DNA of 64,000 nt from Geobacter sp. AOG1 (lineage in GTDB: Bacteria; Desulfobacterota; Desulfuromonadia; Geobacterales; Geobacteraceae). Each line of letters opens with the position of its first letter. The stretch's first letter is position 1. A model generated the notes under the pieces. That model made no database searches and was not told where the DNA came from. It was given only the letters and a program-made list of their open reading frames with translations. The DNA lies in the NCBI RefSeq assembly GCF_019972315.1, contig NZ_BLIZ01000001.1, positions 1,748,513 to 1,812,512 of the forward strand. The letters are read 5' to 3'. A program made the translations under genes and the position numbers. Of this stretch, positions 1 through 64,000 are shown piece after piece.

Positions 1-72
1 TGAGGTTACTGCTGAATAAACAATTTCCCGAGTCTTGTAGGGGAATTAAGTATCAAACGAGGAGAGCGATCA

Positions 73-183
73 ATGAAGACAGTACTCGTCGGGCCGGTCG
101 CGATCGGGGCACTGGACGAACGGATCGAGAAAGAAGTGACCATTCTTGTGGATAGATTCAGCGCGCTGCTGGAGAAACTGTAG
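73..183 (+). CDS. Possible 36-residue small protein
   Basis: This is a short ATG-to-TAG frame with a good ribosome binding site (GAGGAG at 59-64, 8 bases before the ATG). The product would be hydrophilic with an amphipathic C-terminal half (DERIEKEVTILVDRF). I recognise no family. It ends 29 bases before the next gene on the same strand, so it could be a leader or small partner of that gene. An in-frame stop lies at 13-15, so it is not visibly the tail of a longer gene. It could equally be a chance ORF. Confidence 0.35.
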   Translation: MKTVLVGPVAIGALDERIEKEVTILVDRFSALLEKL

Positions 184-212
184 GCAATCATCTACTCATT
201 CAGGAGTTCCCC

Positions 213-563
213 ATGACTAAACCGAAAGCCTTGCTGCTTGCCGGATTCACCCTCTGGCCGATTGTCTACATGTTCCTGTTCATGGCGGTGATTTTTTCCC
301 AGGTGTTCACCGGCATGGGTACGCACCCCACGGGCGACGGCATGCCGCTGGCCTTCAAGATCATCTTTCCCCTGCACTTTCTCACCATGCTGGAGATATT
401 CGCCCTGATCGCCATCTATATCTGGCACATCTTCAAGACGGATGTCATTTCCCAGGACAAGAAGGCGCTCTGGGCGGTGGTCATCTTCCTGGGGAACATG
501 GTCGCCATGCCGGTGTACTGGTATCTCTACATATGGAAATATGCAGACGAAGCCAGCCGGTGA
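213..563 (+). CDS. Small integral membrane protein, about three TM helices
   Basis: This 116-residue protein has three hydrophobic spans, at about residues 8-32, 45-70 and 85-110. The C-terminal part (KALWAVVIFLGN...YWYLYIWK) resembles the short phospholipase-D N-terminal type membrane hairpin found in many small bacterial membrane proteins, but I see no catalytic motif. AGGAG sits just before the ATG. Function is unknown, and the location would be the inner membrane. Confidence 0.75.
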   Translation: MTKPKALLLAGFTLWPIVYMFLFMAVIFSQVFTGMGTHPTGDGMPLAFKIIFPLHFLTMLEIFALIAIYIWHIFKTDVISQDKKALWAVVIFLGNMVAMPVYWYLYIWKYADEASR

Positions 564-614
564 TTGTTATAATACTGGCGGTACCGTGGCAGTCCCGGTA
601 ACGATGAAAGCGCC

Positions 615-642
615 TTGACTTGGAACTGTGCGCCATTAAAAT
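615..642 (+). promoter_or_regulatory. Putative sigma-70 promoter
   Basis: TTGACT at 615-620 and TAAAAT at 637-642 are separated by 16 bases. They lie about 50 bases upstream of the exported proline-rich protein gene at 694. Confidence 0.4.
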
Positions 643-693
643 GTATCAGGAAAAGGGGTGTGACTGCGCGTGAGTTCCGGCGGAGGAGATATC

Positions 694-999
694 ATGAAAC
701 GTCTGAAAATCAGCCTTTTTGTTGGTGTAGTGTGTGTTGTCCTGAGTGGGGGGGCCTTGTGGGGAGCCGATCAAGAGCAACCGGCGAACGAGCCGGCTAC
801 TGACAGCCAGCAGGCACCGCCGGAGCTTCCCTACCAGCCCCAGCCTTCCCCTTCGCCCCCTCCGTCTGTACCGGGAACGTCGGTCCCCGATGTGCAGACG
901 CCGCCGGAGCCTCCCCCCGAAGCCCCTGCCGATCCGTGCAAGGGGTGCGTCTGCAGTGGGGCGATGGTCACGCCAGCGTGCCTGGAGTGCTGCCGGTGA
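694..999 (+). CDS. Secreted proline-rich protein with C-terminal cysteine cluster
   Basis: This 101-residue protein has an N-terminal signal peptide (MKRLKISLFVGVVCVV...GALWGA), then a low-complexity Pro/Gln/Glu linker and a compact C-terminus with six cysteines (CKGCVC...CLECC). The start was chosen at 694 because GGAGGAG lies 6-12 bases upstream; an in-frame GTG at 670 has no such site. The cysteine cluster could bind metal or form disulfides in the envelope. There is no CxxCH, so it is not a cytochrome. The family is unrecognised. Confidence 0.65.
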   Translation: MKRLKISLFVGVVCVVLSGGALWGADQEQPANEPATDSQQAPPELPYQPQPSPSPPPSVPGTSVPDVQTPPEPPPEAPADPCKGCVCSGAMVTPACLECCR

Positions 1000-1049
1000 G
1001 AGGATAAGGTGACTGCTGTTGGCGGAGAAAATCGACATGCTCGAACAGC

Positions 1050-1073
1050 AAAGGCCGCGGATTCCGCGGCCTT
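1050..1073. terminator. Hairpin between convergent genes
   Basis: AAAGGCCGCGG and CCGCGGCCTTT form a perfect 11-bp stem with a 2-base loop (AT). It lies between the gene ending at 999 (+) and the peroxiredoxin gene ending at 1098 (-), and probably acts in both directions. Confidence 0.7.
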
Positions 1074-1097
1074 TGTCATGTCCAGAATATACTGAAC

Positions 1098-1766
1098 CTA
1101 TTTTCCCAGCGTTTTCTGCCCCGGCTTCCAGCCGATGGGACAGAGTTCGCCGGTCTGGAGCGCTTCCAGTACCCGCAGGGTCTCTTCCACGCTCCTCCCG
1201 ACCGAGAGGTTGTGGACCAGTACGTACTGGAGAACACCGGTCGGGTCGATGATGAAGAGGCCGCGCAGGGCTTCCCCTTCCTTCTCGTCGAGAATGCCGT
1301 ACCGGGCGGCCACTTCCTTCCTGAAGTCGGACAGGAGGGGATATTTCAGGTCTCCCAGGTCGCCCCGCTGGATCCAGGCAAGGTGGGAGTACTTGCTGTC
1401 CACGGAGGCGCCGAGGACTTCCGCATTCAGCTTCCGGAAGCTGTCGAGGGCGGCGTTGAACCCCCTGATCTCGGTGGGGCAGACGAAGGTGAAATCGTTG
1501 GGATAGAAGAAAAGGACCACCCATTTCCCCCGGTAATCGGCCAGTCCCACCTTCTTGAATTCGCCGTTGATCACGGCGTCCAGGGTGAAACCGGGGGCCG
1601 GTTGACCTACCCTGGCGGTGCCCCCATCCATGTGCGATTCCAGCGAGTGACTTGTCGCGAACATGCCGTGGGCTCTATCCACTTCAACCGCGAGGGCTCC
1701 ACTGCCGCCGCACGCGAATATGGCGGCTGCGAGAGCCGTCCCGCCCATCCATTGTCGTCCATTCAT
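1098..1766 (-). CDS. Exported typical 2-Cys peroxiredoxin
   Basis: This 222-residue AhpC/TSA-family thiol peroxidase reduces H2O2 and organic peroxides. The peroxidatic Cys is about residue 96 in FVCPTE and the resolving Cys is about 209 in ELCPIGW, so both active-site cysteines of a typical 2-Cys enzyme are present. The first ~30 residues form a signal-like segment (GGTALAAAIFACGG), possibly a lipobox (IFAC), so the enzyme is predicted to be exported, unlike cytoplasmic AhpC. The start at 1766 is supported by AGGAGG 10 bases upstream; a longer reading frame to 1874 lacks a ribosome binding site. It is monocistronic, divergent from the cyclophilin gene. Confidence 0.9.
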   Translation of the reverse strand: MNGRQWMGGTALAAAIFACGGSGALAVEVDRAHGMFATSHSLESHMDGGTARVGQPAPGFTLDAVINGEFKKVGLADYRGKWVVLFFYPNDFTFVCPTEIRGFNAALDSFRKLNAEVLGASVDSKYSHLAWIQRGDLGDLKYPLLSDFRKEVAARYGILDEKEGEALRGLFIIDPTGVLQYVLVHNLSVGRSVEETLRVLEALQTGELCPIGWKPGQKTLGK

Positions 1767-1953
1767 TGGTGTAAGTCCTCCTGGCCTGGTGTTGGTTGCC
1801 TGTTGCCGAATGAAAGCCGGCAGGCACACTAGATTGTACTTCCCCCCGACCGGTTTGCAACTGCCGGCTGCCATGAGGACTGGCGAAAAGGCTTTCCGTC
1901 GCGACGGGATTTGTGCTACAAAAGACCATTATTTACCCCTAAAGGAGATCGTC

Positions 1954-2472
1954 ATGAGCGAAGCAAAAAATCCCCAGGTCCTTATGGAAACCTCCATGGG
2001 GAAGGTCACCATCGAGCTGTTCCAGGACAAGGCCCCCATCAGTGTCCGCAACTTCCTCTCCTACGTGAAGGACGGTTACTATGACGGACTCATCTTCCAC
2101 CGGGTCATCGCATCCTTCATGGTCCAAGGGGGAGGGATGGACGAGAACATGCAGCCGAAAAAGACCAAGTTTGCCATCAAGAACGAGGCGGCCAACGGCC
2201 TGTCCAACAAGCGGGGAACCCTGGCCATGGCCCGGACCAGCGTGGTTGACAGCGCCACGTCCCAGTTCTTCATCAACGTGGTGGACAACCCGTTCCTCGA
2301 CCACCAGGGAAAAACTCCCGACCGTTTCGGTTATGCGGTGTTCGGCCAGGTGACCGCCGGCATGGAAGTGGTGGATGCCATCAAGGAGGTAAAGACCGGT
2401 TCGAAGGGGGGGCATTCGGACGTCCCCGTGGAGCCGGTATTTATCACGGCGATGAAGGTTGTCGAAGGGTAA
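1954..2472 (+). CDS. Cyclophilin-type peptidyl-prolyl isomerase
   Basis: This 172-residue cyclophilin interconverts cis and trans proline peptide bonds. Family motifs are visible: FHRVIASFMVQGG around residues 48-60 with the catalytic Arg, the MAR segment, SQFFIN around 108-113, and YAVFGQV near 130. There is no signal peptide, so it is a cytoplasmic PpiB-like enzyme. The start at 1954 has AAAGGAGA just upstream. The gene is followed at once by a heptamer array and then a strong bidirectional hairpin. Confidence 0.93.
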   Translation: MSEAKNPQVLMETSMGKVTIELFQDKAPISVRNFLSYVKDGYYDGLIFHRVIASFMVQGGGMDENMQPKKTKFAIKNEAANGLSNKRGTLAMARTSVVDSATSQFFINVVDNPFLDHQGKTPDRFGYAVFGQVTAGMEVVDAIKEVKTGSKGGHSDVPVEPVFITAMKVVEG

Positions 2473-2473
2473 G

Positions 2474-2557
2474 AGTGAAAAGTGAAAAGTGAAAAGTGAA
2501 AAGTGAAAAGTGAAAAGTGAAAAGTGAAAAGTGAAAAGTGAAAAGTGAAAAGTGAAA
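2474..2557 (+). repeat. 12 perfect tandem copies of heptamer AGTGAAA
   Basis: The unit AGTGAAA repeats twelve times without error directly after the cyclophilin stop codon and runs into the terminator stem. A perfect array of this length is expected to vary in copy number by slippage. Confidence 0.98.
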
Positions 2558-2590
2558 AAGGCCGACAGGAAATCCCCTGTCGGCCTTTTT
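2555..2590. terminator. Strong bidirectional Rho-independent terminator
   Basis: AAAAAGGCCGACAGG pairs with CCTGTCGGCCTTTTT over 15 bp, with A- and T-tracts on the two sides. It separates the convergent cyclophilin and rubrerythrin genes. Confidence 0.9.
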
Positions 2591-2615
2591 GTTTTGTAGG
2601 TATGTCGAAGCTGCC

Positions 2616-3188
2616 CTACCAGTTTTCTCCGAGCAGCTCGAAGTGGGCCTGGGCATGGTTGCAGGCCGGGCAGGTGTCGGGGGCGTCGGGACCGTGGTGG
2701 AGGTACCCGCAGTTGCGGCAGCGCCAGGTGACGGAGGTGTCCCGGCGAAAGACACGGTTCTGTTCGATGTTGTCCAGGAGCCCGAGGTAGCGCTTTTCGT
2801 GCTGCATTTCCGCCACGGCGATGGCAAGGAATACGTCGGCGATCTGGAGGAATCCCTCCTCCCGCGCGACGGTGGCAAAGGAGGGGTACATGTCGGTGTG
2901 TTCGTAATGCTCTCCCGCTGCCGCTTCCCGCAGGTTTTCCGCGGTGGTGCCGATCCTTCCGGCGGGGAAGCTGGCGGTGATTTGTGCCTCGCCCCCCTCC
3001 AGGAACTTGAAGAGCCGCTTGGCGTGCTCCCTTTCCTGATTGGCGGTTTCCTCGAAGATGTCGGCCATCTGGACGTAGCCTTCATTTTTCGCCTTGGCAG
3101 CGAAGTACGTATAGCGGTTACGTGCCTGGCTTTCGCCGGCAAAAGCCGTCAACAGGTTGATTTCGGTGCGGGTGCCCTTCAGACTCAT
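2616..3188 (-). CDS. Rubrerythrin
   Basis: This 190-residue two-domain non-haem iron protein reduces H2O2 in anaerobes. The N-terminal ferritin-like domain (residues 1-145) carries the diiron ligands in GESQARNRY, EETANQEREH and AVAEMQHEKRY segments. The C-terminal rubredoxin-like domain has CRNCGY and CPACNH pairs around 155-178. The start at 3188 is set by AGGAGG seven bases upstream. With the exported peroxiredoxin nearby it forms an oxidative-stress neighbourhood, although the two genes are not in one operon. Confidence 0.95.
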   Translation of the reverse strand: MSLKGTRTEINLLTAFAGESQARNRYTYFAAKAKNEGYVQMADIFEETANQEREHAKRLFKFLEGGEAQITASFPAGRIGTTAENLREAAAGEHYEHTDMYPSFATVAREEGFLQIADVFLAIAVAEMQHEKRYLGLLDNIEQNRVFRRDTSVTWRCRNCGYLHHGPDAPDTCPACNHAQAHFELLGENW

Positions 3189-3337
3189 GGTAATCCTCCT
3201 TTGCTGGGATGGTTGATCCCCGGTGTCGCGGGAGATCTGCCGGGGATGGGGAATACATGTCGGTGCTGCCTGATTGTTTCGAGGGGGAGCGGACATGGTT
3301 GGAAGGGGCCAACATTACCGCTTCGGGGAAGGGGGTG

Positions 3338-5395
3338 TCAAGCCGATTTTGTCGCTTCCTGCACGTGTTCCTCTTCTTTTTTCTGGGGGGGCGCGGAGAA
3401 CGTGATGCGGTTGCGCCCATCTGCCTTGGCCTGGTAGAGGGCGACATCTGCCGCATGGATAAGGGCCGTTGCCGAGTCGCCGTCTTCCGGGAATGCTGAC
3501 AGCCCGATGCTGGCAGTCAATCGTCCCAGGGGGAGTTCTTCCTCGCCGGCGAACGGCTCGCATTCAATGCCGCGCCGGACCCTCTCGGCCACGAAAATCG
3601 CCTCCCGCTTCACGGTTCCCGGCAGGATGATGCAGAACTCCTCGCCGCCGTATCGGGTTACCATGTCCATGTCCCGCACGGAGCTCCGGAGAATCTTGGA
3701 GGTTTTCTTCAGGGCTTTGTCCCCGGCGATGTGGCCGTTGTAATCGTTGTAGAGCTTGAAATGATCCAGGTCGATCAGCATGACGGTGAGACTCAGTCCC
3801 TGCCGGACGCTCCGGTTCAGCTCCTCTTCCATCCGTTTCTCCAGGAAGCGCCGGTTATAGAGTTCGGTGAGCGGATCGGTGAGGGAGAGTTTCTCCAGCA
3901 CCGCCGCCCGTTCCAGGGAGAGAGTCCGGACGATCATGGCCCCGGCGTGTTCCACGAACGTGGTGAGAATCTCCAGGTCCGCGTCGGTGAACAGCCCCTG
4001 GTCTTTCTTGTCCGCCAGGTTGAGCACGCCGAGTATCTGTTCCTTGAACTTGAGCGGCAGGCTGATGAACGACTTGGTCTTGAAGCGGGGTCTATTGACC
4101 CCCTGGCCGAGATTGGCCTTTTCGATGTCGTTCACCAGCAGGGGGGTGCCGTTCAGTGCCACCCGGCCCGCAATCCCCTTGCCGACTTTCAGGTTGAGGC
4201 TGCGTGCCAGGTTGAGGTTCATGCCGATGGCCGCCTCTATGTGGAGGTTTTCTCCCCGGTCGTCGATCCGCATGAGGGAGCCGCTGGTGGCACTGACCAG
4301 GTCCGCTCCCATCTCCAGAACCTGTCTGATCAGTTCCGTCTGTCCTTCGGTGAGGGCCAGGGAACTGATGATGGACATGAGTTTGTCGGAAAGGGACGTT
4401 TCCTTGCCGTAATCTGCCTGCTGCTGCAACTGACGTAGTTTGCCCGCCACCCGCCCGGTAATGATCTGGGTGAGGAGGAGATCGCGAGTGGGGAGTTCGC
4501 GGTCGAAGACGAACACCAGTCCGAACAGCTCGCTGGCGGAGATGAGGGGGATGCAGGTGAGCACGTCGGCCATTCCTCCCGGTATCAGCTCCTCCGCGTC
4601 TTCGCCCTGGAGCACGATCACGTCGGTGGCAAAGCCGGGAATCAGTCGCCGCAGCTTGTCCGTGCCGATGGTCGTCTGGTCGAGGGAGATGTCTCCCCAG
4701 GTCCGTTGCAGGAAGAAACTGCGGTCACCTTCCTCGGGGAGGGCTACGGCGATGGTCGGCACGTCGAAGAGAATGCCGAGGGTCTCGCTCAGGAGCGCCA
4801 CCACTTCACCGCTCGTGACGGCGGCATCGATGTCCGCCGAGACCTGGACAATGGCGTTGAGCTGCTCAGTGGTCTTTTCCACGTAGATGGCATGGTGCTC
4901 TTCCTTCTGGAAGGAGGGGATGAGACTGTGTACCTTCTGGGCCACCCGGAGCAGTTCCATTTCGTTGACGGCGGGAAGTTTCTGCAGCTGGTCGAGGATT
5001 GCCATCGGGTTGATGTCTTCGGTGCGGGCAATGGTTTCCAGCTTGAACAGGTCGAGTGAGCGCTCCCGGACGCCACCGCCAATGACGCAGCACAAGGGGG
5101 CGGAGCATGAATTGAGGGGTACCGCGAAATTAAGAAGGCCGAGGGGGCAGTGAAAGACAGCGGGCTGGTTGGAGGTCACTACGCTTTTCAGCGCCTGCTC
5201 CACTGCAGGTTGGCAGATCCGTGTGCAGAGGTCGGCGGGCAACAGGGAGTGGCAGAGCTTCCAGCCGGTCTCCGAGGGTGAGCCGTTGCCGTTCTTGAAG
5301 CAGAAGACGTCGAGCTGGTAATTCGACAGAAAGCTGTGGCCCCTGAGGTTTCCCAGCAACTCTTCCGGCTTGAATGTGGATTTTGGGTCAGTCAA
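3338..5395 (-). CDS. PocR/GAF sensor diguanylate cyclase
   Basis: This 685-residue protein makes cyclic di-GMP. The N-terminus (about 10-160) resembles a PocR sensory domain (CHSLLPADLCTRICQP, CPLGLLNFAVP). Two GAF-like domains follow (about 170-310 and 335-495), and a C-terminal GGDEF domain has the active-site GGEEF motif. An RDMD sequence five residues before GGEEF fits the inhibitory I-site, so product inhibition is likely. There is no membrane span, so it is a cytoplasmic sensor. The start is TTG, with GAGGGA eight bases upstream, 29 bases after the tldD stop, suggesting co-transcription. Confidence 0.9.
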   Translation of the reverse strand: MTDPKSTFKPEELLGNLRGHSFLSNYQLDVFCFKNGNGSPSETGWKLCHSLLPADLCTRICQPAVEQALKSVVTSNQPAVFHCPLGLLNFAVPLNSCSAPLCCVIGGGVRERSLDLFKLETIARTEDINPMAILDQLQKLPAVNEMELLRVAQKVHSLIPSFQKEEHHAIYVEKTTEQLNAIVQVSADIDAAVTSGEVVALLSETLGILFDVPTIAVALPEEGDRSFFLQRTWGDISLDQTTIGTDKLRRLIPGFATDVIVLQGEDAEELIPGGMADVLTCIPLISASELFGLVFVFDRELPTRDLLLTQIITGRVAGKLRQLQQQADYGKETSLSDKLMSIISSLALTEGQTELIRQVLEMGADLVSATSGSLMRIDDRGENLHIEAAIGMNLNLARSLNLKVGKGIAGRVALNGTPLLVNDIEKANLGQGVNRPRFKTKSFISLPLKFKEQILGVLNLADKKDQGLFTDADLEILTTFVEHAGAMIVRTLSLERAAVLEKLSLTDPLTELYNRRFLEKRMEEELNRSVRQGLSLTVMLIDLDHFKLYNDYNGHIAGDKALKKTSKILRSSVRDMDMVTRYGGEEFCIILPGTVKREAIFVAERVRRGIECEPFAGEEELPLGRLTASIGLSAFPEDGDSATALIHAADVALYQAKADGRNRITFSAPPQKKEEEHVQEATKSA

Positions 5396-5424
5396 GGAAC
5401 AGTTCCCTCGCCCATGTCACCCCG

Positions 5425-6807
5425 TCAGGCGGCGCCGCCGACGGTTATTTCAGCTATCAACAGGGTCGGCTGGGCATCGGCCACCGGCACACCCTGCCCA
5501 TCCTTGCCGCAGGTGCCGATGCCGAACCCCAGGTCGCTGCCGACCTGTTCTACCTTCTTGAGCACGTCCGGCCCGCTGCCGGTCAGAGTCGCTCCCCGCA
5601 CCGGTTCGCCGAGCATGCCATTTTCGATAAGATACCCCTCGGAGACCTCGAACATGAAGTCGCCGTTTACCGTGTTGACCTGCCCTCCACCCATCTTCCG
5701 GACGAACAGCCCGCGTGCTACCCCTTTGATGATCGATTCCGGCGGGGTGTTGCCGGGGGCGATGAGGGTATTGGACATCCGGACGATCGGTTTCGACTGG
5801 TACGATTCCCGTCGGCCGTTCCCGGTGGATGGGCAACCATCCTTCATGGCGGTGAGCCGGTCGTACATGTATCCCTTGAGGATGCCGTTTTCCACCAGCA
5901 CGGTCCGCTCTCCCGGGGTTCCTTCGTCGTCGAAGGAGAAGGAGCCGCGGGCATTGGGGATGGTGGCGTCGTCAACAACCGTCACAAGGGACGAGGCAAC
6001 CTGCTCGCCGATCTTGCCGGAATAGACCGACATGCCGGTCTGGGCCAGGTCCGCCTCCAGTCCATGACCGATGGCTTCGTGGACCATGGTGCCTCCCGCC
6101 TCGGCGGAAAGCACGACCGGCATCATTCCTCCCGGCGCCTTGCGGGCGGTGAGCATCATAACTGCCCGGCGGGCGGCCGTCAGCGCGATTTCCTCCGGGC
6201 TCTTCTGGTCGAACAGCTCGAAGCCGCGGAAGCCGCCAAGGGGTTCGTAGCCGGTCTGGATGATGTCCCCGTCCGCCGCGACCACCTGAGTCATGAAAAC
6301 CGTGCCGGTGCGGCTGGTTTCATGAAATTCTCCCAGGGAGTTGGCGCTCTGGGCGCGGAGGGCGCTGTCACGGTACATCACCATCACCTGCCGGACACGC
6401 TGGTCGAACCCACGGGCGGCGCCTTCTGCGCGGTTGGCAGCGGAGACCTTGTCCTGCAGGGGTATGGCGGCCGGCGGCAGTTTAATGGGGAACCCGGCCC
6501 CAACAACTTTCGGGCGGAGGTCAATGGCGCTGCCGAAGTCCTTCCCCCGTACCGCCCTGCTGACCGTGTCGGCCAGGTCGAAGAGAGCGGCTTCGGTGAT
6601 TTCATTGGTGTAGGCATAGGCGGTGCGCAGATCGGAAATGACCCGGATACCGACCCCCCGGTCGGTACCCGCCAGGACCTTTTCGATCTTGCCGTCCTCG
6701 CAGACGATGGCGGTGGAGGCGCCTTCTTCACCGTAAATATCGGCAAACTCCCCGCCGCCGGCAAGTGCCCGGCGGAGAATCCTTGCTATGTCGAAGCTGT
6801 CCAGCAT
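5425..6807 (-). CDS. tldD: TldD-family metalloprotease
   Basis: This 460-residue protein has TldD/PmbA-family length and layout. The metal-binding motif HEAIGH lies at residues 243-248 with downstream glutamates, as in the catalytic TldD subunit. TldD works with TldE (PmbA) to degrade unfolded peptides and process some modified peptides; no tldE lies in this window. The C-terminus has the usual GTCGKDGQG and PTLLIAEITVGG segments. The ribosome binding site is weak (AGGAA). Confidence 0.92.
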   Translation of the reverse strand: MLDSFDIARILRRALAGGGEFADIYGEEGASTAIVCEDGKIEKVLAGTDRGVGIRVISDLRTAYAYTNEITEAALFDLADTVSRAVRGKDFGSAIDLRPKVVGAGFPIKLPPAAIPLQDKVSAANRAEGAARGFDQRVRQVMVMYRDSALRAQSANSLGEFHETSRTGTVFMTQVVAADGDIIQTGYEPLGGFRGFELFDQKSPEEIALTAARRAVMMLTARKAPGGMMPVVLSAEAGGTMVHEAIGHGLEADLAQTGMSVYSGKIGEQVASSLVTVVDDATIPNARGSFSFDDEGTPGERTVLVENGILKGYMYDRLTAMKDGCPSTGNGRRESYQSKPIVRMSNTLIAPGNTPPESIIKGVARGLFVRKMGGGQVNTVNGDFMFEVSEGYLIENGMLGEPVRGATLTGSGPDVLKKVEQVGSDLGFGIGTCGKDGQGVPVADAQPTLLIAEITVGGAA

Positions 6808-6915
6808 GAGGGAGGTTCCTGTTCTCAGTACGCAATCGAAATGCCACCCCTGCGGGAAGCTGGTCCCTCCTCCCGGAGCTGGGAATGGGGAGGAGTGGAG
6901 ATATCGTGTGACGGC

Positions 6916-7206
6916 CTAACGGCTATGAGGAAGTGGTGTGCTGTCAGCAGAAACGATAGGATGTGCCCCCGCAGGAGGAGGCGCGACTTCTTCCAGCGGA
7001 ATTTCTCCTGCAAGGGCCAGGAGCAACTGCTCTGCATCCCGTGCGGAACAATCCGGGTAAGAAATTGTAACAATCCCCTCTGTCCTGTCAACGGTGCTGA
7101 CAGTTAGCAATCCTTCATATGCCTCGGTGATAAACTTCAGATAGACCAGTTCACGCCGGCTGACCCGGAAATATCGCGTAATAGTCGGGTATATAACGGT
7201 ATTCAT
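6916..7206 (-). CDS. DUF4911-like small protein
   Basis: This 96-residue protein has an N-terminal RYFRVSRRELVYLKFI...EGLL segment and a conserved-looking TISYPDC followed by a low-complexity proline-rich tail. It resembles the DUF4911 family seen in Geobacter-type genomes, whose function is unknown. GAGGAG lies just upstream of the ATG. It is 108 bases ahead of tldD on the same strand and could be its first operon partner. Confidence 0.7.
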   Translation of the reverse strand: MNTVIYPTITRYFRVSRRELVYLKFITEAYEGLLTVSTVDRTEGIVTISYPDCSARDAEQLLLALAGEIPLEEVAPPPAGAHPIVSADSTPLPHSR

Positions 7207-7418
7207 CCAGCTCCTCGATTCCTACCTAAGTATCACTTAATTTAAATAAAAACAACTAAAAATTAGCATGTTGGGGAAATTCCTCGTCTATTTCAGGGAA
7301 ATGTTGCGCCGGTTCCGGAGGAGCGAAATTGGGTGGTTATTTGACGGAGTGGTGGTGCAGGGTTGGCAGGTGGCCTCCAGGGGAGACCACCTGCTGAAGA
7401 ATGCTGCAGAAGGAAGGG

Positions 7419-7982
7419 CTACCTTACCATTTTCGAGAGTTTCTTGAATTCTTCGGTTCCGGCTGTCCGGAGGAGCTGGAAGAGTGCCGCTTCGGTGGAG
7501 GTGATGACGGCACCGGCGGCGCGGGCGGTTTCGAGTCCGACGTGCCAGTTCTCCTTGCGGCGGCTCATCACGGCATCGCGCACCAGGTGAACCGTGTATC
7601 CCGCGTCAAGGAGTTCAAGCACCGTCTGGAGTACGCAGACATGGGTCTCCATGCCGGTTACGATGACCTGTTTCTTGCCCAGTGCCTGCAGCCGGTCGGG
7701 GAAGGGGCTTTCGCCGCAGCAGCTGAACGACATTTTCTCGATTGCCGGATCGGTCAGCCCTTCCTTGAGCGCGGGGAGGGTCTCGCCGAGCCCCTTCACG
7801 TACTGTTCAGTCGCGATTACCGGGATTCCCATCTCCCGGGCTGCCTCCTGGAGTATGGTGACATTGCGGGCCAACCGCTCCAGGATCTTTTCGTCCATGG
7901 CCCGGCAGAGCTTCTCCTGCACATCTATCACCACCAGCACTGCCTTGCTCCGGTCGAGAAAAAATGTATCCTTGACGCCCAT
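7419..7982 (-). CDS. Isochorismatase-family cysteine hydrolase
   Basis: This 187-residue alpha/beta hydrolase is of the isochorismatase/nicotinamidase superfamily. The catalytic triad can be assigned as Asp20 (VVIDVQ), Lys83 (EKMSF) and Cys116 (METHVCVLQT), with the cis-peptide region before the Cys. The substrate cannot be read from sequence; close relatives are usually annotated only as hydrolase. The start at 7982 follows AAGGAGG; upstream in-frame Met codons lack a site. It is monocistronic. Confidence 0.9.
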   Translation of the reverse strand: MGVKDTFFLDRSKAVLVVIDVQEKLCRAMDEKILERLARNVTILQEAAREMGIPVIATEQYVKGLGETLPALKEGLTDPAIEKMSFSCCGESPFPDRLQALGKKQVIVTGMETHVCVLQTVLELLDAGYTVHLVRDAVMSRRKENWHVGLETARAAGAVITSTEAALFQLLRTAGTEEFKKLSKMVR

Positions 7983-8092
7983 AAATAGATTCCTCCTTTT
8001 CATTACCTGATTCACAGAGAAACGTGGATTTTTGATTCGGCCTACAGCCTCACCCTACGGGCAGCCTCCGCTGTCCAATTCTGTTAGAATTG

Positions 8093-8184
8093 TCGCAAGG
8101 TCAAGGCTGTCGAGGGATTGCGCGGAGACGTAGCGCTGCTATGTCGCACAAGTGATCCCGAAGACTTACACAGAGATTGCGGAA
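8093..8184. repeat. Dispersed ~92-bp structured repeat (copy 1)
   Basis: This block runs from TCGCAAGGTCAAGG to AGATTGCGGAA. About 80% of it matches 43018-43110 read on the other strand. The centre of each copy is a hairpin with different but compensating bases (GACGTAG/CTATGTC here, GGCGTAC/GTACGCC in the other). It fills most of the 217-base gap between the hydrolase gene and ntrC. Confidence 0.85.
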
Positions 8185-8199
8185 TAGCCGCGTTTCTAT

Positions 8200-9645
8200 C
8201 TAATCTTTCTTAACTTCGATGCCCAGCTCCTGTATCTTCTTCCTCAACGTATTGCGGTTGATGCCGAGGATGTCGGCGGCCCGCACCTGGTTGCCACGGG
8301 TCTTCTCCAGGACAAAGCGTATCAGGGGGCGCTCAACCTGTTCCAGCACCATCGTGTGGACATCGCCGCTCTCCATTTTGTCCATGTTGGAAAAGCAGCT
8401 GCGCAGCTTGATGTCGACGATCCCTTCCAGGGAGAGTTCCTCGTTGGCCACCCGCTCTCCGCTTCCCTTCTGCCGGCGCAGGCTGGGGAAGTCGGGTGCC
8501 GTGAGAAGCAGGTCGGAAGAGAGGATCACCGCTCGCTTGATGGTGTTCTCCAGTTCCCGCACGTTTCCCGGCCAGTTGTGGTCCGACAGGAGCTGGTAGG
8601 CGTCGGAGGAGCACTGTTTCAGCGGGGTTTCCAGTTCTGCACATGCCTTCTGGAGGAAGTACTCTGCCAGCTGGTGGATATCCTCTTTCCGCTCACGGAG
8701 GGGGACCAGTTGGATCGGCACCACGTTGAGGCGGTAGAACAGATCTTCCCGAAACTCCTTCTGCCGTACCTTTTCCTCCAGGTCCTGATTCGTCGCGGCA
8801 ACGATCCGGACATCAACGGAGATGTTCTGACTCCCCCCGGTCCGGGTGACTTCCTTTTCCTGGAGGACCCGAAGTATCTTGGCCTGGAGGTCCAGTGGCA
8901 TGTCGCCGATCTCGTCCAGGAAGATGGTGCCACCGTTGGCCTGCTCGAATTTTCCCAGCTTGCGCTCCACGGCGCCGGTGAAGGCCCCCTTCTCGAAGCC
9001 GAACAGTTCTGACTCCAGGAGCTCTTTTGGGATGGCGGCACAGTTCAGGGCAATGAACGGCTTGCCGAGCCGTTTGGAGTTGAAGTGAATCGCCCGGGCG
9101 ATGAGTTCCTTGCCGGTTCCCGACTCCCCCTGGATCAGGACGGTGACGTCGGAGGGAGCTACCTTGCCGATGGTCTTGTACACCTCGCGCATGGCTGGCG
9201 AGTTGCCGATGATGGTCTTTTCCAGCTGGTAGCGGTCCTTCAGTTCCTCCTTGAGGACCGTAACCTGTGAGGTCATCTCCTGTGCCCGGTTGACCTTCTC
9301 CACGATGGCGTCGATCACGTCCAGGTCGAAGGGCTTGGTGATGTAATCGTACGCCCCCCGCTTCATGGCCTCCACGGCGTTCTTCATGCTCGCCTCGGCG
9401 GTCATGATTACGACGAGCAGGTCGCTTTTCAGTTCCCGTACCCGGTCGAGCAGTTCCAGACCGGTCAGGCCGGGCATCTTGATGTCCAGGATGGCCATGT
9501 CGTAACTATTGGCCTGGATGAGGCGCAACGCCTCGTCCCCGTCCCGGGCCAGGTCGACGCTGAACCCCTTCTTCCTCAGGGCCTTGGAAAGGACCCAGCG
9601 CATGCTCTCTTCGTCATCGGCGACCAGAATTCTGTTGATGGACAT
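8200..9645 (-). CDS. ntrC: NtrC-type sigma-54 response regulator
   Basis: This 481-residue protein has a receiver domain (1-120, phospho-acceptor Asp54), an AAA+ sigma-54 activator domain (about 140-380) with Walker A GESGTGKE, the RNA-polymerase-contacting GAFTGA loop and Walker B IFLDEIGDM, and a C-terminal Fis-type helix-turn-helix (AADILGINRNTLRKK). It activates sigma-54 promoters when phosphorylated. It follows a PAS histidine kinase and a dus gene, the classical nifR3-ntrB-ntrC order, so a role in nitrogen control is inferred. A related acetoacetate- or Zra-type regulator is less likely. Confidence 0.9.
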   Translation of the reverse strand: MSINRILVADDEESMRWVLSKALRKKGFSVDLARDGDEALRLIQANSYDMAILDIKMPGLTGLELLDRVRELKSDLLVVIMTAEASMKNAVEAMKRGAYDYITKPFDLDVIDAIVEKVNRAQEMTSQVTVLKEELKDRYQLEKTIIGNSPAMREVYKTIGKVAPSDVTVLIQGESGTGKELIARAIHFNSKRLGKPFIALNCAAIPKELLESELFGFEKGAFTGAVERKLGKFEQANGGTIFLDEIGDMPLDLQAKILRVLQEKEVTRTGGSQNISVDVRIVAATNQDLEEKVRQKEFREDLFYRLNVVPIQLVPLRERKEDIHQLAEYFLQKACAELETPLKQCSSDAYQLLSDHNWPGNVRELENTIKRAVILSSDLLLTAPDFPSLRRQKGSGERVANEELSLEGIVDIKLRSCFSNMDKMESGDVHTMVLEQVERPLIRFVLEKTRGNQVRAADILGINRNTLRKKIQELGIEVKKD

Positions 9646-9658
9646 AAGTAAAACCTCT

Positions 9659-9732
9659 GTTCAAGGTTCAAGGTTCAAAGTTCGAGGTTCACGTCTTGCA
9701 ACGTTGAACGTGGAACATTGAACGTTGAACGG
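9659..9732. repeat. Two heptamer arrays facing each other
   Basis: 9659-9693 is five degenerate copies of GTTCAAG at exact 7-base spacing. 9701-9732 is four copies of ACGTTGA-like heptamers. The second array is roughly the inverse of the first (TTGAAC versus GTTCAA), so the pair could fold. It fills the gap between the ntrB-like and ntrC-like genes. Confidence 0.85.
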
Positions 9733-9735
9733 ATT

Positions 9736-10824
9736 TTATTGGATTAACGGCAACATGACGGTGAACGTCGTCCCCCGCCCCGGTTCCGACTCCACTTTGA
9801 TCATTCCCCGGTGCTCGGCGACGATTTTCTGGCAGATGGCGAGGCCGAGGCCGGTTCCCTTGCTCTTGGTGGTGTAGAAGGGGGTGAAGAGGTGCTCAAG
9901 CTGCTCTTTGCCGATACCCGGTCCGTCGTCGGATACCTCTATAGCCACCATGCGGGAGCGCCGTTCCCCCTTCTGGGTCATGCTGTAGTCGGCGAGGACC
10001 CGGCTGCTCACCCGGACCTGTCCCGTATCACCCACTGCCTCTACGCCGTTCTTGATCAGGTTGAGGAAGAGCTGGGTCAGGAGCGCCTCGTCCGCGAGGA
10101 TTGGCGGGATGCTCGGGTCGAACTGTTGCTGGAACGTGATCTCCCGGTCGTCCACCGAACGTTTCTGAAGAACGATGATGTCGCCGAGTATCTTGTGGAG
10201 GTTGACGGGGGCAAGCTCCAGCTTGCGGGGGGCCGCCAGTTCCAGGAGTTCCTCGACGATCCGGTTGACCCTCTGCACCTCCTTGAGGACTACCCGGAGA
10301 TAGTCCCGCTGTTCACTCCCCTCCGGCAGTTCCATGGCCAGGAGTTGGGCCGCCCCCTTGATGCCGCCGAGAGGGTTCTTGATCTCGTGGGCAAGGCCTG
10401 CCGCCAGGGCTCCCAGGGATGAAAGCCGGTCGGCATGGCGTACCGCCTCCTCCAGGTCCCTGATGTTGGTAAGGTCACGCAGGAGGAGAATGGTGCCGAT
10501 CCGTTCACCGTTTGCCATCAGGAGGGGGGAGGTGGTGGCACCAACCGGGATGGGGTGGCCGGTTTTCTTCAGCACGATGTTCTCGTGGTCGGAAATGGTC
10601 ATCCCGGTACGGGTGGTTTTCTCGATCATCTCCAGGAGAAGGTCCTCTCCACGGAACAGCGATGTGAAGTGCAATCCCATCGCCTGGCGCCGGGAAACTC
10701 CTACCAGTTCCTCCGCCGCCGGGTTGATGAGGGTTATGCCCCCCTCCTCGGCTATAACGACCACGCCGTCGCCGACGCTGTCGATAACGTTGGCGTAATA
10801 ATCCTGGAGATGGTTAACGGCCAT
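9736..10824 (-). CDS. ntrB: NtrB-type PAS histidine kinase
   Basis: This 362-residue cytoplasmic sensor kinase has a PAS domain (about 10-120) and a HisKA domain with phospho-accepting His146 in AHEIKNPL. The HATPase domain has the N box (NLIKNGVEA), G1 (SDDGPGIG) and G2 (GTGLGLAI). It should phosphorylate the adjacent sigma-54 regulator. The start at 10824 overlaps the dus stop by 11 bases, implying translational coupling. There are no membrane spans, which fits NtrB rather than an envelope sensor. The assignment to nitrogen control rests on gene order. Confidence 0.88.
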   Translation of the reverse strand: MAVNHLQDYYANVIDSVGDGVVVIAEEGGITLINPAAEELVGVSRRQAMGLHFTSLFRGEDLLLEMIEKTTRTGMTISDHENIVLKKTGHPIPVGATTSPLLMANGERIGTILLLRDLTNIRDLEEAVRHADRLSSLGALAAGLAHEIKNPLGGIKGAAQLLAMELPEGSEQRDYLRVVLKEVQRVNRIVEELLELAAPRKLELAPVNLHKILGDIIVLQKRSVDDREITFQQQFDPSIPPILADEALLTQLFLNLIKNGVEAVGDTGQVRVSSRVLADYSMTQKGERRSRMVAIEVSDDGPGIGKEQLEHLFTPFYTTKSKGTGLGLAICQKIVAEHRGMIKVESEPGRGTTFTVMLPLIQ

Positions 10825-11794
10825 GGACCGTACCCCCGAAAAAATCCTCCACGGCAGCGACGACCGCCGCCTTCCCCGTGATGCGGTTGATCTGGTCCCG
10901 GAACTGGGCGGCGCCGGCAAGGCCCCGGGCATACCACGAAAGATGTTTTCTCATCTCCCGCAGGGCAACCCGTTCACCCGTGAGTTCGATGAAGATATCC
11001 ATGTGGCGCAGGGCAACCGCAAGCCGCTCCGCAGGAGTCGGAATCACCGGCTCCTCACCATTCAGGAGAGCGGCCGCTTCCCGGAACAGCCAGGGGTTTC
11101 CCAATGCGCCACGGGCCAGCATGATGCCATCGCAGCCGGTTTCCCCGATCATGCGGGCCACATCCGCCGCCGTGAACAGGTCGCCGCTGCCGATGACCGG
11201 GATGGTAACGGCTTCTTTCAGGGCGGTGATCTTCTCCCAGTCGGCATGCCCCTCGAACATCTGGGAACGGCTGCGGGGGTGGAGGGTGATGGCGTCGCAC
11301 CCTTCGGCTGCGGCGATGCGACCGATTTCCAGGAAGTTGTCACTGTCGGCGCCCCAGCCGGTCCGGATTTTCACCGTCAGGGGGAGGGGGGTGGCACGAC
11401 GAACCTCCCTGACGATGGCTGCCACCTTCCCGGGTTCCCGCAGAAGCGCGCTGCCTGCCCCGCTGTTGACCACCTTGCGGACCGGGCATCCCATGTTGAT
11501 GTCGAGGAGATCGCCGTAACCTTCCACCAGCCGGGCCCCTTCAGCCAGAAGCACGGGGTCGTCACCGAACAGCTGGATCCCCAGTGGCCGGTCCGCCGGT
11601 GTGCTGGCAAGAAGACCGAAGGTCTTTTTCCCGTCACGTACCAGGCCGTTGACGCTCACCATTTCGGTGAATGCCAGGCTGGCACCGCATTCCCGGGCCA
11701 TGAGCCGCATCGGGAGGTTGGTTATGCCGGCCATGGGCGCCAGCAGCAGGTTGTTGGGAAGCCGAAGCGAACCGATTACAAGGGGTTGTACCAT
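10814..11794 (-). CDS. dusB: tRNA-dihydrouridine synthase (DusB/NifR3)
   Basis: This 326-residue FMN enzyme reduces uridine to dihydrouridine in tRNA. The N-terminal LLLAPMAGITNLPMR segment and the active-site Cys103 in NMGCPV are visible, as are the TVKIRTGW and GSGDLF flavin-binding strands. It is the first gene of the operon with the histidine kinase and sigma-54 regulator, the NifR3 context known from proteobacteria. Confidence 0.93.
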   Translation of the reverse strand: MVQPLVIGSLRLPNNLLLAPMAGITNLPMRLMARECGASLAFTEMVSVNGLVRDGKKTFGLLASTPADRPLGIQLFGDDPVLLAEGARLVEGYGDLLDINMGCPVRKVVNSGAGSALLREPGKVAAIVREVRRATPLPLTVKIRTGWGADSDNFLEIGRIAAAEGCDAITLHPRSRSQMFEGHADWEKITALKEAVTIPVIGSGDLFTAADVARMIGETGCDGIMLARGALGNPWLFREAAALLNGEEPVIPTPAERLAVALRHMDIFIELTGERVALREMRKHLSWYARGLAGAAQFRDQINRITGKAAVVAAVEDFFGGTVHGR

Positions 11795-11996
11795 GAAAAA
11801 TATCTATTCCGGGAAAGCTTTTGCCTAATTTTTGTGCATACTAGCATACGCCGGAAAAAAGGCAAGGGAATTTTACCCCCCGTACCGACCCCCGACAAAT
11901 GGGGGAAATCGGGCTGCCACCGGCCGTTCACGTTCCCATTGACATTTCCGTTGTCGCCGGGTACCCTTCTCTGCATCTATCGGGAGGGTGTACGGC

Positions 11997-12245
11997 TTGC
12001 GCATAAGTTACGAAACAGCGGGATCCTGTGCCAAGAGGATCGACATAGAAATCGAGGCGGGAGTTATCGTGGATACCGTATTCGTCGATGGCTGTCCCGG
12101 AAATACCCGGGCAGTGGCCGCGCTGGTAAAAGGGATGCCGGTTGCCGATGCGATTCGGCGTCTCAAAGGTATCGCCTGCCAGGGGGACACCTCCTGCCCG
12201 GACCAGTTGGCAAGGGCTTTGGAGGCAACGGTATTCAAAGGGTAG
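11997..12245 (+). CDS. TSCPD-domain (TIGR03905-like) small protein
   Basis: This is a small protein of about 82 residues with the typical pattern SYETAGSCAKRI...DTVFVDGCPGNTRAV...GDTSCPDQL, including the C-terminal TSCPD motif. The same fold occurs at the end of some class II ribonucleotide reductases, and the stand-alone form has no firm function. I prefer the TTG at 11997 (GGGAGG nine bases upstream, protein beginning RISYE). A GTG at 11988 would abut the ribosome binding site. Confidence 0.8.
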   Translation: MRISYETAGSCAKRIDIEIEAGVIVDTVFVDGCPGNTRAVAALVKGMPVADAIRRLKGIACQGDTSCPDQLARALEATVFKG

Positions 12246-12317
12246 AGGCTCCCGGCGAAGGATGGGACGGAAAGCGGCTCCCCTACATATCAGCTAATCA
12301 TGATTAACGAGGGTGTG

Positions 12318-12584
12318 ATGGAACTGGTCGGCGGGTTCATGGTGATGGTTTCGATCGTGGGGTTTTTTCTCACGGTCCTCTGGTTCGTTCTCCCCTTTGT
12401 GATTTTTGCCATGAAGGGAAAACTTGACCGGAGCCATATCATTCTGGAAGACATTGAAAAACGGCTGACGGCAATCGAGGCGCGGCTCGACATGGTCGTT
12501 CCCCTTGCTTCGGCAGCTAGTAATTCGGAAGTTTCGACCGAAATCCCGCCTTCTCAAGCGCCTCCGTCATCTGGCGGGGAGTAA
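12318..12584 (+). CDS. Small single-TM protein with coiled coil
   Basis: This is a small protein of about 88 residues. One hydrophobic segment (residues ~4-32, GGFMVMVSIVGFFLTVLWFVLPFVIF; quoted here only as a span) is followed by a predicted helical segment (LEDIEKRLTAIEARLD) and a low-complexity tail. An ATG at 12300 is possible, but the ATG at 12318 has GAGG upstream. Its last 68 bases overlap the convergent metal-binding protein gene. Function is unknown. Confidence 0.6.
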   Translation: MELVGGFMVMVSIVGFFLTVLWFVLPFVIFAMKGKLDRSHIILEDIEKRLTAIEARLDMVVPLASAASNSEVSTEIPPSQAPPSSGGE

Positions 12585-12825
12585 CCTTCCTCCCGTCGTA
12601 CCTGACCTCGACGAGGTTTTTCTTCATGTCGACCTTCACATCTGCAACTCCTTCCAGCTTGAAGAGCGTTTTTTCAACGTTCTTCTGACAGGAAGAGCAC
12701 ATCATGCCGTGCACGGTCAGGGCTACCGATGTCTGGCCCGCTTTTCCCTCATCCCCCTGCGCAAGGGGTATTCCCACGGAAATCACCAGCGCAATCACTC
12801 CTGCCGTAATCAGCCTCATCATCAT
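12517..12825 (-). CDS. Exported heavy-metal-associated (HMA) protein
   Basis: This 102-residue protein has a signal peptide (to about residue 24, PLAQG) and a single HMA domain carrying GMMCSSC, the CxxC metal-binding motif of CopZ/MerP-type chaperones. Export makes it MerP-like in location, probably binding copper, mercury or zinc in the periplasm; no transporter is adjacent. Its ATG overlaps the TGA of the upstream HD-GYP gene (ATGA type), so the two are translationally coupled. Confidence 0.85.
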   Translation of the reverse strand: MMMRLITAGVIALVISVGIPLAQGDEGKAGQTSVALTVHGMMCSSCQKNVEKTLFKLEGVADVKVDMKKNLVEVRYDGRKVTPRQMTEALEKAGFRSKLPNY

Positions 12826-14468
12826 TGTTCTTCCTTGTCCTGGTTTGGCGGTGGTTTGACCGCCTCCATGATTCGCGTTATGGCGCGTGAGAAATGTTCC
12901 ACGACCACCGGGTCGAACTGGCTCCCCGCGCACCGGCGGAGTTCGTAAAGGGCTTCAGTTACCGAATGGCCCGGTTTGTAGGGACGTTCGGCCACCATGG
13001 CGTCGAAAGCGTCGGTGACCCCGATGATGCGCGCCTCCAGCGGAATGGCTTCTCCCTTGAGCCCGGCTGGATAACCGGATCCGTCATACCTTTCGTGGTG
13101 GTGAAGGATGCCGGGGATTACGTCCCGAAGTTGTTCTATGGGGGCGAGTATGGCCACCCCTTTTTCCGGATGCAGACGCATGGGGGGGAATTCGTCTTCC
13201 ATGAGTGCCGCCGGTTTGTCGAGCAGGGCCTCGATAATGCCGATTTTCCCGATGTCATGGAGCAGCCCCCCAAGGCGCACCCGTTCCACCACGTCATTGG
13301 AAAGACCCATCTCCCGGGCGAGGCGGGTGGACATTTGCATGACCCGTACCGAGTGTCCCTTCGTCCAGGAGGATTTGGCGTCGATGGCGTTTGCCAGGCT
13401 GGTGACCGTGCTGATGAAGAGGATGTGGAGATCTTCGTAGAGCCGTGCGTTGCCGAGGGCTACCGCCATCTGGGAGGCGATCTTCTCGATGGTGAAGGTG
13501 GCCTCCGGTGTGAACTGCCCTGCATCCGTATCCCCTAGGAGGAGCACGCCGTCGATCCGGTCTTTTGACAGAAGCGGGATGGCAAAAAGAGACTTGATGC
13601 CTGCCTCCATCAGGCGGCGGTCCACGGGACTGAGTCGTTCGCGCGCCGTCAGGTCGCCGATTCGCTGGCTGGACTGGCGGGCAAAGGCCGCACCGGCTGT
13701 CGAGCGACCTCTGATGCGCGAGCCTGGCTGCATTTCCGGGGGAACGGTGATGCCGTTGCCATGAATAGCCGTTATCTCCAGGTCCTCTCCCTCCACCTGG
13801 AGGATGGCCACCAGTTCGGAGCGGGTGATGCGCTCGATGTGCTGCATGGCCGTTTCCATGATCTTTTCCCGGGAGAGGGAGGAGGAGATTGCCTTGTTGA
13901 TCTCGTCCAGGGTCATGATGACGTCGATCCGGCCGGCCAGTTCGATGGCCATGTCCAGGGTTTCGTCGAACAGGCGCATATGGGAAACCACCAGGGCGGC
14001 ATGGGAGACCATATCCCTGATTATGGCGATCTCGTCATCGGAAAAAGGAGGGAGTTTCCGTTCCCGGGAGACGAACACCGCCCCCAGTACCTGGTTGCGG
14101 ACGATCATCGGCACGGCCAGCAGGTTGACGTCGCGCAGGATGCGGCGGAAGCGCGGATTGAGGAGTTGGGAACTGCCGGTGTCGGTGATGAGAAGGTGTT
14201 GTTTCTTCTGCAACAGACCTTTGATAAGGGGGATGGTGGCCGATGCGAGGGGCATCGTCCGGAATACCGGCTGGAAACGGCGGGGGAGTCCCGCGCTGTG
14301 CACGGGGGTGAAATCGCGCCGGTCCCGATCGAAAAAATAGGCCGCCGTCCAGCGACTCTTGACCATTTTCCTGAGCAGGCGGGAGAGGTCCTTCACCACC
14401 TCGTCGATGTCGTCGAGGTTGCTGAGGCGCTCGCTCCCTTCGATGATGGATTTGAAGATGTCGGCCAT
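12822..14468 (-). CDS. GAF-GAF-HD-GYP cyclic-di-GMP phosphodiesterase
   Basis: This 548-residue protein has two GAF domains (about 20-165 and 190-345) and a C-terminal HD-GYP domain. The HD motif is in LLHDIGKIG, and the second metal-binding stretch HHHERYDGSGYP carries the GYP signature. It should hydrolyse cyclic di-GMP, opposing the GGDEF protein encoded at 3338. There is no membrane segment. Downstream it is coupled by a 4-base overlap to an exported metal-binding protein, an unexplained pairing. Confidence 0.9.
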   Translation of the reverse strand: MADIFKSIIEGSERLSNLDDIDEVVKDLSRLLRKMVKSRWTAAYFFDRDRRDFTPVHSAGLPRRFQPVFRTMPLASATIPLIKGLLQKKQHLLITDTGSSQLLNPRFRRILRDVNLLAVPMIVRNQVLGAVFVSRERKLPPFSDDEIAIIRDMVSHAALVVSHMRLFDETLDMAIELAGRIDVIMTLDEINKAISSSLSREKIMETAMQHIERITRSELVAILQVEGEDLEITAIHGNGITVPPEMQPGSRIRGRSTAGAAFARQSSQRIGDLTARERLSPVDRRLMEAGIKSLFAIPLLSKDRIDGVLLLGDTDAGQFTPEATFTIEKIASQMAVALGNARLYEDLHILFISTVTSLANAIDAKSSWTKGHSVRVMQMSTRLAREMGLSNDVVERVRLGGLLHDIGKIGIIEALLDKPAALMEDEFPPMRLHPEKGVAILAPIEQLRDVIPGILHHHERYDGSGYPAGLKGEAIPLEARIIGVTDAFDAMVAERPYKPGHSVTEALYELRRCAGSQFDPVVVEHFSRAITRIMEAVKPPPNQDKEEQ

Positions 14469-14603
14469 GGGTGTTGTACCGTCCGTAGTGAATTAAACCA
14501 CAAAATTGGCCATAGTGCTTGCCAAAACAAGGATTTTTTATTACTATCCACCCTGTTTCCCCTCTGTTTCCGAGACGCCGGTGGCGCGGTCCGAAGGGGA
14601 TGC

Positions 14604-14728
14604 ATACCAATTTCAGATCAAGGATGAAATCAAGGCGGCGAGGATTGAGGCGACGCAGGCGTACAGGCAGTACGTTGAGGAGCCGAAGACGAGCCAACGC
14701 AGATAGCGCCTTGATGTGGAATTGGTAT
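14604..14728. repeat. 125-bp element with 20-bp inverted ends
   Basis: The left end (14604-14623) and right end (14709-14728) are inverted repeats, ATACCAATTtCagATCAAGG against CCTTGATgtGgAATTGGTAT. The inside holds no gene. The size and ends look like a miniature inverted-repeat element. It takes up most of the 295-base gap before fabI and may contribute promoter sequence through its TATAAC edge. Confidence 0.8.
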
Positions 14729-14763
14729 AACCAGCATGTAGAAGCGAGGAGGATGTCATACAC

Positions 14764-15531
14764 ATGGGGATTTTGCAGGGTAAAAAGGCGGTCATTTTCG
14801 GTGTCGCCAACGAGAAAAGTATTGCCTGGGCCGTGGCCGAGGCGTTCAAGCGTGAAGGGGCCGAACTGGCCTTTACCTATGCCAATGAGACGGTGGCCAA
14901 GCGGGTCATCCCCCTGGCCGAGAGTATCGGGTCCACCCTGGTACTCCCCTGCGACGTGCGGAGCGACGACGAGATCAGGGATACCTTCGGCAAGATCGGA
15001 TCGGCCTGGGGGGGGATCGACTGTCTTGTCCATTCCATTGCCTTTGCCAACCGGGAAGAGCTGAAGGGATCGTTCCTCAATACGAGCAGGGAAGGTTTTT
15101 CCATGGCCCTGGACATCAGTGCCTACTCCCTCATTGCCCTCGTCAAGGAGGCAATGCCGCTCATGAAGGAGGGGGGGAGCGTGATGACCATGACCTATTA
15201 TGGTGGCCAGAAGGTTTTTCCGAACTACAACGTGATGGGGGTTGCCAAAGCAGCGTTGGAGATGAGCGTCCGCTACCTTGCCGAGACGGTCGGCCAGGAA
15301 GGTATCCGGGTCAATGCCATATCTGCCGGGCCGCTCAAGACCCTTGCCTCTGCGGGGGTCGGCGGTTTTAACCAGATCGCCGGCCATGTCGCCGAAAAGG
15401 CGCCGCTCAGGCGCAATATCACCCAGGATGAGGTGGCCGGGGCTGCTCTCTACCTGGCAAGTGACCTGTCACGGGGGGTGACCGGCGAAGTCCATTTCGT
15501 GGACTGTGGGTACAACATCATCGGTCTTTAA
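14764..15531 (+). CDS. fabI: Enoyl-ACP reductase (NADH)
   Basis: This 255-residue short-chain dehydrogenase performs the last step of each fatty-acid elongation round. Catalytic Tyr155 and Lys162 (YNVMGVAK) are present with the FabI-specific Tyr around 145, and the nucleotide-binding start reads VIFGVANEKSIAWA as in FabI rather than FabG. Length matches the family. AGGAGG lies upstream. Confidence 0.96.
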   Translation: MGILQGKKAVIFGVANEKSIAWAVAEAFKREGAELAFTYANETVAKRVIPLAESIGSTLVLPCDVRSDDEIRDTFGKIGSAWGGIDCLVHSIAFANREELKGSFLNTSREGFSMALDISAYSLIALVKEAMPLMKEGGSVMTMTYYGGQKVFPNYNVMGVAKAALEMSVRYLAETVGQEGIRVNAISAGPLKTLASAGVGGFNQIAGHVAEKAPLRRNITQDEVAGAALYLASDLSRGVTGEVHFVDCGYNIIGL

Positions 15532-15538
15532 TGCCCCA

Positions 15539-15600
15539 TTGTAGGGGCAACCCCTGTGGTTGCCCATCGTTAGTGGTAGGCGCGGGTGCCTGCCCTACAA
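15539..15600. repeat. Dispersed 62-bp element ending TTGTAGGG/CCCTACAA
   Basis: The ends TTGTAGGG and CCCTACAA are inverted repeats, and an internal GGGGCAACC...GGTTGCCC pair forms a second short stem. It occupies the whole space between fabI and hflX and reaches into the hflX reading frame. Confidence 0.7.
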
Positions 15601-17271
15601 TCCAGAGGGAAGTCTATCAAACAGCTCCATGGCAACCTCACCGGCCTGAAGCCGAGCCAGCTCAAAGGGATTGAGCGCCTCTACCGGCGCCGTATCGGGA
15701 TTGCCGACGTGGTTTCCCTCGATGTGGCGCGGGAGGTGGCCGAGCTGTCCCGCGATATTCGGCGCCAGATCGGTATCCTGGCCAACCGGTTCGGCGAGAT
15801 CGAGTATGTCATCGTCGGTGACGAGCGGGGGCTCCTCATTCCCGAGCTTCCCGACTACCCCCTCGGCAAGAAGCTCCTGCGCGGCTTGCGGCTCATCCAC
15901 ACCCACCTGAAGGGTGAACCCCTCACCGACGACGACCTTACCGACCTGGCCATGCTCCGGTTCGACCTGATTGCGGCCCTCCTCCTCGATCCCCATGACA
16001 CGACGATCTCCATCCAGAATGCCAGCCTGACCCCTTCTGCCCCCGCTGCTGCTCCCTACAGCGTCGATCCTCCCCAACTCTTAAACCGTTTTCAGTTCGA
16101 TTTCGCAGCCTTCGTCGCCGAGCGGGAAAGCGCCCTTCAGCGTGCCGCCAAGGGGGCCAGAGAGGTGCGGGGTGGTGAGGAGCGGGGAATCCTCGTTTCG
16201 GTGACCACTCAGCCGCCGGGAGAGGCAGCCGATTCCATGGAGGAGTTGAAGGAGCTCGCCCGCACTGCCGGCGTGGAGGTGCTGGATACGCTGATTCAGC
16301 GTCCGCGCCAGTTCAACCCCCGCTACCTCATGGGGGAGGGGAAGATGCGCGAAGTGGTGATCCGCGCACTCCAGTTCGGCGCGACCCTGCTGGTCTTCGA
16401 CCAGGAGCTTTCTCCGGCCCAGGTCCGTTCCATCTCGGAAATGACCGAGTTGAAGGTCATCGACCGGAGCCAGCTGATCCTCGACATATTCGCCCGCCGG
16501 GCCACGAGCCTGGACGGCAAGGTGCAGGTTGAGCTGGCCCAGCTCAAGTACCTTCTCCCCCGCCTGACCGGGAGGGGGGTGCAGATGTCCCGACTCATGG
16601 GGGGTATCGGGGGCCGCGGACCGGGTGAAACGAAGCTCGAAGTGGACCGCCGCCGGATCCGGGACCGGATCGCCAAGCTGGAGAGGGAGTTGGCCGAGCT
16701 GTCCCACGGACGTTACCAGCGCCGGCAGAAACGGGCTCGCTCCGGCCTCCCCATCGTCTCCATCGTCGGCTACACCAACGCGGGTAAATCGACCCTTCTT
16801 AACACCCTTACCCGGAGCGACGTCTTTACCGAAAACCTCCTCTTCGCCACCCTCGACACCTCGACCCGCCGCCTCCGCTTCCCCCGGGAACGGGAGGTAA
16901 TCATCACCGATACGGTCGGTTTCATCCGCTCCCTTCCGCGCTCCCTCATGGGGGCCTTCAAGGCTACCCTGGAAGAGCTTCAGGATGCCGATCTTCTCCT
17001 GCATCTGGTTGACTGCGCGAATCCCCGCTGCGAGGAGCAGATCGCTCAGGTTGAACAGATTCTGGAAGAGTTGGATCTGGCCGACAAGCCGCGCATCCTG
17101 GTGTTCAACAAGAGCGACCAGCTTGCCGAACTGAAACGGCGTGATCCCCTGGCGTTCATGAAGGTGCGCCAGTTGACGCGCCGCTACGGATCCATCAGCA
17201 TTTCCGCCCTGGATGGCGCCACCCTGGAACCCCTTCTCGTGGAGATGGAGCGCCGGTTCTGGCCTTTCTGA
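15586..17271 (+). CDS. hflX: Ribosome-associated GTPase HflX
   Basis: This GTPase of about 560 residues binds the 50S subunit and rescues or splits stalled ribosomes. The N-terminal HflX domain (GRFNPRYLMGEGKM-type region near 245-255 and the RLMGGIGGRGPGETK stretch) precedes the G domain with G1 GYTNAGKST, G3 DTVG and G4 NKSD. The only clear start is GTG 15586, which lies inside a dispersed repeat and has no obvious ribosome binding site. The conserved protein seems to begin near KQLHGNLTGLKP, so the true start is uncertain. Confidence 0.93.
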   Translation: MPALQSRGKSIKQLHGNLTGLKPSQLKGIERLYRRRIGIADVVSLDVAREVAELSRDIRRQIGILANRFGEIEYVIVGDERGLLIPELPDYPLGKKLLRGLRLIHTHLKGEPLTDDDLTDLAMLRFDLIAALLLDPHDTTISIQNASLTPSAPAAAPYSVDPPQLLNRFQFDFAAFVAERESALQRAAKGAREVRGGEERGILVSVTTQPPGEAADSMEELKELARTAGVEVLDTLIQRPRQFNPRYLMGEGKMREVVIRALQFGATLLVFDQELSPAQVRSISEMTELKVIDRSQLILDIFARRATSLDGKVQVELAQLKYLLPRLTGRGVQMSRLMGGIGGRGPGETKLEVDRRRIRDRIAKLERELAELSHGRYQRRQKRARSGLPIVSIVGYTNAGKSTLLNTLTRSDVFTENLLFATLDTSTRRLRFPREREVIITDTVGFIRSLPRSLMGAFKATLEELQDADLLLHLVDCANPRCEEQIAQVEQILEELDLADKPRILVFNKSDQLAELKRRDPLAFMKVRQLTRRYGSISISALDGATLEPLLVEMERRFWPF

Positions 17272-17340
17272 CGCGCTAATCCGCGCCTCCCCGAATCTAA
17301 TTGTCTGCACTTCCGCCTCCCGAGCCGCCGCGCATCCCGA

Positions 17341-17369
17341 TTGACAGCCCGCCAATAATTGACTATACT
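17341..17369 (+). promoter_or_regulatory. Near-consensus sigma-70 promoter
   Basis: TTGACA at 17341 and TATACT at 17364 are spaced by 17 bases. They lie 63 bases before the transglycosylase start codon. This is the best vegetative promoter match I noticed in the window. Confidence 0.75.
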
Positions 17370-17431
17370 GACCCCTCCTCGCAGGCTGCCATGTGTCGGT
17401 TACCCAGGTCGCGACAGTCCAAGGATCTTCA

Positions 17432-18916
17432 ATGAAAACAATGTTCTCTCTTGCCATAGCCCTGCTGGTGGCAGCGCCGGTGCTGGCGGCTGAGTTGCCG
17501 GCCGGCAGTTCGAAACAGAACCCGCTTCTTGCCGGACTTGTCATGTCCGGGAGCATGGTTACCCCTCCCGCCGACGGGGTGGCTGCGTCCCGGGAGGCCT
17601 CCCATCTGGGGCGGGCTCTGGAACTCCCGGCGGCGGAGCTCTACCCGCTTGACGAACCGGCCGATGTGGCTGCGGATTTCGACCTGAAGCTGCCGGAAGA
17701 GGACCTGCCCGATTCGGACATCCCCCTCACCCTGAACGATAAGGTGCAGTATTTCGTTTCCTATTTCCAGGGTCGTGCCCGGCCCGTATTCGCCCGCTGG
17801 CTTTCCCGTTCCGAGCGGTACCTGCCGATGATGAAAGAGGTGCTTCGCAAGGAGTCCCTGCCGGAAGACCTCGTCTACCTGGCCATGATCGAAAGCGGGT
17901 TCTCTCCCCACGCCTACTCGGTGGCGAGCGCCGTCGGCCCCTGGCAATTCATGTCAGCCACCGGCAAGCGTTATTCCCTGCGCATCGACGGCTGGATCGA
18001 CGAGCGGCGGGATCCGCTCAAGTCGACGGTGGCCGCCGCACTTTACCTGAAAGAACTCTACGGGCTGTTCAACAAGGACTGGTATCTGGCGGCAGCCGGT
18101 TACAATGCCGGCGAGAACAAGATTCTCCGGGCCATCGACATGTACAATAGCCGCGATTTCTGGCAGCTCGCCAAGGGTTCGTACCTGAAGCGGGAAACCA
18201 AGGATTACGTGCCGAAACTCCTGGCCGCTGCCATTATCGCCAAGGAACCGCACAAGTACGGTTTCGCCGACGTGGCCTACCTCCCTCCCATCGAGTTCGA
18301 CACGGTCCCGATTCCGACCCAGACTGATCTCGATCTGGTGGCGCGTCTCTGCGACATTCCCCTTCAGACCCTGCGGGAATTGAACCCCGAGTTGCGCCGG
18401 TGGGCCACTCCTCCCGATTACCCGGGGTACGAGCTGAAGCTGCCGAAGGGGAAAAGGGAGTTGTTCGCGGCCGAATACGCAAAGCTCCCCGAGGAGAAGC
18501 GGTATACTCCGAAGGTTCTCTATACCCGCTACCGCATGAGAAAAGGGGACACCCTGGCCGGTGTGGCCAGTCGTTACGGCACCACCCCCCAGGTTCTGGC
18601 GGAGCTGAACCGGCTGGGCAAGGCGAAGAAGGTGCGCGGACGGGTGTTGACCATCCCCGTCCGACCCGAGGTGCAGGATGCCCCCGTCAACGTTGTTGCC
18701 AAGAAGGAAAGTCGTGAGTTCAACAAGTACTACACCGTGAAAAAGGGGGATACCCTCCACGCCCTGGCCAGACGTTTCAATGTTTCGGCCAGGATTCTCT
18801 CCGCCTGGAACAACATCCGGGAAAAAATCGCCCTGCGGCCGGGCCGGCGCATCATCGTCGCAAAGTATGTGGAGAAAGCGGGAGCCATGGTTCCCGCGGT
18901 GAACGAAAAATCGTAA
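17432..18916 (+). CDS. MltD-like lytic transglycosylase with two LysM
   Basis: This 494-residue exported peptidoglycan lyase has a signal peptide (cleavage near residue 20), an SLT catalytic domain (about 135-260) with catalytic Glu154 in AMIESGF and the GPWQFM and AGYNAGENK motifs, then two LysM peptidoglycan-binding modules near 375-420 and 435-485 (each with a KGDTL core). Domain order matches MltD. The start is at the ATG after AAGGAT; the longer frame from 17393 would precede the signal peptide with unrelated residues. Confidence 0.92.
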   Translation: MKTMFSLAIALLVAAPVLAAELPAGSSKQNPLLAGLVMSGSMVTPPADGVAASREASHLGRALELPAAELYPLDEPADVAADFDLKLPEEDLPDSDIPLTLNDKVQYFVSYFQGRARPVFARWLSRSERYLPMMKEVLRKESLPEDLVYLAMIESGFSPHAYSVASAVGPWQFMSATGKRYSLRIDGWIDERRDPLKSTVAAALYLKELYGLFNKDWYLAAAGYNAGENKILRAIDMYNSRDFWQLAKGSYLKRETKDYVPKLLAAAIIAKEPHKYGFADVAYLPPIEFDTVPIPTQTDLDLVARLCDIPLQTLRELNPELRRWATPPDYPGYELKLPKGKRELFAAEYAKLPEEKRYTPKVLYTRYRMRKGDTLAGVASRYGTTPQVLAELNRLGKAKKVRGRVLTIPVRPEVQDAPVNVVAKKESREFNKYYTVKKGDTLHALARRFNVSARILSAWNNIREKIALRPGRRIIVAKYVEKAGAMVPAVNEKS

Positions 18917-18937
18917 GTCGGAAAGGATTTCCCACAG

Positions 18938-19663
18938 ATGTATAATGCACTGATCTCCGCGGCGGTGGCCGTGGTCGTTTTCATCGGACTCAAGCTTGCG
19001 GTCGGTTCCTGGTGGATAGCCGCGCTGGTTTCGCCGCTGATGGCCATACTGGTCTTCTTCCTCATTTCCCGCATCGTCATGAAAAAGGTCATGGCCATTA
19101 TGGAGACCGCCAATCGAGACCTCCAGGGGCAGCGGGTGGACAAGGCCATTAACGAGCTGAAGAGCGCCTTTGTCTATGGCAAGTGGCAGATGTACGTCAC
19201 CGGCCAGCTCAACGCCCAGATCGGCATGATCTACTACATGAAGCGCGATTTCGGCAAGGCCTTTCCCTATCTGGAAAAATCGTTCTTCAAGAACTGGGTA
19301 GCCATGGGAATGCTCGCGGTCAGCTACATGAAGCGGAGCAAGCCCGAAAAGATGAGGGAGACCTTCGAGAAGGCGGTCCAGTGGAGCAGCAAGGAGTCTC
19401 TCCTCTGGAACGTTTACGCCTACTGTCTGACGGAAATCGGGGATACGGGAAAGGCCAAAGAAGTGCTGGAGCGGGGGCTCAAGAAGCTCCCCGGCGACGA
19501 GCATCTGAAGGGGAACCTGGCCCTGCTCGGGGAAGGGAAGAAGATGAAGATGCGCGGCTTCGGCGACATGTGGTTCCAGTTCCACCTTGAGAGCATCGGC
19601 GCGATCCAGAAACATCATGCGGCCGCCATGGGGGGCTCGAAGCGCCGGATAATCCGGAAATAG
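18938..19663 (+). CDS. Membrane-anchored TPR-like protein
   Basis: This 241-residue protein has two hydrophobic helices in the first 50 residues followed by helical TPR-like repeats (IYYMKRDFGKAFPYLEK, YCLTEIGDTGKAKEVLERGL). It is probably anchored in the inner membrane with a scaffolding cytoplasmic or periplasmic domain. It lies 21 bases after the transglycosylase gene, likely in one operon, so a cell-wall-related role is plausible but unproven. Confidence 0.75.
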   Translation: MYNALISAAVAVVVFIGLKLAVGSWWIAALVSPLMAILVFFLISRIVMKKVMAIMETANRDLQGQRVDKAINELKSAFVYGKWQMYVTGQLNAQIGMIYYMKRDFGKAFPYLEKSFFKNWVAMGMLAVSYMKRSKPEKMRETFEKAVQWSSKESLLWNVYAYCLTEIGDTGKAKEVLERGLKKLPGDEHLKGNLALLGEGKKMKMRGFGDMWFQFHLESIGAIQKHHAAAMGGSKRRIIRK

Positions 19664-19682
19664 AGCCGGCTACGGCAGAGAG

Positions 19683-19708
19683 AAAGAGACCTTCGGGTCT
19701 CTTTTTTT
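19683..19708 (+). terminator. Rho-independent terminator
   Basis: AAAGAGACC-TTCG-GGTCTCTTT is a stable UUCG-capped hairpin followed by a run of T. It closes the transglycosylase/TPR operon. Confidence 0.9.
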
Positions 19709-19822
19709 ATGAATCCGTGAGAACTGCGCGCCAACGTTCTGCCCAAAGTACCATGTGTTCCGCGGGACAATCATCCCTCACGGATTCACGTTTTTTGTTA
19801 TACTTTTCATTCCGGGTGACCC

Positions 19823-21037
19823 GTGATCGATCTCGTTAAAACTCTCGTGGTGCTGGCCGTTCTCGTGGTACTCCTGCGCCGCAAGGTCTATCTGGGGACC
19901 GTCATGGCGGTGGGTTCGCTGCTGCTGGCGATTCTCTACCTCACCCCACCCCGTGCATTCCTGGGGGGGGTGTACCGTGCGCTGCTCGCCCCCCGCTCCC
20001 TGGAAATGACGGGGATGCTGGTCTTCACCATGATCATGGAGAACGTGCTCAGAAAGACCGGTACCCTGAAGCGGATGGTGGCAAGTCTGGCGGAACTCTT
20101 GCCCGACGGGCGCTTGATCATGGCGGCCATGCCGGCCATGATCGGCCTTCTTCCGTCTCCCGGCGGTGCGGTGTTCTCGGCGCCGATGGTGAACGAGGCG
20201 GCCGCCGGTACCACGATCGGCGCCGACCAGAAGGCGTTCATCAACTACTGGTATCGCCACATCTGGGAATACGTCTCGCCCCTCTATCCCGGCATCATCC
20301 TGGTGTCTGGCCTGACCGGTCTCCCCTATGCCAGCCTCTCCCTGGCCAACGCACCTTTTGCGGTGTCGGTGGTGGGGTGGGGGGTGTTCTTCTGTTTTAC
20401 GGGAGTCGGTCCGGTGAGGATCGCACGGGAGCAGACGGCGGGGCGCTGGAAGGCGTTCGGTGTATTTCTCCTGGCGGTGGCCCCTATTCTCGTTACCTTG
20501 GTGCTCGTGGTGATCCTGCGGGTCAGTCCCGTCCCGGCCATGGGAGGCGTGGTGGTGCTCCTCTACCTGCTGCACCGCTATTCTCCGGCCAAAGTATGGG
20601 AATCCCTGCGCGAGAGCGTCTCCCTGAAGGCCGTATTTCTCGTGCTCGGCATCATGGTGTTCCAGGAAACCCTGCAGGTTACCGGTGCCCTCGATGGGGT
20701 GTCGCGGTTTTTCACCAGCAGCGGGCTGCCCCCCATACTCATCATCGTGGCCATTCCGTTTCTTGCCGGGTTGATGACCGGGCTTACCATTGCCTATGTG
20801 GGGATCACCTTTCCGCTCCTGCTGCCGCTCATGGGGGGAGCGACACCGTCTCTCGGGCTGCTCGCACTCGCCTTCGGCAGCGGGTTTGCCGGCGTCATGC
20901 TGTCGCCGCTCCATCTCTGCCTCGTGCTGACCCGAGAATATTTCAATGCCGACATGGCAAGGGTCTACCATCGGCTCTGGGTGCCGTCCGCCCTCGTTCT
21001 GGCCGCGGCCGTCATCCCGCTCTGGCTGTTCCGTTAG
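19823..21037 (+). CDS. DUF401-family integral membrane protein
   Basis: This 404-residue polytopic protein has about ten hydrophobic spans and typical DUF401 segments (IGLLPSPGGAVFSAP, WYRHIWEYVSPLYPGIIL). The family looks like a transporter of the ion-transporter superfamily, but substrates are unknown. The start is GTG, and no strong ribosome binding site is seen. It precedes the OmpA-like lipoprotein by 48 bases. Confidence 0.82.
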   Translation: MIDLVKTLVVLAVLVVLLRRKVYLGTVMAVGSLLLAILYLTPPRAFLGGVYRALLAPRSLEMTGMLVFTMIMENVLRKTGTLKRMVASLAELLPDGRLIMAAMPAMIGLLPSPGGAVFSAPMVNEAAAGTTIGADQKAFINYWYRHIWEYVSPLYPGIILVSGLTGLPYASLSLANAPFAVSVVGWGVFFCFTGVGPVRIAREQTAGRWKAFGVFLLAVAPILVTLVLVVILRVSPVPAMGGVVVLLYLLHRYSPAKVWESLRESVSLKAVFLVLGIMVFQETLQVTGALDGVSRFFTSSGLPPILIIVAIPFLAGLMTGLTIAYVGITFPLLLPLMGGATPSLGLLALAFGSGFAGVMLSPLHLCLVLTREYFNADMARVYHRLWVPSALVLAAAVIPLWLFR

Positions 21038-21085
21038 ATTTCAAGGAGGAGCCGGTGGCTCCCCTGACAAACAAGGAGGTTTGAC

Positions 21086-21946
21086 ATGCTGAAAAAATCG
21101 CTGCTGCTGGTACTCTTTCTGGTAATTACGGCCTCCCAGTGGGGATGCGTATCCCTCGGGAGGTTCGAGCAGAAGGAGCAGGAGGCACAGACCCTCGACA
21201 AGAACCTGCAGGAGCTGCAGAAAAAATACCAGGACCTGAACAGCGAAAACGACGGGCTCAAGGCACGGGTAGCCAAGCTTACCGGCGAGGTGGAAGGGCT
21301 CGGCAAGGAGAAGGAAAAGCTGACAGCCGACAACAGGGAACTGGACAAGGTCCTCAAGTCGTCCAAGTCCGAATCCCTCGACAAGATTGCCGAGCTGCGC
21401 CAGAAGATCACCGACCTGGAAGGGGAGAACTCCCGGCTCAGGGATGACGTGGCCAAGCTCCAGAAGGCCAAGGAGGAAGAGGTCCAGAAGACCAGCAAGA
21501 CCTACGAGGAGCTGCTGGAAAAGATGAAGGGGGAGATATCCAAGGGGGAAGTCACCATCTCCGAGCTGAAGGGGAAGCTGACGGTGAACATGCTCAACGA
21601 GATCCTGTTCGACTCGGGCAAGGCGGAAGTCAAGGCGGAAGGGCTCGAAGTGCTGCAGAAGGTGATCGATATCCTGAAAACCGTGCAGGACAAGGCGATT
21701 CGTATCGAAGGGCATACGGACAACAATCAGATCGTTGGCGCCCTGACCAAGAAGTACGCCACCAACTGGGAACTGTCGGCGGCCCGGGCCATCAACGTGG
21801 CCAAGTTCCTCCAGCAGCAGGGGATCGACCCGACCCTCCTGGCTGCCGTGGCGTACGGCGAGTACAAGCCGGTGGCGAGCAACGACACGCCGGAAGGGAA
21901 GGCCAAGAACCGGCGGATCGAGATCATTCTGGTGCCGAAGGATTAG
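21086..21946 (+). CDS. OmpA-family lipoprotein with coiled-coil stalk
   Basis: This 286-residue protein has a lipoprotein signal (SQWGC, Cys at about 21), a long coiled coil (about 28-165, many Lys/Glu/Leu heptads) and a C-terminal OmpA peptidoglycan-binding domain with FDSGKAEV, the IEGHTDN motif and a C-terminal KNRRIEI stretch. It likely tethers the outer membrane to peptidoglycan through an extended spacer. RBS GGAGG is well placed. Confidence 0.92.
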   Translation: MLKKSLLLVLFLVITASQWGCVSLGRFEQKEQEAQTLDKNLQELQKKYQDLNSENDGLKARVAKLTGEVEGLGKEKEKLTADNRELDKVLKSSKSESLDKIAELRQKITDLEGENSRLRDDVAKLQKAKEEEVQKTSKTYEELLEKMKGEISKGEVTISELKGKLTVNMLNEILFDSGKAEVKAEGLEVLQKVIDILKTVQDKAIRIEGHTDNNQIVGALTKKYATNWELSAARAINVAKFLQQQGIDPTLLAAVAYGEYKPVASNDTPEGKAKNRRIEIILVPKD

Positions 21947-21956
21947 CAGTCTGACG

Positions 21957-21984
21957 GCAGGGGCGGCGCTTGCTCCGCCCCTGC
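21957..21984. terminator. GC hairpin without T-tract
   Basis: GCAGGGGCGG and CCGCCCCTGC form a perfect 10-bp stem just after the OmpA-like gene. It lacks a T-run, so it may protect the upstream mRNA or attenuate rather than terminate. Confidence 0.5.
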
Positions 21985-21999
21985 CATGGTGGTCCTGTC

Positions 22000-22692
22000 A
22001 TGAAAAAAGAAAAAAAACATATGCCGAAGCCGAAGGATTTTGCAGCCACTCCGTTCCGGTCCCTCAAGGGGTTTCAGGCTGATTCGCCGGCTCCACCGAC
22101 GCCCGCACCCACACCGGTTCCTCCCCCGGTGGCCGAGGACGACAGCGACCTGTTCCTGCGGGCGGTGGCCAATGTGCGACGCCTCCAGGATGAGCCCGCT
22201 CGGCCACGCCCGCAGAAACCAGCGGTTCCGCCGAAAGTGCGGATCGAGGCGGCGGACCGGCAGGCATTTCTCGAAGCCATCGAAGAGTTGCGGCTTGATG
22301 TGAACTTCCGCGACGAACTGCCGGACGACGTCGTCCCCCTCAAGCCGCTCCCCGTGAACAGGATGCGCCAGCTCAGGCGGGGAGCGCTCCGGATCGACTA
22401 CGAGCTCGACCTGCATGGCATGACCCGGGACGAGGCGCTGGAGAGCCTGACCCGTTTCATCACCGGCGCCTTCAACCGGGGACAGAAAGCGGTGCTCGTC
22501 ATCACCGGCAAGGGAAACAATTCCCCCGACGAACCGGTGCTCCAGGGGGCGGTTGCCAGTTGGCTGCGGGACCGGGGGAAGGCCATGGTGGCCGAGTTTG
22601 CCCCGGCGCCGCGCCAGATGGGAGGGAACGGCGCTTTCGTGGTATTCCTCAGGGAGAAGGATGGGAATCAGGGACTAGGGATTAGGGACTAG
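22000..22692 (+). CDS. Smr-domain protein
   Basis: This 230-residue protein has a disordered Pro/Ala-rich N-terminal half and a C-terminal Smr domain (about 140-225) with DLHGMT and VLVITGKGNNS motifs, typical of the small MutS-related nuclease domain. Stand-alone Smr proteins are linked to RNA or DNA cleavage, including rescue of collided ribosomes. Its last nine codons are written by a heptamer array that also supplies the stop codon. Confidence 0.9.
   Translation: MKKEKKHMPKPKDFAATPFRSLKGFQADSPAPPTPAPTPVPPPVAEDDSDLFLRAVANVRRLQDEPARPRPQKPAVPPKVRIEAADRQAFLEAIEELRLDVNFRDELPDDVVPLKPLPVNRMRQLRRGALRIDYELDLHGMTRDEALESLTRFITGAFNRGQKAVLVITGKGNNSPDEPVLQGAVASWLRDRGKAMVAEFAPAPRQMGGNGAFVVFLREKDGNQGLGIRD
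22663..22692 (+). repeat. Heptamer array AGGGACT forming the smr 3' end
   Basis: GGGAATC, AGGGACT, AGGGATT and AGGGACT follow one another at exact 7-base spacing. The array codes for the last residues of the Smr protein and its TAG. Confidence 0.85.
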
Positions 22693-22705
22693 ACAGGAGG
22701 GAGCA

Positions 22706-23590
22706 ATGGATCGAAGGGTATTTCTCAGAATTCTGGGGCTGACGCCGTTGTTCGGGCACTGGCTGGTCAAGGAGCTTGCGGCCGCGGGTCAGTCGGTGCT
22801 GGCCGTCGCCGAAGGTACTGACTATGGGCGCATCACCCGTCAGGCTATCAATGCCCTTGGCGGGATGGGGCGCTTCGTGAAGCCGGGTCAGACGGTGGTG
22901 GTAAAGCCCAACATGGGGTGGGACCGGAATGCGGAGCAGGGAGCCAACACCCATCCCCTCGTGGTCAAGGCGGTGGTAGAGGAGTGTCTGAAGGCGGGGG
23001 CGAAAAAGGTCAAGGTCTTCGACCGGACCTGCAACGACGAGCGGCGCTGCTATATCAATAGCGGCATCGAGCCGGCCCTCAAGGGAATGAAGAACGTGGA
23101 GGTCAAGCACATCGAGGATGAGCGCTTCAGGAAGGTCTCCATCGTCAACGGTGTAACGCTCAAGGAATGGGAGCTTTACGATGAGGCGCTCAATGCCGAT
23201 GTCTTCATCAACGTCCCGGTTGCCAAACATCACGGTCTCACCAAGCTCACCCTCGGACTCAAGAACGTCATGGGGGTGATGGGGGGGAACCGGGGGAGCA
23301 TCCACAAGAAAATCGATGGTGCCCTGGCGGACATCAACAGTGTCATGAAGAGCCACCTGGTGGTGATCGATGCCACGAGGGTCCTCACCGCCCACGGTCC
23401 CCAAGGGGGAGATCTGCGGGACGTGAAGGTGCTGAACAAGGTAATCGCCGGTACCGACATCGTGGCGGCCGACGCTTATGCCACCACCCTCTTCGGCCTC
23501 AAGCCGGCCGACATCGCCGTAACCGTCGCGGCATACAAGCGGGGACTGGGGGAGATGGACCTGAAGAAGATCAGAATCGTGAAGGCATGA
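22706..23590 (+). CDS. DUF362-domain protein
   Basis: This 294-residue protein has a leader with adjacent arginines (MDRRVFLRILG) and a DUF362 domain from about residue 50 (TVVVKPNMGW, NVPVAKHHGLTKLTLGLKNVMG, DATRVLTAHGPQGG). Some DUF362 proteins carry a C-terminal 4Fe-4S domain; this one has none. Function is unknown. The leader could be a Tat signal, but the twin Arg lacks the full consensus. It sits 13 bases after smr in what looks like one operon. Confidence 0.85.
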   Translation: MDRRVFLRILGLTPLFGHWLVKELAAAGQSVLAVAEGTDYGRITRQAINALGGMGRFVKPGQTVVVKPNMGWDRNAEQGANTHPLVVKAVVEECLKAGAKKVKVFDRTCNDERRCYINSGIEPALKGMKNVEVKHIEDERFRKVSIVNGVTLKEWELYDEALNADVFINVPVAKHHGLTKLTLGLKNVMGVMGGNRGSIHKKIDGALADINSVMKSHLVVIDATRVLTAHGPQGGDLRDVKVLNKVIAGTDIVAADAYATTLFGLKPADIAVTVAAYKRGLGEMDLKKIRIVKA

Positions 23591-23683
23591 CGGCCGCTTC
23601 TCGTCGCCTGCCGTCCCCCCTTAGCCGGGTGCCGGCAGAGCTTCTTTACGGTTCAGCGACAAAAGTTGTCTCTCGATGATCAG

Positions 23684-23705
23684 GGGGGCCGGGATACCGG
23701 CCCCC
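23684..23705. terminator. Hairpin between convergent genes
   Basis: GGGGGCCGG-GATA-CCGGCCCCC, followed by TTT. It lies between the DUF362 gene and the convergent FecR-domain gene. Confidence 0.7.
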
Positions 23706-23778
23706 TTTGCTGTCTTGTGAGATTAATGTCGTGTCCATTACGTTCGTTGCGTGAAACTGCATGTTAAGGTGTATCCAG

Positions 23779-25680
23779 TTATCTGCCGGGTAGTTCCCTA
23801 CGCTGCATGGGCTGCTGGGGCTGGGATACTGCAGGAGATTCCCGAGGCTGGACAGCCGGCCGTTGAACGGTCGGTGTCTGGGCAGGGGGCGCAGCCGGGC
23901 GTGGGGGACGTTGACCCTCGGATCGTACGGCGGCAGGCGCCTGGGGGGCCGCAGAACGTACGCCAGGGAGCGGCTCTTGCCAGCGTGGTTCACGCGGAGT
24001 CCCACGCTCCGGCCGCGGAGTCAGCTTTTGCGATCCGCCACGAACCTGCGGTTGGGGTTGGCGCGGCGTCTCCAGTTGACGGGGTTTTTCAGGCTTTACG
24101 GACTGCCGAGGCTGAGTCGGTCTGACCGAAGGTGGAGCAGGCTGAGCGGCTGGTGCAGCCGGCTTCACTGCGGCTGGCGCCGGCTGGCCTTTTACAGATT
24201 CTGCTTCCCTGGCGGGCTGCTTCCGCTCGCTTCGTGGCGTGGTCCGATATCTTTTGGCGGGCTGCTGTGTCGGCAGGGCCGGATGTTGTTCACGGATCAT
24301 GGATTGGGGCTCGCTCCGCTTCCTGACCGGCATTTCCGTTCCAGTACGACCTCCCCTGAAGGCGGACCCCTTCTCTTCCCGCACGAGTCCCCTCTCCCTC
24401 CTGATCTCGCTGACATTGGTCTGTCTGACCCTCTCCGGCGGGCGCTTGGCCTGGGGTATGTTTCTGATGATCGGCATGGAGGTGGCCCGGGTCGGCCTGA
24501 TGTTAGGTGGGCCCGCCGCGACGTTCGTTGCGCGGAACAGGTTTTCCCGTACCTTGACCGGTTCTCTCCTGCCGGTCAGGAAGGTGGTGCGGTTCACCAC
24601 GGTAACGCCGTTTCGCACGTTGATGTTCCGGTACTTCTGGACAATGGTCCGGTTGATGGTGGAGGTGGCGATGTTAGCGCTCCATGGCCCGTAATAACCA
24701 CGACCGTAATAAATTTCTCCCGGCGCCAGGGGCACCCATCCCACGTACGTCGGGGTGTGGACCCATCCCACGTAACCCGGTCCCCAGTAGACAGCACCGA
24801 CGGTGGGGGGGACCCAGCACCATCCCACGTTGGTCACGAAGGACCACCTGCCGTAATGGTAGGGGCCCCACCCCCACGGTTCGTAGGATACCCAGACGTA
24901 GTCCGCGCCACGCCAGCACCAGCGGCCGATCTGGTAGGGGGCCCAAGTGACGGAGACGTTGAGGGGAGTCCAGCAGTAGCCGTAGTCGGTGACGTACACC
25001 CACCTTCCATAGTCGTCCAGGTCATGGCTGTAGTCGTCCAATTCTTCGGGGACGTAGCGCAGGCTCCGGTTCGACTGGGCGAGCTTGCGGTCCCGCTCAC
25101 GGTTCCAGTTTTCCCACTGGTCCGGCGGGGGGAGGGGGGAGAGTTCTGCCGCCATGTCGACTCCGATGTGGAGAGTGTTGCCCGCCTCGACCCGGGTCGT
25201 TCCTTCCCTGTTCTCGGCGGCTGCGTACCCCTTCAGGACCGATACGTCGGTACTGCCGTTCTGTGTGACGTCGAGCATCAGGAGGGAGTTGTCGTAGCAT
25301 CTGACGGACGACAGTGGGGTATCGATCTGGATCTGGTCGATTCCCCCCTTGCGGTTGTTGACATAGGCGTGGCCGCCGTTCAGGTAGAACTGGTAAGCCT
25401 CCTCCTGGAACTGCAGGAGGTCGAACGCCGTGGAAGAACCGAGCCGGATATACACCCCTCCCTGGAGCTGGATTTCGGTTCGCGCGCCTTCCGGTACCCA
25501 GAGCCGGTCCCCTTCCTGAAGGGGCATGTTGATGGAAGCGGCGACCCAGTCCTGGGTGTCGCTGGTATAGATCTGAACGTCCCCCTTGATCAGGCTTATC
25601 CTCGCCTGTCCCAGATCGGCGGCGAACGCTGCGCCCGGCAGGAGCGACAGGCACACGATCAGCAGTCGAAGAATCTTCAT
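23779..25680 (-). CDS. FecR-domain protein with YxWxxW-type repeats
   Basis: This 633-residue exported protein has a signal peptide (cleavage near AAFA, residue 20), a FecR-like beta domain (about 30-180, GDRLWVPEGARTEIQL and DTPLSSVRCYD regions), then an aromatic repeat region (about 210-330, many YGYCWTP, WGWGPYHYGRW, WGPGYVGW motifs) resembling DUF6600. A long Pro/Arg/Gln-rich basic tail follows (about 400-633). FecR domains in this context are not iron regulators but envelope proteins. GGAGG lies before the ATG. Confidence 0.87.
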   Translation of the reverse strand: MKILRLLIVCLSLLPGAAFAADLGQARISLIKGDVQIYTSDTQDWVAASINMPLQEGDRLWVPEGARTEIQLQGGVYIRLGSSTAFDLLQFQEEAYQFYLNGGHAYVNNRKGGIDQIQIDTPLSSVRCYDNSLLMLDVTQNGSTDVSVLKGYAAAENREGTTRVEAGNTLHIGVDMAAELSPLPPPDQWENWNRERDRKLAQSNRSLRYVPEELDDYSHDLDDYGRWVYVTDYGYCWTPLNVSVTWAPYQIGRWCWRGADYVWVSYEPWGWGPYHYGRWSFVTNVGWCWVPPTVGAVYWGPGYVGWVHTPTYVGWVPLAPGEIYYGRGYYGPWSANIATSTINRTIVQKYRNINVRNGVTVVNRTTFLTGRREPVKVRENLFRATNVAAGPPNIRPTRATSMPIIRNIPQAKRPPERVRQTNVSEIRRERGLVREEKGSAFRGGRTGTEMPVRKRSEPQSMIREQHPALPTQQPAKRYRTTPRSERKQPAREAESVKGQPAPAAVKPAAPAAQPAPPSVRPTQPRQSVKPEKPRQLETPRQPQPQVRGGSQKLTPRPERGTPREPRWQEPLPGVRSAAPQAPAAVRSEGQRPPRPAAPPAQTPTVQRPAVQPRESPAVSQPQQPMQRRELPGR

Positions 25681-25808
25681 GAATTTCCTCCCCTAAGTTG
25701 TTGACGACACCGTACATTCTAGCGCACTGAGGAGAGATGTAAATGACATCTGGCGGTCATGGTTCGCGGGGAAAGGACAGCCTCCATCCGCGGGAACCGT
25801 CAAAAATC

Positions 25809-25836
25809 TTGAAGAATGAATAATTATCCCTATAAT
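25809..25836 (+). promoter_or_regulatory. Putative sigma-70 promoter of the EF-G gene
   Basis: TTGAAG at 25809 and a consensus TATAAT at 25831 are spaced by 16 bases. They lie about 100 bases before the EF-G start. Confidence 0.6.
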
Positions 25837-25938
25837 CTCTCCATGGACGGGGTGTTGTAAACGTAGGCTTTCCGGGAAGGCCGTCTGCTGCCCCTCTTTC
25901 CGGTGGTCTACATACTATCACGGCAGCGTGAGGAGACC

Positions 25939-28002
25939 ATGGACCAGCCGCCTCTTCAATCCATCCGCAACATCGGCATCATCTCCCATATCGACGCCGG
26001 CAAGACTACCGTGTCGGAACGGATTCTCTTTTACAGCGGTGAGACCCACAAGATGGGGGAGGTGCACGAGGGGCTGGCGGTCATGGACTGGATGCCCCAG
26101 GAGCAGGAGCGGGGGATCACCATTACCGCCACCGCCACCAGCTGCCGCTGGCACGACTGCTGGATCAATCTGATCGATACCCCCGGCCACATCGACTTCA
26201 CCATCGAGGTGGAGCGGGCCTTGCGGGTGCTGGACGGGGCAATCACCATCTTCAGCGCCGTGGAGGGGGTCCAGCCCCAGAGTGAGTCTGTCTGGCGCCA
26301 GGCTGACCGTTACCGGGTGCCCCGAATCTGCTTCATCAACAAGCTCGACCGGGTCGGCGCCGACTACCGGGCCGTCCTCGGGCAAATGGTGAAGCGGCTC
26401 AACGCCCGCCCTCTCCTCCTTCAGCTCCCCGTCGGGAACGAGGCCGGTTTCCGGGGTGTGATCGACCTTCTCTCCTTGGAGGTCCTCTCCTTTGACGCGG
26501 CAGACCAGGGGAAGACGGTGGTGGTGGGGCCCATCCCCCCCGATCTCGCCGAGGCGTCCCGCACGGCGCGTGACGAACTGGTGGAGGCGGCGGCAGATTT
26601 CGATGACACCATCCTGGCCGATTACCTGTCCGGTGCCGAGGTGACGGCGGAGCGTCTCAAGGGTGCCGTTCGGCGGGGAACCTTGGAGTGCCGGCTGTTT
26701 CCGGTGTTTCTCGGGTCGGCCCTGCGCAACAAAGGGGTGCAGTCCCTGCTCGATGGGGTGGCCGACTACCTGCCGTCCCCCCTGGACCTACCGCCGATCC
26801 CTGCCCATCGTTCAACGGCGGGCGAGCGTGAGCTGCTGGTTTGCGACCCCATGGCTCCCTTCTGCGCCCTTGCCTTCAAGGTCCTTGCCGATGAAGGGCG
26901 GAAACTCACCTGGCTGCGGATCTATTCCGGCACGCTCAAGGCCGGTATGGCGCTTTTCAACAGTTCACAGGGATGCTTTGAGAAGGCGGCCCGCCTGTTC
27001 CGGATGCATGCCCACAAACGGGAACAGCTGGAGACGGCCCGGGCAGGCGATATCGTGGCGGTGACCGGTCTCAAGGCGGCCCTGACCGGCGACACCCTCT
27101 GCACCCCCGACCACCATCTTGCCCTGGAGGGGCTGACCGTTCCCGAGCCGGTGGTCTCCCTGGCGGTGGAGCCGAGGGGGACTGAGGACAAGGAGAAGCT
27201 CCCTCTCGCCCTGGAAAAGCTGCAATGGGAAGACCCCACGTTCCGGGTCCATGAGGATGCCGAAACCGGCCAGACGATCCTTACCGGCATGGGGGAACTG
27301 CATCTGGAGGTCATCACCGACCGGCTGGAGCGGGAGTTCGGTGTGGGGGTCAAAACCGGCCGACCACAAGTGGTCTATCGGGAGACGCTGACACGAATGG
27401 TTGAGCGGCGCGAGGTATTCAGGAGGGAATTCGAGGGGAAGGTGCAGGGTGGGGAGGTTCTGCTCCGCCTGATTCCCCTGGCGCGGGGAGAGGGGGTGCG
27501 GGTCGCGATTTCCCTCCCGCCGGACGCGGTGCTGGCGAAGGAGCTGCGGAGTACCCTGACGGATAGCCTTACACAGGGATGCGCCGCCGGCTGCCTGACC
27601 GGGTATCCCCTCACCGACCTGGAAGTGCGGGTTCTGGAAGCCCCCGTCGAACCGGGAATAACTACCGACCAGGGGATGCGGGCTGCTGCCCAGCGGGGCA
27701 TGGTAATGGCCGCCCGGGAAGGAGGGCCGATCCTTCTGGAGCCTGTCATGACGCTGGAGATCGTGTTTCCCCTCGACTGTTCCGGCAAGGTGCTCGGCTC
27801 CCTCCAGCAGAAGCGGGGACGAGTGGAGGGACTCCAGACCCACGGGGAGATTGAGACCGTCCGGGCGCTGGTTCCTCTGGCCGAGATGTTCGGCTACATG
27901 ACAGAACTGCGGAGCGCCACCCGCGGTCGGGGCACCTTCACCATGGAATTTGCCCGCTTCGAGCCGGCTCCGGCCGATGTGCAGCGGCGGTTCGGCATGT
28001 AA
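25939..28002 (+). CDS. fusA: Elongation factor G paralogue
   Basis: This 687-residue translational GTPase has G1 [13 protein letters not shown] in switch I, DTPGH, and NKLD, followed by EF-G domains II-V ([10 protein letters not shown] in domain III, the [16 protein letters not shown] region in domain V). It stands alone, away from the rpsL-rpsG-tuf operon, so it is probably a second copy (EF-G2 or a recycling-only factor) rather than the main translocase. The start at 25939 has GAGGAG upstream. Confidence 0.9.
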
Positions 28003-28020
28003 CCGGTCTTTTCAGGCGAC

Positions 28021-28060
28021 AAAAAAACCGGGAACGCTCTGGGCGTGTCCCGGTTTTTTT
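28021..28060 (+). terminator. Rho-independent terminator
   Basis: AAAAAAACCGGGA pairs with TCCCGGTTTTTTT around a 14-base centre that can pair further. A/T flanks make it usable from both strands. Confidence 0.9.
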
Positions 28061-28090
28061 GTGGACTTTTTTTAGCTACCACGGGTTGTC

Positions 28091-28297
28091 TTATGCGGCA
28101 AAACAGAAGGTATCCTCATCGGCACAATCGGATGTGGTTTCCAGAAAAGTCGAATCCTCAATGACTTTCGATATGCCGTGATTGACGGACCACGTCGTCT
28201 CGCAAACGTGGCACGTATTGATGTTTTCGGCGAAATCATCCGCATGCAGGTTGATTCCAACATACTCTCCATGGGTTTTGCAAACTGGACACGTCAT
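28091..28297 (-). CDS. Small two-CxxC zinc-ribbon-like protein
   Basis: This 68-residue protein begins MTCPVCKTHGEY and carries a second CHVCETTW pair about 28 residues later, the layout of a small zinc ribbon. The acidic C-terminus has two further cysteines. The start at 28297 follows AAGGAGA by six bases. No family is recognised. The flanks are AT-rich compared with the rest of the window. Confidence 0.7.
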   Translation of the reverse strand: MTCPVCKTHGEYVGINLHADDFAENINTCHVCETTWSVNHGISKVIEDSTFLETTSDCADEDTFCFAA

Positions 28298-28599
28298 TGC
28301 TGCTCTCCTTGTACTCATATCTTATTTTTAACTAGACTATAATCAGTTTTTTTGTAAAACGCAAGCGATAAGTGGAAAAATATCAAATAAAACGAAACGT
28401 TACAAGTATGTTGCGATGCTGGTCAGACCACTTTTTTGTTTTAATAATCTTTATAATTTTACCAATACTATAACTTATTGTAATATTTGTTTTATTTTCA
28501 CAAAAACACGGTTTTATGGTATTGCCGGACGAAGCCGGCTCTAACGGAAGGGGGCGGCTTGTTTGTCGTACATAAATGTGGAATAGGGTAGTAGACGTG
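28298..28599. other. AT-rich intergenic region with a probable promoter
   Basis: This 302-base gap is much richer in A+T than its neighbours. On the minus strand TTGCGT (28359-28364) and TATAGT (28336-28341), 17 bases apart, fit a promoter for the small zinc-ribbon gene. Long A/T runs continue to about 28510. I see no ORF, tRNA or strong hairpin. Confidence 0.5.
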
Positions 28600-29400
28600 T
28601 TATGTCCGGGGGAGCGAGGCCAGAAAATCCAGCAGGGGGGCGTTGAATGCCTTCACGTCCTCCAGGTTGGCCAGGTGGCCGGCTTCCGGGATGATGGCGA
28701 GTCGGCAGCCGGGAATGCCGGCGGCTATGGCACTGCTCGTCGTGGGTGGTGCGGCCTGGTCGCATTCTGCGCCGATGGCAAGGGAGGGGAGATCAAAATC
28801 GGCGAGCAGGGGGGAGTAATCCTTCCGCTCGCGCATGGCGAGAAGCCCTCCCGCCAGCCCGGAAGTGGCGTTTTCGACCATCCAGCCGTACACCTCCTCT
28901 ACGAGCTTGGGGCGCTCATGGGGGGTGTCGGGGGCGAAAAGGAGCTTTTCGAAGGAATCTGCCACCACCTGGGGGCCGAACCTCCGTACGTCGGTGGCGA
29001 GCTGGAGGCGCCTGGCCTTCCCCGCCTCATCGTCGCCGGTGGCACGGGTGGTGATGAACACCGCTCCCCTGACCCGTTCGGGGTAGCGCTCCAGCAGGTT
29101 GAAGAGAACGTATCCTCCCATGGACATCCCGCCGATGACCGCCTTTTCGATCTCCAGATGATCCATGAGTCCGACCAGGTCGTCGGCGTACAGTTCCATG
29201 CTGTAAGGGCCATCCGGTGCGTCGCTCTCGCCGAAACCGCGCAGGTCGGGAGCGATGACCCGGTAACCGGAAAGGGGGAGCTTGTTCCACTGGGGGCGCC
29301 ACATCTTGCGGCAGAGGGGAAAGCCGTGGATGAGAATGACCGCCGGACCGCTGCCCGTGTCTTCATAGGCCAGGTTGATACCGTTGATGAGAGCGTTCAT
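28600..29400 (-). CDS. Alpha/beta hydrolase
   Basis: This 266-residue protein has the full alpha/beta-hydrolase signature: oxyanion HGFPLCRKMW, nucleophile Ser in GGMSMGGYV (about residue 96), and a late acid and His in PEAGHLANLE. It resembles BioH/3-oxoadipate enol-lactonase types, but the substrate cannot be told from sequence. AAGGAG precedes the ATG. It lies 10 bases after the cysteine-cluster gene in one operon. Confidence 0.92.
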   Translation of the reverse strand: MNALINGINLAYEDTGSGPAVILIHGFPLCRKMWRPQWNKLPLSGYRVIAPDLRGFGESDAPDGPYSMELYADDLVGLMDHLEIEKAVIGGMSMGGYVLFNLLERYPERVRGAVFITTRATGDDEAGKARRLQLATDVRRFGPQVVADSFEKLLFAPDTPHERPKLVEEVYGWMVENATSGLAGGLLAMRERKDYSPLLADFDLPSLAIGAECDQAAPPTTSSAIAAGIPGCRLAIIPEAGHLANLEDVKAFNAPLLDFLASLPRT

Positions 29401-29410
29401 GGTGGGCTCC

Positions 29411-29959
29411 TTATAGTTGCAGAAGCAACGCTTCGGCGATGGTGTACCGATCCCTGCCGGCGCGCCCTTCCGGAAAATACTCCCGGCGAAACAGGGCATC
29501 TACCGCTACGAGGGCGGTATTGAGGCGCTCCAGGTCGATAACGGCACTGCCGGGGAGGTTGGTCACTCCCCTGAAATTCTCCGGGCAGAAATCGACCTGA
29601 GGGACGTCGTCCAGCCGGGTCAGGAGGGGAAGCCCGTGGGTGCGGCAGATGAGGGGGCGGGCGGCGTAGAGGAGGCAGCGTTCGTCCATGAGCAGGGGGC
29701 ACGGGCCGTCCGGTGCCGACTTTCGTGCCCGGTCGCGGATCATGTCGGCCTGGGTGGGGGGAAGCTCATACATTGCCACGGCAAGGGCTATGGCTTCGAC
29801 CGGCAGAAGGGTCAGGTGCCGGCAACATCCGGCGCATCCGGCCCGACAGACGATCTCTTCCGGGAATTCTTCACCGATAGCGGCGCACAGCTCGTCCACC
29901 CGGCCGATCAGTTCCCGGTAGTTTTTCAGCAGTTCGCTAAGGGATGGATTCGTGGCCAT
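29411..29959 (-). CDS. YkgJ-family cysteine-cluster protein
   Basis: This 182-residue protein has the YkgJ pattern of conserved cysteines: VCRAGCAGCC near residue 40, CPLL and RCLLYAARPLICRTHG near 90-110, and a later C in DFCPENF. The family probably binds an iron-sulfur cluster or zinc; its role is not established. It is the first gene of a two-gene operon with the hydrolase. Confidence 0.87.
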   Translation of the reverse strand: MATNPSLSELLKNYRELIGRVDELCAAIGEEFPEEIVCRAGCAGCCRHLTLLPVEAIALAVAMYELPPTQADMIRDRARKSAPDGPCPLLMDERCLLYAARPLICRTHGLPLLTRLDDVPQVDFCPENFRGVTNLPGSAVIDLERLNTALVAVDALFRREYFPEGRAGRDRYTIAEALLLQL

Positions 29960-30094
29960 GGTTGTAGGATAACTGTAAAACCGACATCAGGTCAAGCTGC
30001 AGATGGATGGGGTCAGCGAACCTCCGGCAGACGGCGCTTGCGAATAGTGCCTGGTGACGGTATAGTTTTCGAAACTGCGGACAGGGGGATGGAT

Positions 30095-30457
30095 ATGACG
30101 GAGATGAGACGCTTCAGCCGCGTGAACTTTGATGCGGAGAGTTTCGTGGAGTTTGGCGGTGTCCGCGGGGAGGCCCACCTCATGGACATTTCCCTCAGGG
30201 GGGCGCTGATCGCCGCCGGAGGGCACCCTCCGGTCAAGCTTGGTGACCCCTGCAAGCTCACCATCCACCTGGACGGCAGTGATGTGGTGCTCAGATTCGA
30301 GGCCCAGGTGGTGCATATGGAGGATGACGAGATCGGCGTGAAGTTCGTGCGGGAAGACCTGGACACGATGATTCATCTGCGCCGGCTGATGGAGTTCAAC
30401 ACTGCCGATCCCGATGAGATACGCAAAGAGCTCGCATTCCTGATCAACACCCCCTGA
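30095..30457 (+). CDS. PilZ-domain cyclic-di-GMP receptor
   Basis: This 120-residue single-domain protein has the N-terminal RRFSRVNF motif and the DISLRGALI (D/NxSxxG) motif that together bind cyclic di-GMP, followed by a beta-barrel region (RFEAQVVHMEDDEIGVKF). It is a likely effector for the GGDEF and HD-GYP enzymes in this window. GGGGG lies six bases before the chosen ATG; an ATG at 30089 or 30104 is also possible. Confidence 0.9.
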   Translation: MTEMRRFSRVNFDAESFVEFGGVRGEAHLMDISLRGALIAAGGHPPVKLGDPCKLTIHLDGSDVVLRFEAQVVHMEDDEIGVKFVREDLDTMIHLRRLMEFNTADPDEIRKELAFLINTP

Positions 30458-30483
30458 CGGAAGCGGCGTACAGGGAGAAGAAA

Positions 30484-30520
30484 AGAAAAGGGCCGATCCC
30501 CTCGGGGAACGACCCTTTTT
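30484..30520 (+). terminator. Rho-independent terminator after the PilZ gene
   Basis: AAAAGGG...TCCCC-TC-GGGGA...CCCTTTTTT forms a two-part stem followed by T-rich DNA. It lies immediately before the left end of the integrated element. Confidence 0.85.
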
Positions 30521-30523
30521 TAC

Positions 30524-30545
30524 TGGAGCACCTGCCTCAATCGAA
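30524..30545 (+). repeat. Candidate distal attachment site
   Basis: TGGAGCACCTGCC-TC-AATCGAA matches the tRNA-Thr 3' end (37035-37057) at all but one deleted C and two substitutions, in the same orientation, as expected for the far att site of a tRNA-integrated element. Its decay suggests the element is old or no longer excised. Confidence 0.6.
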
Positions 30546-30693
30546 ATATAAGCTTAACCTATTGTTGCTAAAGGAAATATTGATGTTGTTTTTTTTGTGA
30601 TGCCGTCAAAAATACCGTTAAAAACTCAAGCTACCCTCTTTCCTGGAGGTCAAATTTTCTGCATTCTATACCATGACGTAGGCATAAGGAACG

Positions 30694-30721
30694 AAAAAAG
30701 CCGCCCATCTCTGAGCGGCCT
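30694..30721 (-). terminator. Rho-independent terminator (minus strand)
   Basis: On the minus strand GCCGC...GCGGC is followed by six T. It ends the 48-residue gene at 30748-30894. Confidence 0.8.
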
Positions 30722-30747
30722 TCTTGATCTGCTATCCAGCATCCTCG

Positions 30748-30894
30748 TTACATAAGGTAGACGTGAGCCCCGTATCCTTCCCCCGCCTGGACTGCTTCCG
30801 CCGTGTTAACTTCCCCTTGCTCGCTGTGTACTGCCACGTCACCCAGTTCTGCATGTACTGCTTTCAGTGCCTCGATCAGCTGTGTTACCGTCAT
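30748..30894 (-). CDS. 48-residue small protein of the element
   Basis: This short gene begins MTVTQLIEALK and ends YGAHVYLM. It is acidic and probably helical, with GGAGGG six bases before the ATG and a terminator just past the stop codon, so it is a well-formed transcription unit despite its size. Similar short proteins occur in prophage early regions. The function is not recognised. Confidence 0.7.
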   Translation of the reverse strand: MTVTQLIEALKAVHAELGDVAVHSEQGEVNTAEAVQAGEGYGAHVYLM

Positions 30895-31259
30895 TTTCTT
30901 GCCCTCCAGTGTATTGAATTATGGTTAGAAACTACCATGACTCAGCCCTCTAAGTCAATAAAAAACGTAATAAATCTAGGATGTTACATGATTTAAGATC
31001 ATTTTTGTCTTGCATGTTAACTTCCCCCCCGCCCACCTACCCCTAGACCCCCTAGACGACACCCACGCCCGCCAGTGAGAGTTGACCTGTCACGTAACGC
31101 CGCGCCATTTTCAAGAACCCCGATTTTCCGGACAAACCCCAATTCATTGGCAGTCGGGAAATACAAATTCATTGCCTACTGCGGGTTTATGCGTTATTAA
31201 TGATTCTTCAGACTCTTGCTGATTTATGGATGTCTCATGCCTGTTAAGGGGAGGTTTCG
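30895..31259. other. Intergenic region with putative promoter
   Basis: This 365-base gap holds C-rich runs (31021-31065), a short direct repeat AATTCATTG at 31141 and near 31166, one copy of the GTTAACTTCC motif (31015-31025), and a plausible plus-strand promoter TTGCCT (31172) with TATAA-like TATTAA (31195), spacing 17, for the lipoprotein gene. I see no gene in it. Confidence 0.45.
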
Positions 31260-31724
31260 ATGAAATGGTTTAAATGCTTGTTTCGACTGTTTCCGGTTAT
31301 GCTATTGGTCACAGGTTGTGCGTCATTATCTCCAGAGGCAGCAAGACTAATGACCATCCGTGACGGAGGTGTTATGGCCATGTTGGACTGTCAGGAGTTA
31401 GGTTATGTTACTGGCGATGCTGGTATATGGGGGGGCACTGCTGGCCTCGATATGGCATTTACGGATGCAAAGAACAAAGCTGCAGAACTTCCCGGAGCGA
31501 ACGCTATCCTGGTAACAAGTAGCCGAATGAATCCCTCCTCCTTCGTTAATGCCAAAGTGTTTAATTGTTCCCAGAGGAAAACGCAGAAAATTGAAATTGT
31601 TAACCAAGCAATCCAACCAAGCCAGCAACCGAAAGACTTGGAAGCGACTATGAGGAAGGCTCGCATATGCCAGCAACAAGGTGGAGTCTGGGTCAACGAT
31701 CAATGCGTCCTTGATATTAAGTGA
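31260..31724 (+). CDS. Lipoprotein, DUF4156-like
   Basis: This 154-residue protein has a lipobox (LLVTGC, Cys about 20) and a pattern DCQELGYVTG...AKNKAAELPGANAILVTSS that resembles the DUF4156/RcsF-like small lipoprotein family. Three later cysteines could form disulfides. GGGGAGG lies upstream of the ATG. It is the only clearly exported protein in the element and could act at the cell surface, for instance in superinfection exclusion, but that is a guess. Confidence 0.75.
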   Translation: MKWFKCLFRLFPVMLLVTGCASLSPEAARLMTIRDGGVMAMLDCQELGYVTGDAGIWGGTAGLDMAFTDAKNKAAELPGANAILVTSSRMNPSSFVNAKVFNCSQRKTQKIEIVNQAIQPSQQPKDLEATMRKARICQQQGGVWVNDQCVLDIK

Positions 31725-31802
31725 GGGGCCGATTTCGGGTAGGACTTTTTTTGTCGCAAGATGATGGTAGCATATCAGGCGACGATCACCGAAGGAGGCC
31801 AA

Positions 31803-32150
31803 ATGTTACCAAGAGACTTCCTGGCAATGATGGTGGAGGAAAATCAGCAGGACAGCCCAGCGTGGAGGCGGGAAATGCTCCGGGCAATGGAGGAAGTGCG
31901 GGGGGTCGAGGACAACACCCTGACACTGGGGGGGAGCAACCCGGAGGAAATAGCACGGGAGATATTCGATCAACTCCCGGGAGCAGCAAGCGCCCTGCAT
32001 CGGATGCTGTCAGTAGTGGAACCACGGCACCTGCAGGAAGACGCAGCGGGGAGCGTAGTGGAACTGATAAGGATGCTGTACCCGCCAGTTCAAGCAGCAC
32101 AAACCCTGCGGAGGCTCAAGCGGGAAATGAGGGACCAGCGCCGGCAGTAG
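31803..32150 (+). CDS. Unknown small protein of the element
   Basis: This acidic, mostly helical protein of 115 residues begins MLPRDFLAMMVEENQQ and ends in a basic helix (TLRRLKREMRDQRRQ). GGAGG is correctly placed before the ATG at 31803. Another long frame overlaps it, but that frame is Gly/Ser/Pro-rich with no ribosome site. No family is recognised. Confidence 0.6.
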   Translation: MLPRDFLAMMVEENQQDSPAWRREMLRAMEEVRGVEDNTLTLGGSNPEEIAREIFDQLPGAASALHRMLSVVEPRHLQEDAAGSVVELIRMLYPPVQAAQTLRRLKREMRDQRRQ

Positions 32151-32193
32151 GGTCGAAAAAGGTTCTTGAACTCCAGAGCAAGGGGGTAACACC

Positions 32194-32457
32194 ATGAGTA
32201 AGGAAGTCTTTGCTACTATGCCCATAGTGCAGACATTCCCCGAATTGTCGAATACTACCAAGGCGAAGCCGTTGATGAGACTCCTGCATCTACGGGCAAT
32301 GCTTCCTCCCAAGTATTTCAACCTTCCCCTGGCAGAGCTTCCGCAGAAGGAGCGGGATTATATGAAGGAAGTGCTGGGGAGGGGACTGAAACCGGAATAC
32401 CTGGACATCCCGGGGGAAGAGTTGATGAAACTGGGGAAGGGACACAACATCATATAG
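32194..32457 (+). CDS. Unknown 87-residue protein of the element
   Basis: The protein begins MSKEVFATMPIV and has a basic, helical middle. GGGGG lies eight to nine bases before the ATG, and the gene is 43 bases after the previous one on the same strand, so they may be co-transcribed. No family is recognised. Confidence 0.55.
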   Translation: MSKEVFATMPIVQTFPELSNTTKAKPLMRLLHLRAMLPPKYFNLPLAELPQKERDYMKEVLGRGLKPEYLDIPGEELMKLGKGHNII

Positions 32458-32649
32458 CCACTGTTATCAAGGATTGACTGGCTACAGGTGGCTGAAATCT
32501 TGCAATACTAGACAGTGTAGTAAATATTGTAGTGTAGTGTATTAGACAAGAGAAGAATATAGGCGGGGCACACGTTCAACTTCCCGGTTACTGGCGGTTA
32601 CGCAGGCGAAGTAAGAGGTAAACCCGCATCGGTTGCCGTGTTAACACGC

Positions 32650-32690
32650 AAGACGCCCCACGATATAGCTTCACCGTGAGGCGTCTTTTA
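32650..32690. terminator. Hairpin between convergent element genes
   Basis: AAGACGCCcCACG pairs with CGTGaGGCGTCTTTT. It lies between the plus-strand trio and the minus-strand genes of the element, with T-runs on the plus side. Confidence 0.75.
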
Positions 32691-32748
32691 CGTTGCCATG
32701 TCAACTTCCTACCTGCAAAACCTTATCAATAGCAGGTTCCGGCTAATT

Positions 32749-33264
32749 TTAGGAATCAGTAACGCTGTCAGGAATGGCCAGTGCTCCGGCTTCATCTTGG
32801 GAAAGAGCCCCTGCTTTCAGCAACTCCCCTGCCAGAGATTCTAAGCGGTCCCGGCCTATTCCGTTGTACCCCGCTGGCAACTCCGCCCGCCTTGCATAGA
32901 GACCGTTTCGCCCGGTCTTGTGATACGGCCTCCCGGTGGCCTGTGCCGTCTCGATCGCTTCCAGAAAGGGCACCATATCGGCGGGAACAGTTGCAGCACC
33001 TCTGCCGGTCTTCTCGTTGGCGTCAATAACCTTCATCCCAAGGAACGGTGCAAGATGGGTGATTATCTCCCGCCATGAATCAGGGGATGTGAAGAAGTCA
33101 TACCGTAAATAATTTTGCCCTTCACTCGGCAACCAGGCTGTAATTGACACGGGTTTGCCGTCTATCATGTGTGCTTCAACACGTGCAATCGGCTCCATGG
33201 GTCGCGGGGTTGTCTCGCAGATAACTACCATGTCGTAGTCAAATGGATTGTATCTCTTTGCCAT
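32749..33264 (-). CDS. Hypothetical protein of the element
   Basis: This 171-residue protein begins MAKRYNPFDYDMVVI and shows no signal peptide or membrane span. A central region (TGRGAATVPADMVPFLEAIETAQATG) is followed by an Ala/Leu-rich end. GGGGGAG lies before the ATG. No family is recognised. Confidence 0.65.
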   Translation of the reverse strand: MAKRYNPFDYDMVVICETTPRPMEPIARVEAHMIDGKPVSITAWLPSEGQNYLRYDFFTSPDSWREIITHLAPFLGMKVIDANEKTGRGAATVPADMVPFLEAIETAQATGRPYHKTGRNGLYARRAELPAGYNGIGRDRLESLAGELLKAGALSQDEAGALAIPDSVTDS

Positions 33265-33360
33265 CGTCTCCCCCCTGCGTCGTCTTTTAAAAATCTTGTC
33301 ATTGGCATGACCTGTACGGGGTCTTGCAGCAATTTTTACGGCTGACCCTATACCTTGCCC

Positions 33361-33600
33361 TTAGTCGGCATCTTCTGGGGTGCTTTCCCCTCGTTTGTTC
33401 CACTGGCAATATTGAGCCAGTGCACAAGTTGCGACGGTACATGGTTGGGTATCTTCCCCTTGGACACATTCGTAACATTTCGCTCGAATTGCCGCTGCCT
33501 GGGTCAGTCTCTTCCCTCGAAGGTGGTGAATGTAGTCAGCCTTCCCTTTCTTCTTGGGCCAGTTCTTCTCTACGTTCTTAATGATCTGCTCTCTGTCCAT
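33361..33600 (-). CDS. Small cysteine-rich protein of the element
   Basis: This 79-residue basic protein has a cysteine cluster AKCYECVQGED...PCTVATCALAQYC near residues 42-68, the look of a small zinc-binding protein common in phage replication regions. AGGAGG precedes the ATG at 33600. Its 5' end overlaps the preceding gene by 23 bases. Confidence 0.7.
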   Translation of the reverse strand: MDREQIIKNVEKNWPKKKGKADYIHHLRGKRLTQAAAIRAKCYECVQGEDTQPCTVATCALAQYCQWNKRGESTPEDAD

Positions 33601-33781
33601 CTGGTTCCTCCTGGTCAATCTGCCGATTTTCGCCGGCAGGTAGATAGTTGTTTTCGATCTTCGTCAACTGGTAACGGTTCCCTCTCTCCAGTTTGCAGCC
33701 GATCTCGCCGGTTGCCTGCTCCCTCTTCGCCCGTATCATGGCGGTTAGGTTCTGGTAATCTGGTTTCGTTGGTTCACTCAT
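33578..33781 (-). CDS. Small hydrophilic protein of the element
   Basis: This 67-residue protein begins MSEPTKPDYQNLTAM and is charged throughout. AAGGAA lies before the chosen ATG. It overlaps the next gene, as expected in a compact phage-like operon. No family is recognised. Confidence 0.55.
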   Translation of the reverse strand: MSEPTKPDYQNLTAMIRAKREQATGEIGCKLERGNRYQLTKIENNYLPAGENRQIDQEEPDGQRADH

Positions 33782-33844
33782 GCTTTCCTTCCCCACAAGA
33801 ATTTTGGGTAGGTTTCCTTCCCCGCTCCCCATCCTTCCTATACG

Positions 33845-34315
33845 TTACCTTCCTCTTCCCTTACCTTCCATTCCCTTACCTTCCATTCCGGGGGTGAGGG
33901 CTCTTCGTTCATTCGGCGAATACTCGTCGAGGTTCTTTTTTATGGCTTGAAACTCAAGCACCCTCATAACTTCGTCATGGTTTTTCGGTATCACCCCGTT
34001 GGGCAGTGGATGTTTAAATGTTGGCCTATCAATTCTTTGGTGGCGCTGCCATCCTGTCACTCGCCAATAACTTTTACCTTCAACTTCGTATTCATCGACA
34101 AGCCCTTCCTGGATTAATTCGTCGACTAGTGAGGCAACATCGATGTCGTCAACAGGGAAAATCTGGGCTTTCAGACTTTTGATGCTTGCCGGGTGAATAC
34201 CAGCATCATCGCAAAAGTTCCACAGGCCAATAAATAACAACCGTGCGATAGGGCTAAGATTCATTATTTGCTCGGATGTCCAAAATTCTGGTTTTACGGT
34301 TCTTATTCTCGCCAT
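33845..34315 (-). CDS. Replisome-organizer-like phage protein, short C-terminus
   Basis: This 156-residue protein begins with the very typical MARIRTVKPEFWTSEQI...LSPIARLLFIGLWNFCDDAG segment of phage replication-initiation proteins (winged-helix DnaD/O-protein type). It should recruit helicase to the element's origin. Family members usually run well past 200 residues; this one ends in a repeat-coded tail (EGKGMEGKGRGR) made from tandem 15-base units at 33858-33887. It may therefore be truncated, yet the DNA-binding part is intact. Confidence 0.8.
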   Translation of the reverse strand: MARIRTVKPEFWTSEQIMNLSPIARLLFIGLWNFCDDAGIHPASIKSLKAQIFPVDDIDVASLVDELIQEGLVDEYEVEGKSYWRVTGWQRHQRIDRPTFKHPLPNGVIPKNHDEVMRVLEFQAIKKNLDEYSPNERRALTPGMEGKGMEGKGRGR

Positions 34316-34317
34316 GG

Positions 34318-34572
34318 CTATATTCTCCCTTCCCGCACGACCCGCGACGCTTCACGGAAGAGCCAGGAACGGCAGTTCAAGAGGCGCTTTGCAGGTAGAG
34401 AGGCCCCGCGCTCGTATGCAATGATTGCGTCCCGTAAGGCGTCGCTGTCAGCGAAGGAAAACACGGCGCGGTGACTGCCGATCTGTCGAAGTACCTCAAC
34501 GTTGAAATCGGCGGTGACGAGGAAAGAGGCAAGGTCGATGCTCTCGGTTTGGAATTCTCGTTGACTGGTCAT
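34318..34572 (-). CDS. DUF5659-like small protein
   Basis: This 84-residue protein has a pattern ESIDLASFLVTADFNV...FSFADSDALRDAI...LPAKRLLNCRSWLF that fits DUF5659-type phage proteins of unknown role. GAAGGAGG precedes the ATG. It begins two bases after the upstream AlpA-like gene ends, and its own stop is two bases before the replication gene, in a tight operon. Confidence 0.7.
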   Translation of the reverse strand: MTSQREFQTESIDLASFLVTADFNVEVLRQIGSHRAVFSFADSDALRDAIIAYERGASLPAKRLLNCRSWLFREASRVVREGRI

Positions 34573-34574
34573 GG

Positions 34575-34829
34575 TTACACCTCCTTCTCGATCAGGGCGC
34601 GAATGTCTTCTACTCGCCAGACAGTTGTTCTTGCGCTCAATTTTATGGCGGCTGGGTAACGACCTTTTTTGACGCCATCCCACCACGATGAACGTGAAAT
34701 AGGGATGATTGCCGGTGTCGGAGGGTCTGTCTTGCTGTCCCCGACGATCTGGGAGAGACGGAGATAACCCGTTTCCGGGAGCCCTCCCACGCGGCCATTC
34801 TTCTTGCGCTGCTTCGTGTTAACTTCCAT
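34575..34829 (-). CDS. AlpA-like excisionase/regulator
   Basis: This 84-residue protein has a winged-helix/HTH pattern (GYLRLSQIVGD, IPISRSSWWDGVKKGRYP, RTTVWRVEDIRALIEK) of the AlpA/MerR-like small DNA-binding proteins that control integrase or excision in P4-type elements. It is the first gene of the minus-strand operon. Its ATG sits inside one copy of the repeated GTTAACTTCC motif, so autoregulation by binding there is possible. Confidence 0.8.
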   Translation of the reverse strand: MEVNTKQRKKNGRVGGLPETGYLRLSQIVGDSKTDPPTPAIIPISRSSWWDGVKKGRYPAAIKLSARTTVWRVEDIRALIEKEV

Positions 34830-34862
34830 TGCTTTGCCCTTTCCGTGACGACGGCAGGGAAT

Positions 34863-34908
34863 AAAAAAACCCCGGCATCGACACAATAGAGTGTCAACAC
34901 CGGGGTTT
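34863..34908 (-). terminator. Rho-independent terminator (minus strand)
   Basis: ACCCCGGTGTTGACAC and GTGTCGATGCCGGGGT pair around a 6-base loop and are followed by seven T on the minus strand. It ends the transcript of the gene at 35010. Confidence 0.85.
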
Positions 34909-35009
34909 GTAATAGTCCTCTGGGAGGGTTTACTGCCCGCTGTTCGTTGGTTTTTCCGAAACTACATAGACGTAGGACGCAGCCTCACGCGTGAAGTATC
35001 GGCGTTAAA

Positions 35010-35528
35010 TTAAAAGTCGTGGTGGTGCTTGTGCCACTTCATTTCAACCCTGTTGCCGCGAATCGAAAGCAGCGATAGAGCCTTTCTGGAACCGTAACGC
35101 CCTGGGTCGTTCAAAAGCTTCTTAAGGGGGGCGCCAGGATGCTTTTTAAGGGCGCTCCAGACCTTATCCCGTGTCATTATCCACGAGAGGTATTCATCAC
35201 CCTCAAGGCCCCCATGTGTCTGTTCCGTGCAATCTGGCAATCCAGACAGTTTGCCGTTTAGGATATTGAAGGTAACGTGCCCACTCATTTCCTGTGCCAT
35301 GAATAGCGGCTTGCATATCATCTTGAGCAACGGGACAAGTTTCGCTTTTACGCCTGGGTCGCTTATGACGGGTTGACGCAGGCCACCTTGACCAAACATC
35401 AAGGGAATGGTGCCGCTGAAATTGTCGCCATGGCCACAGACCCTGGAAAGCTCTTTAACGAGGTCGGCAAGGGAAAGAGCATCCATTTCTGCTGTAATTG
35501 TTATATGTGTGTCAGTCATGTTTGACAT
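35010..35528 (-). CDS. Hypothetical protein of the element
   Basis: This 172-residue protein begins MSNMTDTHITITAEMD and ends in a His-rich tail (KWHKHHHDF). It has a Gly/Pro middle and no signal or membrane span. The ribosome binding site is weak; a start at the second Met is possible. Position between integrase and regulator is typical for satellite control or interference genes, but nothing in the sequence shows a function. Confidence 0.6.
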   Translation of the reverse strand: MSNMTDTHITITAEMDALSLADLVKELSRVCGHGDNFSGTIPLMFGQGGLRQPVISDPGVKAKLVPLLKMICKPLFMAQEMSGHVTFNILNGKLSGLPDCTEQTHGGLEGDEYLSWIMTRDKVWSALKKHPGAPLKKLLNDPGRYGSRKALSLLSIRGNRVEMKWHKHHHDF

Positions 35529-35623
35529 ACTACGTCCGAAGAAAAATGAATTTCAACAGTGAAGTATGTAGTTGTCCACAGCTGGCCGTTTTGACACGAT
35601 AATTTTTTTAGATCGTTGGTTTT

Positions 35624-36856
35624 CTACTCCGCCTTGCGTAACGGTATCACCTTCGCCCCGCTCTTGAGCCCGTCCAGGTAATCAGCCCATGTCTGCATCA
35701 TCTTCCGCCGTTCGGCAAGGTGCGCCGTGCGGTTGTAGGCTCTGCCGTTCGGGTCTTTCACGGCATGGGCAAGCTGATGTTCGATAATATCAGGCCGTAT
35801 CTGTAGCACTTCATCAAGGATGGTCCGTGCCATTGCACGGAAACCGTGGCCGGTCATGGTGTCTTTGTCAAACCCCATGCTACGGAGAGCGGCATTAATT
35901 GTGTTGTCGCTCATGCAGCGATGGAATGAGCGTAAGTTGGGAAACAAATAACGGCTACGGCCTGTTAATGCGTGAAGCTCACGCAGTATCTCTACTGCCT
36001 GTCGAGAGAGGGGGACAAGGTGTGCAACTCTCATCTTCATTCGTTCTGCAGGGATGTTTCTCTCTGCTGCGTCAAGGTCAAACTCTGACCATTCGGCTTC
36101 TCTTAATTCACCCGGGCGAACAAAGAGAAGGGGCGCAAGCTGGAAAGCGCATCTGACAACGAAAGTCCCCTTATACCCATCTATCGCTCTCAGGAGGTGG
36201 GCAACTTCTTTAGGGTCGGTTATTGCTGGATGGTGCTTTACTTTCACGGGGGTAAGTGCCCCCTTTAAATCTGCCGATGGGTCACGTTCAGCCCGTCCGG
36301 TAGCCACGGCATAGCGGAAAATCTGACCACATACAAACCTTGCCCGGTGTGCTGTTTCGTGTGCGCCCCGTGACTCAATCCGGCGAAGCACCGCCAAAAG
36401 TTCTGGAGGGGTGATTTCCCCGATGGGACGGTTCCCAAGTGTGAGGAATATGTCACGCTCAAGCCTCTGCATTGTTCTTTCGGCGTGGCCTTCTGTCCAT
36501 ATGGTTTTCTGCCGAGAGTGCCATTCACGAGCAACCACTTCAAAGCTGTTTTCTGATTCGGCAACCGTCGCGGCCTTCTGTGCCTTCTTCACTTCGCCTG
36601 GGTCAACACCGTTGGCCAGGAGCTTCTTTGCATCCTCCCGGCGCTGTCGTGCATCTGTAAGGGAGACTGCAGGGTATGCGCCGAATGCAGCCGTTTTCCT
36701 CTTTCCATTATGCCGATAGTCACAACGCCAGAGTTTACCTCCCGTGGTTGTGACGAGTAGATAGAGCCCACCGCCATCCGCAAGCTTGTAATCCTTCTCT
36801 TTAGGCTTCGCAGTCTTAACTCGCATTTCAGTCATCGGTTGGATATTCTTTGGCAT
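35624..36856 (-). CDS. int: P4-type tyrosine integrase
   Basis: This 410-residue site-specific recombinase has the N-terminal DUF4102/P4-integrase arm-binding domain (VKTAKPKEKDYKLADGGG; residues ~12-30) and a C-terminal catalytic domain. The catalytic residues are visible: Arg in RPGELREAEW, HGFR with the second Arg, His in HQLAH, and the Tyr nucleophile in AYNRTAH. The gene lies next to tRNA-Thr, its probable attachment target. Confidence 0.95.
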   Translation of the reverse strand: MPKNIQPMTEMRVKTAKPKEKDYKLADGGGLYLLVTTTGGKLWRCDYRHNGKRKTAAFGAYPAVSLTDARQRREDAKKLLANGVDPGEVKKAQKAATVAESENSFEVVAREWHSRQKTIWTEGHAERTMQRLERDIFLTLGNRPIGEITPPELLAVLRRIESRGAHETAHRARFVCGQIFRYAVATGRAERDPSADLKGALTPVKVKHHPAITDPKEVAHLLRAIDGYKGTFVVRCAFQLAPLLFVRPGELREAEWSEFDLDAAERNIPAERMKMRVAHLVPLSRQAVEILRELHALTGRSRYLFPNLRSFHRCMSDNTINAALRSMGFDKDTMTGHGFRAMARTILDEVLQIRPDIIEHQLAHAVKDPNGRAYNRTAHLAERRKMMQTWADYLDGLKSGAKVIPLRKAE

Positions 36857-36970
36857 TGGCGCACCCCCTTTTGACGGTATCCATTTTCCTGTGCTGACGG
36901 TATACCTCCATGCATACCGTCAAAACTGCTAGATTTAAGCATACCAGATAGGACAATGCTGGACAATTAA

Positions 36971-37003
36971 AAAAGAAAAAGCCCCGATTTCTCAGGGCTT
37001 TCT
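36971..37003 (-). terminator. Terminator downstream of tRNA-Thr
   Basis: On the minus strand AAGCCC...GGGGCTTTTTC plus further T's forms a Rho-independent terminator, about 35 bases past the tRNA 3' end and before the integrase gene. Confidence 0.75.
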
Positions 37004-37034
37004 GTACTGCTCCGGATGGTGCCGGATTTTAATT

Positions 37035-37110
37035 TGGAGCCACCTGCCGGAATCGAACCGGCGACCTATTGATTACGAATCAATTGCTCTACCATCTGAG
37101 CTAAGGTGGC
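37035..37110 (-). tRNA. tRNA-Thr (anticodon CGT)
   Basis: Read on the minus strand, the acceptor GCCACCT pairs with AGGTGGC, the D arm is GCTC/GAGC, the anticodon arm ATTGA-TTCGTAA-TCAAT shows anticodon CGT, and the T arm GCCGG-TTCGAAT-CCGGC is complete. CCA is encoded. Its 3' half serves as the attachment site of the adjacent element. Confidence 0.97.
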
Positions 37111-37314
37111 GGGTACCTGTTGTCAGCAACCCGTCAAGCGAAGCATATTTAATACTATTTCCTCGGGCAAGTCAACCCTCAAGGGCGTTTTGTGGCAGCC
37201 AAAAGTCTGGGGGATTGTTGCCACGACTCGATTTGATGGTGTCGGGAACTATGCTGCGGGTAGATGGTGGCAGGCGGACGGGCGTGTTCGATGAACTTGT
37301 CGTCAATAATGGCA

Positions 37315-39561
37315 TCAATTCAGGCGTATGTGGTAGACCGTGTCGGCTGGTGTGTCTGATGATGGGTTGATATCCGCATGCCTGCTGCCGGCGGTAATGA
37401 GCGCGGGCCCGGTTGCCCCGACGGAATCGGGGCCCTGCCGGCGGGAGTAGACCAGGGTGAACCGTACCACCCCATCAGCAGAAGCGGTTTTCTCGTTCAC
37501 ATAGTCAAAACGCCGCCCCTGGTTGGTTTCGATCGGCTGGGAGATGGTTACCGTTTCGCCAGGCCGAGCATGAACGATGATGGTGGTCCCGGGACAGAAC
37601 TCATAGATCTTGAGCCGCTTGACTTCCCAGGGGAACCCTCCAACCTTGGCATTTGAAGGCGATTCGTGGACCATCCTGACCCCTTCCACTGCCCGAAACG
37701 TGAATCCTCCCAGCATGCGCTGGCTTCCGTCCGCGAAGAAGAGACGGGAGGAGACAAGGTCAAAGGCTTCAGCCGTGGGAGAATACGCGTTGCCGTTGCC
37801 AGGCTGCCGATCGAAGAAATGTCCTTGCCTGCCGATCAGGCGTGCGTACATGGGGATATCGCCGATCACCTTATCGACAATCAGGTAGCGGACTCCGTTT
37901 TTGCGCAGGACAGCGGCCATCTCGTCGTCGTTTCGGGCCAGCATGAACGAGGCTGCCTCTGCCATGCCGTGGGTTTCAGTGCCGTAATTGGTGGCGACTG
38001 AGGGGCGCTGGGCAACGGTCTCGATCCAGCCACCGTAGTCCCATCGGGCCATAACGCCGTAATCCGGAAACTGCTGGGGCCGAAGCGGGTCTCCGGCCGG
38101 TGGCGTGTGCTCGCGCAGCCAGATCATTGTCTCTTCAATATCCCCCCGGAAGGGGAAGGCTATTCCCGTCCGTGCCAGAGCAGTGTCGAAACCGATTGTC
38201 GGAGCAAGGACAACGACAAGGAGAATGGCTGCCCAGGTTTTTTTTGCACAGTCAGAGATTGACATCCGTCGGGCAATGTGGTTGGCCAGGATATGGAACG
38301 CAACCCCTCCCATGGCTGCGCAGGCAAGGGCAAAATATGCGCTGAACCGCTCCCTGAGAGTTGCAAGAAGGAGGGTGTACATTCCCAAGATAATGAGCTG
38401 GCGCCGCAAGGGTAAGGGGATGCTTGGCGTTTTCAGGAGAAAAGGAATGGTGAGAGGCACCAGCAGCGACGTAAAACCGAAATTGCGCAGCCATCCCGTT
38501 ATTCCTCCTGGCCGCTGATACTGGGATATGGAATCGAGCCAGCTGTTTCCTCCGCTGAAGAGCTGGAGCCACAACGCATCTCGCGAGGTCAGTGCAATCA
38601 GGAGGGCCGCCGCAACAAGAAGTCCCAGGCAGGTGATGCCGAATTGTTTCCGGACGCCGTGGCGGGCAGATATTACAGCTGCGGAGAGAAATAGGGCCGC
38701 TGCTGCAAATAACGCAACGTGAAACCAGGAGACGATGGTGGCACTGAAAACGCCGGCGGTTCCCCATATGTCGCTCACGCAGATGACGGCGATGAGCAGG
38801 GTAGCTGTCAGGTACATCAACACCCCTCCTTGCGCCGTCCGGAGCGGCTCGTCGTCCGGGGACTCCATGAAGATGCCGGCCGTCAGGTCGAGGCCAATGA
38901 CGACAAGGGGGAGAGCCGCACCTCGCCAGAGTGTGAGAAATACGGCGCTGAGAACGCCGGCGGCAATCCAGCGTCGAGTGCTCCCGTGTCCGTTTCTGGC
39001 ATCCATAGAGAGTTGGAAGATGAGAAGAAAGAAGAGTGGTTCGATCATTTCGTTGTCGAAGCGACCAAGAACAGTTGTCTCGATATGTGCCGGAAGCAGG
39101 GCAAGCAAGCCGCCGGCAAGCAGGGCCGGAGTCCGGCCGATGCGGCTGACGAGGGAGCGATAGAGGATGACGACGGTTATTCCGCCGATCAGGGGAGGGA
39201 TAACGGCGATGAGATGGGCAAGAGACTGCTGCAGGTCGTGGACGGTGCGAAAGGGCAATGCCAGTGCCGCGATAACATACTCCATGGCTGGCGGGGAAAT
39301 CACACCCGTTCCAACCGGGAATCCCTGGAAATAATCATGGACACGGGGAGACGGGAAGGCCAGCAGGTAGACCATGATTTTGCGTAGCCGGATGTAGCAG
39401 TCAGGATCGAAAAGATAGACCTGCCCCGCCGAGAACACCTGCGACCAGGGAAGGCACCGGATCACGACAGCGAGCAGGAAAAGAAGGGCCGCATCCAGCC
39501 GCTTGCCGGTTGACCGTAGTGATCCTGCGGGAGAAGCGGATAGTTCTTGGGTGGTAGTCAT
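37315..39561 (-). CDS. STT3/PglB-type oligosaccharyltransferase
   Basis: This 748-residue inner-membrane enzyme should transfer lipid-linked glycans to asparagine. About 11-13 hydrophobic spans fill residues 25-460. Visible motifs are DPDCYIR (52-58, first acidic metal-binding loop), GRFDNEMIEP (167-176), RERF (403-406) and the sequon-binding WDYG (507-510, preceded by R rather than W). The loop motif that is TIxE/SVSE in studied enzymes reads SISQ at 344-347. A periplasmic C-terminal domain follows. It is alone, without the rest of a glycan pathway. Confidence 0.88.
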   Translation of the reverse strand: MTTTQELSASPAGSLRSTGKRLDAALLFLLAVVIRCLPWSQVFSAGQVYLFDPDCYIRLRKIMVYLLAFPSPRVHDYFQGFPVGTGVISPPAMEYVIAALALPFRTVHDLQQSLAHLIAVIPPLIGGITVVILYRSLVSRIGRTPALLAGGLLALLPAHIETTVLGRFDNEMIEPLFFLLIFQLSMDARNGHGSTRRWIAAGVLSAVFLTLWRGAALPLVVIGLDLTAGIFMESPDDEPLRTAQGGVLMYLTATLLIAVICVSDIWGTAGVFSATIVSWFHVALFAAAALFLSAAVISARHGVRKQFGITCLGLLVAAALLIALTSRDALWLQLFSGGNSWLDSISQYQRPGGITGWLRNFGFTSLLVPLTIPFLLKTPSIPLPLRRQLIILGMYTLLLATLRERFSAYFALACAAMGGVAFHILANHIARRMSISDCAKKTWAAILLVVVLAPTIGFDTALARTGIAFPFRGDIEETMIWLREHTPPAGDPLRPQQFPDYGVMARWDYGGWIETVAQRPSVATNYGTETHGMAEAASFMLARNDDEMAAVLRKNGVRYLIVDKVIGDIPMYARLIGRQGHFFDRQPGNGNAYSPTAEAFDLVSSRLFFADGSQRMLGGFTFRAVEGVRMVHESPSNAKVGGFPWEVKRLKIYEFCPGTTIIVHARPGETVTISQPIETNQGRRFDYVNEKTASADGVVRFTLVYSRRQGPDSVGATGPALITAGSRHADINPSSDTPADTVYHIRLN

Positions 39562-39661
39562 GGCAATGAATACGGTATGCCGAGGTATTTCATCCCCCGC
39601 ACCGGGTTATGCCTGGCGCGGGGGATGTGTTTGAGTGCCGGATCGGGTTGCACCGAGGTTG

Positions 39662-40963
39662 TCACCCCTTGGCTGCCTGTTTCTCCATGGCGTCGTCCAT
39701 CACCTTGTAGGCGCAGAACTCGCCGCACATGGTGCAGGCGCCGTGGTCGGCGACTCCCGATTCTGCCCGAAGCCGCCGCGCCTTCTCCGGATCGAGAGCG
39801 ATGTCGAACTGCCCCTCCCAGTCAAGCTTTTTCCGGCATTTTGCCATCCGGAGGTCCTTCTCCATCGCCCCCTTCACACCCTTGGCAATGTCGGCTGCGT
39901 GGGCGGCGATGCGGGAGGCGATGACCCCCTCGCGCACGTCCTCCACGCTCGGGAGCCGCAGGTGCTCGCTCGGCGTCACGTAACAGAGGAAGTCGGCGCC
40001 GGCCGCGGCGGCGATGGCCCCGCCGATGGCACAGGTGATATGGTCGTAGCCGGGGGCGATGTCGGTGACCAGCGGTCCGAGCACATAGAAGGGTGCCCCG
40101 TGGCAGAGCCGCTTCTGCAGCAGGATGTTGGCCTCGATCTGGTTGAGGGGCACATGTCCCGGCCCCTCGATCATCACCTGCACCCCCGCCTCCTGGGCAC
40201 GCTGGGTAAGCTCCCCCAGTATGATCAGTTCGTGGATCTGGGCCCGGTCGGTGGCGTCGGCGAGGCAGCCGGGGCGGAAACCATCACCCAGCGACAGGGT
40301 CATGTCGTATTCCCGGACGATCTCCAACAGCCGGTCGAAGTGCTCGAACAGCGGATTTTCCTTGTTGTTGTAGGCCATCCATTCCACGGTGAAGGCACCG
40401 CCGCGGGAGACCACGTCCATGATCCGTCCTTCGTTCTTCATCCGCTCCACGGTGCTCCGGGTCACGCCGCAGTGGACAGTGATGAAGTCCACCCCGTCCT
40501 CGGCGTGCTTGATGACCCCGGCGAAGATGTCGTCCACGCCCATGTCGACGATGGCCTTGTTCTTGGTCCGGACGGCGTCGAGGGCGGCCTGGTAGAGGGG
40601 GACGGAACCGATGCAGGCGCTGGTTTCGGCGATGATGGCGCGGCGTATCTCGTCCACCGGGCCGCCGGTGGAGAGGTCCATGATGGCGTCGGCGCCGTGA
40701 TGTACTGCGGTGCGCGCCTTTTCCAGTTCCTTGCTGATGTCCAGGTCGTCGGCGGAGGTGCCGATGTTGGCGTTAACCTTGGTGCGGAGACCTTTCCCCA
40801 CGGCCAGGGGTCGGCCGTTGCCATGTTTCACGTTATGACAGATGATGATGTTTCCGGCGGTTATGCCGTCGCGGATGAATTCGGGGGATACCCCTTCGGC
40901 CAGGGCCGCCTCTTTCATCTTGTCGGTTATGATGCCCTTCCGGGCGTAATCAAGTTGTGTCAT
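39662..40963 (-). CDS. thiC: Phosphomethylpyrimidine synthase
   Basis: This 433-residue radical-SAM enzyme converts aminoimidazole ribotide to the thiamine pyrimidine HMP-P. The C-terminal CTMCGEFC motif binds the 4Fe-4S cluster. Length fits the shorter anaerobe-type ThiC (about 430 residues). AGGAG precedes the ATG, and immediately upstream sits one arm of a hexamer repeat. It is the last gene of the riboswitch-controlled thi operon. Confidence 0.96.
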
Positions 40964-40974
40964 ATAAGGCTCCT

Positions 40975-41000
40975 AGGTAAAGGTAGAGGTAAAGGTAAAG
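40975..41000. repeat. Hexamer array AGGTAA next to thiC
   Basis: Four units AGGTAA/AGGTAG occur at exact 6-base spacing, 12 bases upstream of the thiC start. The array is the inverse of 41379-41398 on the other side of the four-helix-bundle gene. Confidence 0.9.
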
Positions 41001-41006
41001 AAAAAT

Positions 41007-41372
41007 CTAGGCTGCAGTGTCGCGCAGTGAATTAATGATTTTGTTGATTTCGTGGTAGAGACCATTCAACGCTTCATCCATGGTTGTTGAATCTTCTTTC
41101 GTCATATATCCGACTCTTACAGCGTAGTCGAGATGGCTCTGGGTTTCAGTCAGGGAGCCACGAGCGTTATAGTAAAAATTGATCTTATCCAGTGTGTGCT
41201 TCCTTCCGTAACCTTCGGCAATATTGGCGGATATGCTGAGGGCTGACCGGCGGATTTGAGAGGTGAATCCGTAATCTTCCTTTTTCGGAAGGTTGTCAGT
41301 GAGGGCATGGACTTTTTCGGCAAGTGCGATGGCATGCTGCCACGCCGGCATGTCTTTGAAAGATTTGAACAT
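41007..41372 (-). CDS. Four-helix-bundle (S23/Avd-like) protein
   Basis: This 121-residue protein fits the four-helix-bundle family first met as the product of 23S rRNA intervening sequences and as Avd in diversity-generating retroelements: FKSFKDMPAWQHAI...LTDNLPKKEDYGFTSQIRRSALSISANIAEG...E..SHLDYA. No reverse transcriptase or template repeat lies nearby, so it is a stand-alone copy. It is inserted between thiED and thiC with inverted hexamer arrays on both sides, and has no obvious link to thiamine. Confidence 0.9.
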   Translation of the reverse strand: MFKSFKDMPAWQHAIALAEKVHALTDNLPKKEDYGFTSQIRRSALSISANIAEGYGRKHTLDKINFYYNARGSLTETQSHLDYAVRVGYMTKEDSTTMDEALNGLYHEINKIINSLRDTAA

Positions 41373-41378
41373 GCAGTC

Positions 41379-41398
41379 CTCTACCTTTACCTTTACCT
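41379..41398. repeat. Hexamer array CTTTAC next to thiED
   Basis: CTCTAC, CTTTAC, CTTTAC follow at 6-base spacing. The thiED stop codon lies inside the array (minus strand AGGTAA). It is the inverted partner of 40975-41000. Confidence 0.85.
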
Positions 41399-42862
41399 GT
41401 TTTCTCGTGCTGCCAGAAAATGATTCACCGGCCCATGCCCTTTCCCCAAGGGCTGGGCGAGCTTGATGGCGGCGGTGATGAACTCCTTGGCCCGGGCAAC
41501 CGCAGTGGGGAGAGGTTCCCCCTGGGCGAGGAAGGTGGCGATGGCGGAGGCGAGGGTACAGCCGGTGCCGTGGGTGTTCTTGGTCAGGATACGGGGGGCC
41601 GGGTAACGGGTGAAGGCGCTGCCGTCATAGAGGATATCCACCGCCGTTCCGTCGGGGAGATGCCCCCCCTTGATCAACACGCTACGGACCCCCAGTCGGT
41701 GGATGCGCCGGGCCGCCTCTTCCATCCCCGCTTCGTCCATGATGGAAAGCCCCGTCAGCTTTTCCGCTTCCGGTACGTTGGGGGTGAGGAGGTAGGTGAG
41801 GGGGAGAAGCCGCGCCTTCAGGGTCGTAACGGCGGTGGCATCGATGAGGCTGGCCCCCCCCTTGGCGAGCATCACCGGATCGACCACTACGATGCGCCGG
41901 CCGAACTCCTGGAGCCGGTCCGCTACCACCTGGACGATCTCCGCCGAATAGAGCATGCCGGTCTTTACCACGTCCACCGGGATGTCGCTCAGGACGGCCG
42001 TGAACTGCTCTCCCACGAAGTCGGTCGGGACGCCGTGGATGCCGGCTACCCCCCGGGTGTTCTGGGCGGTGAGGGCGGTAATGACCGAGGCGCCGTAACT
42101 GCCGAGGAGGGAGATAGTCTTCAGGTCGGCCTGGATGCCGGCGCCTCCTCCCGAATCGCTGCCGGCAACGGTCAGCACCACCCCGCGCGGCAGGGGGGCC
42201 TTCCGGTTGAAGAGGAGGGAGAGTTCGGCGGTGGCCAGGGCGGGTTCCTTCTGCCCGAGTACCCCGGAAATGACGGCAACCGCGTCGGCGCCGCTGTCGA
42301 TGACCCGCGTCCCGTTATCCCTGTTGATGCCGCCGATGGCGACGATGGGAATGCCGATGTGCGGCCTGACGTCCGCCAGGGTTTCCGGGCCGACCAGATG
42401 CTCGATGTCCTTGCTGCCGGTCGGATACATGGCGCCAAAACCGATGTAGTCGGCGCCGGCAGCTTCCGCCCGTTGCGCCTCTTCCAGGTTGTGGGTGGAG
42501 ACGCCGATGAGCTTCCTTGCCCCCAGGATTTTCCGGGCTTCCGCCAGGTCGCCGTCTTCCTGACCCAGGTGCACACCGTCCGCGTCGAGCTCCCGCGCCA
42601 AGTGCACATCGTCGTTGACGATAAAGGTAACTCCCGCCGTGGCGCACATCTGCCGCAGTTCCCGTCCCAGTTCGACTTTGGCTGCCCCGTCCCGCTCCTT
42701 GTTCCGGTACTGGAGCACGGAGATGCCGCCGGCGATGGTCTCTTGGACCCTTTCCGGGAGGCGGTTCCCCTGATCGGTAACGAGGTAGACCCCCCTGATC
42801 CGGGTTTCGGTCGTCCCTCGGTCCACCACGAGTTTGAGAAAATCCTGACTGCGCTTCATCAT
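41393..42862 (-). CDS. thiED: ThiE-ThiD fusion: thiamine-P synthase / HMP-P kinase
   Basis: This protein of about 489 residues joins two enzymes. The N-terminal ThiE part (about 20-225) has GVYLVTDQG, VLQYRNKERD and VNDDVHLAREL, and couples HMP-PP with thiazole phosphate. The C-terminal ThiD part (about 230-480) has TVAGSDSGGGAGIQADLKT and NTHGTGCTLASAIA, and makes HMP-PP. An open frame extends to 42931 but runs through the riboswitch terminator, so translation must start downstream of it; ATG 42862 or 42859 is the likely start. The two fused steps are consecutive in the pathway. Confidence 0.93.
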   Translation of the reverse strand: MMKRSQDFLKLVVDRGTTETRIRGVYLVTDQGNRLPERVQETIAGGISVLQYRNKERDGAAKVELGRELRQMCATAGVTFIVNDDVHLARELDADGVHLGQEDGDLAEARKILGARKLIGVSTHNLEEAQRAEAAGADYIGFGAMYPTGSKDIEHLVGPETLADVRPHIGIPIVAIGGINRDNGTRVIDSGADAVAVISGVLGQKEPALATAELSLLFNRKAPLPRGVVLTVAGSDSGGGAGIQADLKTISLLGSYGASVITALTAQNTRGVAGIHGVPTDFVGEQFTAVLSDIPVDVVKTGMLYSAEIVQVVADRLQEFGRRIVVVDPVMLAKGGASLIDATAVTTLKARLLPLTYLLTPNVPEAEKLTGLSIMDEAGMEEAARRIHRLGVRSVLIKGGHLPDGTAVDILYDGSAFTRYPAPRILTKNTHGTGCTLASAIATFLAQGEPLPTAVARAKEFITAAIKLAQPLGKGHGPVNHFLAARENR

Positions 42863-42884
42863 TATCTCGAAATAGCGGACTTGA

Positions 42885-42919
42885 GAAACAAAAAGCCGCG
42901 AATTAAAATGTTCGCGGCT
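42885..42919 (-). terminator. Riboswitch expression-platform terminator
   Basis: On the minus strand AGCCGCGAA-loop-TTCGCGGCT is followed by TTTTTGTTT. It sits between the TPP aptamer and the thiED start, so TPP binding probably leads to early termination. Confidence 0.85.
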
Positions 42920-42947
42920 CTCCACTGTCAACGGTCAGGGGATGGGG

Positions 42948-43170
42948 GCCGCTTTCCTACGCCGGGATAAACCGGATCAGGTTCAAAGGGTTTCCACTTC
43001 GTGGGGAAATGCCATTTTTCCGCAATCTCTGCGTTGATCTTCGAGATCGCTTGTGCGGCGTACCTCTCAGTACGCCTCCGCGCAATCCCTTGATCGCCTT
43101 GACCTTGCGAAAAACTGACATTCCCTGGGATTTCTGTGGATCTCAGTTCTTGCGAACTCCCCCAGCTGGC
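42948..43170 (-). ncRNA. TPP riboswitch with enlarged P3a arm
   Basis: On the minus strand the aptamer has P1 GCC(A)GCT/AGCGGC, GGGGGAG leading into an AGTTC-GCAA-GAACT hairpin, the conserved CTGAGAT, then ACCCTTTGAACCTGAT, a CCGG/CCGG P4 and CGTAGGAAA, all diagnostic of the THI element. The variable arm between CTGAGA and ACCC is about 140 nt instead of a short hairpin, because a dispersed repeat sits there. It controls thiED, the four-helix-bundle gene and thiC. Confidence 0.93.
43018..43110. repeat. Dispersed ~93-bp structured repeat (copy 2)
   Basis: This is homologous to 8093-8184, inverted. It lies wholly within the variable region of the TPP riboswitch. Its central GGCGTAC/GTACGCC hairpin differs from copy 1 by compensating changes. 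Confidence 0.88.
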
Positions 43171-43313
43171 TGTCGATTGTAGCCTTGCAGACTACGGGAT
43201 TATTGCCCATAAGTCAATGGATTTTCCGGTTTTTGGCTTTACAGAGGCGGTGGATAAGTGGTAGAAAACGTGGGATCAGTATCTGTGTTGCGGGCCTCGC
43301 ACGAGAGCTTGTA

Positions 43314-43341
43314 ATTCAACATTCAAAACTCATAATTCAAC
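43314..43341 (+). repeat. Heptamer array ATTCAAC before alr
   Basis: ATTCAAC, ATTCAAA, ACTCATA and ATTCAAC occur at exact 7-base spacing, ending 11 bases before the alr start. Confidence 0.7.
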
Positions 43342-43352
43342 ACTGGATTTTT

Positions 43353-44492
43353 ATGGACAGTCGTCCCACGTTAGCAGAGATCGACCTGGCGGCACTTCGG
43401 CATAACTTCAGCCAGGTTCGCGCCACAATCCCCTCCGACTGCGGCATCCTGGCGGTGGTCAAGGCGGACGCCTACGGCCATGGCTTCATGGACATCTCCC
43501 TTGAACTGGAATCCCTTGGTGTGACAGCTTTCGGCGTGGCGTTCCTCGCCGAAGGGATACAGCTGCGCAAGAGCGGCATCGACCGGCCGATTCTCCTTCT
43601 CGGCGGCATCTACCCGGGGCAGGAGAAGAAGTGTGTCGGTTTCAACCTTTCAACCGCCCTCTTCAGCATCGAGCAGGCCCGGGCCCTCAACGAGACGGCT
43701 GGCCGGCTCTACCGCAAGGCACGGGTCCACGTGAAGATCGACACCGGCATGGGTCGGCTCGGGATTCCCGCCGCCGAGGCGGGCCCCTTTTTCCGGGAAC
43801 TCAAGGGGCTTCCCCACCTGGAACTGGAGGGGGTCATTTCCCATTTCGCCTCTGCTGACGAACTGGACGAATCCGGCTGTGATTACACCACCCGCCAGGC
43901 CGGTCTCTTCGCTGCCGCCCTTGCGGAGGCCCATGGCCAGGGGTTTACCCCCCGCTATGTGCATATCGCCAACAGCGCCGCTGTTTTCAGTCAGAAGTTC
44001 CCCTTCTGCAACCTGGTCCGCCCCGGCATCGTCCTCTATGGGGCGCTCCCCTCCGCCGATTTTGCCGGCAAGCTGGACCTCAAACCGGTGCTCAGGCTCA
44101 AAAGCCGGGTCGCCATGCTCAAGTGGGTCGATCCGGGAACGAGTATCAGCTATGCCCGGCGCTATACCGCTTCCGACCGTCGACTCATCGCCAGTGTGCC
44201 GGTGGGGTATGCCGACGGGTACAGCCGCAGCCTCACCAACCGGGGCGAAACGCTTATCCGCGGCCAACGGGCACCGGTGGTCGGGACGGTCTGTATGGAC
44301 TGGATCATGCTCGACGTGACCCACATCCCCGGTGTGGCGGTGGGGGACGACGTGACCCTCCTGGGGTGCGACGGCAACGGCAACTGCATCCACGCCGAAG
44401 AACTGGCGGAGAAGGCGGGGACCATCCCCTACGAGATCTTCTGTGGCATCAGCAAGCGGGTGCCACGTATCTATCTTAATAGCTCGCGCTGA
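43353..44492 (+). CDS. alr: Alanine racemase
   Basis: This 379-residue PLP enzyme makes D-alanine for peptidoglycan. [11 protein letters not shown] near residue 33 carries the PLP Lys; the catalytic Tyr lies in [15 protein letters not shown] ends the beta domain. Start ATG 43353 has a weak ribosome site (CTGGAT); the frame is open further upstream, but those residues do not look like Alr and run into repeat and riboswitch DNA. Confidence 0.95.
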
Positions 44493-44626
44493 AAAACGCC
44501 AATCTGCGTTGTTCCGCTTCTGCCTGCGTCGCTGCGGCGTAGCGCTGTTTATGCCCGATGTTTGGGTACTACGCCTCACTCCTCGGCCTTGCGCGCCTAG
44601 CATCTGGACATTTTTGAGCACGAGAA
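44484..44626. repeat. Dispersed palindromic element between alr and selD
   Basis: This runs from GCTCGCGCTGAAAAACGCC to TGGACATTTTTGAGC. The ends are imperfect inverted repeats (GCTgAAAAAcGcC against GCTCAAAAATGTCC). An inner TGCGGCGTAGCGC...TACTACGCC part can fold. The left edge overlaps the last codons of alr. Confidence 0.6.
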
Positions 44627-44639
44627 GGAATGCACATAT

Positions 44640-45680
44640 ATGACAAGAAACAAGATCAAACTCACCGCCATGGTGAAAGCGGCCGGTTGAGCGGCTAAAC
44701 TGGGCCCGGCGGGTCTGGAAGACGCTTTGCGGGAGGTGGAACGGTCAGTCGATCCGGCCCTGCTGGTTGGGATGGAGACTGCCGACGACGCCGGGGTCTA
44801 CCGGTTGGGGGAGAGGCTCGCCCTGGTGGAGACCGCCGACATCATCACCCCCCTGGTGGACGACCCGTTCACCTTCGGCAGGATCGCCGCGGCCAACGCG
44901 CTGTCCGATGTCTATGCCATGGGGGGGAGGCCGGTGACCGCCATGAATCTTGCCTTTTTCCCCGCCTGCTCCCTGCCACTCCATGTCCTCGGGGATATCC
45001 TGTCCGGTGGCCAGGCGGCGATGCGGGAGGCGGGGGTCTGTCTCGTGGGAGGGCATACGGTGGAGGACGACGAGCTCAAGTACGGCCTGTCCGTCACCGG
45101 TACCATCGATCCGGACCGGATCGTGCGCAACTCCACGGCCCGCCCCGGCGACCGACTCATCCTCACCAAGCCCCTGGGGACCGGCATCGTCACCACCGCC
45201 ATCAAGGCGGACCTGGCCCCGGCAGATGTAGCGGTCGAGGCGGTCCGGTGGATGACGACGCTCAACGCCGTCGCGGCGGAGATCATGCAGGAATGCGGGG
45301 CGAGCGCCGCCACCGACGTGACCGGTTTCGGCCTCATCGGCCATGCCGCCGAAATGGCCCGTGGCGCTGGTGTCACCCTCCGGCTGGAGCGCCGGCAGGT
45401 GCCGGTCATGGCCGGCGTAGCGGAACTTATGGCCGACGGACTCGTACCTGCCGGCTGTTACCGTAACCGTGACCATTACGGGGGGATGGTGACGGGGGAG
45501 GGGGGCACAGGGGATGAACTCCTGCCGCTGTTCGATCCCCAGACCTCGGGGGGACTCCTCATTGCCCTGGACCCTGCGGCCGCCGAACGTTTCCTGGCAA
45601 TGGCCACCGAACGGGGCTGCTTTGCCGTCGCCATCGGCGACGTGCTTTCCCTTGGAGACTCCCCACTTGTCATCGCCTAG
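44640..45680 (+). CDS. selD: Selenophosphate synthetase, selenocysteine-containing
   Basis: This 346-residue enzyme makes selenophosphate from selenide and ATP. The gene starts at ATG 44640 (AAGGA upstream), and codon 17 is an in-frame TGA (44688-44690) at exactly the position of the catalytic Cys/Sec in SelD (context KAAG-U-AAKLGP). A hairpin GGCCC-GGC-GGGTC lies 13-25 bases after the TGA, suitably placed for a bacterial SECIS. The remaining protein has AIR-synthase-fold motifs ([34 protein letters not shown]). A simple ORF search would truncate it at 44727. Confidence 0.93.
44703..44715 (+). promoter_or_regulatory. Candidate bacterial SECIS hairpin
   Basis: This is a 5-bp stem, GGCCC/GGGTC with one G-U pair, and a GGC loop placed 13-25 bases after the selD TGA. 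It would recruit SelB for Sec insertion. Confidence 0.55.
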
Positions 45681-46956
45681 GCGTCGCCTCGCCATCGCCA
45701 TTGACCTCGGCACTACCACCATCGCCGCCTCACTTCTGGATCCGGTAACCGGCGAGCGGCTTGCCATGACCGGCGGCCTCAACCCCCAGCGGGTCTACGG
45801 CGCCGACGTGATTGCCCGTCTTGAGGTTGCCCACGCTTCAGCCGCCAACCGGCAGAAGATGACCGCCATCGTTAACGGGACACTGGCAAATATGGTCGAG
45901 AAACTGCTCGCCGAGGCCGGCGCTGACCTCCCTGACCTGGTGGGGATTGCCATCGCCGGCAATCCGGCCATGGAGCATCTTCTCCTCGGCCTGCCGGTGG
46001 AATCTCTCGCCTTCCCCCCCTACCGACCGCTCTTTACCTCAGGCCAGGCGATCACGACCAGGGATCTCGGATGGGACGTGACGCTGCCGGTGATGGTCTT
46101 TCCCCTCCCGGGCGGTTTCGTCGGTGGCGACCTGGTGGCCTTCCTTTTCGGTGTTGAATTGGCTGGTCCCCGGGTCCCGGGTCCCGGGTCCCGAGTTTCC
46201 GGCCTCCGCCTTTCCCTCGACCTGGGGACCAACGGCGAACTTGCGCTCCAGGTGGGAGAGAAGATATTCGCCACGTCGGCGGCCGCCGGTCCCGCTTTCG
46301 AGGGGGGGGACCTGGCCTGCGGCATGGCAGCCCTGGCGGGTGCCATCCACCGGGTGGCGATCGTCGGCGACCGGCTGGAGTTGTCCGTCATCGGTGGCGG
46401 CACCCCGGCGGGAATCTGCGGCTCCGGAGTGATCGAGACCATTGCCGGACTTCTGCAGGCGGGTGTCATTGACCCCACCGGCCGGCTCCTCAACCCTGCG
46501 GAGATCCCTTCCAACCTGGCCAACCGGGTGGAAAAAGTTGCCGGCCAGTCCGCCTTCATCCTCTACCGGGATGCACGGACCACGGTCTACCTCTCCCAGG
46601 AGGATATCCGCCAGGTGCAGCTTGCCAAGGGGGCCATCCGGGCCGGCGTGGAGGTGCTCTGCGAGCGGGCCGGTATACGGTGCGATGCCGTGGAAGAGGT
46701 GATTCTGACCGGTTCCTTCGGCGCTGAACTCTCCCCCCGCTGCCTAAAAAACCTTGGAATTTTCACCGAAAACATGGTAAAAATTGCCTGCTTTGTCCGG
46801 GAGGGTGCCCTCCGGGGGGTGGAGCATGCCATCTGCGTCCCCGACGGTTTCGACCGGGTGGCACGCCTGGCGGAGTCCATCCGGGTCATCCCCCTTTCCG
46901 GCACCCCTGCCTTCGAGAAGCACTTTCTTGAACAGATGAATTTCCCCACAGCGTGA
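45667..46956 (+). CDS. ASKHA-domain corrinoid-activator-like protein without ferredoxin domain
   Basis: This 429-residue protein has an actin-like ATPase fold: [16 protein letters not shown] at the N-terminus, [12 protein letters not shown] near 85, a second phosphate motif SLDLGTNGE, and GSGVIE with VILTGSFGA late. It resembles the C-terminal part of RACo/RamA-type reductive activators of corrinoid proteins but lacks the N-terminal [2Fe-2S] domain. Start TTG 45667 overlaps the selD end by 14 bases, with GGAGA upstream, so it is coupled to selD. A heptamer repeat inserts a Pro/Gly/Arg-rich loop before SLDLGTNGE. Confidence 0.8.
46165..46198 (+). repeat. Heptamer array GGGTCCC inside a coding sequence
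   Basis: GGTCCCC, GGGTCCC, GGGTCCC, GGGTCCC occur at 7-base spacing. They are translated as a Pro/Gly/Arg loop within the ASKHA protein. Confidence 0.9.
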
Positions 46957-46988
46957 TTTTCGGAAAAACGGCAACAAACTTCAACCAT

Positions 46989-47068
46989 TGAACCGCTAAG
47001 GCGCGAAGCTCGCAAAGACGGCGTCGAATCATTTTAAAACTTTGCGGTCTTTTCGTCTTGGCGGTTCA
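46989..47068. repeat. 80-bp inverted-repeat element before purH
   Basis: The outer arms TGAACCGC and GCGGTTCA and inner arms CGCAAAG and CTTTGCG are in register around an AT-rich centre. It lies in the 142-base gap upstream of purH, 30 bases before the start codon. A similar CTTTGCGGCTCTGCGACTC block appears at 63653. Confidence 0.7.
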
Positions 47069-47098
47069 GAGATTTTTTTCATGTAAGGAGATAACCAA

Positions 47099-48664
47099 AT
47101 GGCAACAATCACCCGCGCGCTCATCAGTGTTTCCGACAAGACCGGCATCGTCGACTTTTCCCGGGAGTTGTCTTCCTTCGGCGTGGAGATCCTCTCCACT
47201 GGCGGTACCGCCAAGCTGCTCCGGGAGGCGGGGCTGGCGGTTAAGGATGTCTCCGAGTTCACCGGTTTCCCCGAGATGCTGGACGGCCGGGTGAAGACCC
47301 TCCATCCCAAGGTCCACGGCGGTCTCCTCGGCATGCGGGGCAACCCGGAGCATGTGGCGACCATGAAGGCCCATGGCATCGAGCCGATCGACATGGTGGT
47401 GGTGAACCTCTACCCCTTCGAGGCGACGGTTGCCAAGCTCGGCTGCACCCTGGAGGATGCCATCGAGAACATCGACATCGGCGGCCCGACCATGCTCCGC
47501 TCGGCAGCCAAGAATAATGCCGACGTGACCGTAATCGTGGACCACAACGACTACGGTCTGGTGCTGGACGAGATGAAAAGCTCCGGTGGCGCGATGGCGC
47601 CGGCAACCAACTTCCGTCTGGCAGTGAAGGTCTACCAGCATACCGCCGCCTACGACGGGGCCATCTCCAACTGGCTGGGGAAAAAGCTCGGCGAAGAGGA
47701 TGCAGCGTTCCCGCCGACCCTCACCTTCCAGTTCAGAAAGGCCCAGGGAATGCGCTACGGCGAGAACCCCCACCAGTCTGCTGCCTTTTACGTGGAACGT
47801 GATGTGAAGGAGGCCTCGGTGGCCACTGCCCGCCAGTTGCAGGGGAAGGAGCTTTCCTACAACAACATTGGCGATACCGATGCTGCTTTGGAATGCGTCA
47901 AGCAGTTCAGCGAAGGGCCGGCCTGCGTTATCGTCAAGCATGCCAACCCTTGCGGGGTGGCCATCGGTGCGACGCTCCTGGAGGCCTATGACCGCGCCCA
48001 CAAGACCGATCCCGAATCGGCCTTTGGGGGGATCATCGCCTTCAACGGCGAACTGGACGAGGCGACGGCCCGGGCCATCGTGGAGCGCCAGTTCGTGGAG
48101 GTGATCATTGCACCGAAGGTTTCCGCCGCGGCCAGCGAGATCGTGGCGGCCAAGAAGAATGTACGGCTCCTGGAGTGCGGCCAATGGTCGACCGAGCCGG
48201 GACAGCGTCTCGACATGAAGCGGGTCAACGGTGGCCTCCTGGTCCAGGATACCGATCTTTCCCTGTACAGCGACCTGAAGGTAGTGACCAAACGGCAGCC
48301 AACGGAGAAGGAGATGATCGACCTCCTCTTCACCTGGCGGGTGGCCAAATTCGTCAAGTCCAACGCCATCGTCTACGGCAGGGACGGGATGACCATCGGC
48401 GTCGGGGCCGGTCAGATGAGCCGGGTCAACTCGGCACGCATTGCCGCCATCAAGGCGGAGAATGCGGGGCTTGAGGTAACGGGAGCGGTTATGGCCTCCG
48501 ACGCCTTCTTCCCGTTCCGGGACGGTCTGGACAATGCGGCGGCTGCGGGGATCACTGCGGTCATCCAGCCGGGGGGGAGCATGCGGGACGCGGAGGTCAT
48601 CGCCGCCGCCGACGAGCACAATATCGCCATGGTCTTTACGGCCATGCGTCATTTCCGGCACTGA
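47099..48664 (+). CDS. purH: Bifunctional AICAR transformylase / IMP cyclohydrolase
   Basis: This 521-residue enzyme performs the last two steps of de novo IMP synthesis. The N-terminal MGS-like cyclohydrolase domain ([36 protein letters not shown]) and the C-terminal transformylase domain ([19 protein letters not shown]) are complete. AAGGAG precedes the ATG. Confidence 0.97.
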
Positions 48665-48681
48665 CGGCGATACGTCAGACG

Positions 48682-50664
48682 ATGCGCGGTACTGCTGAAG
48701 GGGCACCCGGCCTGAAAACCCGTTTACGTGACCATTTGCCGCCGGTCCTTCTCCTGGTGGCGGTTACATTTGCCATCTATGGCCGGATTCTGGGGCACGA
48801 ATTCCTCATCAACTGGGACGACAACCTCTACGTAACGGAAAACGAGACGGTGCGGGGTTTCTCCTGGCCCCATCTACGGGACGCTTTCAGCCATTTCTAC
48901 GTCGGCAATTATGCGCCGGTGCAGATGCTTTCCTACATGCTGGATTATACCCTCTGGGGACTGCGGCCGGCAGGCTTTCTGCTGACCAACATCGTCTGCC
49001 ACCTGACCAGCGGGGTCGTCTTTTATTTGTTACTGTTGCGGTTGCACGGCAGCAAGCTGGTGGCCATACTGGCTGCCTTCGTTTTCCTCTGCCATCCGGT
49101 CCAGGTGGAGTCGGTTGCCTGGGTCTCCCAGCGGAAGAACCTGCTGGCGATGGTCTTTTTTCTGGTATCCCTGTATGGGTATGCGGTCTACCGGGAACGG
49201 GAGCCGGCGGGTGGGCGGCCTGCCTATGGATGGTCGCTCGGAGCCTTTGTCCTGGCGCTGTTGGCCAAGTCGATCGCCGTCATCCTGCCGCCCCTCCTGG
49301 TGATCTACGATCGGTGCTGTTTCAAGAGCGGCCAGCAACGGGGCTGGTTCGACAAGATCCCCTACTTGGTGGCAGCGGTTGCCGTGGCGGTGCTCGCGCT
49401 CGTCAGCCAGGATCCGGCCTTGCGGTCCGGTGGAGGACGTGCCGGCTACCCCGGCGGTACTCCTTTGGCAACACTCTTTACCATGCTGCCGGTACTGGGG
49501 CACTACCTGCTGTTGCTGGTCTGGCCCGCCGATCTGAGTGCCATCTACAATCCGCAGATACGCACCAGTGTGGATATGACGGTCTTTCTGGCGGTTGGAT
49601 TTCTGGTGATTCTGGCGACCGGAGGAATCTATCTCTACCGTCGTCACCGGCGAGCTTTTTTCTGGTATGCCCTGTTTTTTCTCGGGCTGGTGCCCGTTTC
49701 CCAGGTCGTGCCGCTCGTAACGCTCATGAATGACCGCTACCTCTATTTCCCCCTCCTCGGAGCAGGAGCTCTGGTGGGACTGGGAGTTGCCGGGCTGTCG
49801 ACACGTGTGGGGGAGGTGGGGCGAAAGGCTCTCCTGGTCGGCTGCTGCCTTGTTCTTGTCAGTATGTCGTTCCTCTCCTGGCAGCGGGCCGGGGTCTGGC
49901 GGAATTCCCTCACCCTCTGGGAAGACTCGGCGGCCAAAACCCCCGAAAAGCCCGGCTCCTGGAACGGGCTGGCGCAGGCCCTGCTCCGTAACGGCAAGTC
50001 TAATGAGGCAATGGCAGTTTTCCGCCGGGCACTGGCTATCGATCCGAACAATGCCGAGGCGTGGAGTGGCGTCGGCGAAATCCTGCAGCGTGCCGGCCGG
50101 CTTGATGAGGCCCTGGCGGCCTACGAGAGGGGAATAGCTGCCGACTCCGACGATCCGACCATCCTCAACAATCTCGGCATTCTCCTGATGGACCGGGGAG
50201 ACCTGTCGCGGTCCCGGGAGTATCTGGAACGGCTGGTCAGGAGTTACCCGAACAACGCCCCGGGCCATTATAACCTGGGGAACAACTACCACCTTGCCGA
50301 CATGCCCGAAAAGGCTGCCCAAGAGTATATGACGGCCCTGCAACTGCAGCCGAGGTATGGAAAGGCGTTGGCTGCCCTGCTCAACCTCAGCCTGAAACAG
50401 CACCAGTTCGCAGAAGCCCGACGTTATTACGGTGAACTGGCGAGGGTGGGGGAGGTCGACGCCGATGCGGAATACGATATGGCTTGCGTCGAGGCGTTGG
50501 CTGAACAACTGGCGGCAGCCCTCGCTCACCTGGAGGCGGCCCTGCAACAGGGGTATCGGGACTGGGCCAACCTGTCGACTGATCCTGACCTGGCGCGTCT
50601 GAGAAGCCTCCCCGAGTACCGGAAGTTGGTTGCTCGTTACCTGGGAACACCCGATGGGACGTAG
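48682..50664 (+). CDS. TMTC-like membrane glycosyltransferase with TPR tail
   Basis: This 660-residue protein has about ten hydrophobic spans in residues 20-405 and a GT-C-like luminal start (INWDDNLYV, acidic DD typical of O-mannosyltransferase-type enzymes). It then carries 4-5 TPR repeats (about 430-600; ALAIDPNNAEAWSGVGEI, LGILLMDRGDLSRSREYLE). The arrangement is like TMTC-type protein O-mannosyltransferases and many unassigned bacterial homologues. It sits 18 bases after purH in the pur cluster but has no role in purines. Confidence 0.8.
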   Translation: MRGTAEGAPGLKTRLRDHLPPVLLLVAVTFAIYGRILGHEFLINWDDNLYVTENETVRGFSWPHLRDAFSHFYVGNYAPVQMLSYMLDYTLWGLRPAGFLLTNIVCHLTSGVVFYLLLLRLHGSKLVAILAAFVFLCHPVQVESVAWVSQRKNLLAMVFFLVSLYGYAVYREREPAGGRPAYGWSLGAFVLALLAKSIAVILPPLLVIYDRCCFKSGQQRGWFDKIPYLVAAVAVAVLALVSQDPALRSGGGRAGYPGGTPLATLFTMLPVLGHYLLLLVWPADLSAIYNPQIRTSVDMTVFLAVGFLVILATGGIYLYRRHRRAFFWYALFFLGLVPVSQVVPLVTLMNDRYLYFPLLGAGALVGLGVAGLSTRVGEVGRKALLVGCCLVLVSMSFLSWQRAGVWRNSLTLWEDSAAKTPEKPGSWNGLAQALLRNGKSNEAMAVFRRALAIDPNNAEAWSGVGEILQRAGRLDEALAAYERGIAADSDDPTILNNLGILLMDRGDLSRSREYLERLVRSYPNNAPGHYNLGNNYHLADMPEKAAQEYMTALQLQPRYGKALAALLNLSLKQHQFAEARRYYGELARVGEVDADAEYDMACVEALAEQLAAALAHLEAALQQGYRDWANLSTDPDLARLRSLPEYRKLVARYLGTPDGT

Positions 50665-50748
50665 GTTGTCCTCGATGCCGACACACCCGGTTATTGCCGG
50701 ACGAATAGCCGGGCATAGCGTAAAAGTAAAGAAAGGTAGGGAGATGAT

Positions 50749-52026
50749 ATGAAAATTCTGGTAATCGGCGGCGGCGGGCGGGAGCATGCCCTAGTCTGGA
50801 AAATAGCCCAATCCCCCCTGGTGGAGAAAGTCTACTGCGCGCCAGGGAACCCCGGTATCGGCCAGCTGGCGGAAAATGTCGCCATCGGGGTGGACGACCT
50901 ACCGCAGCTTCTGGCCTTCGCCCGCAAGGAAAATATCGACCTGACGGTCGTCGGTCCGGAACTCCCCCTCTCCCTCGGGATCGTGGACCTGTTCGAGGAG
51001 TACGGTCTGAAGATATTCGGCGCCCGGCGCAATGCGGCGCTGATCGAGGCGAGCAAGGCCTTTTCCAAGGACCTGATGAAAAAATACCATGTCCCCACCG
51101 CCGCCTATGAAGTATTCACCGAGGTTGAGCCTGCGATCGCCTTCATTGACAGGCTCGGCGTCCCCATCGTCATCAAGGCCGACGGACTGGCTGCGGGCAA
51201 GGGTGTTATCATCGCCCAGACCAGGGACGAAGCGGTCGAGGCGGTCACCGACATGCTGTCGGGGAATGCCTTCGGCGAGGCCGGTTCCCGCGTGGTGGTC
51301 GAGGAGTTCCTGAAGGGTGAAGAAGCGTCGTTCCTTGCCTTCACCGACGGGAAGAACATCATCCCCCTGGCGAGCGCCCAGGACCACAAGGCGGTCTTCG
51401 ACGGGGATACCGGCCCCAACACTGGTGGCATGGGTGCCTATTCGCCGGCGCCGGTAGTGACACCGGCCATTCACGAGAAGGCAATGGCTGAAGTCATGCG
51501 CCGCACCGTGGACGGTATGGCGGCAGAGGGGCGCCCCTATCGCGGGGTCCTCTACGCCGGCCTGATGATCGACGGTGACCAGGTGAAGACCCTGGAATTC
51601 AACGCCCGGTTCGGCGACCCGGAATGCCAGCCGCTCCTGATGCGGATGAAATCGGATATCGTGCCGATCCTTCTGGCAGTTGCGGAGGGGGACATCAGCC
51701 GGGTTGCGATCGAATGGCACGACCAGGCAGCGGTATGTGTTGTGATGGCGAGTGGCGGGTATCCGGGGGAGTATCGCAAAGGGGATGCCATCCTGGGGTT
51801 GGACGCGGCGGCGAATATCCCGGATGTGGTGGTGTTCCACGCCGGCACGGCGCTCAGGGGAGAAGAAACGGTTACCAGCGGCGGTCGGGTCCTCGGTGTC
51901 ACTGCATTGGGGGGAACGGTGCGGGAAGCGATCGATCGCGCCTATCAAGGTGTCGCCGCCATCAGCTGGGACGGGGTGCACTATCGCAGGGATATCGGGA
52001 GTAAGGCGTTAGGCCGGGACTCGTAA
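50749..52026 (+). CDS. purD: Phosphoribosylamine-glycine ligase
   Basis: This 425-residue ATP-grasp enzyme joins glycine to phosphoribosylamine in purine synthesis. The N-terminal VIGGGGREHAL, ATP-grasp KADGLAAGKGV, the GPNTGGMGAYSPAP region and EFNARFGDPE metal-binding motif are present. RBS GGGAGA. Its last bases run into a GGGACTCG heptamer-like array. Confidence 0.97.
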   Translation: MKILVIGGGGREHALVWKIAQSPLVEKVYCAPGNPGIGQLAENVAIGVDDLPQLLAFARKENIDLTVVGPELPLSLGIVDLFEEYGLKIFGARRNAALIEASKAFSKDLMKKYHVPTAAYEVFTEVEPAIAFIDRLGVPIVIKADGLAAGKGVIIAQTRDEAVEAVTDMLSGNAFGEAGSRVVVEEFLKGEEASFLAFTDGKNIIPLASAQDHKAVFDGDTGPNTGGMGAYSPAPVVTPAIHEKAMAEVMRRTVDGMAAEGRPYRGVLYAGLMIDGDQVKTLEFNARFGDPECQPLLMRMKSDIVPILLAVAEGDISRVAIEWHDQAAVCVVMASGGYPGEYRKGDAILGLDAAANIPDVVVFHAGTALRGEETVTSGGRVLGVTALGGTVREAIDRAYQGVAAISWDGVHYRRDIGSKALGRDS

Positions 52027-52231
52027 AGCCGGGACTCGGGAACCGTAAACTCGACGGGACTCGTGATCCGGGACTCGGTACTCGTAAAAACTTAAACCGG
52101 GACCTGGGATCCGGGGCTCATAACAACAACATCTGAATAAGTGACCATTTAACGGTAACGGATTACGCTTCCCGAACCCCGGAATATCGGTGTTGGTTTT
52201 ACGAGTCCCGAGTCCCGGATCACGAGTCCCG
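52016..52231. repeat. Heptamer-built long inverted repeat between purD and purE
   Basis: The left arm 52055-52091 (GGGACTCG/GTGATCC/GGGACTCG/GTACTCG units) is complementary to the right arm 52196-52231 (GTTTTACGAGTCCCGAG...GGATCACGAGTCCCG), a near-perfect ~36-bp stem around a ~104-base loop. Units recur at 7-base spacing in both arms, and the array also covers the last purD codons. It would form a strong RNA hairpin just before the purE ribosome binding site. Confidence 0.88.
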
Positions 52232-52253
52232 GCCTTATAAAAGGAGTGTATAA

Positions 52254-52754
52254 ATGGAAAATCCACAGGTACTCATCGTCATGGGGAGCGATTCCGATCT
52301 GCCGATCATGGAAGAAGGGGCAAAGGTCCTGGCAGAATTCGGCGTTTCCTACGAGATGCGGATATCGTCGGCCCACCGCTGTCCCCGCAAGACAGCGGCA
52401 CTTGCAGCAGGTGCGGCCGGGCGGGGGATCAGGGTCATAATTGCCGGCGCCGGTATGGCGGCACATCTGGCAGGCGTCATCGCGGCGGAAACCACCCTGC
52501 CCATAATCGGTGTCCCCATCGGCGGTGGATCGCTCAACGGGGTGGATGCCCTCTATGCCATGGTGCAGATGCCGGCGGGGATACCGGTGGCGACCATGGC
52601 CATCGGCAAGGCGGGGGCGAAGAACGCCGCCCTGTTTGCCATTCAGATGCTGGCGCTTCACGATGCCGGCCTGGCCGCCGCTCTCGTCAGTCATCGGGAA
52701 AAGATGGCGCTGGAAGTGGAAGCGAAGGACCAGGCCCTGCAAGCCTCCCGATAG
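52254..52754 (+). CDS. purE: N5-carboxyaminoimidazole ribonucleotide mutase
   Basis: This 166-residue class I PurE converts N5-CAIR to CAIR. MGSDSDLPIM near residue 11, SSAHR near 41 and the AGAGMAAHLAGV core are present. GGAGTG precedes the ATG. No purK is adjacent in this window. Confidence 0.96.
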   Translation: MENPQVLIVMGSDSDLPIMEEGAKVLAEFGVSYEMRISSAHRCPRKTAALAAGAAGRGIRVIIAGAGMAAHLAGVIAAETTLPIIGVPIGGGSLNGVDALYAMVQMPAGIPVATMAIGKAGAKNAALFAIQMLALHDAGLAAALVSHREKMALEVEAKDQALQASR

Positions 52755-52873
52755 TCGTCGGCGAAATTGAAGTCGCCTCTCTCTTTCCCGGATACCGGAA
52801 TAGACAGGTGCCGGAGAGCATGGTTAACCCGTGCTAACATGCACTGGGAGGGGCGTCACGGGGATATTTTTGC

Positions 52874-52902
52874 TTGACAACGGTAGTGTTGTGTATTAGT
52901 TT
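52874..52902 (+). promoter_or_regulatory. Putative promoter of ppcA
   Basis: TTGACA at 52874 is followed after 14-17 bases by a TATTAGTTT region (52894-52902). It sits about 40 bases upstream of the ppcA start. The -10 box is imperfect. Confidence 0.4.
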
Positions 52903-52941
52903 TGCCGCGATTTACATTACAGACGAAGGAGGTGAAATTCG

Positions 52942-53214
52942 ATGAAAAAGATTTTTGCTGCGATGGCGCTTACGCTCATCTGTGCAGTGGCCGCCATGGC
53001 TGCCGACACCATCAATCTGCCGGCCAAGAACGGCAACGTGACCTTCAACCACAAGAAGCACCAGGAGACGCTGAAGGATTGCAAGGTGTGCCACGAAAAA
53101 GGCCCCGGTAAAATCGAGGGTTTTGGCAAGGACGCCGCTCACAAGCTCTGCAAAGGCTGCCACGAGGAGAAGAAGGCCGGCCCGACCAAGTGTGGTGAGT
53201 GCCACAAGAAGTAA
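52942..53214 (+). CDS. ppcA: Triheme periplasmic cytochrome c7 (PpcA type)
   Basis: This 90-residue precursor has a signal peptide (cleavage AMA-AD near residue 20), giving a mature protein of about 70 residues with three CxxCH motifs: CKVCH (47), CKGCH (70), CGECH (84). It also has the FNHKKH histidine pair and KGPGKIEGFGK loop of PpcA family cytochromes, which carry electrons across the periplasm to outer-membrane conduits. It has its own promoter, a strong AAGGAGGTG site and a terminator, so it is expressed separately from resB. Confidence 0.93.
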   Translation: MKKIFAAMALTLICAVAAMAADTINLPAKNGNVTFNHKKHQETLKDCKVCHEKGPGKIEGFGKDAAHKLCKGCHEEKKAGPTKCGECHKK

Positions 53215-53239
53215 CCGTTCCAGGCTCTCAGAAACAACG

Positions 53240-53275
53240 GAAAAGGGGTAACAGGGTTCTTGTTATCCCTTTTTC
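53240..53275 (+). terminator. Rho-independent terminator after ppcA
   Basis: AAAAAGGGgTAACA pairs with TGTTAtCCCTTTTT, and the T-run continues. Confidence 0.9.
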
Positions 53276-53387
53276 TTAGCCATAAATAAAATTAGTAAAA
53301 TTAAATTATCCTTTTTGCGCCGTTTTGCATATAATCGCACGTTGATGTAGCACAGCATCACATCTATTATCTGTTCAGGAGAACACC

Positions 53388-54749
53388 TTGACTACCAAAG
53401 ACCGCGGTTTTCTGCAAGCCCTCTGGGATTTTTTCTGCGCCCTCAAACTCTCGATTTCGCTCCTCATCCTGCTGGCGGTGACCTCGATTATCGGGACGGT
53501 CATCCCCCAGGTCCCCAACATCCCCGAGGAGTATATCCACTCCTTGAGCCAGACCAAGCTGCAGCTGTACGACAAGCTCGGCTTCTTCGACATGTACCAT
53601 TCCTGGTGGTTCATCCTGCTCCTCTACCTGCTGACGGTCAACCTGATCGCCTGTTCCATCAAGCGTCTGCCGCGGGTCTGGAAGATCGTCTCCGAGCCGA
53701 CTCTGGTGATGGACGAAGCCTTCGAGAAATCCCTTTCCCTGACCCATGATGTCAAGATGAAGGGGGAGAGCGCCACCCTCAGGGAGAAGATGGTTTCCTT
53801 CCTCACGAGCGAGTTTGCGAAACCGGTCGTAACGGAAATTGACGGAACCTGCCACCTCTTCGCCCAGAAAACCCCGTACAGCCGGCTGGGGGTGTACGTG
53901 GTCCACTTCAGCATCATCATCATTTTCATTGGCGCCATCATCGGTTCCTACTTCGGCTACAAGGGGTTCGTCACCATCGTGGAGGGGCAGAGCGTGGACA
54001 GCTTGACGAGCCGCTCGGGAAAGACCATCCCCCTCGGGTTTGCCCTCAAGTGCGAGAAATTCTCGGTTTCCTTCTATGACACCGGTGCTCCCAAGGAGTT
54101 CAAGAGCATCCTGACCGTGCTGGAGAATGGCCAGCCGGTTCCCGGTTATATCAACATTCCGACTATCGTCAACAGTCCCCTCACCTACAAGGGGATTACC
54201 TTCTACCAGTCCAGTTACGGCTCCGCCAGCGAGGGAGGTACCTTCTACTTCACCGTCCGCAGCCGTAAGGGGGGAGCACCGGTCAAGCTGACGGCCCGCC
54301 AGGGGGACAAGGTCCCGCTTCCCGGCGGTGGCACCATGCAGGTACTGGAGTCGACGGACGAGGTGCGCAATTTCATCCCGCAGTTTTCCGGGCCGGCGGC
54401 CCGCATCGAGGTGGCTACCGGCAGCGGGGCACCCCAGGCTTTCATCGTCATGCGCAACTATCCGGAACTGGATGAACAGCGGGGCGGGGACACGATCTTC
54501 TCCTACGATGGCTCGGACCAGAAGTTCTACACCGGTCTCCAGGTGGCCAAGGACCCCGGCGTCTGGGTCGTCTGGCTGGGCTGTGCCCTCATGGTAATCG
54601 GCATCTGCATGGCGTTTTTCATGTCCCACAAGCGGGTCTGGATACGGATCGCCAATGGTCATGTGGTAATGGGGGGGAGCGCCAGCAAAAATCCGGCCGG
54701 CTTCCAGCTCCAGTTCGATGCCCTCGTGGATAAACTCACTAAACTGTAA
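53388..54749 (+). CDS. resB: ResB-type cytochrome c biogenesis protein
   Basis: This 453-residue membrane protein is of the system II haem-handling pair. There are four hydrophobic spans (about 15-38, 65-88, 165-190, 395-415), with the large periplasmic domain between the third and fourth typical of ResB/Ccs1. Start is TTG with CAGGAGA upstream. It lies 19 bases before ccsB. Confidence 0.93.
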   Translation: MTTKDRGFLQALWDFFCALKLSISLLILLAVTSIIGTVIPQVPNIPEEYIHSLSQTKLQLYDKLGFFDMYHSWWFILLLYLLTVNLIACSIKRLPRVWKIVSEPTLVMDEAFEKSLSLTHDVKMKGESATLREKMVSFLTSEFAKPVVTEIDGTCHLFAQKTPYSRLGVYVVHFSIIIIFIGAIIGSYFGYKGFVTIVEGQSVDSLTSRSGKTIPLGFALKCEKFSVSFYDTGAPKEFKSILTVLENGQPVPGYINIPTIVNSPLTYKGITFYQSSYGSASEGGTFYFTVRSRKGGAPVKLTARQGDKVPLPGGGTMQVLESTDEVRNFIPQFSGPAARIEVATGSGAPQAFIVMRNYPELDEQRGGDTIFSYDGSDQKFYTGLQVAKDPGVWVVWLGCALMVIGICMAFFMSHKRVWIRIANGHVVMGGSASKNPAGFQLQFDALVDKLTKL

Positions 54750-54768
54750 CCCTTCGGAGGATACACCG

Positions 54769-55620
54769 ATGTCCAGTTCGCTGTTGTTCAATGTCACCAC
54801 CTTCGCCTATCTGGCGTCCACCGTTGCCTTCTTTGCCTTCCTGGCCAGCAGGAACAAAAATCTCGGTCTTGCCGGCAGCGGCATCGCCTTCTTCGGATTC
54901 ATCGTCCAGACGGTCGCCATCGGCCTTCGCTGGCAGGAGTCCTACGCCATGGGGCATGGCCATGCGCCTCTTTCCAACCTCTACGAATCGGTGGTCTTCT
55001 TCTCCTGGACCATCATTCTGATCTTCGGGTTTCTCGACCTGAAATACAAGTACCGGGTGGTGGGTGCCTTTGTCGTCCCCTTTGCCCTCCTTGGCATGGC
55101 GTGGGCGCAGCTCGGCATGAACAGCGGGATCGAGCCTCTCGTGCCGGCCCTCCAGAGCAACTGGCTGCTCTACCATGTCATCACCTGCTTCCTCGGCTAT
55201 GCGGCGTTCGCGGTCGCCTGCGGCATCTCCATCATGTACCTGATCAAGGAGAAGCAGGAGACGACCGACGGAAACTCCCAGGCAGGGGGTGTCATCGCCA
55301 TGTTCCCTTCCATCAAAATACTGGACGACCTGAACTACAAGGCGATCATGATCGGCTTCCCGCTACTGACCCTCGGCATCATAACCGGCGCCGCCTGGGC
55401 CAATTACGCCTGGGGCACCTACTGGAGCTGGGACCCGAAGGAAACGTGGTCGCTTATCGTCTGGTTCATCTACGCAGCCTTCCTCCATGCCCGCATTACC
55501 CGCGGGTGGGTCGGGAGACGAGCGGCGATCCTGTCCATTGTCGGCTTTGCCGCCACCATCTTCTGTTATCTCGGCGTCAACCTGTTCCTTTCGGGGCTGC
55601 ACAGTTACGGCGGACGGTAG
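54769..55620 (+). CDS. ccsB: CcsB/CcsA haem-handling protein
   Basis: This 283-residue polytopic protein has the tryptophan-rich haem-binding WWD-type motif WGTYWSWDPKETWSL and conserved periplasmic histidines (e.g. in LLYHVITCFLGY and AAFLHARI). Together with ResB it ligates haem to CxxCH motifs in the periplasm. GGAGG lies nine bases upstream. A start at 54718 would overlap resB and is not supported. Confidence 0.94.
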   Translation: MSSSLLFNVTTFAYLASTVAFFAFLASRNKNLGLAGSGIAFFGFIVQTVAIGLRWQESYAMGHGHAPLSNLYESVVFFSWTIILIFGFLDLKYKYRVVGAFVVPFALLGMAWAQLGMNSGIEPLVPALQSNWLLYHVITCFLGYAAFAVACGISIMYLIKEKQETTDGNSQAGGVIAMFPSIKILDDLNYKAIMIGFPLLTLGIITGAAWANYAWGTYWSWDPKETWSLIVWFIYAAFLHARITRGWVGRRAAILSIVGFAATIFCYLGVNLFLSGLHSYGGR

Positions 55621-55656
55621 CAGAAGCTTACACTACGGCTGTTCGGGAGAGTGAGA

Positions 55657-56658
55657 ATGAGTGCATGGAAGCGGCTGTCTGTTCCTGCCCTGCTCGGCGC
55701 GATGCTGGCGTTTGTCGCTCCGTCGGGGGAAAGTGAGGCGGCCTCCGAGCTCAGATGTCTCGGCTGTCACCCCGCCATCGTGCGCGACAGCGTGGTGCAC
55801 AAGCCGGTCGGCGATGGGGAGTGCGTTTCATGCCACCAGATGGTGCAAGGGAAGATGCATCCTTCCGAGAAAGGGTCGGTGACCCTTCAGGAAAAGGGGG
55901 AAAAGCTCTGCTACATGTGTCATGATAATCTTGCCGCCAAGAAGTTCGTCCATGGGCCGGTGGCGAGTGGCGAATGCCAGGCGTGCCACGAAGTGCACAA
56001 GTCCCCCAACCGCAAACTGCTGAAGGGAACCGGCGCCGATTTCTGCTTCATGTGCCACGAGAACAAATTCCAGTTCAAATACGGCCATGCACCTGTCGTG
56101 CAGGGTGACTGTCTTGCCTGCCATGATCCCCACCAGTCCGATAACAAGATGATGGTCAGAAAGCCCGGTTCCAAACTCTGCTTCGACTGCCACGATAGCG
56201 CTATCGCCAAGGGGAAGTCGGTGCACGGGCCAGTGGCGACCGGCGACTGTCTCGGCTGCCACCTGGTGCATGGCTCGCCGTACCGGCATATGCTCAAGCG
56301 CGACAATCCCGACCTGTATTACATGCCCTACAACCCCGCCCACTACTCGTTCTGCTTCGATTGCCACAACCGGGATCTGGCCAAGGACAAGCGGACCGAT
56401 ACCCTCACCGGATTCCGGAACGGGGACCGCAACCTCCACGAGCTGCACGTCAACAAGCCCGACAAGGGGCGTACCTGCAAGACCTGCCATGAGCCACACA
56501 ACGCAGCCCAAGGGCGCCTCCTCAAGAAAAACATCCCCGGGTTCGGGAAATGGGATATCCCCATGTTTTTCACCGGCACCTCCACGGGGGGGACCTGTGT
56601 CGTCGGTTGTCACAAACCCAAATCCTATGACCGGGTCAGGCCCGTCATCAATCCGTAG
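55657..56658 (+). CDS. Multiheme c-type cytochrome, ten CxxCH plus one CxxxCH
   Basis: This 333-residue protein has a signal peptide (cleavage near SEA-AS, about 30). It contains ten CxxCH motifs (CLGCH, CVSCH, CYMCH, CQACH, CFMCH, CLACH, CFDCH, CLGCH, CFDCH, CKTCH) and a late CVVGCH (CxxxCH) at 56596-56613. The repeat HGPVASGECQACHEVH-style unit recurs, suggesting internal duplication. It is probably periplasmic and part of the electron path feeding the OmcE-like filament. It follows ccsB by 36 bases in the same operon. Confidence 0.93.
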   Translation: MSAWKRLSVPALLGAMLAFVAPSGESEAASELRCLGCHPAIVRDSVVHKPVGDGECVSCHQMVQGKMHPSEKGSVTLQEKGEKLCYMCHDNLAAKKFVHGPVASGECQACHEVHKSPNRKLLKGTGADFCFMCHENKFQFKYGHAPVVQGDCLACHDPHQSDNKMMVRKPGSKLCFDCHDSAIAKGKSVHGPVATGDCLGCHLVHGSPYRHMLKRDNPDLYYMPYNPAHYSFCFDCHNRDLAKDKRTDTLTGFRNGDRNLHELHVNKPDKGRTCKTCHEPHNAAQGRLLKKNIPGFGKWDIPMFFTGTSTGGTCVVGCHKPKSYDRVRPVINP

Positions 56659-56733
56659 CGGTCGTTGTTCGCCGGCAGGGATATTCCCTGCCGGCTTTTA
56701 GCACTCATTTTCTGGTGTATCCACGGAGGCAAG

Positions 56734-57720
56734 ATGTTCCGCAAGCTCGTTCCGACCATTGTCATCCTGCTGACTTCAGGGGTGGTTGCAGCCCACGCCG
56801 CCATTACCTTCGTCTATCCTGCTCCCAAAAGCTGGGTGAAGCGGGCGGACTATCTCGTCCTGAAGCTGAATAACCCCGCCATCACCGGCGTCCGGGTCAC
56901 CGTGAACGGCGAGGCGAGCGGGCTCCTGCCGATCGGCACGCCGGAATACCGGAAGGCGTTTCAGGATTTTCTCATTCTCCAGGCGGTCTGGGACAAGGGG
57001 AAGAATGACGTTGCCGTAGAAGCGTTCAGCGGCGACAAGCGGATTGAAACCGCGATGAACGATGTATGGTACAACCCGGGAGGGACGGGTCCCGTCGCCC
57101 CCGAGTACAGTCCCAATCGACTCCACGTGCCGGAAAACGAAAAGCTCTGCGCCCCCTGTCACCCCATGAATCCGACCCCTGCTCAACTTGCCAGCAGTCC
57201 GGAGAAGGGGAATCCCTGTTTCGGCTGCCACAAGAAGATGATGAGTTACACCTTCGTGCACGGTCCGGCAGGAACCTATTCCTGTGCCTACTGCCACGTG
57301 GGTGACGGAAAGTCCAAGTACGCCGTTGTCAAGCGCGACGCGGTGTTGTGCAACGAATGCCACGCCGACAAGGGAGATGAATTCACCAAGCGCAAGTACC
57401 TCCATGGCCCCATCGCAGCGGGACTGTGCGAGGTCTGCCACGATTCCCACGGCTCGCCGTATCCCGCCCAGCTCCTCATGCCGATCAACGAGCTCTGCCT
57501 TTCCTGCCACGAGGATGTGGGGAAGGGGTACCATGTGGTCCGCACCACGGCTGGCGCCGGTCACCCGCTGAAGTGGAAGATCGATCCGTCCAGGCCGTCA
57601 TCTGGCAGGGAGATGTCGTGCATTTCCTGCCATAATCCCCACAGCGGCGACGTCCGGTATTTCTTCACGAACAATGCGGAGGACCGCTTGCTCCTCTGCC
57701 AGATGTGCCACAATAAATAA
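56734..57720 (+). CDS. Octaheme c-type cytochrome
   Basis: This 328-residue protein has a signal peptide (to about residue 22). An N-terminal ~110-residue beta-rich domain without haem motifs (TFVYPAPKSWVKRADYLVLK...) is followed by eight CxxCH motifs (CAPCH, CFGCH, CAYCH, CNECH, CEVCH, CLSCH, CISCH, CQMCH). The last two thirds resemble the previous cytochrome's HGP...C..CH repeats. Start 56734 follows GGAGG. Same operon as its neighbours. Confidence 0.93.
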   Translation: MFRKLVPTIVILLTSGVVAAHAAITFVYPAPKSWVKRADYLVLKLNNPAITGVRVTVNGEASGLLPIGTPEYRKAFQDFLILQAVWDKGKNDVAVEAFSGDKRIETAMNDVWYNPGGTGPVAPEYSPNRLHVPENEKLCAPCHPMNPTPAQLASSPEKGNPCFGCHKKMMSYTFVHGPAGTYSCAYCHVGDGKSKYAVVKRDAVLCNECHADKGDEFTKRKYLHGPIAAGLCEVCHDSHGSPYPAQLLMPINELCLSCHEDVGKGYHVVRTTAGAGHPLKWKIDPSRPSSGREMSCISCHNPHSGDVRYFFTNNAEDRLLLCQMCHNK

Positions 57721-57771
57721 GAATTTTGTCGATTACAGCGGAATTAACCCAGCACAAAGAAGAGGTACGGT

Positions 57772-58863
57772 ATGAAAAACGCAACAAGAGCACTGGTTAA
57801 ACTCGCCGGTCTGGTCTTCGGTCTCGGCCTCTTAGCAGGATGCGCGGCCGAGCAGCAGGAGGTCAGGCACTATTACTGGCCACAGCTCCCCGATCGTCCG
57901 CGCATCGAGTGGAAGAAGGCATACAGCAGCCAGCTCGATTTCCCCAAGTCGGGATTCAGGCAGTTCATCTCCGCCATAGCGGGCGAGGAGGAGCCGATTC
58001 CCTTCAGCAAGCCGCTCGATATCAAGTCGAACGGCGAAGGAAAGGTGTATGTCACCGACCCGGCCATCGCCCTTGTCTTTGTGTATGACATGGTCAACAA
58101 CAATGTCCACATGCTCGGAGGTGAGGAGGCGGTGGGGCAGTTCCGCTCTCCCGTCGGACTGGCCGTGGATGACGAAATGAACGTCTACGTCAGCGATACG
58201 GAACAGGGGATAATTCAGGTTTTCGACCGGAACGAGAAACCGCTGCGCACCATTACCACCAAGGACCGTCTGGAACGGGCCACCGGCATGGCTTTCGACA
58301 AGGTGCGCAAACGGCTGCTCGTTGTCGACACCCGGGGGCACAAGATCGTGGCATTCGCCCCCGACGGCACCTACCTCACCTCCTTCGGAGCGGGGGGGGA
58401 TGCGGACGGCTATTTCAATTATCCGGTTGCGGTTGCGGTCAACAGCAAGGGGGAGATCGTCGTGGCCGATTCCATGAACGCCCGGATCCAGATATTCGAC
58501 GGGGACGGGAAGTTTCTCCGCAAATTCGGTCGCCGGGGTGATGGCCCCTCCGACTTCCAGATCATGAAGGGGGTCGCGGTCGATTCGGACGATAACATCT
58601 ACGTGAGTGAGGGGAAGGGGCACAAGATGCTCATCTTCAACAGCAACGGCGACTTCCTGCTCCTCGTCGGCGGGCTTTACTCCTCGCTCAATACGGGCAA
58701 ATACGCTCCGGGTGGATTCATGCTCCCCCAGAGTATCGACATCGACAAGAACGACACCATCTACATCGTCGACCAGTTGAACAAGCGGTTTCAGGTCTTC
58801 CAGTACATCTCCGACCGCTACCTGCAGGCCAACCCCATTCCCGGGTACGTCCCGCCGAAGTAG
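57772..58863 (+). CDS. NHL beta-propeller lipoprotein
   Basis: This 363-residue protein has a lipobox (LLAGC, Cys about 24), and its body is built of six NHL-type blades (FRSPVGLAVDDEMNVYVSDT, FNYPVAVAVNSKGEIVVADS and like). It has no haem motif. Its place directly before the OmcE-like gene is the conserved arrangement for OmcE clusters, so an assembly, secretion or docking role for the filament cytochrome is inferred. Confidence 0.9.
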   Translation: MKNATRALVKLAGLVFGLGLLAGCAAEQQEVRHYYWPQLPDRPRIEWKKAYSSQLDFPKSGFRQFISAIAGEEEPIPFSKPLDIKSNGEGKVYVTDPAIALVFVYDMVNNNVHMLGGEEAVGQFRSPVGLAVDDEMNVYVSDTEQGIIQVFDRNEKPLRTITTKDRLERATGMAFDKVRKRLLVVDTRGHKIVAFAPDGTYLTSFGAGGDADGYFNYPVAVAVNSKGEIVVADSMNARIQIFDGDGKFLRKFGRRGDGPSDFQIMKGVAVDSDDNIYVSEGKGHKMLIFNSNGDFLLLVGGLYSSLNTGKYAPGGFMLPQSIDIDKNDTIYIVDQLNKRFQVFQYISDRYLQANPIPGYVPPK

Positions 58864-59281
58864 CATGGTGGCAGCAGTGCCCCTTTTTGTCCGCCATTTC
58901 CCGGCATATGGCGGACTATGACCGGACATTTCAACGGATGAGAGGGTGGAATGAGTGGCATGGAAGTGCAGTTATTTAACCGATAGGGTGGGGTATTGAC
59001 GGTTGCATCTATCGGTTAGGGTCAGTCGAGCAGGAGCAGTTTCGAGATATTTCAGAGTGTTAATTGTTATTGGTAAAGCTGGCTTCATATTTGCACAAAC
59101 TCCTTTCGTATTCCGTGTTACATGGTGAGATTCAAGCTGGCATGCGATTTGCTAAGTTAGTCGTCATGGTATGCAGTAAGTGCGGGATAGCTATCCCCTG
59201 GGCTTGCAAAGAAACCATTAATGCTCGGAGCAATTACAAAGGTCTTTTTAAGACCGACACCAACAGAAAGGAGTAACACCG
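58864..59281. promoter_or_regulatory. Long control region of the OmcE-like gene
   Basis: This 418-base gap carries an inverted repeat TAACCGATA (58977-58985) / TATCGGTTA (59010-59018) flanking a TTGACG, and a hairpin GGTCTT-TTTA-AAGACC near 59241-59255 just before the ribosome site (AAAGGAG). It may be an operator-promoter and a 5' leader. I found no known riboswitch consensus and no convincing ORF, although a 70-codon frame at 59064 exists. Confidence 0.5.
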
Positions 59282-59983
59282 ATGAAAAAAGTATTAGCCC
59301 TCGTGGCGGTCGTCAGTCTCATGGCCGCTGCAACCGTAGCAAGCGCAGCAACCATCAAGAACTCGAAGCATGACCTGAGCAGCGGCAGCACCGCCACCTT
59401 CAAGAGTTCTGGCGTGGGTACCTCCACCAATCAGATCTGCGTGTTCTGCCACACCCCGCATAACGCGATCCAGAACGGCTACCCCCTCTGGAACCGTTCC
59501 GCCGCGAGCGGCTCCTTCCTCCTCTACTCCTCGGGGAACATGAAGAACCAGTACGGCGCCCTAAAGGCGAGCCAGGGCTTCACCACCAACAGCGTCTCTC
59601 TCTACTGCATGAGCTGCCACGATGGCGGCCTCGTTGCCGGCCGGATCCACAACCTGCCGCTCGACAACGGCAAAGTGATTCCGACCATGACCCCTGCCGC
59701 TGATCAGATCACCTCCACGGCCAACCTGGGCACCAACCTGCAGAACGACCATCCGGTCAACTTCAACATCGTCAACTTCGGCGGCGCCATCGGCACCTCC
59801 CAGAACGGCGGCAAGGCCATCGGCGGGCTTACCACGACCAACCTCCCGCTCTTCAACTCCGGCCGTGGTACTTCCAGCCTCGAGTGCGCCAGCTGCCATG
59901 CGGTGCATGATCCGGGCTACGTGCCGTTCCTCCGCACCACCAACGCCGGCAGCTACCTCTGTCTGACCTGCCACAACAAGTAA
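59282..59983 (+). CDS. omcE: OmcE-like tetraheme filament cytochrome
   Basis: This 233-residue precursor has a clear signal peptide (cleavage near ASA-AT, 22-23). Four CxxCH motifs lie at residues 53 (CVFCHTPHN), 109 (CMSCH), 202 (CASCHAVHD) and 227 (CLTCH). Length, haem number, first and last motifs, and genome context match OmcE, which forms extracellular cytochrome nanowires. Long Gly/Ser/Thr/Asn-rich stretches between haems are typical. It has its own promoter region and a strong terminator, suggesting high expression. Confidence 0.9.
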   Translation: MKKVLALVAVVSLMAAATVASAATIKNSKHDLSSGSTATFKSSGVGTSTNQICVFCHTPHNAIQNGYPLWNRSAASGSFLLYSSGNMKNQYGALKASQGFTTNSVSLYCMSCHDGGLVAGRIHNLPLDNGKVIPTMTPAADQITSTANLGTNLQNDHPVNFNIVNFGGAIGTSQNGGKAIGGLTTTNLPLFNSGRGTSSLECASCHAVHDPGYVPFLRTTNAGSYLCLTCHNK

Positions 59984-60012
59984 TGCGAATGTATACCTGC
60001 TGATGGTATCGA

Positions 60013-60041
60013 GGGGGATGGGAAACCATCCCCCTTTTTTT
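60013..60041 (+). terminator. Strong Rho-independent terminator of the OmcE-like gene
   Basis: GGGGGATGG-GAAA-CCATCCCCC is a GNRA-capped 9-bp stem followed by seven T. Confidence 0.95.
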
Positions 60042-60311
60042 GTGCAAAGGGTGCGTGGCACCAGGCGCCGCGTCATTTCACCTGCAATATCGTGTCATAT
60101 CGCGGGCTTTCGGAGAGAGGTGCACCCGCCCCGCCCGGGTGGTCAAAAATGCCTTGTGAATCAGCAGGTTATGGTGTATTGGAATGTGGCAATTAATTGA
60201 CGCGGAAGGTATGGTATTTGCACACAAAAGGGGTCGAACAAGATTTACCAAATCACCGTACAAGTCGGCGAAGATATTGCGAATGTTTCACGACAGGTTA
60301 ATGGCTCCCTG
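60042..60311. other. Intergenic region before the beta-barrel gene
   Basis: About 270 bases hold no supported gene. A GC-rich CACCCGCCCCGCCCGGGTGG block (60123-60142) can fold. No convincing promoter consensus or ribosome site was found; the downstream ATG has only a weak leader. Confidence 0.4.
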
Positions 60312-62558
60312 ATGCGGATAAGGCACGACATATACTTACGGCTTCTGACTACACTGCTCTGTGCGATCTTCCTGCAGTTGTCGCCCCTTTCCGCCCATGC
60401 CAAGCTCTCCGGAGAAGCTGAGTTGGGGTACGTGAAGTACGATTCGAAAACCAACGGCGTTACCGAAAACGACGCCCGTTCCTTCCAGCAGCGCTACTCC
60501 CTCCTCTATTCCACGTCGAACCTCCTCGCCGGCGGCCGCGTGGGTGGGTACAATATCTCCCTCGGCTACGAATGGGCGGCGTTCAACACCAAGATGAAAA
60601 CCCCGAATCCCGCCACCGACGTCTCCCTCTCAGCGAACCGCGGCCACGTCCTCTACGAAGGGGAGATTTTCATCGACCCGAAAGAACTGCCGTTCCAGTT
60701 CAAGGCGTTCAGCCGCGACCTGAACCGAATCCAGTTCAACCGGGACACGGTGATGGTTGGCAACCGTGCCGTTTTCGCCGACGATCTCGTCACCCCCAAC
60801 CTCACCACCGACATCATCGACGGCACCCGCATCGAAAGCGGCGCCACCCTGCTCCTGGGGGTGCGTAACGGCCTGACCAACGGCTATAACGAGATTTTCC
60901 GGTATTTCCCCATGCTGCTGGTGGATTACCGGGACGAGATCAATCACGATCCCAAAAGCCTGTCCCCCGTCGATACCCGTCTGAGCCGTCTGGCGTTCGT
61001 GAGCCTCAACAAGAAGGACAACTGGTTCCATTACCGCACCAGCAAGTTCAGCGACTACCTCAATCCCTTCAACGACTGGACCGAGAAGGCATTCCAGATA
61101 GGGACCGTCGACCAGAACATGGGGCGCCGCTGGATCAGCTTCACCAACTGGATTAACCTCTCCGCCGACGGGACCTTCACCAAGAGGGACGCGAAAAACA
61201 CCGTCAATTCTGTGGAAAGCTACGACCTCAATCTGTTTGGCATAGCCAAGCGCCAGAACTGGGAAGCACGTACCTACAGCACGTTCCGGCGGAGCATCGA
61301 GGACCAGAACCTGATCCATGAAGCGAACCTGCCGCTGTATGCCAATGGCGACCTGAGCCCGGAGACCGACTGGCGGTTCAGGTTCTACGACCACGAGAAA
61401 AAGCAGGCGAACGTCACTAATCCCCTGGAGAGAGACTCCGACCTGCTCGCTTCGCTACAGGTCAATACCTTCAAGCGTTCGTCCTTCACCCTGACCCCCA
61501 CCCTGTCCGTGGAACGCTACGATTCCATCACGGGGAATACCCTTGCCGTCGAAGGTTCCGTCGAGACCACCAGTACCCGGCGGTTTTCCTCCGTATACGG
61601 GCTCTATGGCCGGTATTCCGGGAAGTACTTCGATTCCAACCAGAGCGGGCGGACCACGGGCACCTATACGAACCAGGAAATCGAGGGGCGCGCAAGCTAT
61701 AGGCCATCAAACATCTTCTTCTTCGAAGCCGGCCAGCTCTTCCAGGTCGGTTCCGGCACCAACCCCGGCAATTCCGGCGGTTCCGCCGTGGTGGTCAACA
61801 GCGGATTCGGCGACAGCACGACGAGCAAGTTCTGGCGCACCAACGGCACGACCATCAACGATTACGTCCGCTCCGTCACCACCCTGAAGGGGAGCTGGTC
61901 CCCCGCAGCGCGTCTGCAGGTTTCCCTCTCGCTGACAGAGGATGTCCTGACCGCCTCAGGCCAGCCCGTGGATTACATCACCAGGGTGACCAACACGATT
62001 TCCTACGGTATTTCCGCTTTTTCCATGAGAGTCAGCAGCAGCTATTCCCGGGAAAATACCGGAAGCGCCAGCAACGACTGGCTGGAAAGCAGCGGCCTCG
62101 TCACCTACCAGCCGAACCGGTTCATTGATGCGTCGCTCAATTACCATTATACGCGGGAAAAAAGGTCCGACCAGACAACCACCTTTGTCAACCTGGTCCA
62201 GAAATTCAACTATTACCTCTACCGGACCAACGGTGTCAGCCGGCGACTCCTGGAGTTGAACGAGGAAATCAACTACAACGAAAACAGCACCGACTTCGGT
62301 AGCGCTGCCGTTACCAGCAAGAGTATTTTGCTGGGTGCCAGATACTATCCGCTGCGAAATTTCTTCCTGGCGGGTAATGCGCGGTATACGCTGACCGACC
62401 CGGGAGGGTTCAAGGCGTTTGTCTACTCTGCCTCAACGGGCATTACGTACAGCATGCTCCAGGTCAGCCTCGATTATACCTATGGCAACCAGGACGGGAA
62501 CCTCAACTTCAAGCGGGTGGAAAAGCGGTTTTCCGCTAACCTGAAGAAATTTTTCTAG
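60312..62558 (+). CDS. Outer-membrane beta-barrel protein
   Basis: This 748-residue protein has a signal peptide (cleavage near AHA-KL, about 30) and a body of alternating aromatic/hydrophobic beta strands throughout (ISLGYEWAAF, FSVYGLYGRYSGK, LDYTYGNQDG), ending in a C-terminal Phe (KKFF), the BAM-recognition signature. There is no cysteine-haem motif. Its place after the OmcE-like gene suggests an export pore or surface anchor for the filament, or a structural partner of cytochromes. No named family is recognised. Confidence 0.85.
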   Translation: MRIRHDIYLRLLTTLLCAIFLQLSPLSAHAKLSGEAELGYVKYDSKTNGVTENDARSFQQRYSLLYSTSNLLAGGRVGGYNISLGYEWAAFNTKMKTPNPATDVSLSANRGHVLYEGEIFIDPKELPFQFKAFSRDLNRIQFNRDTVMVGNRAVFADDLVTPNLTTDIIDGTRIESGATLLLGVRNGLTNGYNEIFRYFPMLLVDYRDEINHDPKSLSPVDTRLSRLAFVSLNKKDNWFHYRTSKFSDYLNPFNDWTEKAFQIGTVDQNMGRRWISFTNWINLSADGTFTKRDAKNTVNSVESYDLNLFGIAKRQNWEARTYSTFRRSIEDQNLIHEANLPLYANGDLSPETDWRFRFYDHEKKQANVTNPLERDSDLLASLQVNTFKRSSFTLTPTLSVERYDSITGNTLAVEGSVETTSTRRFSSVYGLYGRYSGKYFDSNQSGRTTGTYTNQEIEGRASYRPSNIFFFEAGQLFQVGSGTNPGNSGGSAVVVNSGFGDSTTSKFWRTNGTTINDYVRSVTTLKGSWSPAARLQVSLSLTEDVLTASGQPVDYITRVTNTISYGISAFSMRVSSSYSRENTGSASNDWLESSGLVTYQPNRFIDASLNYHYTREKRSDQTTTFVNLVQKFNYYLYRTNGVSRRLLELNEEINYNENSTDFGSAAVTSKSILLGARYYPLRNFFLAGNARYTLTDPGGFKAFVYSASTGITYSMLQVSLDYTYGNQDGNLNFKRVEKRFSANLKKFF

Positions 62559-62653
62559 CTATAATCACAGGAGAACGGCCGTTTGAAACGGCTGACAACC
62601 ACCATTACACACACCGGGTCTGCCCGGTTTTTCTTTTTGTACGGAGCGGAAAG

Positions 62654-63628
62654 TTGACTACCGAGATGACCAACAAGGTTTCCATCATCATACCGGTAAA
62701 GCCCGGCGGGACGGTAACTGCACTTGAGGGGCTGTCCCGGCTTGATTTTCCTCCCGACCTGCTGGAGATCATCGTCGCCGAAGGAGCGCAGCCGAGCGTA
62801 CAACGGAACCGGGCCGCCCGGGAGGCGCGCGGCGACATCCTCTATTTTCTCGATGACGATTCCCTCACCGTTCCCGATTTTCTCCACCGAACGGTACGCC
62901 ATTATGCCAACTCTGCGGTGGCGGCGGTGGGGGGACCATCCCTGACTCCTGCCAGCGATTCGCTCTTGCAGCGGAGCATCGGGATTGCGCTTGCTGCCCC
63001 GATGGGTGGGGGCGGGATGCGGAACCGGTATCGCAGGACCGGCATGGCACGAGCCACCGGCGACCATGAACTGATCCTCTGCAACCTTAGCTTCCGTCGC
63101 GACCTGTTTCTCGAATTGGGAGGGCTGGACGAACGGCTCTATCCCAATGAGGAAAACGAGCTCATGGACCGGGTGCGGAGGGGGGGGAGCGTTCTCATTC
63201 ATGATCCCGACCTGGCGGTCTACCGGAGTCAGCGGCCGACATTCCGGGCTTTCATGCGGCAGTTCCTCAATTATGGCCGGGGGCGTGCAGAGCAGACGCT
63301 CATCAGCCGGAGTTTCCACCCGGTCACGTTCCTTCCGGCACTCATGCTTCTCTATCTGGCAACTGCTCCGTTCGTAACCAAGCCGGTTTACTATCTGCCG
63401 CTTTTGTGCTATGCAGGTGCTGTGGCGCTGGCCGCCTTCCAGGGGGCGTTACGGGCCCGGGAGGCAAAAGTGTTTCCCCTGCTCATGGCCATCTTCCCGA
63501 CCATTCACCTTGCCTACGGGGCGGGGCTCTGGCGAGGATTCATCGGCTGGCCGTTCAAAAAAACCAGGGCAGGAGAACCGGTCGTTACCTTGCGGTGGGT
63601 TAAGGAATTCCCAACAGATCGCAGTTGA
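62654..63628 (+). CDS. GT2-family glycosyltransferase
   Basis: This 324-residue protein has a GT-A fold: VSIIIPVKPGG, the ILYFLDDDS metal-binding DxD-type motif and the LDERLYPNEENELMDRV acceptor region, followed by 2-3 C-terminal hydrophobic segments that would anchor it at the inner membrane. Start TTG 62654 with GGAG upstream is used here; ATG 62666 is an alternative. It is probably part of a surface polysaccharide or protein glycosylation locus continuing past the window. Confidence 0.88.
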   Translation: MTTEMTNKVSIIIPVKPGGTVTALEGLSRLDFPPDLLEIIVAEGAQPSVQRNRAAREARGDILYFLDDDSLTVPDFLHRTVRHYANSAVAAVGGPSLTPASDSLLQRSIGIALAAPMGGGGMRNRYRRTGMARATGDHELILCNLSFRRDLFLELGGLDERLYPNEENELMDRVRRGGSVLIHDPDLAVYRSQRPTFRAFMRQFLNYGRGRAEQTLISRSFHPVTFLPALMLLYLATAPFVTKPVYYLPLLCYAGAVALAAFQGALRAREAKVFPLLMAIFPTIHLAYGAGLWRGFIGWPFKKTRAGEPVVTLRWVKEFPTDRS

Positions 63629-63709
63629 AATGGAGCAGTGTAAGGTTTGGTTTCTTTGCGGCTCTGCGACTCTGCGTTAATGGGCTTTTTTTATGGTCTA
63701 GGATTAGCA

Positions 63710-64000
63710 ATGCAGAAATTTACAGACATACCACGGATATATCTCTTCATCGCGCTGTTCGGCGTCACCCTGCTCGTCTATGGAAACACCTTCCGCAACG
63801 ACTGGACCTACGACGACCGGTATGTGGTGGTGGACAACCCCGATACCCATTCACTGGCGGAGTTTGCCCGGAACCAGTATCCCGGACGACCTATGCGCGA
63901 ATTCTCCTACATGGTCGATTACAAGCTGTTCGGAACGAACCCGACAGGTTATCACGCCCAGCAGCTCTTCTGGCACGGCCTGAACGGCTGCCTTCTGCTG
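63710..64000 (+). CDS. Partial TMTC-like membrane glycosyltransferase
   Basis: The first 97 residues are present: an N-terminal TM helix (IYLFIALFGVTLLVYG), then WTYDDRYVV with the acidic DD pair and the segment REFSYMVDYKLFG...YHAQQLFWHGLNGC. It is clearly related to the protein encoded at 48682-50664 (INWDDNLYV, VQMLSYMLDYTLWG). The gene runs off the window, so the rest, including any TPR tail, cannot be seen. Confidence 0.8.
   Translation, partial: MQKFTDIPRIYLFIALFGVTLLVYGNTFRNDWTYDDRYVVVDNPDTHSLAEFARNQYPGRPMREFSYMVDYKLFGTNPTGYHAQQLFWHGLNGCLLL

Follow-up and report, generated by a model that had tools for sequence, protein, structure and literature searches.

A conserved four-gene set around omcE in Geobacter sp. 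AOG1 includes a predicted giant outer-membrane beta-barrel

Organization of the locus

The window, which is the whole 64,000-nt stretch of Geobacter sp. AOG1 DNA that was analysed, has eight genes in its last quarter, all on the + strand and at the coordinates given in the preliminary description. ppcA (52942-53214) encodes a protein with 3 CxxCH motifs that passes the NCBIfam model CytC7_Geobact, and it is followed by resB (53388-54749; PF05140, E 2.8e-110) and ccsB (54769-55620), which passes TIGR03144 (1.3e-92). These three genes form a flanking backbone. Next to them lies cytA (55657-56658), an optional neighbour that encodes an 11-haem MtrA/DmsE-like cytochrome. The 11 motifs counted earlier are present, and consist of 10 CxxCH plus one CxxxCH. 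The match of CytA to TIGR03508 (E 7e-29) is below the family cut-off, and its counterparts elsewhere have 7-23 CxxCH.

The other four genes make up the core of the module described below. cytB (56734-57720) encodes an octahaem c-type cytochrome (8 CxxCH) with an N-terminal fibronectin-III/Ig-like domain; like CytA, it has a Sec-type signal peptide by eye. The next gene (57772-58863) encodes an NHL-repeat beta-propeller lipoprotein (PF01436, E 5.1e-28), omcE (59282-59983) an OmcE-type tetrahaem filament cytochrome, and the last (60312-62558) a predicted giant outer-membrane beta-barrel of 748 aa with a C-terminal Phe. A putative σ54-type (-24/-12) site, TGGCATGCGATTTGCT, is located upstream of omcE (59138-59153, + strand), and a σ54-like site, AGGTATGGTATTTGCA, with 3 mismatches to the consensus, upstream of the barrel gene (60207-60222, + strand). 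Terminator-like hairpins follow omcE (60011-60043 with its T run, hairpin 60011-60036, + strand) and the barrel gene (62613-62637, hairpin 62613-62628, + strand), in a region where such patterns are frequent (17 observed vs 9.7 in shuffles). Because of these hairpins and the gaps of 418 and 328 bp that flank omcE, the locus does not look like a single operon. Rfam at gathering scores gave no matches in 50000-64000.

A module of four co-inherited genes

The functional unit is smaller than the eight genes, with a core of CytB, the NHL lipoprotein, OmcE and the barrel. Among 141 genomes of the order, the barrel is present in all 39 that have an OmcE ortholog (E≤1e-33, a cut-off chosen after the hit list was viewed), and 100 genomes have neither (Fisher p 8e-33 for co-presence, uncorrected for kinship). 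Two genomes have a barrel with no OmcE at this cut-off, and there the barrel is a fragment or lies at a contig end. The co-occurrence of the barrel and NHL genes with omcE, raised in the preliminary description, was supported. Of the 43 OmcE-ortholog genes, 40 have a barrel within 4 kb, and absence of the two genes from most omcE loci was not observed among the 141 genomes compared. The remaining three OmcE-ortholog genes are second copies in barrel-less loci, and the module lies elsewhere in the same genomes. At a looser E≤1e-25 there are 50 OmcE matches in 43 genomes, with 40 matches paired with a barrel and 39 genomes having one; the four genomes without it (G086, G096, G098 and G099) have their matches inside longer frames of 554-596 residues.

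The module is gained or lost en bloc between ccsB/cytA and GT2. In six control loci (G005, G007, G008, G009, G019 and G030) it is absent and purE-ppcA-resB-ccsB is retained, and resB was matched in 57/58 relatives. ppcA, resB and ccsB thus remain where the module is missing, which contradicts the earlier suggestion that the nanowire has a haem-ligation pair to itself; a ResB/CcsB pair present only with the module was not found. PpcA, previously read as part of the nanowire unit, is likewise a flanking gene, and the three proteins were rejected as module members. cytA is missing at the locus in seven module-bearing genomes and retained in four of the module-less control loci. The earlier eight-gene locus therefore stands as to the presence of all the genes on one strand, but ppcA, resB and ccsB fall outside the module and cytA is optional. 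With the neighbouring haem-ligation genes recognized as general, a false lead is removed.

Across a class of bacteria, the four module genes stay together and keep their features. The genome that encodes a protein 100% identical to PDB 9YUQ has cytB, the NHL gene, omcE and the barrel gene in this order; 17 of the 42 matches listed by the search that gave this protein were fetched. All four are also found in one genome outside the class, where the barrel is divergent (HMM E 3.3e-34). Loci L189 and L190 have a rearranged order with all parts kept and the barrel gene directly behind cytB. G170 has OmcE, the NHL protein and CytA, with no recognized barrel or CytB nearby. The cytB of G002 was missed by the ORF caller and was placed there at 91% identity by a separate search.

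Putative σ54-type sites

The site upstream of omcE was found with at most 2 mismatches in 24/27 relatives and in 19/24 further rows, as against 0/34 and 0/35 for the NHL controls. A GG/GC-anchored site upstream of the barrel gene was found with at most 3 mismatches in 24/29 relatives and 14/18 further rows; at this threshold the controls gave 6/34 (NHL) and 3/25 (cytB). The first set (L091-L119) had 27 omcE, 34 NHL, 25 cytB and 29 barrel rows, with split ORFs included and contig ends retained, and one scan of it also took in the barrel of the window. From the further rows, those with less than 300 bp upstream, barrels below 600 aa and OmcE proteins without exactly 4 CxxCH were dropped; two of these rows (L178 and L179) are near-identical. 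The putative sites before omcE and the barrel gene looked new. They would tie the barrel to omcE rather than to cytB.

The module proteins

The assignment of OmcE holds, with a match to the G. sulfurreducens OmcE structure 7TFS (E 6.1e-62; 55% identity over 215 columns). Its 4 CxxCH motifs and four distal histidines (H30, H60, H157 and H209) are conserved in 30/30 sequences including 7TFS and 9YUQ, and no lipobox cysteine was found in the sequence. One haem of OmcE is reported to be ligated by a histidine of the neighbouring subunit (PMC9473688). Loss of omcE is described as impairing Fe(III) oxide reduction (PMC1829397; PMC10597711), and OmcE is elsewhere called not essential for it (PMC13194489).

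CytB has eight haem motifs and exactly seven conserved distal histidines in 45/45 sequences (41 clusters at 90% identity; for later loci, only proteins with 8 CxxCH were taken). The same count is one-to-one in CytA (11/11 in 17/17 sequences, namely the window and 16 of the 19 CytA rows, three with 7 or 8 CxxCH having been dropped), PpcA (3/3 in 19/19) and OmcE (4/4 in 28/28). This gap between haems and ligands looked new. Between one and four extra, non-conserved histidines are present in 36/45 CytB sequences, and for the eighth haem a five-coordinate state or ligation by another residue is possible. A conserved Met or Lys was considered as an alternative ligand and rejected: apart from the initiator Met, just Lys44 and the C-terminal Lys328 reach 90% conservation among 36 sequences. 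Tyr28 (34/36) and Tyr72 (36/36) are conserved as well. Donors from the partner proteins fared no better: none of the four histidines of the window's NHL protein is found in more than 18/34 sequences, and His240 of the barrel, tried as a universal ligand, is present in only 27/39 barrels.

In the AlphaFold2 model of CytB the N-terminal part matches Fn3-type domains (Foldseek) and the haem part has low confidence (mean pLDDT 57). In a search of PDB sequences at E≤0.001, the sole match of both CytA and CytB was 6r2q chain A (1.7e-12 and 2.2e-9, respectively), although the haem motifs alone may supply part of this. Since 6r2q is the entry for the Mtr complex, we take this chain to be MtrA despite its odd listed molecule name.

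The NHL protein has an LAGC lipobox with Ala at +2 by eye, and the lipobox pattern is present in 34/44 of the NHL proteins compared. It has no haem motif (CxxCH). The gene adjoins omcE in the mapped loci, and in the NHL tree the genes before and after omcE are weakly separated (forks 82/82 and 88/89).

The predicted barrel had no matches in Pfam or NCBIfam at E≤0.001, MtrB/PioB-type barrel families included, and none in PHROGs; a missing Pfam MtrB match is not proof against a shared fold. By its sequence it would belong to no catalogued Pfam/NCBIfam family. Against PDB sequences it gave two matches only, at E 0.5-0.6. The AlphaFold2 model is all-beta and barrel-like (pLDDT 86.3, pTM 0.64), with 34 strands of at least 8 residues and amphipathic alternation, and a C-terminal F is present in 36/39 barrels (those below 600 aa and near-duplicates dropped). 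A closed 34-strand barrel of ideal geometry would be about 60 Å wide (C-alpha). MtrB is reported to have 26 strands (PMC12133095), fewer than the predicted model. Foldseek ranked 6r2q chain B first for the model, as a weak match (E 8e-9, TM about 0.25, rmsd 20 Å), and VIA-align placed it third (Z 16.1) among many other barrels, with BtuB above it (Z 17.7). The large proteins encoded in a second type of NHL/OmcE-like cluster were also considered as homologues of the barrel and discarded: hhalign gave a probability of 1.1% with five of them, and the HMM had no match at E≤10 among the ORFs of those loci.

Comparison with known systems

The related G. sulfurreducens locus is GSU0612-GSU0619, in which all the ligand-type histidines of OmcE are conserved and where GSU0619 is presumably the barrel, going by its locus tag. 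The sole mention found of GSU0619 is as an upregulated hypothetical protein in gsu1771-mutant biofilms, and omcE is likewise described as overexpressed in this mutant (PMC10599522). A predicted transcript gsu0615-gsu0616-gsu0617, followed by omcE (PMC1829397), fits the order cytA-cytB-NHL-omcE found here, and GSU0616 is presumed by gene order to be the CytB equivalent. The open-licence literature yielded no published role for the genes beside G. sulfurreducens omcE, nor for the barrel or NHL gene. Disruption of GSU0616 is reported to have raised the reduction of all three metals tested in cell suspensions (PMC1829397), which speaks against a simple conduit role for CytB.

Like the porin-cytochrome conduits (MtrCAB, OmbB-OmaB-OmcB and the Ext clusters), the locus would combine multihaem cytochromes, a predicted outer-membrane barrel and an outer cytochrome, and OmaB is likewise described as octahaem (PMC12977616). 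It differs in that the outer cytochrome would be a polymer subunit and is no lipoprotein, the barrel has no Pfam/NCBIfam match and more predicted strands, and an NHL lipoprotein belongs to the set. An outer-membrane redox lipoprotein (criterion iii in PMC6148476) was found neither in the NHL protein, which lacks CxxCH, nor in OmcE, which lacks a lipobox cysteine. Deletion of five other conduit clusters is reported to abolish all metal reduction and to leave residual electrode activity (PMC6148476), so this locus cannot replace them. The OmcS-companion (osc) machinery, GSU2493-GSU2501, also has companion genes beside a filament cytochrome, with proposed functions in folding, secretion and morphology (PMC13194489; PMC12977616).

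Possible function of the module

According to a recent review (PMC12307469), the exit, anchoring and charging of cytochrome nanowires still await explanation. The co-inherited partners suggest components for anchoring, feeding or exporting the wire, and with a barrel, an anchor-type protein and a ligand-short cytochrome in one conserved four-gene set, these steps become addressable gene by gene. We tentatively favour, short of an even chance, a four-protein filament base in which CytB within the barrel forms a socket that spans the outer membrane and carries the OmcE filament. The barrel would be an insulating sheath or channel in the outer membrane, and CytB would enter it from the periplasm, take electrons from PpcA-type carriers directly or via CytA, and present them outside. 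With a lipid anchor in the outer membrane, the NHL propeller may hold the joint on which the OmcE filament stands. Given that ligation by histidine between OmcE subunits is known and CytB is one conserved histidine short, we propose that the CytB haem that has no conserved internal histidine is capped by OmcE, through its basal subunit, or by some other partner. OmcE and the barrel may be switched on jointly from the σ54-type promoters, with CytB and the NHL protein on the upstream transcript. If true, cross-protein ligation would link the haems into a single continuous chain between the periplasm and the filament tip. The fuller form of this proposal, with the OmcE wire plugged in by cross-protein haem ligation within a single-chain barrel of about 34 strands from a new family, and with σ54 co-induction of wire and barrel, is a doubtful one.

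The main rival to the socket is an export pore, with the barrel as an usher-like exit or assembly pore for OmcE, the NHL protein gating or templating assembly, and CytB only a nearby electron donor. This is somewhat unlikely, but several observations fit it: OmcE, which has no lipobox cysteine, must get across the outer membrane, a closed 34-strand barrel would be about 60 Å wide, and the putative σ54-type sites are common to barrel and omcE and rare before cytB and the NHL gene. The harmless GSU0616 disruption is also in line with it, as is a secretion role of OscE/F/G for OmcS, cited second-hand (PMC13194489). However, the octahaem cytochrome is constant in the module and can directly precede the barrel (L189 and L190), and three OmcE paralogs lie in loci lacking the barrel, which is then present at another place in the genome. 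For OmcS and OmcZ, secretion that depends on PilA-N has been reported (PMC12307469), and thus another route may exist. It is a good deal less probable that barrel and CytB form an ordinary porin-cytochrome conduit with OmcE as a soluble or filamentous terminal reductase, for which plugging would be unnecessary. The presence in one locus of signal-peptide multihaem cytochromes, a barrel and an extracellular-type cytochrome agrees with such a conduit, as does the match that CytA and CytB share with 6r2q chain A, but the outer-membrane redox lipoprotein is missing and the CytB ligand gap would be left unexplained.

Two further readings are improbable. The neighbourhood may have been kept by vertical inheritance only, with unrelated roles for barrel and OmcE; the backbone genes keep their order too, but they are not lost with the module, whose four genes are lost, gained and re-ordered together, and OmcE and the barrel co-occur in every one of the 39 genomes. 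The original reading, in which all eight genes form a nanowire locus equipped with a dedicated haem-ligation pair, is scarcely tenable: the genes are contiguous on one strand in this genome, yet resB is nearly universal among the relatives and the purE-ppcA-resB-ccsB block is complete in the six loci that have no module.

Genes and transcription layout of the locus

The eight genes listed in the preliminary description all lie where it had placed them, on a single strand and with full reading frames in the window. By family matches, ppcA encodes a cytochrome c7 family protein, resB encodes ResB and ccsB encodes CcsB. The multihaem cytochromes cytA and cytB have 11 and 8 haem motifs, the NHL gene encodes a propeller lipoprotein, and omcE encodes an OmcE-type tetrahaem cytochrome with 55% identity to OmcE of G. 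sulfurreducens, whose structure is solved (7TFS). Its four CxxCH motifs and four other histidines are kept in 30 of 30 compared sequences, among which are 7TFS and another solved chain, 9YUQ. The latter carries the name 'putative multiheme cytochrome c', and from the 16 chains of its entry we infer it to be a filament. Family searches assigned no family to the 748-residue barrel protein (60312-62558), and a group 2 glycosyltransferase gene (GT2) sits downstream of it. Since omcE is isolated by gaps of 418 and 328 bp, with a strong hairpin and T run 3' of it and another hairpin 3' of the barrel gene, the locus appears by sequence to comprise more than one transcription unit. The intergenic stretch between purE and a gene that looks by eye like purD (52010-52240) is rich in short repeats around GGGACTCG.

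A four-gene module in a constant backbone

The barrel, OmcE, NHL, cytB, cytA and ResB were each searched in the same 58 relatives, and gene maps were drawn afterwards. The barrel was found in 28 genomes. An OmcE gene lies upstream of it in 27, either adjoining or with one NHL gene or short unassigned frame between, and in the remaining genome, G057, the contig with the barrel stops at that point. cytB and NHL are upstream of OmcE in every map whose contig extends that far (cytB of G002 being taken from the cytB search rather than from its map). Six module-less control loci (G005, G007, G008, G009, G019 and G030) keep purE-ppcA-resB-ccsB, and therefore cytB-NHL-OmcE-barrel comes and goes as a whole block within a constant backbone. 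cytA is present in four of these six (G008, G009, G019 and G030, the last with only a 94-residue remnant), and is absent at the locus in seven module genomes (G036, G039, G042, G049, G051, G055, G057). The idea that the locus has its own haem-ligation pair fails, since resB matches occur in 57 of the 58 genomes and resB-ccsB remain in the six loci without the module.

GT2 comes next in five of the six control loci. Two membrane proteins flank the region near GT2 (48682-50664, which carries TPR repeats, and 63647-64000), with N termini that are alike by eye. Extensive glycosylation of OmcE has been reported (PMC9473688), and given the persistence of GT2 where the module is missing, a link of these genes to it is only a guess.

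The cytochrome 3' of ccsB (the cytA position, 55657-56658 in the window) has 7 to 23 CxxCH motifs across genomes, while cytB has 8 and OmcE 4. In six genomes (loci L095, L098, L105, L107, L110, L113) omcE is flanked on each side by an NHL gene, and in the NHL tree the window's single NHL groups, weakly, with the post-omcE type. The barrel gene is in two consecutive frames in L103 and L143 (G028, Geotalea toluenoxydans), L148 and L187, through mutation or sequencing error.

Wider co-occurrence of OmcE and the barrel

In an order-level sample of 141 genomes (250 requested), the barrel was found in 41 at E ≤ 1e-10. With an OmcE cut-off of E ≤ 1e-33, picked post hoc with the list already in view, an ortholog is present in 39 genomes, all 39 of which have the barrel (Fisher's p 8e-33, kinship uncorrected). 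The two barrel genomes without OmcE at this cut-off have the barrel at a contig end (G057) or as a fragment (G085). A barrel lies no more than 4 kb away from 40 of the 43 OmcE genes. The remaining three, in G039, G051 and G055, are additional copies with no adjoining NHL or barrel. Relaxing the cut-off to 1e-25 gives 43 matching genomes, four of them without the barrel (G086, G096, G098, G099); in these four the matches lie in longer frames.

A phylum-wide even draw of 395 genomes had the barrel in 11, all of the window's class and all with an OmcE match; OmcE-type matches at E ≤ 1e-22 occur in 32, many in frames longer than 500 residues. Six loci (L160-L165, five genomes) were fetched around OmcE-type matches in genomes for which this search gave no barrel. 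Five lack the set, and L160 has all four module genes, its barrel being detected by profile (E 3.3e-34). L163 has OmcE and NHL behind resB-ccsB-cytA with no barrel recognised, and is a true exception to the pairing.

Among 277 searched genomes of the class, G654 encodes a protein identical to 9YUQ, at a locus with the order purE-resB-ccsB-cytA(23 haem motifs)-NHL-cytB(8)-NHL-OmcE-barrel. Seventeen loci were fetched among the 42 matches listed, and 14 have the barrel. L178 and L193 stop before any barrel position, and L188 lacks the barrel and is of a different type. L189 and L190 retain all parts in altered order (cytB-barrel, with OmcE and NHL inverted or swapped behind it).

The predicted barrel and the haem ligands of cytB

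The AlphaFold2 model of the barrel (19 sequences) has pLDDT 86.3 and pTM 0.64. It contains 34 strands of at least 8 residues, in which a hydrophobic face (mean hydropathy +0.47) alternates with a polar one (-1.27); this contrast is partly by construction, since faces were assigned via hydropathy. An ideal closed barrel of 34 strands would be about 60 Å wide, closure and exact count being predictions of the model. Among solved structures, Foldseek ranks chain B of the Mtr complex first (PDB 6r2q; E 8e-9), but with TM about 0.25 and many other barrels behind it, and VIA-align gives Z 17.7 for BtuB and 16.1 for MtrB. The protein is thus predicted to fold as a large outer-membrane barrel, perhaps related to MtrB. 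Forty of the 58 most conserved positions fall in residues 1-324 of 718.

Besides the eight histidines of its haem motifs, cytB conserves exactly seven (in 36 of 36, then 45 of 45 sequences), so one haem is without a conserved internal histidine. The corresponding counts are equal in cytA (11/11), PpcA (3/3) and OmcE (4/4). Ligation of a haem by a histidine from the adjacent subunit is described for OmcE and OmcS filaments (PMC9473688), and together with the gap in cytB this suggests a socket, where a partner's histidine would ligate the unpaired haem. It is also possible that this haem is five-coordinate, or bound by another ligand, or in some species by a non-conserved histidine; mature cytB has no further histidine in 9 of 45 sequences, the window's among them, and one to four in the others, none conserved. 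The AlphaFold2 model of cytB has an Fn3-like N-terminal domain, and its haem part is unusable.

Promoter-like sites

A candidate -24/-12 element (59138-59153, + strand) fits TGGCAYGN4TTGCW exactly and ends 128 bp 5' of omcE. Taken alone it is weak evidence, since a scan of the window tolerating one mismatch gives 2 matches, where chance predicts 1.2. The evidence for the putative site lies in its conservation: TGGCACGN4TTGCW at ≤2 mismatches is upstream of omcE in 24/27 loci, NHL in 0/34 and cytB in 1/25 (shuffles about 1%). A weaker variant with equal spacing lies 5' of the barrel (AGGTATGGTATTTGCA in the window), and at ≤3 mismatches is found for 24/29 barrels vs 6/34 NHL and 3/25 cytB genes. 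In a second locus set from other genomes, the counts at ≤2 mismatches are omcE 19/24, barrel 8/18, NHL 0/35 and cytB 2/19, with barrel 14/18 at ≤3. No word starting GSU06 occurs in the main text of the paper on the RpoN regulon (PMC2725144).

Possible function of the module

Our preferred reading is a base complex that would have cytB and the barrel as its trans-membrane part, the NHL lipoprotein as its anchor and OmcE as its wire. It is favoured because the octahaem cytochrome is constant in the module, cytB adjoins the barrel in the rearranged L189 and L190, cytA and cytB resemble Mtr chain A in sequence, and one cytB haem is without a conserved internal histidine. Counting against it, disruption of GSU0616, the presumed cytB equivalent in G. 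sulfurreducens by gene order, increased metal reduction in cell suspensions (PMC1829397), deletion of five conduits abolishes metal reduction (PMC6148476), and the promoter-like site of the barrel pairs it with omcE. That the barrel is instead an export pore is nearly as good a reading of the sequences. By the three-part definition in PMC6148476 the locus is not a porin-cytochrome conduit, because it lacks a redox lipoprotein; it may work like one all the same.

Other NHL and OmcE-like clusters

The NHL/OmcE-type theme recurs beside an unrelated large protein in a second, variable cluster type (L123, L126, L130, L157, L158, L159, L162, L164, L165, some cut by contig ends). It has a 13-14-haem cytochrome, an NHL, a 5-haem cytochrome, a 657-847 aa protein, usually another NHL, and a large OmcE-like cytochrome of 7-12 motifs. 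The 657-847 aa proteins have a C-terminal Phe in 5 of 9, and no Pfam family was found in the three scanned. In the window's own genome, at about 2.94-2.96 Mb (L120:1-19501), an NHL gene and a tetrahaem OmcE-like gene occur with 7- and 3-haem cytochromes, near genes of type II/IV secretion type (a secretin, a T2SSE ATPase) and Lon. An OmcE paralog in L156 (G107:C7) is clustered with 26-, 16- and 6-motif cytochromes, and this cluster is possibly related to the osc region (companion machinery) of OmcS.
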